A stretch of DNA of 64,000 nt. It comes from Tausonia pullulans. Taxonomy: Eukaryota; Basidiomycota; Tremellomycetes; Cystofilobasidiales; Mrakiaceae. Where the stretch lies: positions 372,001-436,000 of the forward strand of contig OX637621.1 of assembly GCA_951802195.1 (NCBI GenBank), given 5' to 3'. Under the pieces are notes generated by a model, which saw only the letters and a list, made by a program, of their open reading frames with translations, was not told the origin of the DNA and did no database searches. How positions within the stretch are numbered: position 1 is the first letter of the stretch; each line of letters opens with the position of its first letter. A program made the position numbers and the translations under genes. Positions 1-64,000 of the stretch are shown here, one piece after another.

Positions 1-2316
1 CTTCAGCTTGCCGATGACATCTCGCCAGCAAGCAGGACCGTTGACCGTGCGACCGCATGGAACGCCGAGGAAGTCGAATGACAGCGTTTGGACGCGCCAT
101 TCGTGGTACATCGTTGGTGCATCCGTCCGGCATGACCCTAGAGGATAAAGGAGTGATTTCTGGTAGTTCAGCTTGCTTGCTGCGGCTTTCTCGTACTCTC
201 GGAGGCAGACCGTCGCCTCATCGACCTCCGACCAGGTCCGACACCGGATACTTAGATCGTCTGCAAAGAGAAGGACCTTCCGCTCGTGTAGGGGGGGCGG
301 ATTGGCCGGTGGGAGGCGATGGCGGAGCATACATGCCAGCGGCTCCAGGAGGAGGGCGAAGATCGTCGGTGCTGCGGGATCGCCCTGTCGGACACCGGAC
401 CGGATATGGATGGCTTGACCCATCCATCCGTTGATCATGAGCCGAGCAGTCTGGGAGGTCATCGTTGAGGTGATCCACGCGGCGGCGCGCGGACCGAACC
501 CCATGTGGCGGAGGCAGGGGCCAACAAAGTCGTGCGATACTCTGTCGTATGCCTTCTCAAAGTCGACTTGGGCGAGGACGCCAGGTAAAAGGTCTTCGTC
601 GTCAATGGCGAGCTGGAGAGAGGAGATATTGCGACCCGAGTCGCGGCCAGGGAGGAAGCCTGTCTGGTCCCCGTCGATGAGAGTGTCCACGACGGTGAGC
701 AGGCGGCTGTTGATGGCAAGGGAGAAGATGCGAGCGTCAACGTTGATGAGCGAGATCGGACGATAGTTGGCAATCTGATCGCGATCTCCCTTCTTCTTGA
801 AGATGAGATGGATATGGGCCTCGCGCTGTGAGGCGGATCGGAGGCCTGTCTCCGGGACGAGGTTCAGCAGACTGAGGAGGATCGGGCCGACGGCAGCCCA
901 AGTGGCCTGGTAGAATTCGACGGGGATCCCGTCGCTTCCTGGTGTCTTGTTACGGTTCGATCGGAACGTAGCCCGTCTGAGCTCGTCCAGTTCGAAGGGT
1001 TTCTCGAGGGTCCGACTCTGGGCGTTGTCGAGTGTGTTGGTGACATATCGGAGGACGTTGGCGTGCTCGGAAGCTGGCGTCGTCTTGGTCTCATAGAGAG
1101 TTGTGTAGAAGGCGTGTGCTGTAGCTAGAATGTTCTCGTTGTTTGCGATGGCTGCGGCCGCTGGGTTGTCGAGTGGCCGCAGGGCTGCGATAGTGTCGGC
1201 CTGGCGGACGATCTTGAGTCGCTGCTTGACGGCATACTCGCTTGTGTTGGCTGGTTCGAGGTGGGCTCGAAGAGCGTGGCCATGGAGGATCGACCTGTGT
1301 GGATCCCCGCCTGACACTCTGCTCATTCGGGCGAGGTGTCTTGAGATGTCTGACGCGTGATCCGCTATCTGAAGCTTGGTCTCGTCCCAGGCCTCGAAGG
1401 GGTCCCTGATCTCGGTGAGCGCATCGTGGTACCACTCGGGGATATGGAATAGGAAGTACTCAACAAAACCGGTAATCTTCAGAAGGTGTGTTCCGATCTT
1501 GTATGATCCGGGACCGTGCTCTATTGCACCGGGGAAGGTGAGGCTGAGTGCGATCGGCTTGTGGCTAGAGTACAGGTGGCCGGTCGGACGTGGTAGGAAG
1601 CGCTGTCGCACGGCTCGGCTAGCGAGTAGAGGCGACAGGTAGAAGCGATCAATGCGGCGATCTGCTCGCGTGATGCCAGTATAGTTGGTGTATTCGCGCT
1701 GAAGCGGGTATAGGGATCGGTATGGGTCAGAGAGGGCAAAGTCCCGGGCCAGCCGGCACATTTCCTCCTTTCCCGCATTCTGGGTAAACTGGCTCATCCC
1801 GTCGAGGTAGCTGTCTTCCACACAGTTCCAATCCCCGCCCAGAAGGAGAGGAATGTCAGAGTGGGCAGGTATCTTGCGAGATAGAGTAGAGAGGAACTCC
1901 TTTGTCGAACGGCCGTTCGATTGGCTGTCTCGGCAGGGGACGTAGACTGCAGCCACCCTGACGGCTTCACCGGCGATGACGAACACGGCATCCGTCAGGT
2001 TGGTTCGTAAGATGGGAGAGGAGCGGGAGATGGATCTGATCCTAGTCGGAGGGGTATTGGGAGGGAGGAATCGAGAGGCATGCCGCCAGAGGATGGCAGT
2101 CTGGCAACCGACCGTAAAGATCGAGCCGAAGCCCATATCTTCACACTCAGCTGTCCAGGTCGCCACTTGATCTGGTGTCGTGCATGCCACTTCTGAGAGA
2201 AGGTATATGTCAGCCTTGGATCGTGAATAGAGAGAGAGGAGGAGACTGCGGGCGCGATCTCGCGTGAACACCCTCTGGATGTTCGCCGCGACGATTTGTA
2301 CATCGTTGTACACCAT
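1..2316 (-). CDS. LINE ORF2, partial (copy A)
   Basis: N-terminal 772 residues of the ORF2 polyprotein; the rest runs off the left edge. It contains the whole APE-type endonuclease and the reverse transcriptase palm with its FADD box. It is identical to the complete copies over this length. The start ATG shares its A with the ORF1 stop TAA (TAATG on the minus strand). Confidence 0.95.
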   Translation of the reverse strand, partial: MVYNDVQIVAANIQRVFTRDRARSLLLSLYSRSKADIYLLSEVACTTPDQVATWTAECEDMGFGSIFTVGCQTAILWRHASRFLPPNTPPTRIRSISRSSPILRTNLTDAVFVIAGEAVRVAAVYVPCRDSQSNGRSTKEFLSTLSRKIPAHSDIPLLLGGDWNCVEDSYLDGMSQFTQNAGKEEMCRLARDFALSDPYRSLYPLQREYTNYTGITRADRRIDRFYLSPLLASRAVRQRFLPRPTGHLYSSHKPIALSLTFPGAIEHGPGSYKIGTHLLKITGFVEYFLFHIPEWYHDALTEIRDPFEAWDETKLQIADHASDISRHLARMSRVSGGDPHRSILHGHALRAHLEPANTSEYAVKQRLKIVRQADTIAALRPLDNPAAAAIANNENILATAHAFYTTLYETKTTPASEHANVLRYVTNTLDNAQSRTLEKPFELDELRRATFRSNRNKTPGSDGIPVEFYQATWAAVGPILLSLLNLVPETGLRSASQREAHIHLIFKKKGDRDQIANYRPISLINVDARIFSLAINSRLLTVVDTLIDGDQTGFLPGRDSGRNISSLQLAIDDEDLLPGVLAQVDFEKAYDRVSHDFVGPCLRHMGFGPRAAAWITSTMTSQTARLMINGWMGQAIHIRSGVRQGDPAAPTIFALLLEPLACMLRHRLPPANPPPLHERKVLLFADDLSIRCRTWSEVDEATVCLREYEKAAASKLNYQKSLLYPLGSCRTDAPTMYHEWRVQTLSFDFLGVPCGRTVNGPACWRDVIGKLK

Positions 2317-3872
2317 TATTCTTCCATGTCCTCGGCTTCAGCCAAGGTCACGAGGGTGCGCTCGATGGATGCCTGGGAGGACGGCGTGGAGGGGATGAGA
2401 GAAGGAGTGGAGGGTGGGTTCAGGGGGAGCGAAGATGGCGGGGATGGGGATGGGGGTGGGGGGGACGATGGTGACAGGGGAGGTGGAGTGGGGGGTGGAT
2501 GCTCGTCTTCGATCTGCATCCCGTCTTCTGTCCTCGCCAGACCCCCCTCGTTGTCATCCTCTAGGGCGCTCAGGGCGAGAACGGGTTGCGAGCCCGCATT
2601 GCGCGGTGCTTGCTCTGAGTGGGAGTGGGAGGGGCTGGCGTGGGCAGGGGGTGTGGTCACCTCCGTCATGGCTTCAGTCGGCCTGTTCAGTGACCTCCTC
2701 TTGGATTTTTGTACGAGCTGGTATCCATCCAGGTCTGGTCCCGGTTCGACAGGCCGTTGGGGGGGTCCTTCGGTTGGTGCTCGTGCACTCGCTGGAAGAT
2801 TTGCCTTTGGACGACCTGGGCATCGGGCCGATGGGTGAGCGTGCGATCCGCATCCGCCACACTCTGGAGCGGTAGGACACTTGGCACGAGCGTGCTCAAA
2901 TGAGTGGCAGTAATAGCAGTATGAGGAGGCTGGTCGAGCTGGAGAGTTCGTCCCAGTGCCAGGTTGGACAGGTTTGAAGATGACATGTTGGTTGACCCAG
3001 CCGGGTAGCTGTTGAGGGAATGCATTCGCCCTTGGCATCGTCTTGGAGCCAGAAAGGTCGAGCAGGACTCTAACCCGGCCAGTTGGGACGCCGGGTAGGC
3101 GGGCGTAATACTGACGCTGGAATATGATGACTCTGTCTCCAGAAGCTTCTACTTGTTTGCGAAAAGCTTCCTCCACTCCGTCTTCGTCTTCGAAGTTCAC
3201 CAGCAGACCTTCTTGCAGGAGCTTGTTTTGGGAATTGTAGCACGCGTGGATCTGGGGTTTGACGCCTCTCACATTCAGCGGGAGGGCCTGTAGTTGAGTC
3301 AAGATGTCTTGAGCATTTCCTCGGGAGTTGACTATAAGGAGCATTCTGTCTTTTGGGTCCTTGACAGGACGGATCATGAAAGACAGTCGTTCGTCGCACT
3401 TTGAGATTGCGAGAGAGATCTCGAAAGGAGTGGTATCTCGAGGGACTGAGATGGCTAGACAGTTCCCGCGGTCGGTAGCCAAGGCTGGGGCGATTGGGGT
3501 ATTATCCTGCGGGGGTTGTTGATCGGTTCCGAAGACGAAGGTGAACCCGGGCTGGGTGCTAGACGAGTCACGTTGCCTCGCAGCTGAGTTTGTAGAATGA
3601 GCCTGTTTTGCGGCGTGCGCATATGAGCGGCCGATGGCGTTCGGCTGGGATTTCGCGGCGGCGCGAGCGCGAGTGCCAGCGGGGGTCGCCGGCGGGGGCG
3701 ACGCGGCGCCGGGGACGAAGAGAGATTGTTGAGAGAGAGTCTCGCCTGTGGAGCGAGACGGCCACCGGGATGGTGTTTTTTTTTTTGTATTTAAGTCATG
3801 AGTTATACGTGGAGAACGAGGTAACCCTATGAGAGATAGCGAGTTGTAGCTAGATAGAGGGAGAGCGGACAT
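2316..3872 (-). CDS. LINE ORF1, zinc-knuckle RNA-binding protein (copy A)
   Basis: 518-residue ORF1 protein, expected to coat LINE RNA in the ribonucleoprotein. Layout: residues 1-32 are encoded by a captured LINE 3' end (the A-tail gives the run of Lys near 30-32); a Ser/Ala/Pro-rich stretch to about 130; a folded region about 135-300 that could be RRM-like but which I cannot assign; two CCHC knuckles of the C-x2-C-x4-H-x4-C type (C319-C322-H327-C332 and C338-C341-H346-C351); then an acidic and Pro-rich C terminus. The stop overlaps the ORF2 start as TAATG. The ATG at 3872 is the first in-frame Met after a stop in the internal copies. Confidence 0.93.
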   Translation of the reverse strand: MSALPLSSYNSLSLIGLPRSPRITHDLNTKKKTPSRWPSRSTGETLSQQSLFVPGAASPPPATPAGTRARAAAKSQPNAIGRSYAHAAKQAHSTNSAARQRDSSSTQPGFTFVFGTDQQPPQDNTPIAPALATDRGNCLAISVPRDTTPFEISLAISKCDERLSFMIRPVKDPKDRMLLIVNSRGNAQDILTQLQALPLNVRGVKPQIHACYNSQNKLLQEGLLVNFEDEDGVEEAFRKQVEASGDRVIIFQRQYYARLPGVPTGRVRVLLDLSGSKTMPRANAFPQQLPGWVNQHVIFKPVQPGTGTNSPARPASSYCYYCHSFEHARAKCPTAPECGGCGSHAHPSARCPGRPKANLPASARAPTEGPPQRPVEPGPDLDGYQLVQKSKRRSLNRPTEAMTEVTTPPAHASPSHSHSEQAPRNAGSQPVLALSALEDDNEGGLARTEDGMQIEDEHPPPTPPPLSPSSPPPPSPSPPSSLPLNPPSTPSLIPSTPSSQASIERTLVTLAEAEDMEE

Positions 3873-4007
3873 GACCGAGCGCGAGATCGTCGGGCGAGGC
3901 GCCGTGGGAAGAGGGTTGGCCGAACCACTGGGGATGGTTGGCCGGACGGCGTGATGGGCGCCGTGAGGGGGGGGTTGGTCGAACCACCGGGATGGTGTTT
4001 TTTTTTT
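3776..4007 (-). repeat. Duplicated LINE 3'-end fragments inside the leader and ORF1 start
   Basis: Two near-identical direct repeats of about 222 bases start with T11 (3776-3786) and T10 (3998-4007) and continue with a sequence about 85-90 percent like the last 90 bases of the element's own 3' UTR (4514-4600). They look like short 5'-truncated insertions into the leader monomers, later fixed in the element. The left one supplies the ORF1 start codon and first 32 codons. The arrangement is the same in copies B, C and D; copy E keeps only the T11 one. Confidence 0.8.
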
Positions 4008-4148
4008 GTATTTAAGTCATGAGCTATACGTGGAGAACGAGGTAACCCTATGAGAGATAGCGAGTTGTAGCTAGATAGAGGGAGAGCGGACATGACCCAG
4101 CGCGAGAACGTCGGGCGAGGCGCCGTGGGAAGAGGGTTGGCCGAACCA

Positions 4149-4504
4149 CTGGGGATGGTTGGCCGGACGGCGTGATGGGCGCCGTGAGAGGGGGGGTCGA
4201 ACCACCGGGATGGTGGTTGGCCGGAAGAGGGTTGGTCGAACCACCGGGGATGGTTGGCCGGACGGCGTGATGGGCGCCGTGAGAGGGGGGGTCGAACCAC
4301 CGGGATGGTGGTTGGCCGGAAGAGGGTTGGTCGAACCACCGGGGATGGTTGGCCGGACGGCGTGATGGGCGCCGTGAGAGGGGGGGTCGAACCACCGGGA
4401 TGGTGGTTGGCCGGAAGAGGGTTGGTCGAACCACCGGGGATGGTTGGCCGGACGGCGTGATGGGCGCCGTGAGAGGGGGGGTCGAACCACCGGGATGGTG
4501 GTTG
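4149..4504 (-). repeat. LINE 5' leader: four 95-base monomers (copy A)
   Basis: Tandem 95-base monomers precede the leader segment that carries the ORF1 start. Each monomer on the minus strand has two GGTTCGACC boxes, one of which extends to GGTTCGACCCC and fits the Pol III B-box consensus GWTCRANNC. Monomeric 5' UTRs are known as promoters in mouse L1; a promoter role here is inferred. Confidence 0.85.
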
Positions 4505-4737
4505 TTTTTTTTTGTATTTAAGTCATGAGTTATACGTAGAGAACGAGGTAACCCTATGAGAGATGGTGATTCGTAGCTAGATAGAAGGAAAGCGAAAATG
4601 AAAGTAGGGATGGAAGGAAAACAAAAGATGGGTTATGGACATAGGCCCATTAGAAAAGGTAAGATATTAAGATGACCAGATACACCAAGCATTGGCGATG
4701 TACCACCAGCCATACTTCCCCACCCCTGACCTGCTTT

Positions 4738-7700
4738 TCACCCGGGATCGATGGCGGCACCGACAGCAGGACCAGCCATCTGGCCACTGCCAGCCATCCA
4801 CCTCGTACTCGCCTGCCAGTGTGTCTGGCGGATTGTGGATGCGATCTTGCGGATCTCCTCGTCCGTGACAGGGTCGAGGGCTGCGATCTTGCTGTACCTC
4901 CGCCTCCGGACGGATCGCCATGTCCGGGCAACAAAGATGCAGTGGAAGAGGAAGACCCCCCTCGGCGGCGACGGTGTCGGGCAGACAAGCGTCTGGAGGG
5001 AGGGAGGATGGGAGGGGAGTGAAGGAGAGGCATGCGCTGCCGCAGCCGACCAGATAGCGCCCACGACGGGACACGGCTCGTCGAAGAGGTGGAAGAAGGA
5101 CTCAACGGGGGCCGTCAGGCACAGCGCACATCGCTTGGACCTGTTGTGCGGTGTAGCGGTGCCGTCGGCGAGGAATGCCGCAGCAGTATGCTTTCCTGGG
5201 TGGAGACTGTACAGCGAGAAGCGGTGGGCCAAGTCGACGTCTTCGGGCGACGCTCGGGACACGGCCTTGAGCAAGCACCACTGCCGCTTCCAATCGATCT
5301 TGGTAAGCGCCGGAAAGTGGTCTTGCCACCCCTTTGGGATGATGAGGCCGCGGTTGGCTAGAGTACGACTGTGTGCGCCGTGGGGCTCACGAGGGACGTT
5401 CAGCCGGCCCAGGTTTGTGTGGCCAGGGTGGAGACCCAGCCGCAACTGGCTATCTGTACCGAACGTAGACATCCAGTGGACAGCGTTCCTCCAGCGGTCT
5501 TGATTCCAGTAACTCATGTCAAAGCTGACTTCTTCGAACCATGCCCGGAGGTAAGCCTGGCATCGCGCAGGGAGAGCTCCTTGGAGCTTTGTGATGGCAT
5601 TCCACCAGACGGCTGGGAAGAACCATTGACCTTCCACTGGGGAAAGGAATACGCCTAGCCAGCTGAAATTGGCGGGCCGGGGTCCTCTGATGAACTCTCC
5701 ATCCCTGAAGATGGTGCGAGTCAGCATTCTATAAGCCCCTGGGTCGAGGCTCATGGTATGGATGATCCGCTTGCGAATACGGATCGATGCGGGAAGCTCC
5801 GGTCGGAAGAGCACATCGCCAGCCCACTGGGCGCGCACTTTGATGAGCCGGAAGCGGAGTGGCGTGAAGCCGAAGCCGCCGAGGTCTCGAGGGGTTTCCA
5901 GACGCTCCCTGCTGACGTCGTGGTGTTTCGATCGGTAGAGGGACTTGTAGGCCGTTGCCTCGAGGTCTTCCAGGATATCGTCTGGGCACGGTAGAAAGCG
6001 GTCCAGGTAGATGATCTTCGAGTAGATGTACTGGTTGATGACGTTGCATCGCGCAAGGAGAGGGAGGTCGTGCAGCGGGATGCGAGCAAGACGAGCCTTC
6101 AGCTTGCCGATGACATCTCGCCAGCAAGCAGGACCGTTGACCGTGCGACCGCATGGAACGCCGAGGAAGTCGAATGACAGCGTTTGGACGCGCCATTCGT
6201 GGTACATCGTTGGTGCATCCGTCCGGCATGACCCTAGAGGATAAAGGAGTGATTTCTGGTAGTTCAGCTTGCTTGCTGCGGCTTTCTCGTACTCTCGGAG
6301 GCAGACCGTCGCCTCATCGACCTCCGACCAGGTCCGACACCGGATACTTAGATCGTCTGCAAAGAGAAGGACCTTCCGCTCGTGTAGGGGGGGCGGATTG
6401 GCCGGTGGGAGGCGATGGCGGAGCATACATGCCAGCGGCTCCAGGAGGAGGGCGAAGATCGTCGGTGCTGCGGGATCGCCCTGTCGGACACCGGACCGGA
6501 TATGGATGGCTTGACCCATCCATCCGTTGATCATGAGCCGAGCAGTCTGGGAGGTCATCGTTGAGGTGATCCACGCGGCGGCGCGCGGACCGAACCCCAT
6601 GTGGCGGAGGCAGGGGCCAACAAAGTCGTGCGATACTCTGTCGTATGCCTTCTCAAAGTCGACTTGGGCGAGGACGCCAGGTAAAAGGTCTTCGTCGTCA
6701 ATGGCGAGCTGGAGAGAGGAGATATTGCGACCCGAGTCGCGGCCAGGGAGGAAGCCTGTCTGGTCCCCGTCGATGAGAGTGTCCACGACGGTGAGCAGGC
6801 GGCTGTTGATGGCAAGGGAGAAGATGCGAGCGTCAACGTTGATGAGCGAGATCGGACGATAGTTGGCAATCTGATCGCGATCTCCCTTCTTCTTGAAGAT
6901 GAGATGGATATGGGCCTCGCGCTGTGAGGCGGATCGGAGGCCTGTCTCCGGGACGAGGTTCAGCAGACTGAGGAGGATCGGGCCGACGGCAGCCCAAGTG
7001 GCCTGGTAGAATTCGACGGGGATCCCGTCGCTTCCTGGTGTCTTGTTACGGTTCGATCGGAACGTAGCCCGTCTGAGCTCGTCCAGTTCGAAGGGTTTCT
7101 CGAGGGTCCGACTCTGGGCGTTGTCGAGTGTGTTGGTGACATATCGGAGGACGTTGGCGTGCTCGGAAGCTGGCGTCGTCTTGGTCTCATAGAGAGTTGT
7201 GTAGAAGGCGTGTGCTGTAGCTAGAATGTTCTCGTTGTTTGCGATGGCTGCGGCCGCTGGGTTGTCGAGTGGCCGCAGGGCTGCGATAGTGTCGGCCTGG
7301 CGGACGATCTTGAGTCGCTGCTTGACGGCATACTCGCTTGTGTTGGCTGGTTCGAGGTGGGCTCGAAGAGCGTGGCCATGGAGGATCGACCTGTGTGGAT
7401 CCCCGCCTGACACTCTGCTCATTCGGGCGAGGTGTCTTGAGATGTCTGACGCGTGATCCGCTATCTGAAGCTTGGTCTCGTCCCAGGCCTCGAAGGGGTC
7501 CCTGATCTCGGTGAGCGCATCGTGGTACCACTCGGGGATATGGAATAGGAAGTACTCAACAAAACCGGTAATCTTCAGAAGGTGTGTTCCGATCTTGTAT
7601 GATCCGGGACCGTGCTCTATTGCACCGGGGAAGGTGAGGCTGAGTGCGATCGGCTTGTGGCTAGAGTACAGGTGGCCGGTCGGACGTGGTAGGAAGCGCT

Positions 7701-8412
7701 GTCGCACGGCTCGGCTAGCGAGTAGAGGCGACAGGTAGAAGCGATCAATGCGGCGATCTGCTCGCGTGATGCCAGTATAGTTGGTGTATTCGCGCTGAAG
7801 CGGGTATAGGGATCGGTATGGGTCAGAGAGGGCAAAGTCCCGGGCCAGCCGGCACATTTCCTCCTTTCCCGCATTCTGGGTAAACTGGCTCATCCCGTCG
7901 AGGTAGCTGTCTTCCACACAGTTCCAATCCCCGCCCAGAAGGAGAGGAATGTCAGAGTGGGCAGGTATCTTGCGAGATAGAGTAGAGAGGAACTCCTTTG
8001 TCGAACGGCCGTTCGATTGGCTGTCTCGGCAGGGGACGTAGACTGCAGCCACCCTGACGGCTTCACCGGCGATGACGAACACGGCATCCGTCAGGTTGGT
8101 TCGTAAGATGGGAGAGGAGCGGGAGATGGATCTGATCCTAGTCGGAGGGGTATTGGGAGGGAGGAATCGAGAGGCATGCCGCCAGAGGATGGCAGTCTGG
8201 CAACCGACCGTAAAGATCGAGCCGAAGCCCATATCTTCACACTCAGCTGTCCAGGTCGCCACTTGATCTGGTGTCGTGCATGCCACTTCTGAGAGAAGGT
8301 ATATGTCAGCCTTGGATCGTGAATAGAGAGAGAGGAGGAGACTGCGGGCGCGATCTCGCGTGAACACCCTCTGGATGTTCGCCGCGACGATTTGTACATC
8401 GTTGTACACCAT
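4738..8412 (-). CDS. LINE ORF2: APE endonuclease - reverse transcriptase - CCHC (copy B)
   Basis: 1224 residues. The protein nicks target DNA and primes cDNA synthesis on it (target-primed reverse transcription). Endonuclease, residues 1-260: N12, E42, GGDWN at 160-164, RID at 221-223 and a final SSHKP at 250-254, where most relatives have SDH. Reverse transcriptase, about 450-830: KTPGSDGIP (457-465), YRPISL (518-523), catalytic VDFEKAYD (D585), GVRQGDP (641-647) and FADD (684-687, D686/D687). C-terminal zinc motif C1095-x2-C1098-x9-H1108-x5-C1114, as in many LINE ORF2 proteins. No RNase H seen. The start ATG lies in TAATG at the ORF1 stop, so expression probably depends on stop-restart translation. 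Confidence 0.96.
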   Translation of the reverse strand: MVYNDVQIVAANIQRVFTRDRARSLLLSLYSRSKADIYLLSEVACTTPDQVATWTAECEDMGFGSIFTVGCQTAILWRHASRFLPPNTPPTRIRSISRSSPILRTNLTDAVFVIAGEAVRVAAVYVPCRDSQSNGRSTKEFLSTLSRKIPAHSDIPLLLGGDWNCVEDSYLDGMSQFTQNAGKEEMCRLARDFALSDPYRSLYPLQREYTNYTGITRADRRIDRFYLSPLLASRAVRQRFLPRPTGHLYSSHKPIALSLTFPGAIEHGPGSYKIGTHLLKITGFVEYFLFHIPEWYHDALTEIRDPFEAWDETKLQIADHASDISRHLARMSRVSGGDPHRSILHGHALRAHLEPANTSEYAVKQRLKIVRQADTIAALRPLDNPAAAAIANNENILATAHAFYTTLYETKTTPASEHANVLRYVTNTLDNAQSRTLEKPFELDELRRATFRSNRNKTPGSDGIPVEFYQATWAAVGPILLSLLNLVPETGLRSASQREAHIHLIFKKKGDRDQIANYRPISLINVDARIFSLAINSRLLTVVDTLIDGDQTGFLPGRDSGRNISSLQLAIDDEDLLPGVLAQVDFEKAYDRVSHDFVGPCLRHMGFGPRAAAWITSTMTSQTARLMINGWMGQAIHIRSGVRQGDPAAPTIFALLLEPLACMLRHRLPPANPPPLHERKVLLFADDLSIRCRTWSEVDEATVCLREYEKAAASKLNYQKSLLYPLGSCRTDAPTMYHEWRVQTLSFDFLGVPCGRTVNGPACWRDVIGKLKARLARIPLHDLPLLARCNVINQYIYSKIIYLDRFLPCPDDILEDLEATAYKSLYRSKHHDVSRERLETPRDLGGFGFTPLRFRLIKVRAQWAGDVLFRPELPASIRIRKRIIHTMSLDPGAYRMLTRTIFRDGEFIRGPRPANFSWLGVFLSPVEGQWFFPAVWWNAITKLQGALPARCQAYLRAWFEEVSFDMSYWNQDRWRNAVHWMSTFGTDSQLRLGLHPGHTNLGRLNVPREPHGAHSRTLANRGLIIPKGWQDHFPALTKIDWKRQWCLLKAVSRASPEDVDLAHRFSLYSLHPGKHTAAAFLADGTATPHNRSKRCALCLTAPVESFFHLFDEPCPVVGAIWSAAAAHASPSLPSHPPSLQTLVCPTPSPPRGVFLFHCIFVARTWRSVRRRRYSKIAALDPVTDEEIRKIASTIRQTHWQASTRWMAGSGQMAGPAVGAAIDPG

Positions 8413-9968
8413 TATTCTTCCATGTCCTCGGCTTCAGCCAAGGTCACGAGGGTGCGCTCGATGGATGCCTGGGAGGACGGCGTGGAGGGGATGAGAGAAG
8501 GAGTGGAGGGTGGGTTCAGGGGGAGCGAAGATGGCGGGGATGGGGATGGGGGTGGGGGGGACGATGGTGACAGGGGAGGTGGAGTGGGGGGTGGATGCTC
8601 GTCTTCGATCTGCATCCCGTCTTCTGTCCTCGCCAGACCCCCCTCGTTGTCATCCTCTAGGGCGCTCAGGGCGAGAACGGGTTGCGAGCCCGCATTGCGC
8701 GGTGCTTGCTCTGAGTGGGAGTGGGAGGGGCTGGCGTGGGCAGGGGGTGTGGTCACCTCCGTCATGGCTTCAGTCGGCCTGTTCAGTGACCTCCTCTTGG
8801 ATTTTTGTACGAGCTGGTATCCATCCAGGTCTGGTCCCGGTTCGACAGGCCGTTGGGGGGGTCCTTCGGTTGGTGCTCGTGCACTCGCTGGAAGATTTGC
8901 CTTTGGACGACCTGGGCATCGGGCCGATGGGTGAGCGTGCGATCCGCATCCGCCACACTCTGGAGCGGTAGGACACTTGGCACGAGCGTGCTCAAATGAG
9001 TGGCAGTAATAGCAGTATGAGGAGGCTGGTCGAGCTGGAGAGTTCGTCCCAGTGCCAGGTTGGACAGGTTTGAAGATGACATGTTGGTTGACCCAGCCGG
9101 GTAGCTGTTGAGGGAATGCATTCGCCCTTGGCATCGTCTTGGAGCCAGAAAGGTCGAGCAGGACTCTAACCCGGCCAGTTGGGACGCCGGGTAGGCGGGC
9201 GTAATACTGACGCTGGAATATGATGACTCTGTCTCCAGAAGCTTCTACTTGTTTGCGAAAAGCTTCCTCCACTCCGTCTTCGTCTTCGAAGTTCACCAGC
9301 AGACCTTCTTGCAGGAGCTTGTTTTGGGAATTGTAGCACGCGTGGATCTGGGGTTTGACGCCTCTCACATTCAGCGGGAGGGCCTGTAGTTGAGTCAAGA
9401 TGTCTTGAGCATTTCCTCGGGAGTTGACTATAAGGAGCATTCTGTCTTTTGGGTCCTTGACAGGACGGATCATGAAAGACAGTCGTTCGTCGCACTTTGA
9501 GATTGCGAGAGAGATCTCGAAAGGAGTGGTATCTCGAGGGACTGAGATGGCTAGACAGTTCCCGCGGTCGGTAGCCAAGGCTGGGGCGATTGGGGTATTA
9601 TCCTGCGGGGGTTGTTGATCGGTTCCGAAGACGAAGGTGAACCCGGGCTGGGTGCTAGACGAGTCACGTTGCCTCGCAGCTGAGTTTGTAGAATGAGCCT
9701 GTTTTGCGGCGTGCGCATATGAGCGGCCGATGGCGTTCGGCTGGGATTTCGCGGCGGCGCGAGCGCGAGTGCCAGCGGGGGTCGCCGGCGGGGGCGACGC
9801 GGCGCCGGGGACGAAGAGAGATTGTTGAGAGAGAGTCTCGCCTGTGGAGCGAGACGGCCACCGGGATGGTGTTTTTTTTTTTGTATTTAAGTCATGAGTT
9901 ATACGTGGAGAACGAGGTAACCCTATGAGAGATAGCGAGTTGTAGCTAGATAGAGGGAGAGCGGACAT
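8412..9968 (-). CDS. LINE ORF1 (copy B)
   Basis: 518 residues, identical to ORF1 of copy A, with the same two CCHC knuckles (319-332 and 338-351) and the same captured A-tail codons near residue 30. The T11 run at 9871-9881 has the same length as in every other copy. Confidence 0.93.
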   Translation of the reverse strand: MSALPLSSYNSLSLIGLPRSPRITHDLNTKKKTPSRWPSRSTGETLSQQSLFVPGAASPPPATPAGTRARAAAKSQPNAIGRSYAHAAKQAHSTNSAARQRDSSSTQPGFTFVFGTDQQPPQDNTPIAPALATDRGNCLAISVPRDTTPFEISLAISKCDERLSFMIRPVKDPKDRMLLIVNSRGNAQDILTQLQALPLNVRGVKPQIHACYNSQNKLLQEGLLVNFEDEDGVEEAFRKQVEASGDRVIIFQRQYYARLPGVPTGRVRVLLDLSGSKTMPRANAFPQQLPGWVNQHVIFKPVQPGTGTNSPARPASSYCYYCHSFEHARAKCPTAPECGGCGSHAHPSARCPGRPKANLPASARAPTEGPPQRPVEPGPDLDGYQLVQKSKRRSLNRPTEAMTEVTTPPAHASPSHSHSEQAPRNAGSQPVLALSALEDDNEGGLARTEDGMQIEDEHPPPTPPPLSPSSPPPPSPSPPSSLPLNPPSTPSLIPSTPSSQASIERTLVTLAEAEDMEE

Positions 9969-10244
9969 GACCGAGCGCGAGATCGTCGGGCGAGGCGCCG
10001 TGGGAAGAGGGTTGGCCGAACCACTGGGGATGGTTGGCCGGACGGCGTGATGGGCGCCGTGAGGGGGGGGTTGGTCGAACCACCGGGATGGTGTTTTTTT
10101 TTTGTATTTAAGTCATGAGCTATACGTGGAGAACGAGGTAACCCTATGAGAGATAGCGAGTTGTAGCTAGATAGAGGGAGAGCGGACATGACCCAGCGCG
10201 AGAACGTCGGGCGAGGCGCCGTGGGAAGAGGGTTGGCCGAACCA

Positions 10245-10790
10245 CTGGGGATGGTTGGCCGGACGGCGTGATGGGCGCCGTGAGAGGGGGGGTCGAACCA
10301 CCGGGATGGTGGTTGGCCGGAAGAGGGTTGGTCGAACCACCGGGGATGGTTGGCCGGACGGCGTGATGGGCGCCGTGAGAGGGGGGGTCGAACCACCGGG
10401 ATGGTGGTTGGCCGGAAGAGGGTTGGTCGAACCACCGGGGATGGTTGGCCGGACGGCGTGATGGGCGCCGTGAGAGGGGGGGTCGAACCACCGGGATGGT
10501 GGTTGGCCGGAAGAGGGTTGGTCGAACCACCGGGGATGGTTGGCCGGACGGCGTGATGGGCGCCGTGAGAGGGGGGGTCGAACCACCGGGATGGTGGTTG
10601 GCCGGAAGAGGGTTGGTCGAACCACCGGGGATGGTTGGCTGGACGGCGTGATGGGCGCCGTGAGAGGGGGGGTCGAACCACCGGGATGGTGGTTGGCCGG
10701 AAGAGGGTTGGTCGAACCACCGGGGATGGTTGGCCGGACGGCGTGATGGGCGCCGTGAGAGGGGGGGTCGAACCACCGGGATGGTGGTTG
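10245..10790 (-). repeat. LINE 5' leader: six 95-base monomers (copy B)
   Basis: Six monomers instead of four account for the 190-base longer period. One monomer has a private base change (ggctgg for ggccgg at about 10637) that recurs at the same place in copy C, so B and C derive from one six-monomer ancestor. Confidence 0.88.
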
Positions 10791-11023
10791 TTTTTTTTTG
10801 TATTTAAGTCATGAGTTATACGTAGAGAACGAGGTAACCCTATGAGAGATGGTGATTCGTAGCTAGATAGAAGGAAAGCGAAAATGAAAGTAGGGATGGA
10901 AGGAAAACAAAAGATGGGTTATGGACATAGGCCCATTAGAAAAGGTAAGATATTAAGATGACCAGATACACCAAGCATTGGCGATGTACCACCAGCCATA
11001 CTTCCCCACCCCTGACCTGCTTT

Positions 11024-14000
11024 TCACCCGGGATCGATGGCGGCACCGACAGCAGGACCAGCCATCTGGCCACTGCCAGCCATCCACCTCGTACTCGCCT
11101 GCCAGTGTGTCTGGCGGATTGTGGATGCGATCTTGCGGATCTCCTCGTCCGTGACAGGGTCGAGGGCTGCGATCTTGCTGTACCTCCGCCTCCGGACGGA
11201 TCGCCATGTCCGGGCAACAAAGATGCAGTGGAAGAGGAAGACCCCCCTCGGCGGCGACGGTGTCGGGCAGACAAGCGTCTGGAGGGAGGGAGGATGGGAG
11301 GGGAGTGAAGGAGAGGCATGCGCTGCCGCAGCCGACCAGATAGCGCCCACGACGGGACACGGCTCGTCGAAGAGGTGGAAGAAGGACTCAACGGGGGCCG
11401 TCAGGCACAGCGCACATCGCTTGGACCTGTTGTGCGGTGTAGCGGTGCCGTCGGCGAGGAATGCCGCAGCAGTATGCTTTCCTGGGTGGAGACTGTACAG
11501 CGAGAAGCGGTGGGCCAAGTCGACGTCTTCGGGCGACGCTCGGGACACGGCCTTGAGCAAGCACCACTGCCGCTTCCAATCGATCTTGGTAAGCGCCGGA
11601 AAGTGGTCTTGCCACCCCTTTGGGATGATGAGGCCGCGGTTGGCTAGAGTACGACTGTGTGCGCCGTGGGGCTCACGAGGGACGTTCAGCCGGCCCAGGT
11701 TTGTGTGGCCAGGGTGGAGACCCAGCCGCAACTGGCTATCTGTACCGAACGTAGACATCCAGTGGACAGCGTTCCTCCAGCGGTCTTGATTCCAGTAACT
11801 CATGTCAAAGCTGACTTCTTCGAACCATGCCCGGAGGTAAGCCTGGCATCGCGCAGGGAGAGCTCCTTGGAGCTTTGTGATGGCATTCCACCAGACGGCT
11901 GGGAAGAACCATTGACCTTCCACTGGGGAAAGGAATACGCCTAGCCAGCTGAAATTGGCGGGCCGGGGTCCTCTGATGAACTCTCCATCCCTGAAGATGG
12001 TGCGAGTCAGCATTCTATAAGCCCCTGGGTCGAGGCTCATGGTATGGATGATCCGCTTGCGAATACGGATCGATGCGGGAAGCTCCGGTCGGAAGAGCAC
12101 ATCGCCAGCCCACTGGGCGCGCACTTTGATGAGCCGGAAGCGGAGTGGCGTGAAGCCGAAGCCGCCGAGGTCTCGAGGGGTTTCCAGACGCTCCCTGCTG
12201 ACGTCGTGGTGTTTCGATCGGTAGAGGGACTTGTAGGCCGTTGCCTCGAGGTCTTCCAGGATATCGTCTGGGCACGGTAGAAAGCGGTCCAGGTAGATGA
12301 TCTTCGAGTAGATGTACTGGTTGATGACGTTGCATCGCGCAAGGAGAGGGAGGTCGTGCAGCGGGATGCGAGCAAGACGAGCCTTCAGCTTGCCGATGAC
12401 ATCTCGCCAGCAAGCAGGACCGTTGACCGTGCGACCGCATGGAACGCCGAGGAAGTCGAATGACAGCGTTTGGACGCGCCATTCGTGGTACATCGTTGGT
12501 GCATCCGTCCGGCATGACCCTAGAGGATAAAGGAGTGATTTCTGGTAGTTCAGCTTGCTTGCTGCGGCTTTCTCGTACTCTCGGAGGCAGACCGTCGCCT
12601 CATCGACCTCCGACCAGGTCCGACACCGGATACTTAGATCGTCTGCAAAGAGAAGGACCTTCCGCTCGTGTAGGGGGGGCGGATTGGCCGGTGGGAGGCG
12701 ATGGCGGAGCATACATGCCAGCGGCTCCAGGAGGAGGGCGAAGATCGTCGGTGCTGCGGGATCGCCCTGTCGGACACCGGACCGGATATGGATGGCTTGA
12801 CCCATCCATCCGTTGATCATGAGCCGAGCAGTCTGGGAGGTCATCGTTGAGGTGATCCACGCGGCGGCGCGCGGACCGAACCCCATGTGGCGGAGGCAGG
12901 GGCCAACAAAGTCGTGCGATACTCTGTCGTATGCCTTCTCAAAGTCGACTTGGGCGAGGACGCCAGGTAAAAGGTCTTCGTCGTCAATGGCGAGCTGGAG
13001 AGAGGAGATATTGCGACCCGAGTCGCGGCCAGGGAGGAAGCCTGTCTGGTCCCCGTCGATGAGAGTGTCCACGACGGTGAGCAGGCGGCTGTTGATGGCA
13101 AGGGAGAAGATGCGAGCGTCAACGTTGATGAGCGAGATCGGACGATAGTTGGCAATCTGATCGCGATCTCCCTTCTTCTTGAAGATGAGATGGATATGGG
13201 CCTCGCGCTGTGAGGCGGATCGGAGGCCTGTCTCCGGGACGAGGTTCAGCAGACTGAGGAGGATCGGGCCGACGGCAGCCCAAGTGGCCTGGTAGAATTC
13301 GACGGGGATCCCGTCGCTTCCTGGTGTCTTGTTACGGTTCGATCGGAACGTAGCCCGTCTGAGCTCGTCCAGTTCGAAGGGTTTCTCGAGGGTCCGACTC
13401 TGGGCGTTGTCGAGTGTGTTGGTGACATATCGGAGGACGTTGGCGTGCTCGGAAGCTGGCGTCGTCTTGGTCTCATAGAGAGTTGTGTAGAAGGCGTGTG
13501 CTGTAGCTAGAATGTTCTCGTTGTTTGCGATGGCTGCGGCCGCTGGGTTGTCGAGTGGCCGCAGGGCTGCGATAGTGTCGGCCTGGCGGACGATCTTGAG
13601 TCGCTGCTTGACGGCATACTCGCTTGTGTTGGCTGGTTCGAGGTGGGCTCGAAGAGCGTGGCCATGGAGGATCGACCTGTGTGGATCCCCGCCTGACACT
13701 CTGCTCATTCGGGCGAGGTGTCTTGAGATGTCTGACGCGTGATCCGCTATCTGAAGCTTGGTCTCGTCCCAGGCCTCGAAGGGGTCCCTGATCTCGGTGA
13801 GCGCATCGTGGTACCACTCGGGGATATGGAATAGGAAGTACTCAACAAAACCGGTAATCTTCAGAAGGTGTGTTCCGATCTTGTATGATCCGGGACCGTG
13901 CTCTATTGCACCGGGGAAGGTGAGGCTGAGTGCGATCGGCTTGTGGCTAGAGTACAGGTGGCCGGTCGGACGTGGTAGGAAGCGCTGTCGCACGGCTCGG

Positions 14001-14698
14001 CTAGCGAGTAGAGGCGACAGGTAGAAGCGATCAATGCGGCGATCTGCTCGCGTGATGCCAGTATAGTTGGTGTATTCGCGCTGAAGCGGGTATAGGGATC
14101 GGTATGGGTCAGAGAGGGCAAAGTCCCGGGCCAGCCGGCACATTTCCTCCTTTCCCGCATTCTGGGTAAACTGGCTCATCCCGTCGAGGTAGCTGTCTTC
14201 CACACAGTTCCAATCCCCGCCCAGAAGGAGAGGAATGTCAGAGTGGGCAGGTATCTTGCGAGATAGAGTAGAGAGGAACTCCTTTGTCGAACGGCCGTTC
14301 GATTGGCTGTCTCGGCAGGGGACGTAGACTGCAGCCACCCTGACGGCTTCACCGGCGATGACGAACACGGCATCCGTCAGGTTGGTTCGTAAGATGGGAG
14401 AGGAGCGGGAGATGGATCTGATCCTAGTCGGAGGGGTATTGGGAGGGAGGAATCGAGAGGCATGCCGCCAGAGGATGGCAGTCTGGCAACCGACCGTAAA
14501 GATCGAGCCGAAGCCCATATCTTCACACTCAGCTGTCCAGGTCGCCACTTGATCTGGTGTCGTGCATGCCACTTCTGAGAGAAGGTATATGTCAGCCTTG
14601 GATCGTGAATAGAGAGAGAGGAGGAGACTGCGGGCGCGATCTCGCGTGAACACCCTCTGGATGTTCGCCGCGACGATTTGTACATCGTTGTACACCAT
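11024..14698 (-). CDS. LINE ORF2 (copy C)
   Basis: 1224-residue endonuclease-reverse transcriptase, identical in predicted sequence to copy B, with all catalytic boxes present and the TAATG junction at 14698. Confidence 0.96.
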   Translation of the reverse strand: MVYNDVQIVAANIQRVFTRDRARSLLLSLYSRSKADIYLLSEVACTTPDQVATWTAECEDMGFGSIFTVGCQTAILWRHASRFLPPNTPPTRIRSISRSSPILRTNLTDAVFVIAGEAVRVAAVYVPCRDSQSNGRSTKEFLSTLSRKIPAHSDIPLLLGGDWNCVEDSYLDGMSQFTQNAGKEEMCRLARDFALSDPYRSLYPLQREYTNYTGITRADRRIDRFYLSPLLASRAVRQRFLPRPTGHLYSSHKPIALSLTFPGAIEHGPGSYKIGTHLLKITGFVEYFLFHIPEWYHDALTEIRDPFEAWDETKLQIADHASDISRHLARMSRVSGGDPHRSILHGHALRAHLEPANTSEYAVKQRLKIVRQADTIAALRPLDNPAAAAIANNENILATAHAFYTTLYETKTTPASEHANVLRYVTNTLDNAQSRTLEKPFELDELRRATFRSNRNKTPGSDGIPVEFYQATWAAVGPILLSLLNLVPETGLRSASQREAHIHLIFKKKGDRDQIANYRPISLINVDARIFSLAINSRLLTVVDTLIDGDQTGFLPGRDSGRNISSLQLAIDDEDLLPGVLAQVDFEKAYDRVSHDFVGPCLRHMGFGPRAAAWITSTMTSQTARLMINGWMGQAIHIRSGVRQGDPAAPTIFALLLEPLACMLRHRLPPANPPPLHERKVLLFADDLSIRCRTWSEVDEATVCLREYEKAAASKLNYQKSLLYPLGSCRTDAPTMYHEWRVQTLSFDFLGVPCGRTVNGPACWRDVIGKLKARLARIPLHDLPLLARCNVINQYIYSKIIYLDRFLPCPDDILEDLEATAYKSLYRSKHHDVSRERLETPRDLGGFGFTPLRFRLIKVRAQWAGDVLFRPELPASIRIRKRIIHTMSLDPGAYRMLTRTIFRDGEFIRGPRPANFSWLGVFLSPVEGQWFFPAVWWNAITKLQGALPARCQAYLRAWFEEVSFDMSYWNQDRWRNAVHWMSTFGTDSQLRLGLHPGHTNLGRLNVPREPHGAHSRTLANRGLIIPKGWQDHFPALTKIDWKRQWCLLKAVSRASPEDVDLAHRFSLYSLHPGKHTAAAFLADGTATPHNRSKRCALCLTAPVESFFHLFDEPCPVVGAIWSAAAAHASPSLPSHPPSLQTLVCPTPSPPRGVFLFHCIFVARTWRSVRRRRYSKIAALDPVTDEEIRKIASTIRQTHWQASTRWMAGSGQMAGPAVGAAIDPG

Positions 14699-16254
14699 TA
14701 TTCTTCCATGTCCTCGGCTTCAGCCAAGGTCACGAGGGTGCGCTCGATGGATGCCTGGGAGGACGGCGTGGAGGGGATGAGAGAAGGAGTGGAGGGTGGG
14801 TTCAGGGGGAGCGAAGATGGCGGGGATGGGGATGGGGGTGGGGGGGACGATGGTGACAGGGGAGGTGGAGTGGGGGGTGGATGCTCGTCTTCGATCTGCA
14901 TCCCGTCTTCTGTCCTCGCCAGACCCCCCTCGTTGTCATCCTCTAGGGCGCTCAGGGCGAGAACGGGTTGCGAGCCCGCATTGCGCGGTGCTTGCTCTGA
15001 GTGGGAGTGGGAGGGGCTGGCGTGGGCAGGGGGTGTGGTCACCTCCGTCATGGCTTCAGTCGGCCTGTTCAGTGACCTCCTCTTGGATTTTTGTACGAGC
15101 TGGTATCCATCCAGGTCTGGTCCCGGTTCGACAGGCCGTTGGGGGGGTCCTTCGGTTGGTGCTCGTGCACTCGCTGGAAGATTTGCCTTTGGACGACCTG
15201 GGCATCGGGCCGATGGGTGAGCGTGCGATCCGCATCCGCCACACTCTGGAGCGGTAGGACACTTGGCACGAGCGTGCTCAAATGAGTGGCAGTAATAGCA
15301 GTATGAGGAGGCTGGTCGAGCTGGAGAGTTCGTCCCAGTGCCAGGTTGGACAGGTTTGAAGATGACATGTTGGTTGACCCAGCCGGGTAGCTGTTGAGGG
15401 AATGCATTCGCCCTTGGCATCGTCTTGGAGCCAGAAAGGTCGAGCAGGACTCTAACCCGGCCAGTTGGGACGCCGGGTAGGCGGGCGTAATACTGACGCT
15501 GGAATATGATGACTCTGTCTCCAGAAGCTTCTACTTGTTTGCGAAAAGCTTCCTCCACTCCGTCTTCGTCTTCGAAGTTCACCAGCAGACCTTCTTGCAG
15601 GAGCTTGTTTTGGGAATTGTAGCACGCGTGGATCTGGGGTTTGACGCCTCTCACATTCAGCGGGAGGGCCTGTAGTTGAGTCAAGATGTCTTGAGCATTT
15701 CCTCGGGAGTTGACTATAAGGAGCATTCTGTCTTTTGGGTCCTTGACAGGACGGATCATGAAAGACAGTCGTTCGTCGCACTTTGAGATTGCGAGAGAGA
15801 TCTCGAAAGGAGTGGTATCTCGAGGGACTGAGATGGCTAGACAGTTCCCGCGGTCGGTAGCCAAGGCTGGGGCGATTGGGGTATTATCCTGCGGGGGTTG
15901 TTGATCGGTTCCGAAGACGAAGGTGAACCCGGGCTGGGTGCTAGACGAGTCACGTTGCCTCGCAGCTGAGTTTGTAGAATGAGCCTGTTTTGCGGCGTGC
16001 GCATATGAGCGGCCGATGGCGTTCGGCTGGGATTTCGCGGCGGCGCGAGCGCGAGTGCCAGCGGGGGTCGCCGGCGGGGGCGACGCGGCGCCGGGGACGA
16101 AGAGAGATTGTTGAGAGAGAGTCTCGCCTGTGGAGCGAGACGGCCACCGGGATGGTGTTTTTTTTTTTGTATTTAAGTCATGAGTTATACGTGGAGAACG
16201 AGGTAACCCTATGAGAGATAGCGAGTTGTAGCTAGATAGAGGGAGAGCGGACAT
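14698..16254 (-). CDS. LINE ORF1 (copy C)
   Basis: 518-residue double-CCHC ORF1 protein, identical to copies A and B. It overlaps ORF2 by one base. Confidence 0.93.
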   Translation of the reverse strand: MSALPLSSYNSLSLIGLPRSPRITHDLNTKKKTPSRWPSRSTGETLSQQSLFVPGAASPPPATPAGTRARAAAKSQPNAIGRSYAHAAKQAHSTNSAARQRDSSSTQPGFTFVFGTDQQPPQDNTPIAPALATDRGNCLAISVPRDTTPFEISLAISKCDERLSFMIRPVKDPKDRMLLIVNSRGNAQDILTQLQALPLNVRGVKPQIHACYNSQNKLLQEGLLVNFEDEDGVEEAFRKQVEASGDRVIIFQRQYYARLPGVPTGRVRVLLDLSGSKTMPRANAFPQQLPGWVNQHVIFKPVQPGTGTNSPARPASSYCYYCHSFEHARAKCPTAPECGGCGSHAHPSARCPGRPKANLPASARAPTEGPPQRPVEPGPDLDGYQLVQKSKRRSLNRPTEAMTEVTTPPAHASPSHSHSEQAPRNAGSQPVLALSALEDDNEGGLARTEDGMQIEDEHPPPTPPPLSPSSPPPPSPSPPSSLPLNPPSTPSLIPSTPSSQASIERTLVTLAEAEDMEE

Positions 16255-16530
16255 GACCGAGCGCGAGATCGTCGGGCGAGGCGCCGTGGGAAGAGGGTTG
16301 GCCGAACCACTGGGGATGGTTGGCCGGACGGCGTGATGGGCGCCGTGAGGGGGGGGTTGGTCGAACCACCGGGATGGTGTTTTTTTTTTGTATTTAAGTC
16401 ATGAGCTATACGTGGAGAACGAGGTAACCCTATGAGAGATAGCGAGTTGTAGCTAGATAGAGGGAGAGCGGACATGACCCAGCGCGAGAACGTCGGGCGA
16501 GGCGCCGTGGGAAGAGGGTTGGCCGAACCA

Positions 16531-17076
16531 CTGGGGATGGTTGGCCGGACGGCGTGATGGGCGCCGTGAGAGGGGGGGTCGAACCACCGGGATGGTGGTT
16601 GGCCGGAAGAGGGTTGGTCGAACCACCGGGGATGGTTGGCCGGACGGCGTGATGGGCGCCGTGAGAGGGGGGGTCGAACCACCGGGATGGTGGTTGGCCG
16701 GAAGAGGGTTGGTCGAACCACCGGGGATGGTTGGCCGGACGGCGTGATGGGCGCCGTGAGAGGGGGGGTCGAACCACCGGGATGGTGGTTGGCCGGAAGA
16801 GGGTTGGTCGAACCACCGGGGATGGTTGGCCGGACGGCGTGATGGGCGCCGTGAGAGGGGGGGTCGAACCACCGGGATGGTGGTTGGCCGGAAGAGGGTT
16901 GGTCGAACCACCGGGGATGGTTGGCTGGACGGCGTGATGGGCGCCGTGAGAGGGGGGGTCGAACCACCGGGATGGTGGTTGGCCGGAAGAGGGTTGGTCG
17001 AACCACCGGGGATGGTTGGCCGGACGGCGTGATGGGCGCCGTGAGAGGGGGGGTCGAACCACCGGGATGGTGGTTG
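16531..17076 (-). repeat. LINE 5' leader: six 95-base monomers (copy C)
   Basis: Six monomers, including the ggctgg variant monomer shared with copy B. The leader is joined at its 5' end to the 9-A tail of copy D. Confidence 0.88.
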
Positions 17077-17309
17077 TTTTTTTTTGTATTTAAGTCATGA
17101 GTTATACGTAGAGAACGAGGTAACCCTATGAGAGATGGTGATTCGTAGCTAGATAGAAGGAAAGCGAAAATGAAAGTAGGGATGGAAGGAAAACAAAAGA
17201 TGGGTTATGGACATAGGCCCATTAGAAAAGGTAAGATATTAAGATGACCAGATACACCAAGCATTGGCGATGTACCACCAGCCATACTTCCCCACCCCTG
17301 ACCTGCTTT

Positions 17310-20300
17310 TCACCCGGGATCGATGGCGGCACCGACAGCAGGACCAGCCATCTGGCCACTGCCAGCCATCCACCTCGTACTCGCCTGCCAGTGTGTCTGG
17401 CGGATTGTGGATGCGATCTTGCGGATCTCCTCGTCCGTGACAGGGTCGAGGGCTGCGATCTTGCTGTACCTCCGCCTCCGGACGGATCGCCATGTCCGGG
17501 CAACAAAGATGCAGTGGAAGAGGAAGACCCCCCTCGGCGGCGACGGTGTCGGGCAGACAAGCGTCTGGAGGGAGGGAGGATGGGAGGGGAGTGAAGGAGA
17601 GGCATGCGCTGCCGCAGCCGACCAGATAGCGCCCACGACGGGACACGGCTCGTCGAAGAGGTGGAAGAAGGACTCAACGGGGGCCGTCAGGCACAGCGCA
17701 CATCGCTTGGACCTGTTGTGCGGTGTAGCGGTGCCGTCGGCGAGGAATGCCGCAGCAGTATGCTTTCCTGGGTGGAGACTGTACAGCGAGAAGCGGTGGG
17801 CCAAGTCGACGTCTTCGGGCGACGCTCGGGACACGGCCTTGAGCAAGCACCACTGCCGCTTCCAATCGATCTTGGTAAGCGCCGGAAAGTGGTCTTGCCA
17901 CCCCTTTGGGATGATGAGGCCGCGGTTGGCTAGAGTACGACTGTGTGCGCCGTGGGGCTCACGAGGGACGTTCAGCCGGCCCAGGTTTGTGTGGCCAGGG
18001 TGGAGACCCAGCCGCAACTGGCTATCTGTACCGAACGTAGACATCCAGTGGACAGCGTTCCTCCAGCGGTCTTGATTCCAGTAACTCATGTCAAAGCTGA
18101 CTTCTTCGAACCATGCCCGGAGGTAAGCCTGGCATCGCGCAGGGAGAGCTCCTTGGAGCTTTGTGATGGCATTCCACCAGACGGCTGGGAAGAACCATTG
18201 ACCTTCCACTGGGGAAAGGAATACGCCTAGCCAGCTGAAATTGGCGGGCCGGGGTCCTCTGATGAACTCTCCATCCCTGAAGATGGTGCGAGTCAGCATT
18301 CTATAAGCCCCTGGGTCGAGGCTCATGGTATGGATGATCCGCTTGCGAATACGGATCGATGCGGGAAGCTCCGGTCGGAAGAGCACATCGCCAGCCCACT
18401 GGGCGCGCACTTTGATGAGCCGGAAGCGGAGTGGCGTGAAGCCGAAGCCGCCGAGGTCTCGAGGGGTTTCCAGACGCTCCCTGCTGACGTCGTGGTGTTT
18501 CGATCGGTAGAGGGACTTGTAGGCCGTTGCCTCGAGGTCTTCCAGGATATCGTCTGGGCACGGTAGAAAGCGGTCCAGGTAGATGATCTTCGAGTAGATG
18601 TACTGGTTGATGACGTTGCATCGCGCAAGGAGAGGGAGGTCGTGCAGCGGGATGCGAGCAAGACGAGCCTTCAGCTTGCCGATGACATCTCGCCAGCAAG
18701 CAGGACCGTTGACCGTGCGACCGCATGGAACGCCGAGGAAGTCGAATGACAGCGTTTGGACGCGCCATTCGTGGTACATCGTTGGTGCATCCGTCCGGCA
18801 TGACCCTAGAGGATAAAGGAGTGATTTCTGGTAGTTCAGCTTGCTTGCTGCGGCTTTCTCGTACTCTCGGAGGCAGACCGTCGCCTCATCGACCTCCGAC
18901 CAGGTCCGACACCGGATACTTAGATCGTCTGCAAAGAGAAGGACCTTCCGCTCGTGTAGGGGGGGCGGATTGGCCGGTGGGAGGCGATGGCGGAGCATAC
19001 ATGCCAGCGGCTCCAGGAGGAGGGCGAAGATCGTCGGTGCTGCGGGATCGCCCTGTCGGACACCGGACCGGATATGGATGGCTTGACCCATCCATCCGTT
19101 GATCATGAGCCGAGCAGTCTGGGAGGTCATCGTTGAGGTGATCCACGCGGCGGCGCGCGGACCGAACCCCATGTGGCGGAGGCAGGGGCCAACAAAGTCG
19201 TGCGATACTCTGTCGTATGCCTTCTCAAAGTCGACTTGGGCGAGGACGCCAGGTAAAAGGTCTTCGTCGTCAATGGCGAGCTGGAGAGAGGAGATATTGC
19301 GACCCGAGTCGCGGCCAGGGAGGAAGCCTGTCTGGTCCCCGTCGATGAGAGTGTCCACGACGGTGAGCAGGCGGCTGTTGATGGCAAGGGAGAAGATGCG
19401 AGCGTCAACGTTGATGAGCGAGATCGGACGATAGTTGGCAATCTGATCGCGATCTCCCTTCTTCTTGAAGATGAGATGGATATGGGCCTCGCGCTGTGAG
19501 GCGGATCGGAGGCCTGTCTCCGGGACGAGGTTCAGCAGACTGAGGAGGATCGGGCCGACGGCAGCCCAAGTGGCCTGGTAGAATTCGACGGGGATCCCGT
19601 CGCTTCCTGGTGTCTTGTTACGGTTCGATCGGAACGTAGCCCGTCTGAGCTCGTCCAGTTCGAAGGGTTTCTCGAGGGTCCGACTCTGGGCGTTGTCGAG
19701 TGTGTTGGTGACATATCGGAGGACGTTGGCGTGCTCGGAAGCTGGCGTCGTCTTGGTCTCATAGAGAGTTGTGTAGAAGGCGTGTGCTGTAGCTAGAATG
19801 TTCTCGTTGTTTGCGATGGCTGCGGCCGCTGGGTTGTCGAGTGGCCGCAGGGCTGCGATAGTGTCGGCCTGGCGGACGATCTTGAGTCGCTGCTTGACGG
19901 CATACTCGCTTGTGTTGGCTGGTTCGAGGTGGGCTCGAAGAGCGTGGCCATGGAGGATCGACCTGTGTGGATCCCCGCCTGACACTCTGCTCATTCGGGC
20001 GAGGTGTCTTGAGATGTCTGACGCGTGATCCGCTATCTGAAGCTTGGTCTCGTCCCAGGCCTCGAAGGGGTCCCTGATCTCGGTGAGCGCATCGTGGTAC
20101 CACTCGGGGATATGGAATAGGAAGTACTCAACAAAACCGGTAATCTTCAGAAGGTGTGTTCCGATCTTGTATGATCCGGGACCGTGCTCTATTGCACCGG
20201 GGAAGGTGAGGCTGAGTGCGATCGGCTTGTGGCTAGAGTACAGGTGGCCGGTCGGACGTGGTAGGAAGCGCTGTCGCACGGCTCGGCTAGCGAGTAGAGG

Positions 20301-20984
20301 CGACAGGTAGAAGCGATCAATGCGGCGATCTGCTCGCGTGATGCCAGTATAGTTGGTGTATTCGCGCTGAAGCGGGTATAGGGATCGGTATGGGTCAGAG
20401 AGGGCAAAGTCCCGGGCCAGCCGGCACATTTCCTCCTTTCCCGCATTCTGGGTAAACTGGCTCATCCCGTCGAGGTAGCTGTCTTCCACACAGTTCCAAT
20501 CCCCGCCCAGAAGGAGAGGAATGTCAGAGTGGGCAGGTATCTTGCGAGATAGAGTAGAGAGGAACTCCTTTGTCGAACGGCCGTTCGATTGGCTGTCTCG
20601 GCAGGGGACGTAGACTGCAGCCACCCTGACGGCTTCACCGGCGATGACGAACACGGCATCCGTCAGGTTGGTTCGTAAGATGGGAGAGGAGCGGGAGATG
20701 GATCTGATCCTAGTCGGAGGGGTATTGGGAGGGAGGAATCGAGAGGCATGCCGCCAGAGGATGGCAGTCTGGCAACCGACCGTAAAGATCGAGCCGAAGC
20801 CCATATCTTCACACTCAGCTGTCCAGGTCGCCACTTGATCTGGTGTCGTGCATGCCACTTCTGAGAGAAGGTATATGTCAGCCTTGGATCGTGAATAGAG
20901 AGAGAGGAGGAGACTGCGGGCGCGATCTCGCGTGAACACCCTCTGGATGTTCGCCGCGACGATTTGTACATCGTTGTACACCAT
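17310..20984 (-). CDS. LINE ORF2 (copy D)
   Basis: 1224-residue ORF2 protein, identical to the other complete copies; endonuclease, reverse transcriptase and C-terminal CCHC are all intact. Confidence 0.96.
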   Translation of the reverse strand: MVYNDVQIVAANIQRVFTRDRARSLLLSLYSRSKADIYLLSEVACTTPDQVATWTAECEDMGFGSIFTVGCQTAILWRHASRFLPPNTPPTRIRSISRSSPILRTNLTDAVFVIAGEAVRVAAVYVPCRDSQSNGRSTKEFLSTLSRKIPAHSDIPLLLGGDWNCVEDSYLDGMSQFTQNAGKEEMCRLARDFALSDPYRSLYPLQREYTNYTGITRADRRIDRFYLSPLLASRAVRQRFLPRPTGHLYSSHKPIALSLTFPGAIEHGPGSYKIGTHLLKITGFVEYFLFHIPEWYHDALTEIRDPFEAWDETKLQIADHASDISRHLARMSRVSGGDPHRSILHGHALRAHLEPANTSEYAVKQRLKIVRQADTIAALRPLDNPAAAAIANNENILATAHAFYTTLYETKTTPASEHANVLRYVTNTLDNAQSRTLEKPFELDELRRATFRSNRNKTPGSDGIPVEFYQATWAAVGPILLSLLNLVPETGLRSASQREAHIHLIFKKKGDRDQIANYRPISLINVDARIFSLAINSRLLTVVDTLIDGDQTGFLPGRDSGRNISSLQLAIDDEDLLPGVLAQVDFEKAYDRVSHDFVGPCLRHMGFGPRAAAWITSTMTSQTARLMINGWMGQAIHIRSGVRQGDPAAPTIFALLLEPLACMLRHRLPPANPPPLHERKVLLFADDLSIRCRTWSEVDEATVCLREYEKAAASKLNYQKSLLYPLGSCRTDAPTMYHEWRVQTLSFDFLGVPCGRTVNGPACWRDVIGKLKARLARIPLHDLPLLARCNVINQYIYSKIIYLDRFLPCPDDILEDLEATAYKSLYRSKHHDVSRERLETPRDLGGFGFTPLRFRLIKVRAQWAGDVLFRPELPASIRIRKRIIHTMSLDPGAYRMLTRTIFRDGEFIRGPRPANFSWLGVFLSPVEGQWFFPAVWWNAITKLQGALPARCQAYLRAWFEEVSFDMSYWNQDRWRNAVHWMSTFGTDSQLRLGLHPGHTNLGRLNVPREPHGAHSRTLANRGLIIPKGWQDHFPALTKIDWKRQWCLLKAVSRASPEDVDLAHRFSLYSLHPGKHTAAAFLADGTATPHNRSKRCALCLTAPVESFFHLFDEPCPVVGAIWSAAAAHASPSLPSHPPSLQTLVCPTPSPPRGVFLFHCIFVARTWRSVRRRRYSKIAALDPVTDEEIRKIASTIRQTHWQASTRWMAGSGQMAGPAVGAAIDPG

Positions 20985-22540
20985 TATTCTTCCATGTCCT
21001 CGGCTTCAGCCAAGGTCACGAGGGTGCGCTCGATGGATGCCTGGGAGGACGGCGTGGAGGGGATGAGAGAAGGAGTGGAGGGTGGGTTCAGGGGGAGCGA
21101 AGATGGCGGGGATGGGGATGGGGGTGGGGGGGACGATGGTGACAGGGGAGGTGGAGTGGGGGGTGGATGCTCGTCTTCGATCTGCATCCCGTCTTCTGTC
21201 CTCGCCAGACCCCCCTCGTTGTCATCCTCTAGGGCGCTCAGGGCGAGAACGGGTTGCGAGCCCGCATTGCGCGGTGCTTGCTCTGAGTGGGAGTGGGAGG
21301 GGCTGGCGTGGGCAGGGGGTGTGGTCACCTCCGTCATGGCTTCAGTCGGCCTGTTCAGTGACCTCCTCTTGGATTTTTGTACGAGCTGGTATCCATCCAG
21401 GTCTGGTCCCGGTTCGACAGGCCGTTGGGGGGGTCCTTCGGTTGGTGCTCGTGCACTCGCTGGAAGATTTGCCTTTGGACGACCTGGGCATCGGGCCGAT
21501 GGGTGAGCGTGCGATCCGCATCCGCCACACTCTGGAGCGGTAGGACACTTGGCACGAGCGTGCTCAAATGAGTGGCAGTAATAGCAGTATGAGGAGGCTG
21601 GTCGAGCTGGAGAGTTCGTCCCAGTGCCAGGTTGGACAGGTTTGAAGATGACATGTTGGTTGACCCAGCCGGGTAGCTGTTGAGGGAATGCATTCGCCCT
21701 TGGCATCGTCTTGGAGCCAGAAAGGTCGAGCAGGACTCTAACCCGGCCAGTTGGGACGCCGGGTAGGCGGGCGTAATACTGACGCTGGAATATGATGACT
21801 CTGTCTCCAGAAGCTTCTACTTGTTTGCGAAAAGCTTCCTCCACTCCGTCTTCGTCTTCGAAGTTCACCAGCAGACCTTCTTGCAGGAGCTTGTTTTGGG
21901 AATTGTAGCACGCGTGGATCTGGGGTTTGACGCCTCTCACATTCAGCGGGAGGGCCTGTAGTTGAGTCAAGATGTCTTGAGCATTTCCTCGGGAGTTGAC
22001 TATAAGGAGCATTCTGTCTTTTGGGTCCTTGACAGGACGGATCATGAAAGACAGTCGTTCGTCGCACTTTGAGATTGCGAGAGAGATCTCGAAAGGAGTG
22101 GTATCTCGAGGGACTGAGATGGCTAGACAGTTCCCGCGGTCGGTAGCCAAGGCTGGGGCGATTGGGGTATTATCCTGCGGGGGTTGTTGATCGGTTCCGA
22201 AGACGAAGGTGAACCCGGGCTGGGTGCTAGACGAGTCACGTTGCCTCGCAGCTGAGTTTGTAGAATGAGCCTGTTTTGCGGCGTGCGCATATGAGCGGCC
22301 GATGGCGTTCGGCTGGGATTTCGCGGCGGCGCGAGCGCGAGTGCCAGCGGGGGTCGCCGGCGGGGGCGACGCGGCGCCGGGGACGAAGAGAGATTGTTGA
22401 GAGAGAGTCTCGCCTGTGGAGCGAGACGGCCACCGGGATGGTGTTTTTTTTTTTGTATTTAAGTCATGAGTTATACGTGGAGAACGAGGTAACCCTATGA
22501 GAGATAGCGAGTTGTAGCTAGATAGAGGGAGAGCGGACAT
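20984..22540 (-). CDS. LINE ORF1 (copy D)
   Basis: 518-residue ORF1 protein, identical to the other copies; T11 at 22444-22454 encodes the N-terminal Lys run. Confidence 0.93.
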   Translation of the reverse strand: MSALPLSSYNSLSLIGLPRSPRITHDLNTKKKTPSRWPSRSTGETLSQQSLFVPGAASPPPATPAGTRARAAAKSQPNAIGRSYAHAAKQAHSTNSAARQRDSSSTQPGFTFVFGTDQQPPQDNTPIAPALATDRGNCLAISVPRDTTPFEISLAISKCDERLSFMIRPVKDPKDRMLLIVNSRGNAQDILTQLQALPLNVRGVKPQIHACYNSQNKLLQEGLLVNFEDEDGVEEAFRKQVEASGDRVIIFQRQYYARLPGVPTGRVRVLLDLSGSKTMPRANAFPQQLPGWVNQHVIFKPVQPGTGTNSPARPASSYCYYCHSFEHARAKCPTAPECGGCGSHAHPSARCPGRPKANLPASARAPTEGPPQRPVEPGPDLDGYQLVQKSKRRSLNRPTEAMTEVTTPPAHASPSHSHSEQAPRNAGSQPVLALSALEDDNEGGLARTEDGMQIEDEHPPPTPPPLSPSSPPPPSPSPPSSLPLNPPSTPSLIPSTPSSQASIERTLVTLAEAEDMEE

Positions 22541-22816
22541 GACCGAGCGCGAGATCGTCGGGCGAGGCGCCGTGGGAAGAGGGTTGGCCGAACCACTGGG
22601 GATGGTTGGCCGGACGGCGTGATGGGCGCCGTGAGGGGGGGGTTGGTCGAACCACCGGGATGGTGTTTTTTTTTTGTATTTAAGTCATGAGCTATACGTG
22701 GAGAACGAGGTAACCCTATGAGAGATAGCGAGTTGTAGCTAGATAGAGGGAGAGCGGACATGACCCAGCGCGAGAACGTCGGGCGAGGCGCCGTGGGAAG
22801 AGGGTTGGCCGAACCA

Positions 22817-23172
22817 CTGGGGATGGTTGGCCGGACGGCGTGATGGGCGCCGTGAGAGGGGGGGTCGAACCACCGGGATGGTGGTTGGCCGGAAGAGGGT
22901 TGGTCGAACCACCGGGGATGGTTGGCCGGACGGCGTGATGGGCGCCGTGAGAGGGGGGGTCGAACCACCGGGATGGTGGTTGGCCGGAAGAGGGTTGGTC
23001 GAACCACCGGGGATGGTTGGCCGGACGGCGTGATGGGCGCCGTGAGAGGGGGGGTCGAACCACCGGGATGGTGGTTGGCCGGAAGAGGGTTGGTCGAACC
23101 ACCGGGGATGGTTGGCCGGACGGCGTGATGGGCGCCGTGAGAGGGGGGGTCGAACCACCGGGATGGTGGTTG
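22817..23172 (-). repeat. LINE 5' leader: four 95-base monomers (copy D)
   Basis: Four monomers as in copy A, without the variant monomer of copies B and C. It adjoins the 9-A tail of copy E (23173-23181). Confidence 0.88.
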
Positions 23173-23405
23173 TTTTTTTTTGTATTTAAGTCATGAGTTA
23201 TACGTAGAGAACGAGGTAACCCTATGAGAGATGGTGATTCGTAGCTAGATAGAAGGAAAGCGAAAATGAAAGTAGGGATGGAAGGAAAACAAAAGATGGG
23301 TTATGGACATAGGCCCATTAGAAAAGGTAAGATATTAAGATGACCAGATACACCAAGCATTGGCGATGTACCACCAGCCATACTTCCCCACCCCTGACCT
23401 GCTTT

Positions 23406-26400
23406 TCACCCGGGATCGATGGCGGCACCGACAGCAGGACCAGCCATCTGGCCACTGCCAGCCATCCACCTCGTACTCGCCTGCCAGTGTGTCTGGCGGA
23501 TTGTGGATGCGATCTTGCGGATCTCCTCGTCCGTGACAGGGTCGAGGGCTGCGATCTTGCTGTACCTCCGCCTCCGGACGGATCGCCATGTCCGGGCAAC
23601 AAAGATGCAGTGGAAGAGGAAGACCCCCCTCGGCGGCGACGGTGTCGGGCAGACAAGCGTCTGGAGGGAGGGAGGATGGGAGGGGAGTGAAGGAGAGGCA
23701 TGCGCTGCCGCAGCCGACCAGATAGCGCCCACGACGGGACACGGCTCGTCGAAGAGGTGGAAGAAGGACTCAACGGGGGCCGTCAGGCACAGCGCACATC
23801 GCTTGGACCTGTTGTGCGGTGTAGCGGTGCCGTCGGCGAGGAATGCCGCAGCAGTATGCTTTCCTGGGTGGAGACTGTACAGCGAGAAGCGGTGGGCCAA
23901 GTCGACGTCTTCGGGCGACGCTCGGGACACGGCCTTGAGCAAGCACCACTGCCGCTTCCAATCGATCTTGGTAAGCGCCGGAAAGTGGTCTTGCCACCCC
24001 TTTGGGATGATGAGGCCGCGGTTGGCTAGAGTACGACTGTGTGCGCCGTGGGGCTCACGAGGGACGTTCAGCCGGCCCAGGTTTGTGTGGCCAGGGTGGA
24101 GACCCAGCCGCAACTGGCTATCTGTACCGAACGTAGACATCCAGTGGACAGCGTTCCTCCAGCGGTCTTGATTCCAGTAACTCATGTCAAAGCTGACTTC
24201 TTCGAACCATGCCCGGAGGTAAGCCTGGCATCGCGCAGGGAGAGCTCCTTGGAGCTTTGTGATGGCATTCCACCAGACGGCTGGGAAGAACCATTGACCT
24301 TCCACTGGGGAAAGGAATACGCCTAGCCAGCTGAAATTGGCGGGCCGGGGTCCTCTGATGAACTCTCCATCCCTGAAGATGGTGCGAGTCAGCATTCTAT
24401 AAGCCCCTGGGTCGAGGCTCATGGTATGGATGATCCGCTTGCGAATACGGATCGATGCGGGAAGCTCCGGTCGGAAGAGCACATCGCCAGCCCACTGGGC
24501 GCGCACTTTGATGAGCCGGAAGCGGAGTGGCGTGAAGCCGAAGCCGCCGAGGTCTCGAGGGGTTTCCAGACGCTCCCTGCTGACGTCGTGGTGTTTCGAT
24601 CGGTAGAGGGACTTGTAGGCCGTTGCCTCGAGGTCTTCCAGGATATCGTCTGGGCACGGTAGAAAGCGGTCCAGGTAGATGATCTTCGAGTAGATGTACT
24701 GGTTGATGACGTTGCATCGCGCAAGGAGAGGGAGGTCGTGCAGCGGGATGCGAGCAAGACGAGCCTTCAGCTTGCCGATGACATCTCGCCAGCAAGCAGG
24801 ACCGTTGACCGTGCGACCGCATGGAACGCCGAGGAAGTCGAATGACAGCGTTTGGACGCGCCATTCGTGGTACATCGTTGGTGCATCCGTCCGGCATGAC
24901 CCTAGAGGATAAAGGAGTGATTTCTGGTAGTTCAGCTTGCTTGCTGCGGCTTTCTCGTACTCTCGGAGGCAGACCGTCGCCTCATCGACCTCCGACCAGG
25001 TCCGACACCGGATACTTAGATCGTCTGCAAAGAGAAGGACCTTCCGCTCGTGTAGGGGGGGCGGATTGGCCGGTGGGAGGCGATGGCGGAGCATACATGC
25101 CAGCGGCTCCAGGAGGAGGGCGAAGATCGTCGGTGCTGCGGGATCGCCCTGTCGGACACCGGACCGGATATGGATGGCTTGACCCATCCATCCGTTGATC
25201 ATGAGCCGAGCAGTCTGGGAGGTCATCGTTGAGGTGATCCACGCGGCGGCGCGCGGACCGAACCCCATGTGGCGGAGGCAGGGGCCAACAAAGTCGTGCG
25301 ATACTCTGTCGTATGCCTTCTCAAAGTCGACTTGGGCGAGGACGCCAGGTAAAAGGTCTTCGTCGTCAATGGCGAGCTGGAGAGAGGAGATATTGCGACC
25401 CGAGTCGCGGCCAGGGAGGAAGCCTGTCTGGTCCCCGTCGATGAGAGTGTCCACGACGGTGAGCAGGCGGCTGTTGATGGCAAGGGAGAAGATGCGAGCG
25501 TCAACGTTGATGAGCGAGATCGGACGATAGTTGGCAATCTGATCGCGATCTCCCTTCTTCTTGAAGATGAGATGGATATGGGCCTCGCGCTGTGAGGCGG
25601 ATCGGAGGCCTGTCTCCGGGACGAGGTTCAGCAGACTGAGGAGGATCGGGCCGACGGCAGCCCAAGTGGCCTGGTAGAATTCGACGGGGATCCCGTCGCT
25701 TCCTGGTGTCTTGTTACGGTTCGATCGGAACGTAGCCCGTCTGAGCTCGTCCAGTTCGAAGGGTTTCTCGAGGGTCCGACTCTGGGCGTTGTCGAGTGTG
25801 TTGGTGACATATCGGAGGACGTTGGCGTGCTCGGAAGCTGGCGTCGTCTTGGTCTCATAGAGAGTTGTGTAGAAGGCGTGTGCTGTAGCTAGAATGTTCT
25901 CGTTGTTTGCGATGGCTGCGGCCGCTGGGTTGTCGAGTGGCCGCAGGGCTGCGATAGTGTCGGCCTGGCGGACGATCTTGAGTCGCTGCTTGACGGCATA
26001 CTCGCTTGTGTTGGCTGGTTCGAGGTGGGCTCGAAGAGCGTGGCCATGGAGGATCGACCTGTGTGGATCCCCGCCTGACACTCTGCTCATTCGGGCGAGG
26101 TGTCTTGAGATGTCTGACGCGTGATCCGCTATCTGAAGCTTGGTCTCGTCCCAGGCCTCGAAGGGGTCCCTGATCTCGGTGAGCGCATCGTGGTACCACT
26201 CGGGGATATGGAATAGGAAGTACTCAACAAAACCGGTAATCTTCAGAAGGTGTGTTCCGATCTTGTATGATCCGGGACCGTGCTCTATTGCACCGGGGAA
26301 GGTGAGGCTGAGTGCGATCGGCTTGTGGCTAGAGTACAGGTGGCCGGTCGGACGTGGTAGGAAGCGCTGTCGCACGGCTCGGCTAGCGAGTAGAGGCGAC

Positions 26401-27080
26401 AGGTAGAAGCGATCAATGCGGCGATCTGCTCGCGTGATGCCAGTATAGTTGGTGTATTCGCGCTGAAGCGGGTATAGGGATCGGTATGGGTCAGAGAGGG
26501 CAAAGTCCCGGGCCAGCCGGCACATTTCCTCCTTTCCCGCATTCTGGGTAAACTGGCTCATCCCGTCGAGGTAGCTGTCTTCCACACAGTTCCAATCCCC
26601 GCCCAGAAGGAGAGGAATGTCAGAGTGGGCAGGTATCTTGCGAGATAGAGTAGAGAGGAACTCCTTTGTCGAACGGCCGTTCGATTGGCTGTCTCGGCAG
26701 GGGACGTAGACTGCAGCCACCCTGACGGCTTCACCGGCGATGACGAACACGGCATCCGTCAGGTTGGTTCGTAAGATGGGAGAGGAGCGGGAGATGGATC
26801 TGATCCTAGTCGGAGGGGTATTGGGAGGGAGGAATCGAGAGGCATGCCGCCAGAGGATGGCAGTCTGGCAACCGACCGTAAAGATCGAGCCGAAGCCCAT
26901 ATCTTCACACTCAGCTGTCCAGGTCGCCACTTGATCTGGTGTCGTGCATGCCACTTCTGAGAGAAGGTATATGTCAGCCTTGGATCGTGAATAGAGAGAG
27001 AGGAGGAGACTGCGGGCGCGATCTCGCGTGAACACCCTCTGGATGTTCGCCGCGACGATTTGTACATCGTTGTACACCAT
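23406..27080 (-). CDS. LINE ORF2 (copy E)
   Basis: 1224-residue endonuclease-reverse transcriptase, identical to the copies to its left. Confidence 0.96.
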   Translation of the reverse strand: MVYNDVQIVAANIQRVFTRDRARSLLLSLYSRSKADIYLLSEVACTTPDQVATWTAECEDMGFGSIFTVGCQTAILWRHASRFLPPNTPPTRIRSISRSSPILRTNLTDAVFVIAGEAVRVAAVYVPCRDSQSNGRSTKEFLSTLSRKIPAHSDIPLLLGGDWNCVEDSYLDGMSQFTQNAGKEEMCRLARDFALSDPYRSLYPLQREYTNYTGITRADRRIDRFYLSPLLASRAVRQRFLPRPTGHLYSSHKPIALSLTFPGAIEHGPGSYKIGTHLLKITGFVEYFLFHIPEWYHDALTEIRDPFEAWDETKLQIADHASDISRHLARMSRVSGGDPHRSILHGHALRAHLEPANTSEYAVKQRLKIVRQADTIAALRPLDNPAAAAIANNENILATAHAFYTTLYETKTTPASEHANVLRYVTNTLDNAQSRTLEKPFELDELRRATFRSNRNKTPGSDGIPVEFYQATWAAVGPILLSLLNLVPETGLRSASQREAHIHLIFKKKGDRDQIANYRPISLINVDARIFSLAINSRLLTVVDTLIDGDQTGFLPGRDSGRNISSLQLAIDDEDLLPGVLAQVDFEKAYDRVSHDFVGPCLRHMGFGPRAAAWITSTMTSQTARLMINGWMGQAIHIRSGVRQGDPAAPTIFALLLEPLACMLRHRLPPANPPPLHERKVLLFADDLSIRCRTWSEVDEATVCLREYEKAAASKLNYQKSLLYPLGSCRTDAPTMYHEWRVQTLSFDFLGVPCGRTVNGPACWRDVIGKLKARLARIPLHDLPLLARCNVINQYIYSKIIYLDRFLPCPDDILEDLEATAYKSLYRSKHHDVSRERLETPRDLGGFGFTPLRFRLIKVRAQWAGDVLFRPELPASIRIRKRIIHTMSLDPGAYRMLTRTIFRDGEFIRGPRPANFSWLGVFLSPVEGQWFFPAVWWNAITKLQGALPARCQAYLRAWFEEVSFDMSYWNQDRWRNAVHWMSTFGTDSQLRLGLHPGHTNLGRLNVPREPHGAHSRTLANRGLIIPKGWQDHFPALTKIDWKRQWCLLKAVSRASPEDVDLAHRFSLYSLHPGKHTAAAFLADGTATPHNRSKRCALCLTAPVESFFHLFDEPCPVVGAIWSAAAAHASPSLPSHPPSLQTLVCPTPSPPRGVFLFHCIFVARTWRSVRRRRYSKIAALDPVTDEEIRKIASTIRQTHWQASTRWMAGSGQMAGPAVGAAIDPG

Positions 27081-28636
27081 TATTCTTCCATGTCCTCGGC
27101 TTCAGCCAAGGTCACGAGGGTGCGCTCGATGGATGCCTGGGAGGACGGCGTGGAGGGGATGAGAGAAGGAGTGGAGGGTGGGTTCAGGGGGAGCGAAGAT
27201 GGCGGGGATGGGGATGGGGGTGGGGGGGACGATGGTGACAGGGGAGGTGGAGTGGGGGGTGGATGCTCGTCTTCGATCTGCATCCCGTCTTCTGTCCTCG
27301 CCAGACCCCCCTCGTTGTCATCCTCTAGGGCGCTCAGGGCGAGAACGGGTTGCGAGCCCGCATTGCGCGGTGCTTGCTCTGAGTGGGAGTGGGAGGGGCT
27401 GGCGTGGGCAGGGGGTGTGGTCACCTCCGTCATGGCTTCAGTCGGCCTGTTCAGTGACCTCCTCTTGGATTTTTGTACGAGCTGGTATCCATCCAGGTCT
27501 GGTCCCGGTTCGACAGGCCGTTGGGGGGGTCCTTCGGTTGGTGCTCGTGCACTCGCTGGAAGATTTGCCTTTGGACGACCTGGGCATCGGGCCGATGGGT
27601 GAGCGTGCGATCCGCATCCGCCACACTCTGGAGCGGTAGGACACTTGGCACGAGCGTGCTCAAATGAGTGGCAGTAATAGCAGTATGAGGAGGCTGGTCG
27701 AGCTGGAGAGTTCGTCCCAGTGCCAGGTTGGACAGGTTTGAAGATGACATGTTGGTTGACCCAGCCGGGTAGCTGTTGAGGGAATGCATTCGCCCTTGGC
27801 ATCGTCTTGGAGCCAGAAAGGTCGAGCAGGACTCTAACCCGGCCAGTTGGGACGCCGGGTAGGCGGGCGTAATACTGACGCTGGAATATGATGACTCTGT
27901 CTCCAGAAGCTTCTACTTGTTTGCGAAAAGCTTCCTCCACTCCGTCTTCGTCTTCGAAGTTCACCAGCAGACCTTCTTGCAGGAGCTTGTTTTGGGAATT
28001 GTAGCACGCGTGGATCTGGGGTTTGACGCCTCTCACATTCAGCGGGAGGGCCTGTAGTTGAGTCAAGATGTCTTGAGCATTTCCTCGGGAGTTGACTATA
28101 AGGAGCATTCTGTCTTTTGGGTCCTTGACAGGACGGATCATGAAAGACAGTCGTTCGTCGCACTTTGAGATTGCGAGAGAGATCTCGAAAGGAGTGGTAT
28201 CTCGAGGGACTGAGATGGCTAGACAGTTCCCGCGGTCGGTAGCCAAGGCTGGGGCGATTGGGGTATTATCCTGCGGGGGTTGTTGATCGGTTCCGAAGAC
28301 GAAGGTGAACCCGGGCTGGGTGCTAGACGAGTCACGTTGCCTCGCAGCTGAGTTTGTAGAATGAGCCTGTTTTGCGGCGTGCGCATATGAGCGGCCGATG
28401 GCGTTCGGCTGGGATTTCGCGGCGGCGCGAGCGCGAGTGCCAGCGGGGGTCGCCGGCGGGGGCGACGCGGCGCCGGGGACGAAGAGAGATTGTTGAGAGA
28501 GAGTCTCGCCTGTGGAGCGAGACGGCCACCGGGATGGTGTTTTTTTTTTTGTATTTAAGTCATGAGTTATACGTGGAGAACGAGGTAACCCTATGAGAGA
28601 TAGCGAGTTGTAGCTAGATAGAGGGAGAGCGGACAT
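27080..28636 (-). CDS. LINE ORF1 (copy E)
   Basis: 518 residues from the same ATG as in the other copies. In this copy the frame stays open upstream through leader monomers to 29107, which would give 675 residues of Pro/Arg-rich repeat translation. I keep the shared start because the upstream frame is closed in the other four copies and the extra residues only translate monomers. Confidence 0.9.
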   Translation of the reverse strand: MSALPLSSYNSLSLIGLPRSPRITHDLNTKKKTPSRWPSRSTGETLSQQSLFVPGAASPPPATPAGTRARAAAKSQPNAIGRSYAHAAKQAHSTNSAARQRDSSSTQPGFTFVFGTDQQPPQDNTPIAPALATDRGNCLAISVPRDTTPFEISLAISKCDERLSFMIRPVKDPKDRMLLIVNSRGNAQDILTQLQALPLNVRGVKPQIHACYNSQNKLLQEGLLVNFEDEDGVEEAFRKQVEASGDRVIIFQRQYYARLPGVPTGRVRVLLDLSGSKTMPRANAFPQQLPGWVNQHVIFKPVQPGTGTNSPARPASSYCYYCHSFEHARAKCPTAPECGGCGSHAHPSARCPGRPKANLPASARAPTEGPPQRPVEPGPDLDGYQLVQKSKRRSLNRPTEAMTEVTTPPAHASPSHSHSEQAPRNAGSQPVLALSALEDDNEGGLARTEDGMQIEDEHPPPTPPPLSPSSPPPPSPSPPSSLPLNPPSTPSLIPSTPSSQASIERTLVTLAEAEDMEE

Positions 28637-28682
28637 GACCGAGCGCGAGATCGTCGGGCGAGGCGCCGTGGGAAGAGGGTTG

Positions 28683-29120
28683 GCCGAACCACTGGGGATG
28701 GTTGGCCGGACGGCGTGATGGGCGCCGTGAGGGGGGGGTTGGTCGAACCACCGGGATGGTGGTTGGCCGGAAGAGGGTTGGTCGAACCACCGGGGATGGT
28801 TGGCCGGACGGCGTGATGGGCGCCGTGGGAGGGGGGTTGGTCGAACCACCGGGGATGGTTGGCCGGACGGCGTGATGGGCGCCGTGGGAGGGGGGTTGGT
28901 CGAACCACCGGGGATGGTTGGCCGGACGGCGTGATGGGCGCCGTGGGAGGGGGGTTGGTCGAACCACCGGGATGGTGGTTGGCCGGAAGGGGGTTGGTCG
29001 AACCACCGGGATGGTGATAAGGCCGGACGGCGTGATGGGCGCCGTGGGAGGGGGGTTGGTCGAACCACCGGGATGGTGGTTGGGCGGAAGGGGGTTGGTC
29101 GAACCACCGGGATGGTGGTT
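28683..29120 (-). repeat. LINE 5' leader, divergent monomers (copy E)
   Basis: Tandem leader monomers with changed spacing and sequence relative to copies A-D. On the minus strand most boxes read GGTTCGACCAACC, so fewer of them fit the B-box consensus. The last recognisable unit ends near 29120. Confidence 0.8.
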
Positions 29121-29189
29121 TGGTGGTTGGATTGTAAAAACGTAATAAGTATAGAATCTACGTTGGGCTTGTCAGCGCATTGATGTTGT

Positions 29190-29263
29190 GATCGATTAGC
29201 TCAGTTGGTTAGAGCGTGGTGCTAATAACGCCAAGGTCGCGGGTTCGACCCCCTCATTGATCA
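29190..29263 (+). tRNA. tRNA-Ile (anticodon AAU)
   Basis: A 74-base tRNA without intron. The acceptor stem GATCGAT pairs with ATTGATC (one G-U), followed by discriminator A. The D arm contains the A box (TTAGCTCAGTTGG), the anticodon loop is CTAATAA (AAU, read as IAU after editing), and the T arm carries the B box GGTTCGACC. It matches the eukaryotic tRNA-Ile(AAU) pattern closely. The T stem has one C-U mismatch. It lies about 70 bases from the end of the LINE array and is transcribed away from it. Confidence 0.95.
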
Positions 29264-29267
29264 TGTA

Positions 29268-29271
29268 TTTT
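29268..29271 (+). terminator. RNA polymerase III T-run terminator
   Basis: TTTT begins five bases after the tRNA 3' end, the usual position for Pol III termination. Confidence 0.8.
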
Positions 29272-29514
29272 GCCTGTTCATTCGCCATTTCTTTTTTCTT
29301 CGAGGTCCTTCCTAAGGCGGGTTTTCGTTCTATCCACAGCTGCAGTGACAGCGCTCGGTCTGCCTGGACAAGGGCGTCTTTGTTCTGGGCCCTGGTCTCG
29401 TCGCAGTGAGTCTGCTGAAGAAGGTGCAAGGCAACAGACAGTAGAGAGGTCCGGACGAGGCGAATTCGAGTTCGTTTCGATGCTTCCTCTAACAACCACA
29501 CCCACCTCTCCCTT

Positions 29515-30326
29515 ATGCAGCCCACGCGCCTCTCTCTCGCCTTCCAGCTTCCATCGTTCTTTCGACGCAAGTCGCTCGCCATTGCCAAGGCACAGTCCGG
29601 CGTAATTGAATGGGACCCGAGCAAGAAGCCGAAGCTCACCGCCGAGGACTACCCTCCACCAAACGCCAAGGTAGACGCCTACCCTTTCGCCTCTTCTCTG
29701 TTCGTTTGAGTAGCTGGCCTGATGTAAGGGAATGAATATCCCCGCTATGAAGTCCTTCCTGAATCGCGTACGTCGATCGAGCCTCCTCTTTCTGGGTTGA
29801 GCGGTCGGTTCCTTGCGACGCGCCTCCACTTACTGTAATAGGCTTCCTTTCTCCCTGTTTGTCTTGCTTCCGAACGATCAGAACATGCCACCCAAAGCAG
29901 CACCAAAGGCGGTCCGAATCCGTCTCATGAGTGCGTGCTTTTGGGCTTGACTTGTGGTTTCCCACTTCTCTTTCCCCTCCGCGTGCTGACGCGTCTCCTT
30001 TGGCGGCTTGGTCCTGCTGGCCGCCGTCCCGTATTTGTAGTCTCCGGCTTGACGGTCATCGGTCTTGGACTCCCGATGTACATTGTCTGGTCACAGCTGT
30101 AAGTAGGCCACGCAGGACGCTCACCAATTGGACTTGCAACTTCACGGGCTGACTGTCTCACGGAGCGGCTCGTTGCCCGTGGTCTGTCTGCTCGCTCGTT
30201 GTCAGGCTTGGAAACAGGAACAGAGACGAGCAGGCCCGGCAGATGGGTCTCTTCCGGGGTCTCGAGCTCGACGAGAACGTAGCGGCTACGGAGGTCGTTC
30301 CCAAGACTCCCTCTCCTGCGACATGA
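29515..30326 (+). CDS. Small single-pass membrane protein, possibly mitochondrial
   Basis: Five-exon model closing in frame: 29515-29670, 29729-29767, 29882-29930, 30041-30098, 30206-30326 (140 aa). I do not recognise the family. The N terminus is rich in Arg, Ser and Phe without acidic residues until about position 34, as in mitochondrial presequences. A basic segment (PPKAAPKAVRIRL) precedes one hydrophobic helix (SGLTVIGLGLPMYIVW), and the tail is short and charged. The size and layout would suit a small inner-membrane subunit or assembly factor of the respiratory chain, but that is inference. The gene converges on the next one with about 45 bases between stops. Confidence 0.6.
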
Positions 30327-30371
30327 TGCAACCTCTTCCCCTCGGTTTTGTCTCATCTTTTAACATGCAAA

Positions 30372-32774
30372 TCATACCAGTTCTCCCTCCGACTCCCCTT
30401 CTTCTGTGAATGACTCGGCCTCGTGCTCGCATGCCTCCTCGGCGACCCTATCCAGCCAGGCCCCCACGACTGCCTCCAACATCGTCTCCCAGCCAGGCTC
30501 ACGCTTGGCCACCTGCTGAGGGTCAAAGTGGAGCGAGGGACTTCCGGTTGGGGCCTGTCCGACGACAAGAGGGAGGAGATATCGCATCTTGAGGGCGCTG
30601 ATGAAATTATAAGCCGTCGTCAGATGACAGCAGTATATTCGGACCCGGGGCGAGAGACAGTACACGCACGCTGCAAAGAGTCTGAGATTGGCGATTTTGC
30701 GGAAGACCCATTCTTTCTTCCCTCTAGGAGACGACGTGAGCTGTCCATCCTCGTCAGCTTGTAGCGAAGCAGCACTCTCTGGGGTCGAGGACAAGAGGTT
30801 CCGTCGTCGATCGCCTAACACGTCGTGGATCTCGTGAGCGGGGATGAACCCCCAAGGCTGGCTTGAGCATCGGACAGCGAGGTTGAACCTGATAAATCGG
30901 CATAAGAAGGCGAACAAAGTTCAGTGACGTTGAAAATGGAGAAAAAGGAAATGTGTTTAACAGTGATGTAGATGGTAGATGGTTGCTCACAGAATACCCA
31001 GGAGCTGCCCGTCACTAAAGGTCTCCAAGGTCGTGGCCTCTTCTAGCGCGAGGTGGGCAACTGGATGATCGGCAGGGATGAGATAAGCAAGAAGAGAAAG
31101 CAGTCGGACTGCAGAAACGGAAGATCATTGAGGGCACGTCAGTAGGTCGATGACGAGACCGGACATGCAAGGACGAATGATTCGTACCGAGCACTGGCTG
31201 ACTCCCGTCGCGCCACTTCTCTTCTTCTAGACTATTCGATGCAGTCCCTATATCTTTGCCGGCTTGAAAGCCGGCGGCGAAGGCCTTATTAGAAGGTGAC
31301 GTTCCGTTCCGATGGAGGCGGTCTTTCTTGTCAATCTCCCACCCCCGGGTCGCGCTGTCTCTCCCGCCGAAGACGAGTGCGTCGACGAGATCGAGGTACA
31401 CCCGAACTTGCTGCCTCGCCTCGCTCAAAGTGGGTGAGTCGACAAAGGCGACCGAGTGGTAGGCGCGCCCCAGCTGATCCTCCCACGAGACACGCTCTCG
31501 CGAGGCATCGGGGTCCTTGTTGGCGGTCCATCCGAGATCCCATGCCGGCTCCTCTACGACCGATCCAGACGACGACTCGGAGACGGTTCTCGTCCGAACC
31601 CTCAGGTCGATGGAGCTGAGAGCACGGGCATCGTCTTCCTCAGCGTCTGGCAGACGGTATCGCTCTTCGACTAGTCGAACGGCTGAAAGGACATTGAGGG
31701 CAGCCCGGCGGATCTGGGCGACCGGGTCATCGGCTCGGGCGGAAGCAGACAAGGATGATGATCTTGACTGGGTGAAACGAGAGCTGAGGTGGGAGGGCCG
31801 TGAAGGAGTCGAGAAAGTGTGATGGAAGGGTGGAGGAGGATGGTGGGTTTGCAGGCTCGTTGCCGACGTTCTCGGTCGCAGTGACGATTCAGAGGTGATG
31901 CCGGATTCCACGGAGGAAGAGGCCGCTGGAGGGGTGCTCGAAGCGGAGCGGTCGGACGTGAGGTGCCGCTTGGGAGAAGGGACGGCACTACCGGGGAGTG
32001 CGCCATCAGGAATAGCGACGACTGATCCAAGCGGTGGTGATGAGCGAAGAGGTAACTCTCTCGTCAGAAAGTAAATACTGTAGGATGTTTGACGACCTCA
32101 GCGACGGCTAAGCACTCACCATAAGATCGGACTGTGCGGACGACGGTGATGGTCGTCCGGAGAAGGTCAAGCACGTCGACGGGCTGCACCAGAGCAGCCT
32201 CGTCGCCGGTCGCAAGAGCAGCCGCGTCCGGGCCCACGAGGAAGACGCGTTCAGCGGCGCGGAGGGCCTTCACCACGCCAGGGCGCATTGCGCCGATATC
32301 CGTGTTGAGCGCCTTGCCCCGGGGAGCTGCTGGCCGAGCTGTGGGCGCTACTGGCGCCACAGGCGTTGGCGGGAGGTTGTCAAATTCGATACTAGACGCC
32401 TCAAGCTGGCCGAAGATGGCGAGAACTGGCCGAGAGGAAGACGAGGCGGAGGGCGACGGCAAGGCCGAAGAGGACGGTATGCCAGTGGCGGTGGGCGAGG
32501 CGGACGGGTTTGGCATGCTCGCGCCAAGCTTTGCGAAACGATGCTGGAGATGTTGGATCGAGGGCAGCGTATAGACACTCTCCCGCTTGCGTGCCGACCG
32601 AGCAAACCGCTGGGCACTTCCCCCTGGGCTGGAGCGGGAGGGATAGACCTTGGGTCGGATGCCAGCGAGTGAGAGCAGAGGCGGCGGCACCGTCGAGACC
32701 GGCGAGCTAGAGAGCACCTCGACGCTGTCCTGAAGGAACTTGTTTTGCTCAAGGATGGGTTCGGCGGGATCCAT
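30372..32774 (-). CDS. Unrecognised 695-aa fungal protein
   Basis: Five exons closing in frame: 32774-32120, 32057-31188, 31108-30991, 30888-30670, 30597-30372. The first half is low-complexity (Ser, Pro, Ala) with a predicted folded patch before the first intron (residues about 170-218). The last third is dense and looks conserved: a helical run with LLAYLIPADHPVAHLALEEA, then FSDGQLLGIL, SSQPWGFIPAHEIHDVLGD, NLRLFAAALKMRYLLPL and GWETMLEAVVGAWLDRV, ending in an acidic tail. The spread over three short exons with matching phases argues that it is a real gene. I could not place it in a family. It shares a 199-base divergent promoter with the SCOC-like gene. Confidence 0.65.
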
Positions 32775-32973
32775 TCTCTGCCGTCGGACTTGGGTGGGTC
32801 GATGGTAATTGGATGAGGAGACGAAGGCGACGCGTCTTCGTTGATCTGAGGAGGGAACACGGAGGGAGGGACGTAGCAGGTCCGAGCGAAGGGGCGAGAT
32901 CCAAGGGGTAGGTAGTAGTAGGAGGGAACAGGGGAAGCGTCTCTCTCAACCACCACACCACCCACCTCCCCTA
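32775..32973. promoter_or_regulatory. Short divergent promoter
   Basis: 199 bases separate the start codons of the unrecognised minus-strand gene and the plus-strand SCOC-like gene, so both promoters must overlap or lie in the first exons. I see no clear TATA box. Confidence 0.5.
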
Positions 32974-33458
32974 ATGTCCAGAATCTCGACCTCTAACCCG
33001 TTCGACGAGTGAGTTCGCATCGCCGACACTCTTCCTCATCCATCGCTCAACTCCTCGTCTGCCTATTCATTACCCAAGTGAGGATGACATGCCCTGGGGA
33101 GCCCCCGTCCCTGTCGCATCCCCCCAAGCGACGATCCTCCAGGACGCCCTCAGGAAGGACAAGCTTATCAGGTCGAACGAGCCCCCAGCCAGACTCAAGC
33201 CCTCTCACTCCAGGCTGACTCTCTCCCTTGCTCTTTCTCCTTCCTTGCAGCGACATCACGGGCCTCCAGGAGGGCCTTCGCGGTGAGGCCGCTCTTCGAC
33301 GCGACGAGGTCGGGATACCATATCTGCTTCCGTCTCGCTGACCGGCCTTGTGATCAGCTCTTGTGAACAAGATTGAGGCCGTCCAGGGCGAGACGGAGAA
33401 GTTGGCGAAGGAAAACGCAATACTCGACCAGTACATCGCAAATCTGACGTCTAAATGA
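32974..33458 (+). CDS. SCOC-like short coiled-coil protein
   Basis: Four small exons closing in frame (32974-33008, 33079-33171, 33251-33282, 33358-33458), about 86 residues. After an acidic N terminus with a PWGAP motif comes one coiled coil: LIRSDITGLQEGLRALVNKI, then an EAVQGETEKLAKEN segment and LDQYIANL. This is the pattern of the SCOC/Slo1 family (DUF2205, human short coiled-coil protein), whose members end in ENQxLGQYIxNLM. The family binds ARL GTPases at the Golgi and is linked to autophagy. Length and position of the coil fit; the assignment rests on the C-terminal signature. Confidence 0.75.
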
Positions 33459-35046
33459 TTAAGGGGACGACCAATCATGAACCAAGCCGAGGGGAGGGAC
33501 GCCATCGACCCTGCTGAGCGAAACACACAGGGCCAACAACGTTCGGCTATTGAGGTAGCGGCGAGGGATCCTTTTCTCGCCTTCCTGTGTGCTCGCTATG
33601 GCTGCCGCCAGTTACCCCTCACTTGTTCGTCCCAAGCAGCCTAGCGTGCGCTTCGTGAGGATCGCCACAGCGGCGTTGTCAGGCTCGACAAGCGGGCAGG
33701 GTCGTCGGTCTTGAAGGAAGAGAAGCAGGGGCCGTATCCATGTCGTCTGTCAGTTCCGACGTCTTCGAGTCACCCTGTATCAAGCTTGCATCGATTGCCG
33801 CGGTCGTCCCAGAGCACGCCTGGAGATCGCCGGAGGAAACCGAACAGCGCCAGCGGGAAGGAGGAGCCTTTACGGCGTTAGCCTCGCTCCCGCCAACGAC
33901 CACCCCAGCACCACCTCTCAATATGGCTCAAGCGGACATGGCGTCGTTTCACGCTCGTGTCTATGAGGTGCCGGCGATTCCTCCAGACGCTTACGAAGTT
34001 GCGTTGCCGAAAGCCTAGTGTTTTAATATATACCTCTCTTTTCCTTCCCCTCTCCTGCTGGCCGTCATCTTGCATGCTCTCTGCCTGGCTTCTGCCCCGC
34101 GAACACCCGGGTAGATCGTCCGGTCCATCCCTCCCGGGCGGGTCACGAGCTACGGTAATACACATGACTTCCCTCAACCCTCTGAGTTCTGCCTGTCTGA
34201 CAGTCATCTATCGGACCCTCTTACCGGCCACCATTCAGGGCACGTTGCTAAGCTTGCGGGCTACCCGAGGTATGCTCGTCACGTCGGTCAGGGTGAGAGA
34301 TCCTATTGTCAAGCCGTCTGGTAGATGAAGCGCTTCCCATCTATTGGGGGGTGGTGGGGGGGTGGTGGATGGCGCAGACTGACTGTCACGTGTGTCGCTC
34401 TCGTCCGACATGCACGATGCTGCCAGCGCTGCGATTCCTACAAGATGAGACTGTACCGTGGCAGCGGGTGCTCTCCGCTTCTGGCAAGATCAGTCCTCGT
34501 GGTGATGCCGGCGAAGGTGCCCTCCGACAACAGGTGGCCCTTGAGGGGGAGGGTGTAGAAGTCGTCAACGACGAGGGGCTCGGCCGTGTGTCACTTGCTC
34601 AGTATGGCTGGTTCCCGGAAGCAGTGGCCGAGGGCTAGGGTGAGGGCGAAGGTGAGGGCGAACTGTCATGATATTGTATCGTAATAGCTTGGAGTTCTGT
34701 ACATCGAAGACGAGCCGTCGTGAGGTTAGATCATCCATGATAGGCGAAAGGGCAACAACGGGTTCTCAGTGGGCGCCTCCTCCGCTCTCATCTCGAACCA
34801 ACGACCACCAGCTTTCGTCCCTTCACGACTTCTAGACTCGTGTCATCTTCAGTCGCAAAGCCGCGCGATCTCTCCCGACATCCTCCGGCCCGGCTCTATC
34901 CTCTCCCCCTCGTGGCCACGACCGCTGGCGGGATCCTTCCTCCTCCCTCGCCCGGCTCTTCGCGTCGCGCTCGCCCTTCTTTCCGTCGGTATCCTCTGCT
35001 GCCGCAACATCATCCCTCGCCCTCGTACGGGCCGAGCCCCATCAAG
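33459..35046. other. Gene-poor stretch
   Basis: 1.6 kb between the SCOC-like gene and the lipase gene. It has one weak reading frame (33740-34018, listed separately), short GT-rich and GGTGAGGGCGAA repeats near 34350 and 34640, and a CT-rich leader in front of the lipase ATG. I see no RNA gene or transposon in it. Confidence 0.5.
33740..34018 (+). CDS. Weak hypothetical ORF (92 aa)
   Basis: Starts with ATG, ends TAG, and is followed by an AT-rich TTTTAATATATA stretch that could be a 3' processing signal. The encoded protein has no recognisable motif and an Ala/Pro/Thr-rich middle. An upstream ATG at about 33477 with possible introns might extend it, but no joined model was convincing. It may not be a gene. 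Confidence 0.25.
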   Translation: MSSVSSDVFESPCIKLASIAAVVPEHAWRSPEETEQRQREGGAFTALASLPPTTTPAPPLNMAQADMASFHARVYEVPAIPPDAYEVALPKA

Positions 35047-38000
35047 ATGACAGCCGAACTCACTGGCTCACCTTCATCGACGGCCCTCTCGAACAACCTC
35101 CAAAGGGCCCTCAATCCGTCACCGGGGGACAACGACGATGAAAGGCCCGACGCGACGGCGCCGTCGTTGAGCGTCATCTCTGTAGTCGCACCCGAGACGT
35201 CTGACCTCCCACTCCAACTCATCTCCTCAGCCCTTGCCGTCGGGCCCACACTCCTCCCGCCTCATATAGCCTCCCTTATTACGGCCCTCTCTCTCGCGAC
35301 GAAAGTCTCGCTTCGAGCAACGGCGTTCATGATCGAAGCCATCCTCGAGTCCTGTCGATACGGCACCTCGCTCGGTCTCGGCCTCACCCGCCGCGCCCTT
35401 GTCTCAGCCGTCGCAAGCGCGAGGACCTTGTACGCGCTCCGGGAGGGCAAGGGTGGCGCGGAGAGCTTACCCGGTGGCATTAAGCGGAGTTTGCTTGCCC
35501 AAACGTGCGTCCCGCTCAGATGCTTCCCTGGTTGTTGTTCGACGTGAACTGACTGACCGATCTCTCGGTCGTGGCATTCGCCCTCTCTCTCTCAAGCGAC
35601 GACGCGTTCTTTGGCGTGCTTGACCGGTACACCAACCTCGGCGTTTATATCGTCACCCACACCCTCACACTCGCCGAACTTTTCACGGTGAGTATCGACT
35701 CTTAGTGCTCGCCTTGCTCTTTCCCTCCCTGCGAGCTTTGAACTGAGAGGGTACGGGCGCTTCTTCACGCTCACGCCGCCTCGACCAAGATGTCCGGCTT
35801 CTACCTCACCTCGACCACTGTCCGGACAGGCATAGCGGCTGCTCAGGAATCCGTCTCCCTCTTCGACGGTATATTTGGCTCCAACGAGTCCTCTCGCGCT
35901 CTCGGTATGTTCCCGAGACGCTTTGGTCCACGTCCGTCAGGCGTAATGCTAACCGTCCTTGAGATGTTCAGCTAGCATTATCGGGCTCGTCCGTAGGGAA
36001 CTTGTCGAAGAGGAGCGCTTCGCCGACAAGAAGAAGGGCAGCCTCAGCAATATCGCCGCGCTCACAAAGGCCCTTACGGCATTCGCCTGCCTACAAAACT
36101 CAACCTCGAAGAGGACGAATGGATCAATCAGGCAGACCATCCTTTTCGATTACACGGTCGTCGGCGAGGTCGATCAGGCCTGGACAGGGCAGGAGATCTC
36201 GTCGATATCCGTTGGCGACCCCTCGAATGGCGGCACTCAGCCCTCAGCGGCCCCTCATCTCCCGCGCGGTGCTGAAGCAGCCTCCGAAAGAAGAGGTGGC
36301 CGCCGAGTCGGGCCGAATCTCGTATACAATAGTCCGGAGGCTTCCCCAGTCGAGGCCGAGGCGGCATCGGATATTCAGCTGGACCTCGAGGAGCTCGTCG
36401 GCCAAGGCTCGGATGACCCGGAAGGATCGACGCCTATCAACAGGGACCATAGGGAAGGTCGCCTCAGCCGAGATGACGTTTTCGAGATCACGGAGTCTAT
36501 CACCGAGCATATCACGGAGACCCAGACAGTCGAGCACTACCGTTCCTCGGACTTCGCCGGCGTCCATGAGAAGGGCCATCCTTGGCCACGGATCGAGGCG
36601 GTTGGAGACGAAGCGCTTGAGGATGACTGGGTCGAGGTTGAGCACATGCTTGGCCCGGCAGATAAGCAACCGTTGGACGGGGCGTTGACGAGTATCGCCA
36701 GTGACGCTTATCGAGACGCCATGGAGCATCCTCAGGCCAACTCGGTCCGCGTGCAGGTCATCCTCAAAACTATCACCCGGAAACTGCTCGAGAAGAAGCG
36801 GACCATCCGAAGGCTCGCCTCGGACCCGTCGTCAAGCTCACCATTTACCGTTCCGGGACGCGGCCGACGGAACTCGCCGCTTCCAGATCCGGACGGCGAT
36901 GACGACGTTGAAGTTGACGAGGTGGAGGAGCTTGTCTCCAACCCGGCGGCGGACTCGCCATCCGGGCCCATCGAGGACAACCTCAGCACTCTCGCGATCT
37001 ATTCACGGAAAGCGACACAGCCCAGAACCTTCAGGCAAATCGCTGCGAGATCACGGCTAAAAGCTTCCTCGGCCTTCTCGTCAGGAAGATTCCCCAAGAT
37101 TTTATCGAGCGAAAGCATCAACTCGTCACCACTCTTAACCCGGCCCTCATTCATCCCCTCATCTTCTGCCTCTCCGTCAGACGAAGACGCAGTCGCTCGG
37201 GAAGATTGTCGAACCACCACGTCCCGAGCTGGCTCAGACCGTCCCCTCCCTCCCCTTCCCACGGCAGAGAGCAGCATGTCAATGACGTCTCCCAAATCGG
37301 CTGTGCTTCTCCAACCTCTCCTGGAGAGGTCATCAGAGCGATACGCGTCAACTGACGACGTCGAGCTTCCATTGTCGCTGGCTCGTCGTCGGTCTGGTCC
37401 TGGCTCAACTGTGGCGCCGAAGCGCAAGACGCCTCGGCTGCGACAGCCCTCGAACACCTCCTTGCACTCCGTAGTGACGCAGCACTCGGAATTCAGGTCC
37501 CACGCTCAGACTGCTCCAGCGGATAAGGGGGAGCCAGAGGGTCTTTTCCCCCGCGATCATCTCATCAAGAACATCCACAAGTGTGAGCGCTGCACTCTTT
37601 TCCCTTCTCCTATTATCGTTGACGCGCTTTGTCCTCCTTTGCAGTCTGTCGTTATGCAAGCGCGGCATACGGCCAAAACTTCCTTGTTTGCACCTTCCCT
37701 CTCTGCTCTTTTTCAGGCCAAAGCTTGACCAACTGACTCGTACCGTCCGCTTTTTGCAGCGCATCCTAGGACTCGGAGCTACTGAGTTCATGTTCCCCTC
37801 CACCGGCCGCCACCATGCCAACAGCTGGGGTCTGTCCAGCATCTATCAACCTCCCTTCTTTCTCTGCTGATACCACTTACGGGGTTGTGTCAGCCTTTGC
37901 CCACCACACGAACCTCCCGATCGACGCGCTGCTACTCTCCTCCTTCGTCGAACTGGGGCCGTCAATGTCTCAGGAGAAGTTGGCGCCTTTAGTCTACTAT

Positions 38001-40018
38001 ATCGCAGTCGACCACGCGTCCAAGGCTATTGTGCTGTGAGATTTATCTGGTTCTTGCGCCAACGACGACAGCGATGCTGGCTTATTGACGCTGGACTCAA
38101 TTTCAGCACCTGTCGCGGAACTTTGTGCGTAAGCTCGCAGCCTCAGCTAGCCGAAGAGCCCTAAATTGACAAAAATGATTTCAGAGGCCTCTCTGATGTG
38201 TTGATTGATCTCACCTGCTCCTATGAGCCCATTGAAGTCGACGGCGGTGACCCAGGCGCAACATACCTTGCCCATGGAGGCATGCTCTATGTGAGTAGCT
38301 TCGACTAAGCTAATCGCAATGCCGCACTGAGGCCTCATTCATGCTTCCAGTCGGCGAGGAAACTCATGGACAGAAGCAGCACCGTTCACGAGACGTGAGT
38401 GGCACACTTCTCCGAAATCACCGCAGGAACGCTTATGCCGAAAGGCGGACACAACAGGATCAAGAAAGCTCTATTGGACTTTCCGAATTACGGCCTCGTC
38501 TTGACTGGCCACTCTCTTGGAGGCGGTGTTGCAGCGTGAGAGACCGTGCGCCTTGGTCCCATGATGTTCCACTCTGACTGACACCCGCTCGCATGTGATC
38601 CAGACTCCTCTCCGTGTTGTGGAGCTGCCCTGCTGATCACTTCATTACTGAATGCGCTAAGCAGTCGGCGAGGGTCCCCCATCCGATAATATTTACGCCG
38701 TTTGTGACGAGCCTGTCGTCTGGTCTCCCTCCCGGCCGGCCCGTTCACTCCTACGTCTATGGCCCGCCGTGTGTCGCGTCCTCTGATCTGGTGCACCATA
38801 CTGAAGGTCTCATCACTTCCGTCATCCGTCAGTCCTGGTCCATTGCCTAGCTTGCCGGACAAAACAGCTGACGATTTGAGCCTCTCCTTAGAGGGCAATG
38901 ACATTGTCCCGACTCTCAGTTTGGGTGTTCTGCGCGACTTTAAGAACGTTGCAGGTCAATACTTCCGAACTCTACAAAGCTTCTGATCTGCTGCGCCTGG
39001 TAGTACATGAGAGCTGAATTCATGCGCTCTGAGACAGTTACCATGAGCGACGAAGGCAATGTGGCAGAGGAGATTGTCGGTCGGACTATCGGCATCTATC
39101 AGGTGGGTCACAGCGGTTCGAAGGCTCAGTTTGACAATACGTTGACGCTGATGCGCTTCATAAACATGATTCCAGCGTCGTCTGCGATCCAAATATGGCC
39201 CATCGCTCCTCCGGGGATCGACGGAACCCTCATTGAAGACTCTTCAGGAGGCCGAGGCTGTCGATCATCCATCCGTGGACTTCAGCGAGGCCGAGCTCGC
39301 ACAAGGCCGCTCACGCAACTATGTCGCCGATCCGGACTACAAGGACCCCGCAGAGGAAGGCACTCTTGGTGCCGACGAATCGGACGAGCGGAAACTAGAC
39401 GACTGGTTCTTTTCCCTCATCAAGACTATGCGAGCCGACATGTCATCGGAGAAGCTGTATCCGTCGGGGCGCGTCTATCAGATGGTTCGTTATCCTCGTC
39501 TTTCGTCAAGGAGAATTTGGGTTGACTTTCAGCCAACGCCCATCATTTCACAATTTGCAGGAGCACTGGACTGTCTTCGTCACGGCCGACAAGGCGAAGC
39601 TATCCCCGTCGGGGTCAAACAAGGGTTTCTCACACCAAGAGGGGCATCGCATCGTCCTCCGGCTAGTAGAGGACGTAGAGAAGAAGTTCGGCGAACGTGA
39701 GTTGGCCGGATACTAATGATTGGCATACTGTCTACTTGAGACTGACACCGGGTCTTACTTCCCTCAGCTAACTTCTCCCGCTCCATGTTCAACGATCACC
39801 TTCCCACTAAGGTCAGCCGACCGCCTCTGCATGCTGATTTAGTACTAGAGAAGGCGCGGGCTCAGCTGATTAACTCTCCCCGGCTGCTGACAGTACGAGC
39901 ACAGCACTCAGTTGCTCTACGATGTGAGTGGGCGCTCTCTAGATTGAGGAAACTGTCCGATCTCTCTGTCTCTGACTTGCTCGCTCTTGACTACCTGCAG
40001 GGTCTCTGTGGATCGTGA
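35047..40018 (+). CDS. Class 3 lipase, sn1-diacylglycerol lipase type
   Basis: 19 exons close in frame (1242 aa): 35047-35504, 35597-35687, 35748-35904, 35972-37582, 37645-37685, 37760-37829, 37894-38035, 38107-38124, 38185-38290, 38351-38394, 38458-38535, 38604-38827, 38892-38954, 39014-39102, 39176-39484, 39561-39696, 39768-39811, 39894-39923, 40001-40018. Residues 1-230 contain amphipathic or membrane-associated helices; the long fourth exon is mostly disordered. The catalytic part has RYASAAYGQNF, FPSTGRHHANSW, the nucleophile elbow TGHSLGGGVA (Ser at about 932), QGNDIVPTLSLG (likely catalytic Asp) and FNDHLPTKYEH (likely catalytic His). Fungal proteins of this type cut the sn-1 acyl chain of diacylglycerols and related lipids at membranes. 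The start is the first ATG after a CT-rich leader. Confidence 0.88.
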
Positions 40019-40409
40019 TCCTCTTCATCTTTCTTCATTGCCTCTCGCGCCCTTGTGGCAGAGACTCATTTTGTCTTGTTCCGTTCCGTTGTGCCGTGCG
40101 ACTCTTTGCCGCCTGTTGGGCCGTAGCTCCTCCCCGCCCCGCCTTGCCTCATCCACGACTCCGTTCTGTTTTTTTTTTCTTCTTGTTCCCTGATTCTCCA
40201 CTCCGCCACGCCTTTGACGCCCCTTCTTGATGATATGGTTCCGGTCCATAACACGTTCGCACCGCCCGAAAGGACACGAGAGCGGACAGGTCCGTCGGCA
40301 TGGGAACGAGCCTGCGCCGACATTTCAGTGCCTGTCGGCCTTTTCCCTGCATGCGCATTCCAGTCGTTTGACGTCCAACTTTCAGTCGCGACGCCTGCTA
40401 CGCCCAGCT

Positions 40410-43400
40410 ATGGTGTCGTCACCGTCGTCGCCATCTTGGCCCTGTCCCCAGATAGCTGACCGTTCCTCTGGTGGGTCCTCTTCGGCGGAGGTATTCGAGC
40501 CTTTGCACTTGCCGCAGCGGTCACCTGAGGGCAGCTGGCCGACGTCAGACGGGGAACCAGACGCGTCCGATGGAGAAGCAATAGCTGCGGCGCCCGAAGT
40601 TGGGGTCAGCAAAAAGAAGCGCAAGAAGAAGAAGAGGGCCAAGTCCAAGCCCCAACTCACGGAGGAGGAGAAGGAGGCGGAGATGACACGCGCCGCTGAG
40701 GCTCTCGCCCTCGAGGAGCGCAAGGCAGCGAGGAGCAGGCCGAAGGCGCCCAAGGCGGGCTCTGTGCTCTGCATCTCTAGGAATAAGCATTGGAGGCACA
40801 TTTCAGCTTATCACGTATGTGCAGCCCATTTGGAGTACCCCAGTGATTGATAGCTATCTGTCTAGCGCCTGCTGACGCCCTTAGTCGGACCTTACAGGGA
40901 CCCTGGCTTCAGCTTCCTGTCGAGGTGAGTTGTCCGAGCCACACATCTTGGCGCTTCAAGTCATCATTTGATCTTTAGGCCTCACCGCATTATGTCTCAG
41001 CTCCTTGAATCTCTTCTAGCTCTTAGCTTGGACCCGGTTTCCCTCTCCTCCATACCTGCGGCGCGTTCTCTCTCCGGAATCCCCTCCAAGCTTCTGCTCG
41101 GCGGGCTGGGAAAGGAGCGTGACAAAGGACCCACGCCACCTCCAATCGATCCTGGAGTCTTCCGAAGCGTCATCAGTATCCGTAGACTTGTGGATGAAGG
41201 CACGTACTTCTTCGCTCTCGTCTTGCATGCGACACTCTGCGTGATTCCTCTGGCAAACCCTTGTAAAGATTAACCCTGTCGCCTCTATATTCTCTAGCGT
41301 CTGATCTCGCCATACGAGCGTCCAGCGGTCTCTCTGCATTCAACCTATCAATGCTAAGCTCACAGGCTGCTCAGTTGGACCTACCTCCAAACAAGAACGG
41401 ACGTGAGCCCTCAATGTCGGCCTTACGCACCCATCGACTGCGAGCGCTGGCCTGCCAGCGGCTAGCTGGTCCGTGATTTAGCTCTTCCGAGACATCGCGT
41501 CAGTACTGGGGCTCATCAAGTCTTTCCGAGGACAGAGGCATACAAGTGGGACGAGATTGCGGCTAGCGTCATGGTCATGCAAGGCGCAAGCGCTCTCGAC
41601 GATGTGGCGGAGAAAGTCCTTCGCATTGGTCAGTCCGGCAATTGGATCGGCCGACTGCGAGTTTCGAACCTTTATTGACTCTACAAGACAGATCCGACGA
41701 ATCCCGACGCCCTTTATGTTCATTTCTTTCACGAGAAGATCCCCTCTCGGTGCGTGCTGTGCGCGTGCTTCTGCTGGATTCCACATTGACTCGTGATCCG
41801 GACCATCCTGATTCAGCATGGTCGCCGAGAACACAACCACCGAGACTCTCGACGCTCTTATCAACGCACATCCATACCGCCTGGAGTTCTATCGAACCCG
41901 CGGCGTCGTTAAGATCTTCCTCGACCAGTACGCCGCCGGCGCCCGAGATTTTACGCATGCTCTCGTAGAAGCCCGTGCCGCACGGAAGGGCCGACAGGCT
42001 CATAGTCGTGAAGAGGCGCGGCAGGGCGCTAAGGGAAGGAAGGGCAAGGGCAAGGCCAGTGTAGCGCCAGGCGACTTGTTCGATTCGGGTGACTCAAGGA
42101 ACCAGCACGCATCAGTCCGGCCCGAAGCTCCGCTCCCTATGGAGCCTCAATGCCTCTTCTTGAGAGCATCGAGTTTTCTCATGCACGCAGTCTGGCTCAT
42201 CGAGTCTGCGGCTCTAAAGCTGGAGGAGGTTGGGAGAACTTCTCCTGGAGACGGCATGGAACTTCGGCTTTGTAACCTCACGCACGGCAAATACGGAGGC
42301 ATCGAGGTCCGTTCTCTCCAAAGTTGAGCATGGTCTGCGATCGTGACCTCTCCCTCCGCCGCACGACAGATCGGGAACCCGGACGGTCCACTCGGGTCGC
42401 GTTACGGCAAGAAGCTCAACGTTTACAGGGATGTTTTTGCCACACCTAAGTGGCGGAACGACATCCATGTACTTGCCCGCAGATCGATCCGCGATCATGA
42501 GCGCTTCCTCAACCACTTCGACCAGGTGAGCGAGCCGTCGACGGGCGTTCTCTTTCTCAGTTAGGCCCGTCATTTATAATCACCTTCTCCTCTACTGTTT
42601 CTCGCCAGATGGAGTCCATGGCGATCCACTTTGACCAGAATACGGTTGATGAGCTCCATGCGGATCCCCTGCGCGAGCCGTCCTTGCGCTCCGCCAGTGG
42701 CTCGACCGGCGAGGCGAGCGCGGATGGCAAGCAGACCTTCACCACGTACCACCCGCTTCTCGTCGAGTCCCACTACTCGATCCTTCTCAACCACCTCCTC
42801 CTTGGCGATTTTCCGGCCGTACTCGAAGCCTACATTCGGATCGCACATCTCGTCGATGGCCTTGAGGGCTATCCGGTTTTCCTCCCCGCTCGGTCCATGG
42901 CTCAGGCCGAATTCGTCGAGGTCTTTGACCGCCTTCTCTCTGGATGGCGTTTCGGTGCCACTCCGGGCACGAACCACTCCGATACCAAGATGATCTTGCC
43001 GTCCGAGGACAAGGGCTCCGTCATGGAGGAGCGCTACCCGGCCGGCATCTCGCCCGCTGCATCATCATCATCATCGTCGTCGTCGTCGTCTTCATCTTTA
43101 ACGATCGCGCCTGACGGACCCGCGCGAGGTGCTTCGCCTGCGTCTAACGGACGGTCATCACCGAGCTCGTCTTCTGGTGGTCTGATGGGCGTGTCCTCGT
43201 CGAACGTGGCTAGTGGATCGTGTGCTGGCCCCTCAACACGACCCCTTCAGTCAACACGCCTCGACCCGAGGCAGTCGCTCGACGCCGTCCGCCAGCTCAT
43301 TTTACGCGCGTCGATCAAGGCCAAAGAGCGGCAGCAGCGACAGGCAGAGAAGGTGGCCGAGGGCAAGCGACTGGGCAAGCCCGCCTCCTTCGGGTCGATG

Positions 43401-43572
43401 AATATCCCCCTCTCGGGCCCTCGCGTTGAGGTGAGCATTTATTTTGCCGCCTTCTTCGCTGAAGAAGACTGTATTGGCTGACAATAATACATTTGCCTCT
43501 CTCCAGGTGCTCCTCGTCTGGCTTGCGTCGGTGGTCTTGCCGGAGCTCGAAGGCTGGGCGGAGTCGGAGTGA
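40410..43572 (+). CDS. Conserved fungal protein, function unknown (806 aa)
   Basis: Ten-exon model closing in frame: 40410-40814, 40898-40924, 41001-41199, 41298-41402, 41536-41628, 41692-41749, 41817-42306, 42370-42525, 42609-43430, 43507-43572. Landmarks: a Lys-rich nuclear-type stretch at residues 68-80; RNKHWRHISAYHGPWLQLPV; IDPGVFRSVISIRRLVDEAS; DEIAASVMVMQGASALDDVA; DALYVHFFHEKIPSR; an alpha-helical region with YRTRGVVKIFLDQYAAGARDF that resembles a TPR-like repeat; and a Ser-rich tail before a final hydrophobic segment VLLVWLASVVLPEL. I recall widespread fungal homologues but no function. The intron after 41199 seems to start with GC. The fifth exon could start at 41521 instead. Confidence 0.75.
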
Positions 43573-43943
43573 GGGAAGGGCCGCGCCTCAACTGGTTATG
43601 GGTAGTGTTTACTTTCTTGGCTAGCATCTACCTGTGTCTGTGTGCTTGTCTGTCTTTCTCTTGTCTCCATTTTGTGAGAATGGAGAGTGGTAGGGCCGTG
43701 CGCAGATAGCAAGCGTGCAAGGAGTCGGCCTTGTGGTGAGCGTTCCGCCGCGCCAGCGAGACCGGCGGGCGGGCAAGCGAGCGCTCGCTCGCCCCTTTGT
43801 GAGGGGAGGTGAGGGACTCGCGGGAGGAGCGAGCGAACTCGGTCAACACACCGTCTCTTCCTCTTCGCCTGGGCTCCCTACTCTTCCTCTCTCTCCCCCA
43901 AGGAGGGCACCTTTGCCTCAGCAGCTGCCCGCCCGTCTAGTCC
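43573..43943. other. Intergenic region upstream of EPL1
   Basis: 371 bases between two plus-strand genes. GC-rich with GAGCGAGC-type short repeats and a CT-rich run (about 43850-43910) just before the EPL1 ATG, typical of a basidiomycete promoter/leader. No gene seen. Confidence 0.5.
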
Positions 43944-46900
43944 ATGAACAAGTCACGCCGCCAGGCCAGACTCACCAACAAGACCCGGCTCGCCGTCCTC
44001 ACAGGCGACGTCGAGGGCGCCGAGCCCGTCCTCCACGAGGAGGACCACGGCAAGAGCCACCTCAACTCGGACGGTGTCGAGAAGGGCGAGGACCAAGGTG
44101 AGCAGATCCCTCTCTTTCTTCCCATCGTGGACCGGGGCCCGGCTGGATGCGCCCTCTGGCAGAAGAGGCCAAGGTGGAGGAAGGGAGAGGGGGGGTTCGT
44201 TGGTGCAGCTTTTCCCTCCCGTCGACCCCGGCGGGCGCGGGCGGGCGGCGTCAGCGAGGGAGAGACGCCGGTGTGGGCGAGCGAGCCAGCCAGCACGAGC
44301 AGGAGGCAAGCGTTGGCCGCCGCTCCGGCGTCGGCCCCTGCCTTGCTCCCCCCTTCCTCGTCTGCTCCACTTGTTCTTTTCTTCTCTCCCTCGCCGTTCC
44401 CTGGCCTTCATCCATCCATCTGTTGCTCGCGGTGCCCCCTGCTCTCAAGTTTGGGATGGTTCCCGTGGCCCTGTCGCGCAGGGCGGGGGCGTGAAGCCAG
44501 GCCGCACTTCATCGCTCTTGAACGCTGGCAAAGGGGACAGCGGGCAACCCTCTCCCTCACACTTCCTCTCTCTCTCCTGGCCTTTGCCTTCCTTGGCGTT
44601 CTCTTCGCTGCTTTGCTTCTTTCCTCCCTCGTCGCACCTTCCCCTTCACACACGGTCTTGCTGATCATCATTGTCGTCATCTTTACTCCTTCCTTCAAGA
44701 GCACCATCTCCAGGCGGCCATCAGCGCTGCCGCCATCCGCGCGGCCGCATCGTCCCGACCCTCTGGCGCAGGCTCACCCGGTCCACGCGCGTCGTCCTCG
44801 TCGTCTTCGACTAAGCCCGCGCCCGTAGTCTCCGAGTCGCTTTATCACATTCCCACGCCCGACGCGACGGGCGTCGTCTCCAACTATTCCGCTCTCTACA
44901 TTCCCTCCCGCTGGCACGACCCGAGCTCATATGTCCGCTTCTCTGACACGATCGAGGAGACGAGCGCCGGCCCGACCGGCCTCGGCTATAGCTACACGCT
45001 CGACGAGCGCGATGACGAGTGGCTTCAGGCCAACAATCGCGTCGCCCGGGGCGAGGGCACCAGCGCAAGCGGTGCCGCTGGCTCGACCTCACCCTCGGAC
45101 GCTGGCCGTGGCCTCCGGGCGAAGGGCAAGGACCGAGAGCGCGAGAAAGAGGACCTCCTTGCGCCAGCCATGTCCGAAGACGATTTTGAGCTCGTCATGG
45201 CTCTCATGGAGCGCTGGACGGACGAGAAGGTCCCTACTCTCCACACCGTGAGTGCCATGGACGTGTCTTCCTTCTCAAGAGCTGTTCACTAAACTGCGCA
45301 CGTATACCTTCGGCATCTCCTCAGGACGTCTCTCGTATCCCCGCCTTCGCCGACATGGAGTCGCTCTTTTCCCATGTACTCCCGCCCTCCTTCTTCCCAA
45401 ACTTCATCATCCCGTCATCCATCCCTCCCCCTGGCATTCTCTGCCGCATGGCCAAGGCTGTCTACCCTCACTGGAGAGAGCGCAGACTCGCCAGTGAAGG
45501 CCGGAGCATCATTCCTCAGCTCAACGTCAGTGAGAATCGACCGTGGCTGCGTCCGTGCTGTTCTCAACCTGACGCCCGTCTCTCTCCTTCTGCCGTCACG
45601 TTTCCAGTACGACGAGTCCAACGACGGCGACCCTTATGTCTGTTTCCGCCGCCGGGAAGCTAAGCCTGTCCGCAAAACCCGCCGGACGGACTCCCAATCT
45701 GTTGATCGACTCGCAAGCCTTCAGCAGGAGCTTCAGAAAGCTCAACAACTAGCGTCTGATACCCTTGCGCGAGAGCGGCGCAAGGCCGACCAGGTTGCAG
45801 CGGAACGCGAGGCGTGGGAGGCCAAAATGAGGCTCATCGATGTCAAGCGCAAGTACCCTGCGGTTGGTCTCAAACCGGACGAGGAGGAGCTTCTCTTTCG
45901 CACTGTCATCGGCGTCGGCAAGCGGCAGAAGATGGAGCCCCCGGTGGCGTCTGCCAGTAGCGGACGCGATGAGAGGGTTGTCAAGGCCTCTCGGAAGAGT
46001 GCTGCCGGGAGGGAGAGTGTATCTGGCGTCGGCAGTCCCGCACCCGGGCTTGAGAATCGCGAGAGGCGCGAGCTGGCGGGCCACCCGTCCATCGAGGCCC
46101 TCCGAGACCGGACCCTCCGCATCGCGGCCCAGATCGAGCAGGACATCATGACTAAGCGCGAAGGCGATTATCAATGGGAGGATCACACCGACGTGAGCTT
46201 TTTTGCTCTCTCCCGCCTGTACTTCGGTCAATTGAGCACTCCCTTGCTGACCACTTCCCTGTCGAACGCGCATACAGGTCGCCTACCAACCCTCTCCTCG
46301 GCCAGCCTTTCAGCGGTTGTACCGACCGCTCCTTCCAGAACCGTCGTCTCAACCTCCTTCCAATCGGATTGACCGCTCTGCTCAGCTCTCTCGTACGTCA
46401 GCTTTCCGTCTTCGGCGCGGCCGAGGCGGCATCATCCGCCTTGACCGCCGGTCCGAAAGCCGGGAAGGTGCCCCTGGCCGCTCGGCTCCACCTTCGGTGC
46501 CGCCATGGAAGCAGCTGCAGCCGGAACGGTCTGAAGCCTTGGTCGCTGGTTTGTTCTCTGATGACTGGACACCTTTGCATTCTCGGCGACCCGAGCGGCG
46601 GCTTTCCGTCGCTTCGATCGAGGACGCCGGGCTGATGGAGGGCGTCGAAGCGAGCAAGGGGGAAACAGCCTCTAACGGGTTTGAAGACATCGATAAAGAG
46701 TACGGTCGACGAGTGAGCGAGCGATGGCGCTATGACTCGGACACAGGTGTTGTCGGCGTCGCCATGGGTATGCGAGGGCTCGAGGGGGAAGACCGCGTCA
46801 TCATCGACGACTTTGAGGACAGGTCCGTTGTCGCTCGCCCTTCTTCTCTTTTGTACCCTACGCGTTAGCTAATCCCCATGTCCATTCTTTCGCTTCGACA

Positions 46901-47841
46901 GACATCTCCTACGCCGACTTGACTACTTCGACGACCCAGACATCAACCTCCTCGCCATCGACTCCTCGTACCTTCACGCAACCGAGCGTGCGTGCCTCGA
47001 GCCGCCTGAAAACCCGCCTCTTGTTCATCTCGTCCGGCCCCCAGTTGCTCCGATGGCTCCGCCCATGCCTTGTGGTATCACGTCCAATATTAACGCTTCT
47101 CGCCTCCTCGGGATGAATGGGCATTCCGGCGCTCAGCAGACCGCCGTTGCGCTGGGCTCTCCTTCCCTCGCCGGCTCTCGACCAATGCCGCCAGGCGGCC
47201 CTGGGGACAAGAAGCATACCCTGGATCCCCAGCATCGTCGCCCGGCTCCAAGCGCCGGCAACTCACCCGCTAGCTCGTCTCCTCGCCTCAACCAGGTCTC
47301 GCCTCCACTCCCACCCGGGCACCCGAACGGCTCTTCCCGGCCAGGCGCGTCTCAGCTCGGACAAGTTCCCCCATCTTCTCGCGCTCCCTCATTCTACCCG
47401 GACGGCACTCCTCGATCGCATCAGTCCGGCCCTCGGGTGGCGAACCCTCCTCCGAACGGCTATTCTGTCGATCCGGTTGCGGCCGCGAAGGAGCAGCAGC
47501 AGTTGCACGCTCTTCAAAAGAATATTGGCGCTCGAGCGGCTGGAGGATCGGGTGCCGTGGTTTCCCCAAACCCGTTCAACTTCACGCCCGCCCCGCCTCC
47601 GCTCAACCTCAAGCTTCCCGCTGGTCGTAATGGGGCCGCGGGGGCAGGCGGGACTCCCCAGCAGCAAGCCTGGCGCGCCCAGCAGCAGCGTAACGGCGCT
47701 GGATCAGATACGTCCCCTGGCGCGTTGCGAGCCCCGACGTCGAATGGGACTGGAGGAATCTCCCCCCAGATGCGAGCCTCAGCGACATCTTCTCCGATAC
47801 CGCCTCAACAGCAACCTCAGCATGTTGGCGGCTCCGGTTGA
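43944..47841 (+). CDS. EPL1: Enhancer of polycomb-like protein Epl1 (NuA4 subunit)
   Basis: Six exons closing in frame: 43944-44097, 44700-45247, 45325-45525, 45608-46192, 46278-46822, 46902-47841 (990 aa). Epl1 is the scaffold of the Piccolo NuA4 core; with Esa1 and Yng2 it acetylates histones H4 and H2A in nucleosomes. The basic N terminus (MNKSRRQARLTNKTR) may correspond to the conserved basic nucleosome-binding region. The EPcA domain includes YHIPTPDATGVVSNYSALYI near residue 100 and, from residue 302, YDESNDGDPYVCFRRRE followed by RKTRRTDSQS and a heptad-like helix. The C-terminal half is Pro/Ser/Gln-rich and looks disordered. The first intron is about 600 bases, far longer than its neighbours. 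Confidence 0.93.
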
Positions 47842-48335
47842 TTGATGGCCACGAATCGAGTCGTTGCTGTCGTTGTCCCTGACCACTCGTCTTCCCCTGG
47901 ACGCGCAAAATCAGTCGTCGTTCGACCGCGGCCGGCTCCTGAAGTTCCCCAAAGTCGATAACTTCATCAGCAACAGGGAGGTGTGGTCGTGGGCGGGCGT
48001 CGGGTAAATCTTCTCGTGCAGACGGAAGCCCAACACCGAGAGATCGATCATGCACCGTCTTTATGTTTATTTGTCGCCGTCCTTCACATGGGGCTCTCCC
48101 GTTGTATTGCTTTTTGCTTTGTTTAAAATTGTGGCTCGAGAGTCTAGATTGGATGGTAGTGAACTTGCGAAGAGTCTCGAGAGCTGGTTGAATTTCGACG
48201 GTGACGTCAGGCCATTGCCGCGGAGAGCGGATGGGCTTGCTCCTAGGGCCACCCTCACGACGACTTCCAACCAACAACCACCTATTCCCGACCGCTTTCT
48301 CCCTCGACGAATCGCCCAACCCTGGCTTTGCATCT
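47842..48335. other. Intergenic region, EPL1 to K+/H+ exchange-related gene
   Basis: 494 bases between two genes on the plus strand, holding the EPL1 3' UTR and the promoter of the next gene. A GTTTATTTGT/TTTAAAATTG AT-rich patch near 48065-48130 could include the polyadenylation signal. No other feature seen. Confidence 0.45.
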
Positions 48336-49882
48336 ATGTATCGGCGTCCGCCTATGCGCATTCTCGCGATCCCCTTAGGCCGCGCTGGCCGAGCGGGCAG
48401 CCCGCCTTTGATTGTATGAGGTCCCTCCTTGGTCTATAGCGGATCTTTGACTAGGCTAACGGCGTACTCTTGGGATCTTCAGTATTTCTACGTCCATTTT
48501 CCCCCTCCCAACAATCTGAACCCGTCTGCAAAGCCACGAACGGGCCTGCACGCTCGACTGGAGAAGCGTTTCGACCTGCTGCCGGGTGCACCTCTTCCAC
48601 TGCAACTCACCTCTAAGGCCACCTCTTTCTGGGCCACATTCGGCAAGGACGTAGACGGCTGGTACGGATGCAAGCACAAGCTGTATCGAATCGGCGAGGC
48701 CCTCATGGATAGAATCGAGTTCGTCCGGGGCTTACCCAGGGTCGACACCCCAGCCAGGACGACGACACTGATACGACGCCTCTTGAATTAGGTTCGAGGA
48801 GTGGTCGCTCAAGAGGTTGGAGACGGGGTTTATGCCTCCATCTCTCCTGTACGTGTCCGGCGTAGAGTCCAAGACCAGCGATCATCCGCCCGCATCAAGA
48901 GAAGAGCCCCAGACGGTGCGCGTTCTCTTTATCGTCAAGTCGCGTCGCGTCCTCGTCATTCGTGGGACGACAGTAGCTCACTTTCTCATATAGGTGCCGC
49001 TTCTTTCGCCCTCCCAATACAAAGTTGGGACAGTGGATCTCGAGCTCTTCCTCAAGCAAAGTGAAATTCTTTCGAACGATGTCTCTGGTCTGCCTGTTCT
49101 TGCTTACTGACAAGCGCTCAAACCTGTCTCGGCAGGACTCCCTTTCCATCGGCGAAGGTTCATGCAGTCTCTTTTCTGTGTACCCTTGACATTTCCCTTC
49201 GCTCTTCTGTGAGTGTATCTTGCGAACCTCATACGTTGAGTGGTCGCTGATTACTCCCGTATGACAGGCCGATCATGCCCAATTTTCCCATGTGAGTCCT
49301 CCCTCCCCTACCCGCCGTCCGCTTCCTGCGCCCTCCAGAGAGAGTACTGACCATGCACACGGCTCGTCAGGTTCTATGTGCTTTGGTAAGTGCTCTGAAA
49401 GCCCGATTGGATAATTATCAGCTAACTCCCGAGGCTTTGTCATTATCATTGGAACAGGCGAGCCTGGTCGCACTGGAAAGGTGCTTATAGTGTCAAGCTG
49501 GGTGACCTTGATGATGCTGTCCTGACTTGACTCGTGTCAAAGCGAGGAACGCCGCACAGGTCCTCCTGAAGCTCCTGACGGCCAACTGCATTGTGGCCGA
49601 GAACTCGACGAACCTGAGCAGGATCTACGACGCCGAAAAGCGGGCGCGAGGAGGAGTCTATCTCTCGGATGAATCTCTCCATCGGCTCGTCCTCACCGAG
49701 GGACTGGGCGATGCAGGAGCAGAGGAGGTTCGTGGACAATATCTCAAGAAAACTCGGGGTCTCTCCTTTTCACCTCAGCTAATAACGCAATCGTTTCCGT
49801 TCAGTTGCAACGCGCCTTTGATCAAGCGCGTCGTCGGATCAGTCAGGCTGGGGGCTCGGATTTGGAAGGCGGAGCGAAGTAG
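48336..49882 (+). CDS. Mitochondrial K+/H+ exchange-related protein (Mit_KHE1 type)
   Basis: Ten exons closing in frame: 48336-48413, 48483-48718, 48792-48915, 48994-49060, 49136-49208, 49268-49291, 49371-49385, 49458-49480, 49543-49727, 49805-49882 (300 aa). Diagnostic order for the family (yeast YDL183C kin): MRILAIPLGRAG, YFYVHFPPPNNLNPSAKP, a TGLHARLEKRFD segment, DRIEFEEWSLKRLETGF, VPLLSPSQY, then hydrophobic stretches around SLFCVPLTFPFALLPIMPN and FPMFYVLWRAWSHWKA. It is an inner mitochondrial membrane protein linked to K+/H+ exchange and organelle volume. A second in-frame ATG at 48354 may be the real start. Three of the exons are under 25 bases. Confidence 0.8.
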
Positions 49883-50054
49883 AAGAACTCTTAGACTACG
49901 TCGATCTCCTTATATAGCCTTGCTGTAGCCGACGCTCAAGCCGACGCTCAATGAGGCAGGGCGTGAATATCATAAGATGGATGCGCCAAAACAAGGAGGA
50001 TGTAGAAAGCACGTCGAGGGCGAAAAGAGAACAATGGAAGTTGACCTGAGCCCG

Positions 50055-53000
50055 TCATGACTCGTCATCGCTGCTGATGTTGATGACAACGTGGGCCGAG
50101 GAAGTGACAGCGGGACTCGAGACGAACGCGTCGATGGGATCTGCGGTGTCTTCCGGGGAAGTGAAAGCGGCTCCAGAGGATCGAAATGGCAGTCCGTCTC
50201 TGGCCGACGACACTGAAGATGGAAGGGGCGACTGGGGTCGTTTTCGCTTCTTCAAATTCAGACCTGAGAGAGCTTCCTCGGGTGACGTGCCTCTAGCAGA
50301 TCGCTTGGAAGACGTCCCAGCCTTCAGACCGACAGCTCCCGAAGGGGGTGGCTGGCTGACACCGACATCAGCCACACCGGGAGACTGCGGTAGCGAGCAA
50401 GGCAGTGTCGAGATCGCCGAAGGCTCCATAGTGGTTGGCGACAGGCGATGGGGAGTCCCCGGATGCGTCTCCGAGCCAGATGACGAGGGGAGTTCCCGGC
50501 GCAGAAGCTGGCGGTCGGTTGAGGGCGAGAGAGGCTTCTGGACGGTAGCCATCGATAGAGCAAAGTCGGAACGCTCCGTGGGTCCAAGATCGCTTAGCGT
50601 CGAAGCCTGGGTAGAAGGCAGGGCGACGCCAGGATGCAAAGAAGGGAGTCCGTTCCACGCGCCGTCCGTGACGTTCGGCGATAGCGAAGGAGGTGCGTCG
50701 ATGCCAAGAGAAGCCATCTGGTCCAAGGGGGCCACTTGGTCTTGAGACTCGAGCGAGGAAGAAGCCGTCGATGGTGCTCCCTCGATCAGCTCGCCCGCAG
50801 CTGGTGACGGTGGTGCGAAGGAACTTTCCTTTCGGGTCAGATCGTCCAAAGACCCGACCGGAGTGCCTGGCCGATTTCCGTTGAGCCTCCACTCGCGCTC
50901 GAGCCCGAGAAGCCGGGATCGAAGCTCATTGCGCTTGCCCTTGAGAACCGCATCTGACCCCCAGAGGGCTTCTTTCTCTGCAAGATGAACACTCTTCTGA
51001 GCCCGATTCGCAGAGGACTGGAAGAGCGGAAAAAGAAGTTACGGAGAGACCCAGCCAAGCAGGATAGAGAATATAGATTTATGTCTTACCTGGACGTAGT
51101 CCAGCACCTTTTGAGGGTCCCGGAAGAAGATCTCGGCGAAATGCAGAAGGTAGACGCCGCAGCTGCTCCAGTCGCCCTGAGTTGGGACCTGGGGAAGTTC
51201 AAGAGAGTCAGAGAGCCATGCATCGAGTGAGAAAGCACAGCTGACGCCACGTACGTCCACCTTTTTCCCGACAAGCTTCGAAACCAGCTCTCTGTAGCCC
51301 TTGCGTTCTCGGGCCTCACATCGGAGGTAGTCGTTGAGTAGGTTCGCGGGCGCCTGGCGCGTCGACCCGAGGGAGTCCATGATGAGAACAAGACCTCTGT
51401 TGAACAAGTCAGCTGATTCAAGCGAGAGCAACAAGCAAGTCAGAATTGAAACTCACTGCGAGCCCTTCTCGATCCTTAAACCATCGTCCTGCTTCCCGGC
51501 GGAGGCGGCCTCCTTCGACCGGGAATCGGATGTCAAGGTTGCCTTCGCGGCCGGGAGCGCGGGGTCCGGTTCGATTGAATCAATCTCCTCGTCAGCTGTT
51601 GTCCGAGGCGTCGAGGGACCTCGCAAGTCTTCAGCGGAGTGGCCTAAGCCGACTTGATCCGCGTTGACTCGAGGACGTTTTCGCGGGCCAGGCTCCGACG
51701 ACTCGGAGGATGAGTCGACCTCGAAGGTTGACGCAGGCTTGTCGTCGAGAAGAAACTTGCGACGAGTGTTAGGCGGTGATATGGCCTTCGCCGGAGAGGG
51801 TGGTGGCTGAAGGATGAACGCCGGATTGACGACGATGGCAAGATACCAGTGATAGCTGTAGACCGATGAATGTCAGTCGGAACCTTACAGCTGTGGGAAC
51901 TCGCTCGCAGAGCTTGGCTCACTCCTCATTGATGGGCACGACGATGAACTTCTTCTCAAAGAGGTCGACCTTGGCGGTCCATTTCTTGACGGCCTCCCAT
52001 GGCTCGACGCCCTTCTGCGACTTCCTAGAGCGAATGGAGCGGGTGTGCATCAGTCCGCCAAGCGCGGGTACGTAGGGGCCGCCCGCCAAGCAGGAGGGAC
52101 CCACTTTTTATCTGTGAGCTTCTTGTGGAAGTATGTATTGAAAAGGTGCACCTGATCGGCGAGAGCTGGGTCGCGCGCTCGAAGGTCCCCCAGGATAGAC
52201 CTGAGATCAAACAAGTCATCATCAGCACGGCTGGGCTACTTGAATGCCGAGAACGCCGTCAAACGCACTTGAGACCCCATTCGACAATTGTGTCGTTGAG
52301 AAACTCATCGTCGTCAGTCATGCGGTGATAGTCGCCTCGCAGTATGGTGATTTCCGGACGTCCTGAAGGAGGCCACGCGGCCATGCTAGAGACAGAGTGA
52401 GACTGAGTCATCAGTCTCAAGCATCTTCTGCCGACCGACAAGGCATGCGAGAGCTCACGTTCGCTCTGGGCTCGAGATCGGGGGACGGCGCGACTTGCGC
52501 GTTCGCTTGGTAGAATCGGGCGGTTCAGCCTCCGCATCGACGACGACAGGGTTGGCTGCAGTAGATCTAGTGGCGCGAGGTCGCAATGAGGTGGCGATCG
52601 ACCTGGAGGGGACCGCCGGAGATCAGTGGCATCCTGGTTCATGTGAAGGGTAAGGCAAGGGCTCACGTTTGGGACATTGCTTGCTTCGCGGGAGGTGAGG
52701 CTGGAGCTGCCTCCTCACTCTCCTCGCGGAGGATGGCCAAGATTCTCTTAGTCTCTCGGCAGCTGGAGAGAGGGTCATCAGGTCAGAGTACGGGGGTAAG
52801 AACACATCCTCGACAGAAACGTACGTGATACTTGTGACCTCCGTGCGAAGGTCCACAGTGTGTTCGCCAAGGAGGAAAAACTCGTGGATACGTTCAAGGT
52901 GCAGAGCGGGAGGCGAGAGAGTGAAGGTCAAGCTATTACCGAGGGGCCTGGAGGCTGTCAGGATGGAGACCCATTTCAGTGTCTGATGCAGCTCGATTGA

Positions 53001-55266
53001 CGACGACAGATGGGCAAATACGTTGATCCGGCTCTTCTTCTGGTGGTCGGATGAGCTTGCTATCATGAACCAACCCGACGACAATTACAAGGGGCGTTTC
53101 CTCGTTCCTCTCCGCTGCCCCTGAGTCGTGCGTGAACTGTGAGGCATTGGTCAACGAAATGTTATGTCATGGCCAACCTCGCAAAACCGCGTCTTACTTT
53201 GATTGACTCGATTTCGTGGCAAGGTACGTCAAGCATTACCGTTTTTGTCCCTCTGTACTTCCGAGAGACCTCAAGAGAAGTCCGCGACATGGTGACCTCC
53301 ATCTGAGGGACGTCTTCGTCGTATCCCCGCCACCACGACTGGATGTCAAACTTGAGGTGGCGCGAGGGTGGCCCCTCTCTTCCGAATGGGCTACGAGTTG
53401 AAGGATCGGAGCGGAGCTGGACCGGAGCTTGCTGCTGGGCGACGATTTTGGCCGTTGATGCGAGTTTGGTACGGGCAGGAGGCCCGGCGAGCAGATGGCC
53501 CTGAATGACCCATTGTCAGCAAACTGGGGGAAGGGGAGGAAAAAAAGGGGGGAGGGGGCGTGGGATTTGCCTACACCCCCTGGCTCACATCTTTGCCCTT
53601 CATGGCGTGCAGCCTTCCCGTCGGTCCTGAGGTAGAAGTCTGAAGCAAGATCGGTTTTATAGCATCGAGCTGTTTGATACGATTTTGAACATAGCCTGTG
53701 GCCGGTTGCGAAGCGGAGGGACCAGCGTCGCTTGAGACAGCAGTAGACGGGGCGGAGACGATCGAAAGATCTCGGCTCGGTTGAGGACTTCGCGGGAAGT
53801 ACGGTGACACCTGGCCAGCCAGGGACGGCGGGTACGCTTGCAAGGTGATAGTTTCGGCTCCCCGTCCAGACTTGGCATCTCTTCGGTGCACATGAGAGGC
53901 CGGAAGCGGTGCTGCAGGAGAGACGGGCTTGCTGATAGCCAGTGGCGCGATAGGGGGATCAGATTCGAAGGATCCGATGGGGTCGTCATCGAAATCCTCG
54001 TCCGAGTTGACTTTGATCTCCTCGTCCAGACTGGTGGACTTTTGCTTGTGCGAGGTGCCAATTTTGACTCTCGCTGGGTCGGAAGGTCCATGGCGGGAGA
54101 GGACTGCTGAAATGGTAGCGGTAGCCGACCGAGAGTTCATGAGGAGTGGATCGGTGGGATACGGACCGCCAGAAGACCGCGTGCTTTCTACCGTCACACG
54201 AGCGTACTCCGATGACGAGGTGTCGCCTTGAGATTGAGTCAGACGGTTTCAAAGGATCCAACTCAACCACCCGGGATCAGACCAACCTGCGGAGGTGTAA
54301 AGCGGTCTCGCTACGGCAGGGTCTGCTTGACATGTCAGCGACGTCCAAAAGAAATGATGACACCACAACATGGCAGCTCACGATTTTGCCACATCTCGCT
54401 AGCTTTCGGCCGTCCAGCGTTCCCAGCGCCGAGCGGCTGGCTCGGTCGCTTCCATAGTGACGGCCCGCCACTCTGCTCGGGTGCTGATCCCAGAGTGTTG
54501 CGGCCCAGATTGAAAGGGCTTTGACCCTACAGCATCAACGGTGGAGACCAAGGGTGTCAGTCCTGCCCCTTTCACGGTTGCTCAATCGCAGGCTCGACTA
54601 AGAACTCACAGGCTTTGAGCGACTGCCCAGTATCTGGGTTTGGCTCGAGGGCGGCTGTCGCTGCTAAGATCACCAGGAGTGAGCGGGTGCGAGCTACGCT
54701 CGCATTTCTAATCGGGCAAGGGTCTCACTTACGTCGATGGCTATGCCGCGAGAGAGAGACCTACTCCACGACGCGTACCCAGGCCGGCGCGCGCAGTTAT
54801 TAGCTTCATCGACGTGTCCACCGTCATGGGGCAAGGGAGAGCGCGTATAGGGATGAAATTCTTTGAGCACCTACGAGCTTGTAGATGCCGAGGGGCGAAC
54901 CACTTCTCTTCTAAGCGTCGGTCAAGCTCATGATCAGCTTGGCCGACCGAGTTCAACGCCGGAAAGACAGCTGTCGACGCGTCGCCGCTCAAGCAAGGAG
55001 GGTCGGCTCACTCTTTTCCCTTAATTGACTTCCGGGGCACGTCCTCGTCGTCCATAGAGTGCAATAATCGCGTGGCCTTGAGATCTTGCGCTGGCGTTTG
55101 GTTCCTCGAGCTGCCAATGCCGTTGAGCGCGCTGGTGACACATGGGTGAGAGATCCGTTCAGTAGGCCCTCGGCCGTGAGCGCGTTGTATGTCAATCGCT
55201 TGCCAAGCGGCTTACTTACTTGCTGACGAGTCTTGGTGGAAGATGGTTAGCAGAGTTCCCAGACAT
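50055..55266 (-). CDS. ULP2: Ulp2-type SUMO-specific cysteine protease
   Basis: Large many-exon gene. It starts at ATG 55266 (MSGNSANHLPPRLVS) and runs through short exons joined in frame to a disordered region (exon about 54197-53580), a PH-like region near 52.9-52.6 kb and the split protease domain. Protease landmarks: DDEFLNDTIVEWGLK (near 52.3 kb), KWTAKVDLFEKKFIVVPIN, YHWYLAIVVNPAF (catalytic His near 51851), LIMDSLGSTR (catalytic Asp near 51376) and VPTQGDWSSCGVYLLHFAE (Gln of the oxyanion hole, Cys near 51160). Most relatives have DCG where this has SCG. The last exon (about 51016-50055) is a Ser/Pro-rich tail ending VVINISSDDES, which resembles a SUMO-interacting motif next to acidic Ser residues. 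Ulp2 enzymes trim poly-SUMO chains in the nucleus. Some middle exon edges (52.1-53.3 kb) are unresolved. Confidence 0.88.
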
Positions 55267-55933
55267 GCTAGCTCCTTGAAGTTTGGCTGGCGGATCGCAG
55301 GACTCGTTGAGAGCGACCTGGAGAGGTGGGTGCGAGGTTCAGAGGCGGCAAAGGAGCGGAAGTTGTTGGTCCCCAGTCCGCCAGCTTGTGAAGGACAGCG
55401 AAGCCAGAGACGTGCGGCGGGTCCAGAAGCGGGCGGAAGAGAGATCGGGGGCCGAATGACGAGAAGAGAGGTCGCTGTCGAGGAGGTGAGCGTCCAAAGG
55501 GAGGGCGAGCAGAAGAGGAGCAGGCAGCTGGGCCTCCACCTACGCCAGTCCAGGCTTGCCCTTGACGGCGGTGACAGCTGCGTGCCTCCTTTCGTCTTCT
55601 TCTCAATGTATCTCCTTGCTAAGGCGTGGTTTAGGCATATAATTGAGCTAAAGGCTTTATAGACGACCTCGTTTACGTCACTTGTTGTCTTTCGACCTGG
55701 CGTGAAGTCGGCTGCCCCTCCCTGGGTCCATCTCTCACCTCAATCCAGGCCAGGCCTGATCGTAACAGGAAAGCCACGATCGTCAGCAGCTTTGAAAACG
55801 TTCTCAATTTGGGACGCAGGCTGGTCCAGTTGGCCAAGATCCGGGTTGCGTGCTCGTGTGAGAGCCAAGTCTGTACGTTCCCCCGGTCTACAAGACAAGA
55901 AGATTATGCATAGGAATACGCTTAGATGCCATA
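55267..55933. other. Intergenic region upstream of the Ulp2-type gene
   Basis: 667 bases between the stop of the DenD-like gene and the start of the protease gene, both on the minus strand. Frames open on either strand here have no exon-like ends or recognisable motifs, so I take it as promoter plus 3' UTR. Confidence 0.5.
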
Positions 55934-57837
55934 CTACTCAAGCTCATCCAGCTCTCGCTTAAAGTCACGAACTGCATCCTCGAAGCCCGTCCTTTCATCA
56001 TCTTGCTTAAAGCCGAGTGAAAGCGCCGTGTCCGAGTTGAAAGCGCCTGGCCACGCTGACATGATGTGGAGGACCTGTCCAAAAGAAGAGCAGGTGTGAG
56101 CGCTCATCGGATCGAGGAATAAAGATTGAACATGCATGAAGTCTGAGCTCGACTCACTTTTGGGTCACGTCGGAAGTCGACGAGATCGAGCGCAGCCGGA
56201 CCGCCCACCTTAACGAGGGCATCGAGGATGCCGCGAGTGGTCGTCGTAATGCCCGGCAAGTTGATCGCTCGAGAGTGCGGCGGGAACGAGGACGCGGGGA
56301 TTGAGAGGGCGTGAATAAGGTTGTGGATGATCTGTCAGAGAGACATCCGAGGTCATGAGATTAGATAGTTGACCTGCCGCCTGTCAAGAGAGGACCGCCA
56401 CGCACAGTCTGCACTCGAGCCAAGTACACCGGGAAGGTGTCGAGGTTTGAATCCTCCATCGAGTCCGCCACAGGGCACAATGACCGCTGGCCCTGAAGAG
56501 GCTCACGAATGAGCCCTGGACAGAGAAACGTTGTCAGACGGGTAACAATTCAGCCTGAGGCCGGCTGGTGGCGCACCTGAAATGAAGGAGGATGCGGCGC
56601 TTGACGGAGCCTGAGGAACGAGACCCAGAAGAACAGTGAGCTGCGGGCAACACCTCGCCTTGACGATATATGTTGAGCTGAAGCTCACCCCTGCGCGGAT
56701 CGCCACAGTGGGCAGGCGAAGGATCCTGGGGACAAGTACATCGAGCAAGGTCAAGTCAGCTAGCGGGTCAAAGTCAGGTCCCGTTCTGAGAGCTTGCTTC
56801 ACCTTCCATCGATGAAGCCTTTGCGGGTGTAGTCAAAGACGTAGAGCTCTGTGATAGCTTTCTGAACACCGTAGGATGTCTCAGGGAAGAGCGGCGTGTC
56901 ACTGATGCATTAATGCATTTTTTTTGTGTGTGCGTGCAAATTTAGAGGTGCTGATGTCGTCAGATATGTCGCTTTCAACTTTATCGTGTCGCCACTGACT
57001 CTGGTGCGACAGTTGCCTGGGGGGAGCACCTGTAGGAGGATGATTCAGCAGGAGCCCGCAGCAGGATAAAGGAATCGGTGCCACAGACTGACTTGGGTCC
57101 TCCGTAGACGGCCAATCCAGACGATTGCACGTAGAGCGGCAGGGAAAGACCGTGGCGAGCGGCGCGATGATGAGCGGTGACAGCCTTTAGGAGCACCAAG
57201 TGCGAGTCGACGTTGACTTGGTAGCCAAGGTCAAAGTCCTGCTCACTCCCACCGGACATGATGCCATCTGGGGTCGTTTGTGGAAATGTCAATACTTTCG
57301 AAGTGGAGGCCGCTAGCGAAGTGGTCTGGACCCACGAAGAGCAAACACGGTGTCGATTTGCCGGCCCTCGAAGAGTCTCGCGACGCTCGCTGGGTCCGCT
57401 AGGTCGGCAGCCAGGGATATCACCCGCTCGGAGCCTCGCACGTTGGTCGGAGGGGTCCTGATGTCGGTGACGACGATCTCAAGGGCCGAGTAACGGTCGA
57501 GCAGAACCTGGAGAAGGCGTTGGCCGACAAAACCACTGTGGCAGGCAGGCGCGCATGACCGTCAGAGGTCGGAACAGGCAGCCTGGTGGTTTCAATTAAA
57601 CCCTTACCCAGCACCTGTGATAAGGACAGTCTAGTATGGGGATTATTCAGCTGGAGGATCGCGAGCGGCGGGGGCGGGGCAGACGCCGTGCTCGATGCCA
57701 TCATTTGGCATGCAGACGCGACTGACCTTGACGTAGGAGGGGAGTGAGGATGTGTCGTAACTGCGGAATTGCACCAGAGATGTTAGTCACAGCTAGAGTG
57801 GCTCTCAACGTCTTCTCATCTCGGGGACCCGCCTCAT
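55934..57837 (-). CDS. NAD-dependent epimerase/dehydratase, D-erythronate dehydrogenase (DenD) like
   Basis: Extended short-chain dehydrogenase. Exons seen in order on the minus strand include 57760-57727, 57630-57608 and one starting at 57535, ending at stop 55934. Landmarks: VLITGAGGFVGQRLL (GxxGxxG NAD site), FALHGIMSGGSEQDFDLGYQ then VNVDSHLVLLKAV, SYGVQKAITELYVFDY (active-site Tyr and Lys), RILRLPTVAIRAG, RAINLPGITTTTRGILDAL, then MSAWPGAFNSDTALSLGF. The HG-x-SG-x-DFDLGY-VN signature and the C-terminal WP-x-x-F pattern fit DenD-type enzymes, which oxidise D-erythronate or similar sugar acids at C2. The first coding exon is uncertain: ATG 57837 is the best candidate, but its splice phase does not join cleanly. 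Confidence 0.82.
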
Positions 57838-58725
57838 TGCTTGCTAGTGTTCGTTGGGAGGGAGAAGAGATGGCTGGCAGAGCGACGGCAGATGCTGCTG
57901 GGATTCCCCCCTTTTAGTCGGTCCGGACATCCGGCCCGGAGTGCCGTGCCAGCCGTGCCGTGCTCCGTTCAGCTGTGGTGCAAATTGAGGTGCGTTTTAA
58001 GATAAATCACTTTCTCTATCTTGGCGCGAGAAGATGAGGAGGGATCGTTCTCGCACCATGGAACAGTTCCGCAAGCGCAGCAGTCCACCATATCGAGCGC
58101 GCCCACTCAGCCGCCCTCCCGCTGACGTTTGTCGACCTGGGATCGCGTACGCACAAACAGTTCATTGTGACGAGAGCACAATGGACATGGGTCAATTCTG
58201 CGGACTGTGTCGGTTGCCCGCACCAACTGCACGCCCATGCGAGCGTGTTCACGCAACAAGCCTCCAAAGGTATGAATCTTTATGCCGCTGGGATTTCAAT
58301 GCGTCGATAAAGAGCTGAGGTTCTCCTGAGAAGCTTAAAACTTGAAAAAGCCGATTCCCAGGCGGACACATGGATAGCAACAAGGTATACAGATAGAGAA
58401 GCTGAGTGGAGTGAGCGCAGGTGAAGAAAGCGGACTTGAGTCAGCGCAGAGTTCGCGGACAAGTTGAATACATTGAAAATGAGATACATACAAGGAGGTA
58501 TATCGAGCTGGAAACAAAGAAGGGAGAGGGCAAAAGAGAGAGCGTGCGGCGATTACAAGTTCTGCCTATCGTGCGGGTTGATCTTGTCGCGCTTGATGCC
58601 GGTCTTGGGCTGGGTCTTGTTGACCTTCGCAGCCTGGATCTCACTGTGGAGAGAAGAAGTCGAGGGACGAAGAAAGAGAACGGGATTAGGACACCATACC
58701 CCACCGGACGAAGCCGAGAGTGCGA
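57838..58725. other. Intergenic region
   Basis: 888 bases between the DenD-like gene start and the 3' end of the UPF0390 gene. A few open frames of 60-100 codons exist on both strands but show no motif, codon pattern or splice context that I would trust. The part near 58340-58560 is purine-rich on the plus strand and is probably the UPF0390 3' UTR. Confidence 0.45.
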
Positions 58726-59212
58726 TCAGAGGTCGGCGAGCCAGACGTACGCGGGGGTGTCACCCTGGCCCTTCATGATGGTGAGCTATGGGCAATAAAA
58801 TGAGCGAGAGAGACGTCAGCTCTGCCATCCCAGGCGGCCGAACGCATGCGCAGCGACGGGCTGCACGCCCAGAAGGGAGGGCAGGGCAAGAAGCAGGCTG
58901 GACGCAAAGCAGGCGGCGGTGGCACGCACCTTGCCAGACGAGGCGGCGGTGACCATCTGCTTCTCAATGCTGTTGTTGATCTTAGCCGAAAGACTCTGTG
59001 GAGGTCGACGAGTTGACGAGTCAGGAGCGTCCCTGGCCGATAAACGACGGAGCGGGCGAGTCTGGGCCAACCTTTTGCATCGACCGACGGACGATGGCGT
59101 CCTGCTTCTTGGGCGCAATTGAGCGGGCGCCCTTCTTGGGGTTCTGCGCGTGCTTGGATGTCCTTCCTGAGCCGGTGGATGCCTTGAGGCCCTTGGTCGA
59201 GTTCTGCGCCAT
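58726..59212 (-). CDS. UPF0390 (DUF2462) small basic protein
   Basis: Three exons closing in frame: 59212-59072, 58995-58930, 58785-58726 (88 aa). The sequence starts MAQNSTKGLKAS and contains NPKKGARSIAPKK, then KINNSIEKQMVTAASSGKL. This is the UPF0390 pattern (human C19orf53 kin: MAQGxxK, PRKGGRVIAPKK, IExxxxxxASS). Members are small, Lys-rich and probably nucleolar; their role is unclear. The gene is divergent from the VWA gene with 266 bases between starts. Confidence 0.82.
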
Positions 59213-59478
59213 GTTGGAGACGGGGGCGAGGGGAGAGAGGGAGGAAGGAGGAAGGAAGGAGAGAAGGAGTGGTGTTGGGTGGAGGTCGAGAGTCAACTTT
59301 CGAAGGGCGGACCAAGAGGAGGTTGGCCGCGAGGGCCGTGCGGGGGGAATCGAGAGACCACGAGCAAGCCGATACTGGCGCGCGCGGGGCAGTCGTCATG
59401 GTCCTCTCTCTTCCACCACCTCCTCCTCCGCCTCTTGATACCGCCAGCAACTCTCACTCCACCCGTCAGACTACAGTC
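59213..59478. promoter_or_regulatory. Divergent promoter (UPF0390 / VWA protein)
   Basis: 266 bases between two start codons pointing away from each other. Purine-rich on the UPF0390 side and CT-rich (CCACCTCCTCCTCCGCCTC) just before the VWA ATG. Shared control is likely from spacing alone. Confidence 0.5.
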
Positions 59479-62075
59479 ATGGACGACGACGACATGATGG
59501 ACTCGGCGTCGCCCGATGCTGTCGGCCAGCAGCAACAGCCAGACGCTCACTCTAAGATGCTGTGGGTGCCGTCCACCCGCCCGCCCCTGCCAGCTTCGGG
59601 CGAGCTCTCGCCTGCCTCTTGGCTCGAGCTTTGTCGACACCTCGGTCGAGAGATCGCGCTGGGTAGCTGACGAATTACTCTCTCGCCCTTTTGAGTCATC
59701 AGCGATCTCGTCTTCATCCAGGGTGAGCCTTATAGCGTGTCGTTTATGGGTGTCTGGTCGAACAAACGAGCGACGACAGACTGATACGGGCCCTCCGTCT
59801 GGGCCGTGCTTTGACAGACGCGACCGGCAGCATGGGAAGCTATATCGCGAGTGGTGAGTGCTGAGGCCAATTCCATACAACTTTCCCGATGACGACTGCC
59901 GAAGTCGGAAACATGCTACTTGACATACGCCTACCCTTTGTCCTGGCTTGAGACTGACGCTTGCTCGCATTCCTCAGCCACCAAGAACATCGAGGAGGTG
60001 AGACTCGCCCGACATCTCGATCGCCCCTGGACGTTCTTTCTCATATGTGTGACTCTCCTTCTTAGATCTGCGCCGCCATCGTTGGGTCCGAGAAGCTGAG
60101 CCGGGAGGACGACCTCCGCGTCGCAGTGAGTGAAGACGGCTTGTCGGCCTACTCTTCTCTTAGCGGGGCGCCTCTTACCGAGCTCTCTTCTTCCTTCCTC
60201 GTCAACCAGGTCATCTCCTATCGGGATCACCCACCGCAGGACCACTCCTACGTCACTAAGACCTTACCTTTCACGTCGTCCATCTCTGACGTTCAAGAGC
60301 ACCTCTCAACTCTCTACGCGTCGGGCGGCGGTGATGGACCGTGAGTCGGCAATACACATACACACTCTTGGTCCTTCGTTCTGTTGACGTCGACTATCGT
60401 GCGGTCTCCAGGGAGGCTGTGACTGCCGCCATGGCTGTGTCTTTAGAGGGCGTCCAATGGAGGGAGGGCGCGGCCAAGATGGTGAGTTGAGCGAGCGGCA
60501 AAGCCTTAGAGGCGATTGTCCTCATCAACCGCTAACTGATGGCGATCTGGGTGTTTCTATGCTCGTTAGGTTGTTCTTGTTGCCGATGCGCCGCCGCATG
60601 GCATTGGGGAGTATGGTGATGGCTTCCCGAACGGCTCGCCGGACGGTGCGTGCATATTGCGGGCAAGACTCGTCTTTCAGGGCGCTAAAAGCGATTGGTC
60701 CGTTCCCATGCAGGCAAGGATCCTCTCAAAATTGCTCGCGAGATGGCCGCGCAGGGAATCACCATGTTGTGAGTTCCCCGAGAATCCGTCTGGCTGCGTC
60801 TGTGCTGAGTTGCCCTACCCGTCGCACAGCATCGTTGCGTGCGAGCCTTCTCTGTCCGGCTACCTATACGGCAACGATCTATTCAAGGCGCTTTGTATGT
60901 GCCTGGCCCGCGCCGATCTGGCGCAATCTTGAGCGCTCAAGAATGACGTCCTGCAGGTCTCATAACCTCCGGCTGCATGCTGCCCTTGACAAACGCGGCC
61001 CTGCTGGCTCACGCAATCGTGCGTTCGACTACAGATTATTTTGCTACATTCTCGCTGATCGTGCCATGCGTGCTTTATAGGTCGGCTCTGCGCTTGAGCA
61101 TCTCGATATGGATCGTCTCATCCGGGAGGTTGGCCAGGCGGTAGGAGAGAGACTCCGCGTCGGAGAGCAGAATGTGGATGACATCGCCCGGGAGCTCCAC
61201 GAGAGGGTACGCCGCACTGTTTAGCAGTCATCTAGCAGTCCCTTCTTTCTCTATCTCTAACGATATCGTACCGACCGCCCGCAGTTGATGCTGCGGAACG
61301 AATCGACGAAGAAGCTCGTCATCGAGAATATTTGTAGGCTTTTTGGGGGGGGAGATGGGTGCGCTGATCGATCGATGAAAGACTGATCTTCATCCTGGGC
61401 TACAGACAAGGACTCGGAAGAGTCAAAGCACAATGTTGAGGTCTTCAGCCAGGCGCCCGACCTCGCATCGGCCAAGCCTCATTTACGCAAGGCAAGTCCA
61501 GCATTGTTGTCTGTTTTTTAATCGAAAACCAGAATACTCACCGCAGGCACCACACTAGGTCGTCGGCTCACGATTCACGGACAAGTACTTGGCGTCCCGA
61601 TACTCATCTGGCTACTCGACCTCTTCCTCGTACTACAAGCCTCCCGTCCCCGCCCGGCCAGCTGCGTCGGCCGCCGGGACGACGGCGTCAGCTCTCTCAT
61701 CATCAACCCCACTCGCGTCGTCGCCGCCGTCCCGAACGGTCGTCTCGTCGTTCAAGGCATTCGGCGCCACGCCTTCAACGGGCGTCTTTGGGGCGCCAGT
61801 CATCGGTGGGCTCTCCTCCACCATGGGTGGGTTCCGCGGGGCCAGCGGCGCGATGCGAGGAGGAGACTCTGGCGACAGCGACGACGAGGACATCAATCCA
61901 GGCGGAGGCCAGCGGATCGGCTTCGAGGAGGGGGCCATTTCCTTTGACCAGGTGGGATCGCGATTACTGTGCCTTGACTTCTAAAACGAATAATTGACAT
62001 ATTTCTTCTGCGTCGAAATGCCTCCTACAGGCCAAGAGGATTGCTGTTGGAGCCGCGTGGAGGTCTCGCGGTTGA
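59479..62075 (+). CDS. Von Willebrand factor A domain protein
   Basis: 16 exons closing in frame (458 aa): 59479-59561, 59703-59722, 59818-59853, 59978-59997, 60066-60125, 60210-60340, 60412-60481, 60570-60645, 60714-60768, 60830-60894, 60957-61018, 61081-61206, 61285-61333, 61406-61491, 61559-61951, 62031-62075. After an acidic Met/Asp N terminus comes a VWA domain with metal site DATGSM (D35, T37, S39), AVISYRDHPPQDHSY, SGGGDGPEAV, VVLVADAPPHGIG and ITMFIVACEPSLSGY. This variant resembles the VWA part of alpha-kinase-type VwkA proteins, but no kinase domain follows. The C terminus is Ser/Gly/Ala-rich with an acidic DSGDSDDED patch. The intron after 61491 begins with GC (AAG|GCAAGT). Confidence 0.85.
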
Positions 62076-62510
62076 AGGTTGGCTGCTCGTCTGCGTTATG
62101 ATCTTGCTCTCCCTCTTCACTTCAAGAAGCACAATCTACAGCCTTCTTTGCATACGATGACCCCATTTGTCTTTGCCTCTTGTCGTCACGATGATTGATG
62201 AGTTGATGATGGAAGGCGCGTGCGCCATCGCTTCCTTGCGCGTGCTTCTGCCGAAAGTCATTCGCCCAAAAATAGTATATATCCAAGGATGCAATAATTA
62301 TGGGCATATATATGCTTTAAGGCGAAGGAAGAGAGGAGGATGTCGGAAAACGCAGGCTCCCCCCAGCCCTGGCCCTTTCTCGCCCTCCGCGTGCTTCTGC
62401 TGTTCTGCGTGCCTTCCGGCTTCAGGCCCGAAGTCGACCCTCGCCTCCGAACTCCCATCAGCGCGCCAATCCACGACCGCCCGTCTCTCACTCTCTTCCT
62501 TCGACCCACC
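62076..62510. other. Intergenic region upstream of COX6
   Basis: 435 bases between two plus-strand genes, with an AT-rich patch (about 62270-62320, including ATATATCC and ATATATATG) and a CT-rich leader before the COX6 ATG. No other gene seen. Confidence 0.45.
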
Positions 62511-63322
62511 ATGCTTGAACTCATCTCCCGCTGTACTGGTGCCCCAGCCATGGCTCGCCTCGCGGTCTTTCGTCCTCTTACTGTCCAGGGTGAGCCTGTC
62601 CCTGCAGCAGCCCCCGGCTCAGACCGGTCCGACCAGTACTTACCCTCTCGTTACCATCGTCGGTCTCGTGCCTACCAGCCCGTCGTTGGGCCTCTAACGC
62701 GCCTTCTATGGACCGCGCGTCGTTTGAACAGATGCGGGACGCCGAGGAGCTGAAGGTCTGTCCTCGCTTGCTGGCTCGACGCGCTCCTCGTCTTTCCCCT
62801 TCGCCTTGTCCCCTCCCTCGTCGCGCTTTCTTTGGCCTGTGCCGTCCTCTCCCTCTCATCGGGCCGGCGCATGGCTGCGATCCGAGGGTGTCCTATCTTA
62901 TATCAAATGTGCACTTATTCCTTTCGTCTTGTTCCATCTACAGCGCGCCTTGAGCGCGGTCTGGTCGGCGGGCAATGTCCCGAGTGCGGACGTCGTCGAG
63001 GGCATGCTTCGGGGAGCCCGGAACGTCAACGACTACGCCCTCGCGACCCAAATTCTTTACGAGCTCAGGCAAAAGATCAAGAAAGAGGAGCCCTATGCCG
63101 AGTTTATTGGCCAACTTCAGCCCGTTCTCAACGAGCTAGGTACGTCGTCGACTGCTGGTCGTTGCCTTCCCCCGCTCACGGGTCCGTCCGTGGACAACGG
63201 CTTGTCTTCGTCTTCCTTACTTGCCAGGCATCGCGACGCACGAGGAGCTCTATGGAACCCAGCACAAGAACAGGTACTACTTTGGACCCGGTGAGGGCAA
63301 GCCCGTCCCCAAGGAGGACTAA
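62511..63322 (+). CDS. COX6: Cytochrome c oxidase subunit Cox6 (Va type)
   Basis: Nuclear-encoded subunit of respiratory complex IV, on the matrix side of the inner mitochondrial membrane. The mature part is clear: FEQMRDAEELK, then RALSAVWSAGNVPSADVVEG, ARNVNDYALATQILYELRQK, PYAEFIGQLQPVLNELG, GIATHEELYG and a short C-terminal extension ending PVPKED. This order is that of the COX5A/Cox6 family. The first exon begins at ATG 62511 (second in-frame ATG at 62550, MARLAVFRPL) and gives an Arg-rich presequence. The intron or introns between about 62575 and 62700 could not be fixed; the exons from about 62700 onwards are sound, with the last one ending at TAA 63322. Confidence 0.86.
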
Positions 63323-63664
63323 ATGGTGAGTCGATCCCGTTGTATATCTCCCGTACGTTCAGGCTAACGCTCGCTGCCCCGCTCTCTTAAGCGTAATCAG
63401 GCGAGATTGCTGGGTCCTTTGCTAGTCGTAGATATATGCCTGTGAATCTTGACTGGACGCAACGCTGGAGTTATCACAGACGGTCTCTCGCCGAGCGCGA
63501 TGCTGACTTAAGTTCCGGATGGATGGCACAGAGGATGCCATCCTGTACAATCACGACTGCCTCCATCGAGTATTCTACGTGTTGAGAAATGAAACACGCT
63601 GCGTGTCCAGAGACTGGCGATACGACTTTGATTTCGCGGAGGGAATCATCATCGAGATAAATGG
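63323..63664. other. Convergent 3' region
   Basis: 342 bases between the ends of COX6 (plus) and the aminotransferase gene (minus), holding both 3' UTRs. Nothing else recognised. Confidence 0.5.
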
Positions 63665-64000
63665 TCAAAGATCGTTGGCCGGTTTTAGACCGAGCAGCGT
63701 CTCAATCTTGCTGAGCCCGACGTCAAGATTCCCCCTCTTCACGGAGATTGTAACTCGGAACCAGCCCGGCGAATCGTAGTGGTAGGCCGAACCGGGTGCC
63801 TGGCATCATCAAAGTGTGTGGGAAGTCAACTCCTGGGCGGGTCTTCAGACGCAAATGTGTACGGCAGTGGCTACCCGCAATATAGACACCACCATCCAGC
63901 AAGGTCTGGAAGCCCTTCTTCTCCTCAGCCGCTGTCGTCCAGCCAACGCGCTGCCCGAGGTTCACCCATACGAAGTGGCCTGCGTTGGAGTCGGCGACCT
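63665..64000 (-). CDS. PLP-dependent aminotransferase, class I/II, C-terminal part
   Basis: Partial: the gene enters from the right edge and stops at 63665. The last exons read DSNAGHFVWVNLGQRVG, EKKGFQTLLDGGVYI, then APGSAYHYDSPGWFRVTISV and GLSKIETLLGL. This is the C-terminal end of fold-type I aminotransferases of the ACC-synthase/class I group, where GFF-WVDL and PGWFR (with the Arg that binds the substrate carboxylate) are typical. The substrate cannot be told from this part. The reading frame across the last intron only fits if the intron starts with GC at ATT|GCGGGT (about 63862) and ends at ..GCCAG, or if there is a sequence error. Confidence 0.78.

Follow-up and report, generated by a model that had tools for sequence, protein, structure and literature searches.

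tRNA genes as the probable address of a LINE and its SINE-like partner, which stack head to tail

A LINE of the L1 type and a short, SINE-like unit lie upstream of tRNA genes, pointing away from them, and frequently abut one another in head-to-tail stacks. The explanation that we hold with high confidence is that the two elements, which have a common 3′ end, insert by TPRT about 60-120 bp upstream of tRNA genes, and that the insertion slot is set by the adjacent tRNA gene, not by a DNA word. It is likely, with somewhat less assurance, that the two are a tRNA-guided system of LINE and SINE, present in what is probably a fungus and independent of the TREs known from dictyostelids, and that a sequence-blind slot, measured from the Pol III complex, is repeatedly refilled, with tRNA genes seeding head-to-tail arrays.

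tRNA genes adjoined element loci far too often for coincidence. We picked 63 tRNA genes from 897 candidates by Rfam covariance score alone, and for 62 of them the 300-bp upstream flank was read: 36 of the 62 had an element within that distance, divergent from the tRNA gene in 35 cases (34 at 61-148 bp and one at 278 bp). The lone same-strand piece, 220 bp upstream of its tRNA gene, belongs to a neighbouring stack. For the first 40 sampled genes, where the sequence read extended at least 200 bp to either side, the closest downstream piece was 440 bp off. The tally over all fetched regions, which were partly selected for elements, gave within 250 bp 55 divergent elements and one other out of 89 on the upstream side, and 1 out of 88 on the downstream side. 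Counting from the elements, a tRNA gene stood 41-123 bp away on the opposite strand for 42 of the 49 clusters with a visible 5′ end, a count that leaves out 30 clusters whose 5′ end fell outside the stretch read. This element-centred set, chosen by element positions, consists of 62 merged regions totalling 256 kb, the 64-kb window and its one tRNA gene among them, and holds 58 tRNA genes, introns allowed.

Seven of the 49 clusters had no tRNA gene within 160 bp, two of them having one at about 260 bp; on the loci holding these seven, Rfam found no RNA genes other than tRNA genes. No element was detected at 26 of the 62 sampled tRNA genes, 19 of them on contig C6, where most of the negatives share a few near-identical duplicated flanks and are thus not independent. 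Duplicated flanks occur among the positives too, so that these genes are not all independent either. One of the 26 negatives (C1:135884) does carry an element remnant, a 3′ stub some 20 bp long that has an A10 tail and escaped the search. Distances to the tRNA gene did not differ clearly between solitary loci (median 89.5 bp, n=14) and stacked ones (median 82.5 bp, n=28; p 0.08), as is expected if the tRNA gene is the ruler. Element borders were taken from BLAST, with an estimated uncertainty of about 10 bp, and the fetched regions are a sample of the genome. In a compact genome, selection against copies inserted at other places could also make the tRNA pattern sharper.

The window, i.e. the whole 64-kb stretch of DNA that was analysed, covers C2:372001-436000 of a genome of 23.86 Mb in 21 contigs, and has a GC content of 58.7%. 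Minus-strand LINE units, arranged head to tail, fill its first 29 kb. The whole array spans C2:362.6-401.1 kb and contains six full ORF2 copies. Its presumed address is a tRNA-Ile(AAT) gene on the other strand; the array is situated upstream of this gene and points away from it. Its features, in window coordinates, are:

29189..29264, plus strand: tRNA-Ile(AAT) gene (ARAGORN; Rfam RF00005, 57.1 bits at 29190-29263)
29122..29129, minus strand: CAACCACC, target-site duplication (TSD) proposed from the sequence, in the 5′ flank of the outermost copy
28540..29121, minus strand: outermost short (SINE-like) unit, with 5′ end, monomers, LINE-like 3′ end and A11 tail
23173..28539, minus strand: outermost LINE copy, 5′-truncated, with part of ORF1, ORF2 (23406-27080), 3′ UTR and A9 tail (23173-23181)
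17077..23172, minus strand: array unit of 6096 bp, short units and LINE, with A9 tail (17077-17085) and ORF2 (17310-20984)
10791..17076, minus strand: array unit of 6286 bp, with two extra 95-bp monomers and ORF2 (11024-14698)
4505..10790, minus strand: array unit of 6286 bp, short units and LINE
10094..10790, minus strand: short unit with 95-bp monomers and A10 tail (10094-10103)
9872..10093, minus strand: second short unit, from CACCATCCCGGTGG to its A11 tail (9872-9882)
8412..9968, minus strand: ORF1 of the array unit, 518 aa
4738..8412, minus strand: ORF2, 1224 aa, APE-type endonuclease (weak Pfam match) and reverse transcriptase
4505..4513, minus strand: A9 tail, followed by CAACCACCATCCCGGTGG, the 5′ end of the next copy
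3776..4504, minus strand: two short units preceding the next LINE copy, with tails A10 (3998-4007) and A11 (3776-3786)

Join-to-join spacings along the C2 array are 6096, 6096, 6286, 6286 and 6096 bp, and unit length within the window varies with the number of 95-bp monomers (four vs six). The innermost unit retains ORF1 only, 94% like the other units, and then passes into sequence without a match to the element. At the other end, the outermost short unit begins (A)AACCACCATCCCGGTGG at 29121-29104, 67 bp from the tRNA gene. Three T-runs of the plus strand, T11 (3776-3786), T10 (3998-4007) and T9 (4505-4513), are A-tails when read on the minus strand, each with (CAAC)CACCATCCCGGTGG after it. 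The preliminary description had reported such a trio of tails for every unit, which is right at these places, but the outermost unit has two tails (A11, A9) and not three. Within the window every one of the array's 13 tails joins the motif, and the joins at 4505, 10791, 17077 and 23173 are mutually identical, as had been described; across loci, however, the linker from tail to motif ranges in length from 0 to about 16 nt and differs in composition. Genome-wide, a tail plus 0-30 nt plus CATCCCGGTGG gave 49 exact matches, 18 of them in the C2 array, vs 0 in a reversed control.

The LINE has two ORFs, the stop of ORF1 and the start of ORF2 overlapping as TAATG. By eye, ORF1 holds two CCHC-type knuckles. 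ORF2 matched RVT_1 in Pfam (E 2.6e-25) and Exo_endo_phos (E 2.3e-4, under its gathering score), and no RNase H was found in the element by Pfam. Among solved structures the closest to ORF2 was L1 ORF2p (E 4e-44), with R2 at 4e-15. The predicted catalytic residues E42, D162, N164, H252 and ADD 685-687 were invariant among 14 aligned sequences, and N12 nearly so. The element also shows the A-tail, variable TSD and 5′ truncation of an L1-type LINE. No named TRE appeared among the protein hits, nor in an alignment-based repeat search. A 16-base word from the 3′ end, with up to 2 mismatches, had 462 matches in the genome vs 0 in the control. With 38 of 385 candidates scored, full-length ORF2 copies number at least 38, 35 of them without an internal stop and six in the C2 array; between dispersed copies, ORF2 protein identity is 96-99%. 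A full LINE starts with ACCACCACCAGGTCA, about 34 nt ahead of the ORF1 start codon. The LINE of the window starts only about 150 codons into ORF1, where it is joined to CACCATCCCGGTGG; its ORF1 is LINE-derived from CCGTCTCGC (~9857), and the first ~37 codons are read from the short unit and through that unit's A11 tail. With up to 2 mismatches allowed, the genome contains this chimeric joint 7 times, always in the C2 array.

The motif had been assigned to a leader monomer of the LINE. It is present there, but the 'leader' of each array unit consists of one or two short retroposed units, of which the motif is the 5′ terminus. Every short unit ends in a ~100-bp copy of the LINE 3′ end and an A-tail, and its monomers begin CACCATCCC(C)GGTGGTTCGACC. 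Solitary short units measure about 215 bp and have unrelated 3′ flanks, e.g. at C1:326209 and C8:947198 (2709-2923). The unit is short and non-coding, with a LINE-like 3′ end, an A-tail and a TSD, all of them traits of LINE-mobilised SINEs, and we infer that the LINE mobilises it. Its terminus can be read at C6:964492, where a short unit has inserted near one of several segmentally duplicated tRNA genes. Empty relatives of this site read CCCCCGTCTACCGGCTACCGG; the filled site reads CCCCCGTCTACC, then ACCATCCCCGGTGG, and after A9 GTCTACCGGCTACCGG. The comparison is thus between ...CCCCC[GTCTACC]ACCATCCCCGGTGG...A9[GTCTACC]GGCTACC and ...CCCCCGTCTACCGGCTACC at the paralogous tRNA flanks. This 7-bp duplication makes GTCTACC the TSD and CACCATCCCGGTGG the 5′ terminus of what was inserted.

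The nature of the motif bears on the central proposal of the preliminary description, namely that CACCATCCCGGTGG, within the leader of the element itself, is the site recognised by the endonuclease, which would make the element self-targeting. The 13/13 tails of the window array and the 49 genome-wide joins with none in the control speak for it, and so do insertions that split the motif or lie a few bases within it. When 3′ junctions were collected from the fetched regions, however, the exact motif lay within 30 nt of only 20 of 131 distinct tails (25 of 131 within 45 nt, allowing one mismatch). Insertion just upstream of an existing copy, head to tail, did prove common: 73 of the 131 tails meet another same-strand piece within 30 nt, vs 1 of 131 for the opposite strand. 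What varies is the piece that is met. Stacked joins onto the start of a short unit number 27, with the motif in 22 (one mismatch allowed); 34 are onto 3′-UTR or ORF2 pieces of truncated LINEs, with the motif in 0; 8 are onto the LINE 5′ start and 4 onto ORF1, with the motif in 1 of each. Unstacked tails had it in 1 of 58 (one mismatch allowed), some of the 58 lying, by eye, inside older copies. Any piece that occupies the slot gets abutted, and a leader is not required. Together with the filled/empty pair and with solitary copies in unrelated flanks, many of them with TSDs of their own, these counts make self-targeting extremely improbable; solitary short units whose 3′ flanks are without the motif are the very kind of copy that had been named in advance as evidence against it.

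Pre-insertion states and separate TSDs document the stacking of individual copies. C9:511054 has an older LINE start only (ACAACCACCACCGGGTGGTGCGACC); in its duplicate C9:547438 a new LINE (its middle known only as an ORF2 match) sits within that older start, with its tail at C9:553662, followed by CCACCACCGGGTGGTGCGACC, and the TSD CCACCACC. C6:1196679 and C6:1151017 form another pre-insertion/insertion pair, with the TSD CGCCC. At C8:947198, beside a tRNA-Gly gene, three stacked pieces lie in a row with CCTTCC common to all. A TSD-like match of at least 5 nt was found in 25 of 42 own flank pairs, vs 8% of mismatched pairs; the other 17 of the 42 had no TSD of 5 nt. Tail lengths elsewhere in the genome run from A0 to A24. 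Nicking of old A-tails was considered as a source of the joins and rejected: it fits a few of them, such as the one at C14:508055, where seven As may belong to the TSD, but leaves the tRNA association unexplained.

Stacking could also arise by feedback from the leader, if B-box-like GGTTCGA words in the monomers bound TFIIIC and attracted more insertions. The array holds 20 perfect GGTTCGANNCC matches, each of them on the sense strand and at the spacing of the 95-bp monomers, vs 1 in the remaining window, and according to the portion of PMC5633606 that deals with the point, B boxes suffice to attract TRE5-A. We identified no A box in the short unit by eye, and the GGTTCGANNCC spacing in the window is that of a 95-bp monomer variant. 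A sense-strand B box obeying the divergent rule predicts copies in opposite orientation; instead 73 tails met same-strand pieces and 1 an opposite one, and pieces devoid of monomers were stacked upon as well. We consider such feedback very unlikely.

How the window array itself grew is a separate question. The oldest join in C2 is A12-CCACC, and the other five are A9-CAACCACC; in each of the window's internal joins the 8 bases of CAACCACC come after the A9 tail. The four units contained entirely in the window have LINE cores that are identical over 5368 bp. Identity of these cores and of all five A9 joins indicates a single join that was duplicated, not five insertions. The outermost copy, after the flanking CAACCACC, starts AAACCACC, differing from the internal joins. 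The array is best explained by one insertion that made the A9 join, followed by unequal exchange that would have multiplied the block of short units, 5′-truncated LINE and A9 join; the earlier reading of each window join as an insertion of its own fits their identity less well. Since CAACCACC is also present in the element's own 5′ end, its occurrence at both places may reflect chance or homology, and it is the weakest TSD reading given here. That the entire array was built by repeated independent insertions, without unequal exchange, is unlikely: stacking by insertion is common in the genome, but the five joins are identical to the base although tails elsewhere are so variable, unit cores are identical, and an outermost 5′ end (AAACCACC after the TSD) unlike the internal joins is what a copied join would leave.

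Somewhat less doubtful, though still improbable as a general account, is that a single event lays down a whole concatemer, through template jumping or the retroposition of a multi-unit RNA (as with HeT-A-like tags). At C5:1299208 several short units, an array of ~1.7 kb, lie within a single TSD (TCGTGGAC), the CTCGAAC linker turns up at three loci that are not linked (on C6, C14 and C19), and ORF1 of the C2 array is fused to a short unit. Several stacked joins, however, have separate TSDs or pre-insertion states, so one-event synthesis would explain some multi-unit leaders and not the tRNA association. Head-to-tail LINE arrays are familiar from Zepp in Chlorella and HeT-A/TART in Drosophila, where they are telomeric or centromeric. 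The array here differs in lying at 362-401 kb of a 1.77-Mb contig, adjoining a tRNA gene, a position that does not fit a telomeric array of the HeT-A or Zepp type, and we discarded that option.

Our preferred explanation, insertion into a slot set by the tRNA gene, would work as follows. In L1-type elements the APE endonuclease nicks the target and cDNA is primed on the A-tail. The tRNA gene would measure the slot, presumably through its bound Pol III factors, which may guide the element as they do TRE5. A later arrival at an occupied tRNA gene would enter the same slot and come to lie beside the resident copy's 5′ terminus or a few bases within it. Behind the newcomer's A-tail one would read a short duplicated target and, after that, the start of the copy already present. 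The sequence after the tail would then be (CAAC)CACCATCCCGGTGG if the earlier copy is a short unit, ACCACCACCAGGTCA if it is a full LINE, and any internal LINE sequence if it is 5′-truncated. The window array would be a stack beside tRNA-Ile, one block of which was afterwards multiplied by unequal exchange.

The closest parallels come from dictyostelids. As described in the relevant sections of PMC5911963, PMC5006619 and PMC5391098, TRE5-A of Dictyostelium discoideum is likewise an L1-type element with two ORFs, APE endonuclease and RT, no detected RNase H and an oligo(A) tail; it inserts upstream of tRNA genes in opposite orientation, with variable TSDs, and has a non-autonomous partner. The same sections note stacking at one tRNA gene in dictyostelids. 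For TRE5, the passages on targeting in PMC5911963 and PMC5633606 report that the ORF1 protein contacts TFIIIB and that the B box of the tRNA gene is needed. The differences lie in distance (44-54 bp, 47+/-3, from the mature tRNA for TRE5, vs mostly 61-123 bp and a broader window for the LINE here), in the ORF junction (a -1 frameshift in TRE5-A vs the TAATG overlap), in the CCHC-type knuckles of ORF1 (by eye) and in the host, here probably a fungus (58.7% GC in the window). Because of the larger distance, the different ORF junction and the absence of a named TRE among the protein hits, we do not call this LINE a TRE. NLTR-B of Polysphondylium pallidum, in the account given in part of PMC5911963, is a non-LTR element found 39-64 bp upstream of tRNA genes, but it has RNase H and three ORFs, whereas the LINE here is without RNase H by Pfam. 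The short unit resembles LINE-dependent SINEs in its size (~215 bp or more), ~100 bp of LINE 3′ end, A-tail and TSDs; it differs in having a tRNA address in common with its LINE and a head that often holds tandem monomers.

The passage of PMC5911963 that lists tRNA-gene-targeted non-LTR retrotransposons places them only in dictyostelids, and among the matches listed in open-licence literature there was no tRNA-targeting LINE outside that group. A second lineage with this geometry, upstream and divergent, would offer a natural replicate to anyone asking how LINEs are steered to Pol III genes; it would also supply insertion modules that leave genes intact. Head-to-tail LINE arrays may, moreover, be explicable by reuse of a fixed address, without a self-recognition site.

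Some observations concern the rest of the gene content. There were no chlorophyll-binding matches and 11 Zn2Cys6 matches, which suggests a fungal host; Plasmodiophora, considered at first, is not supported. Thirteen non-LINE ORFs of the window were without a Pfam hit; one of the thirteen encodes an enhancer-of-polycomb-like protein, 99% identical to an entry from a source tagged lgn, and its nearest organism-named hits were fungi.

Within the array units, ORF1 starts inside the short unit, passes in frame across that unit's A11 tail and continues into a 5'-truncated LINE ORF1, so that the fusion of short unit and truncated LINE yields a chimeric ORF of 518 aa.

window:8412-9968 and its copies, minus strand: chimeric ORF1 of the array unit (reading frame)

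In the window, the array carries 20 perfect copies of the B-box-like word GGTTCGANNCC, all in sense orientation and with the spacing of the 95-bp monomers (e.g. window:10224-10790). At the inner end of the array, the last unit (C2:362618, on the contig of the window; regions L069 and L014) carries ORF1 without ORF2 or a 3' end, and the DNA beyond this ORF1 has no match to the element.

Elsewhere in the assembly, a single target-site duplication (TCGTGGAC) flanks several short units, together ~1.7 kb long (C5:1299208-1302962, region L007), which looks like the insertion of a multi-unit RNA in one event. A second LINE-like 5' start, ACCACCACCGGGTGGTGCGACCGC, lies at C9:510734-511034 (L120) and C9:553662 (L021); apparently, a different LINE family uses the same slot upstream of tRNA genes.

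The element also sits 71-75 bp upstream of a tRNA gene whose selenocysteine identity is an ARAGORN prediction.

C2:1457419-1457513 (L075): predicted tRNA-SeC(TCA) (ARAGORN)

The element is absent at 19 of the 20 tRNA genes sampled on contig C6. Many tRNA genes in the stretch C6:684-1270 kb are segmental duplicates, and their flanking sequences are nearly identical.

The window also holds a non-LINE gene.

window:45374-46372, plus strand: Enhancer-of-polycomb-like gene (protein similarity)

Its product shares 99% identity with an unnamed protein (source tag lgn), and its closest organism-named matches are from fungi.
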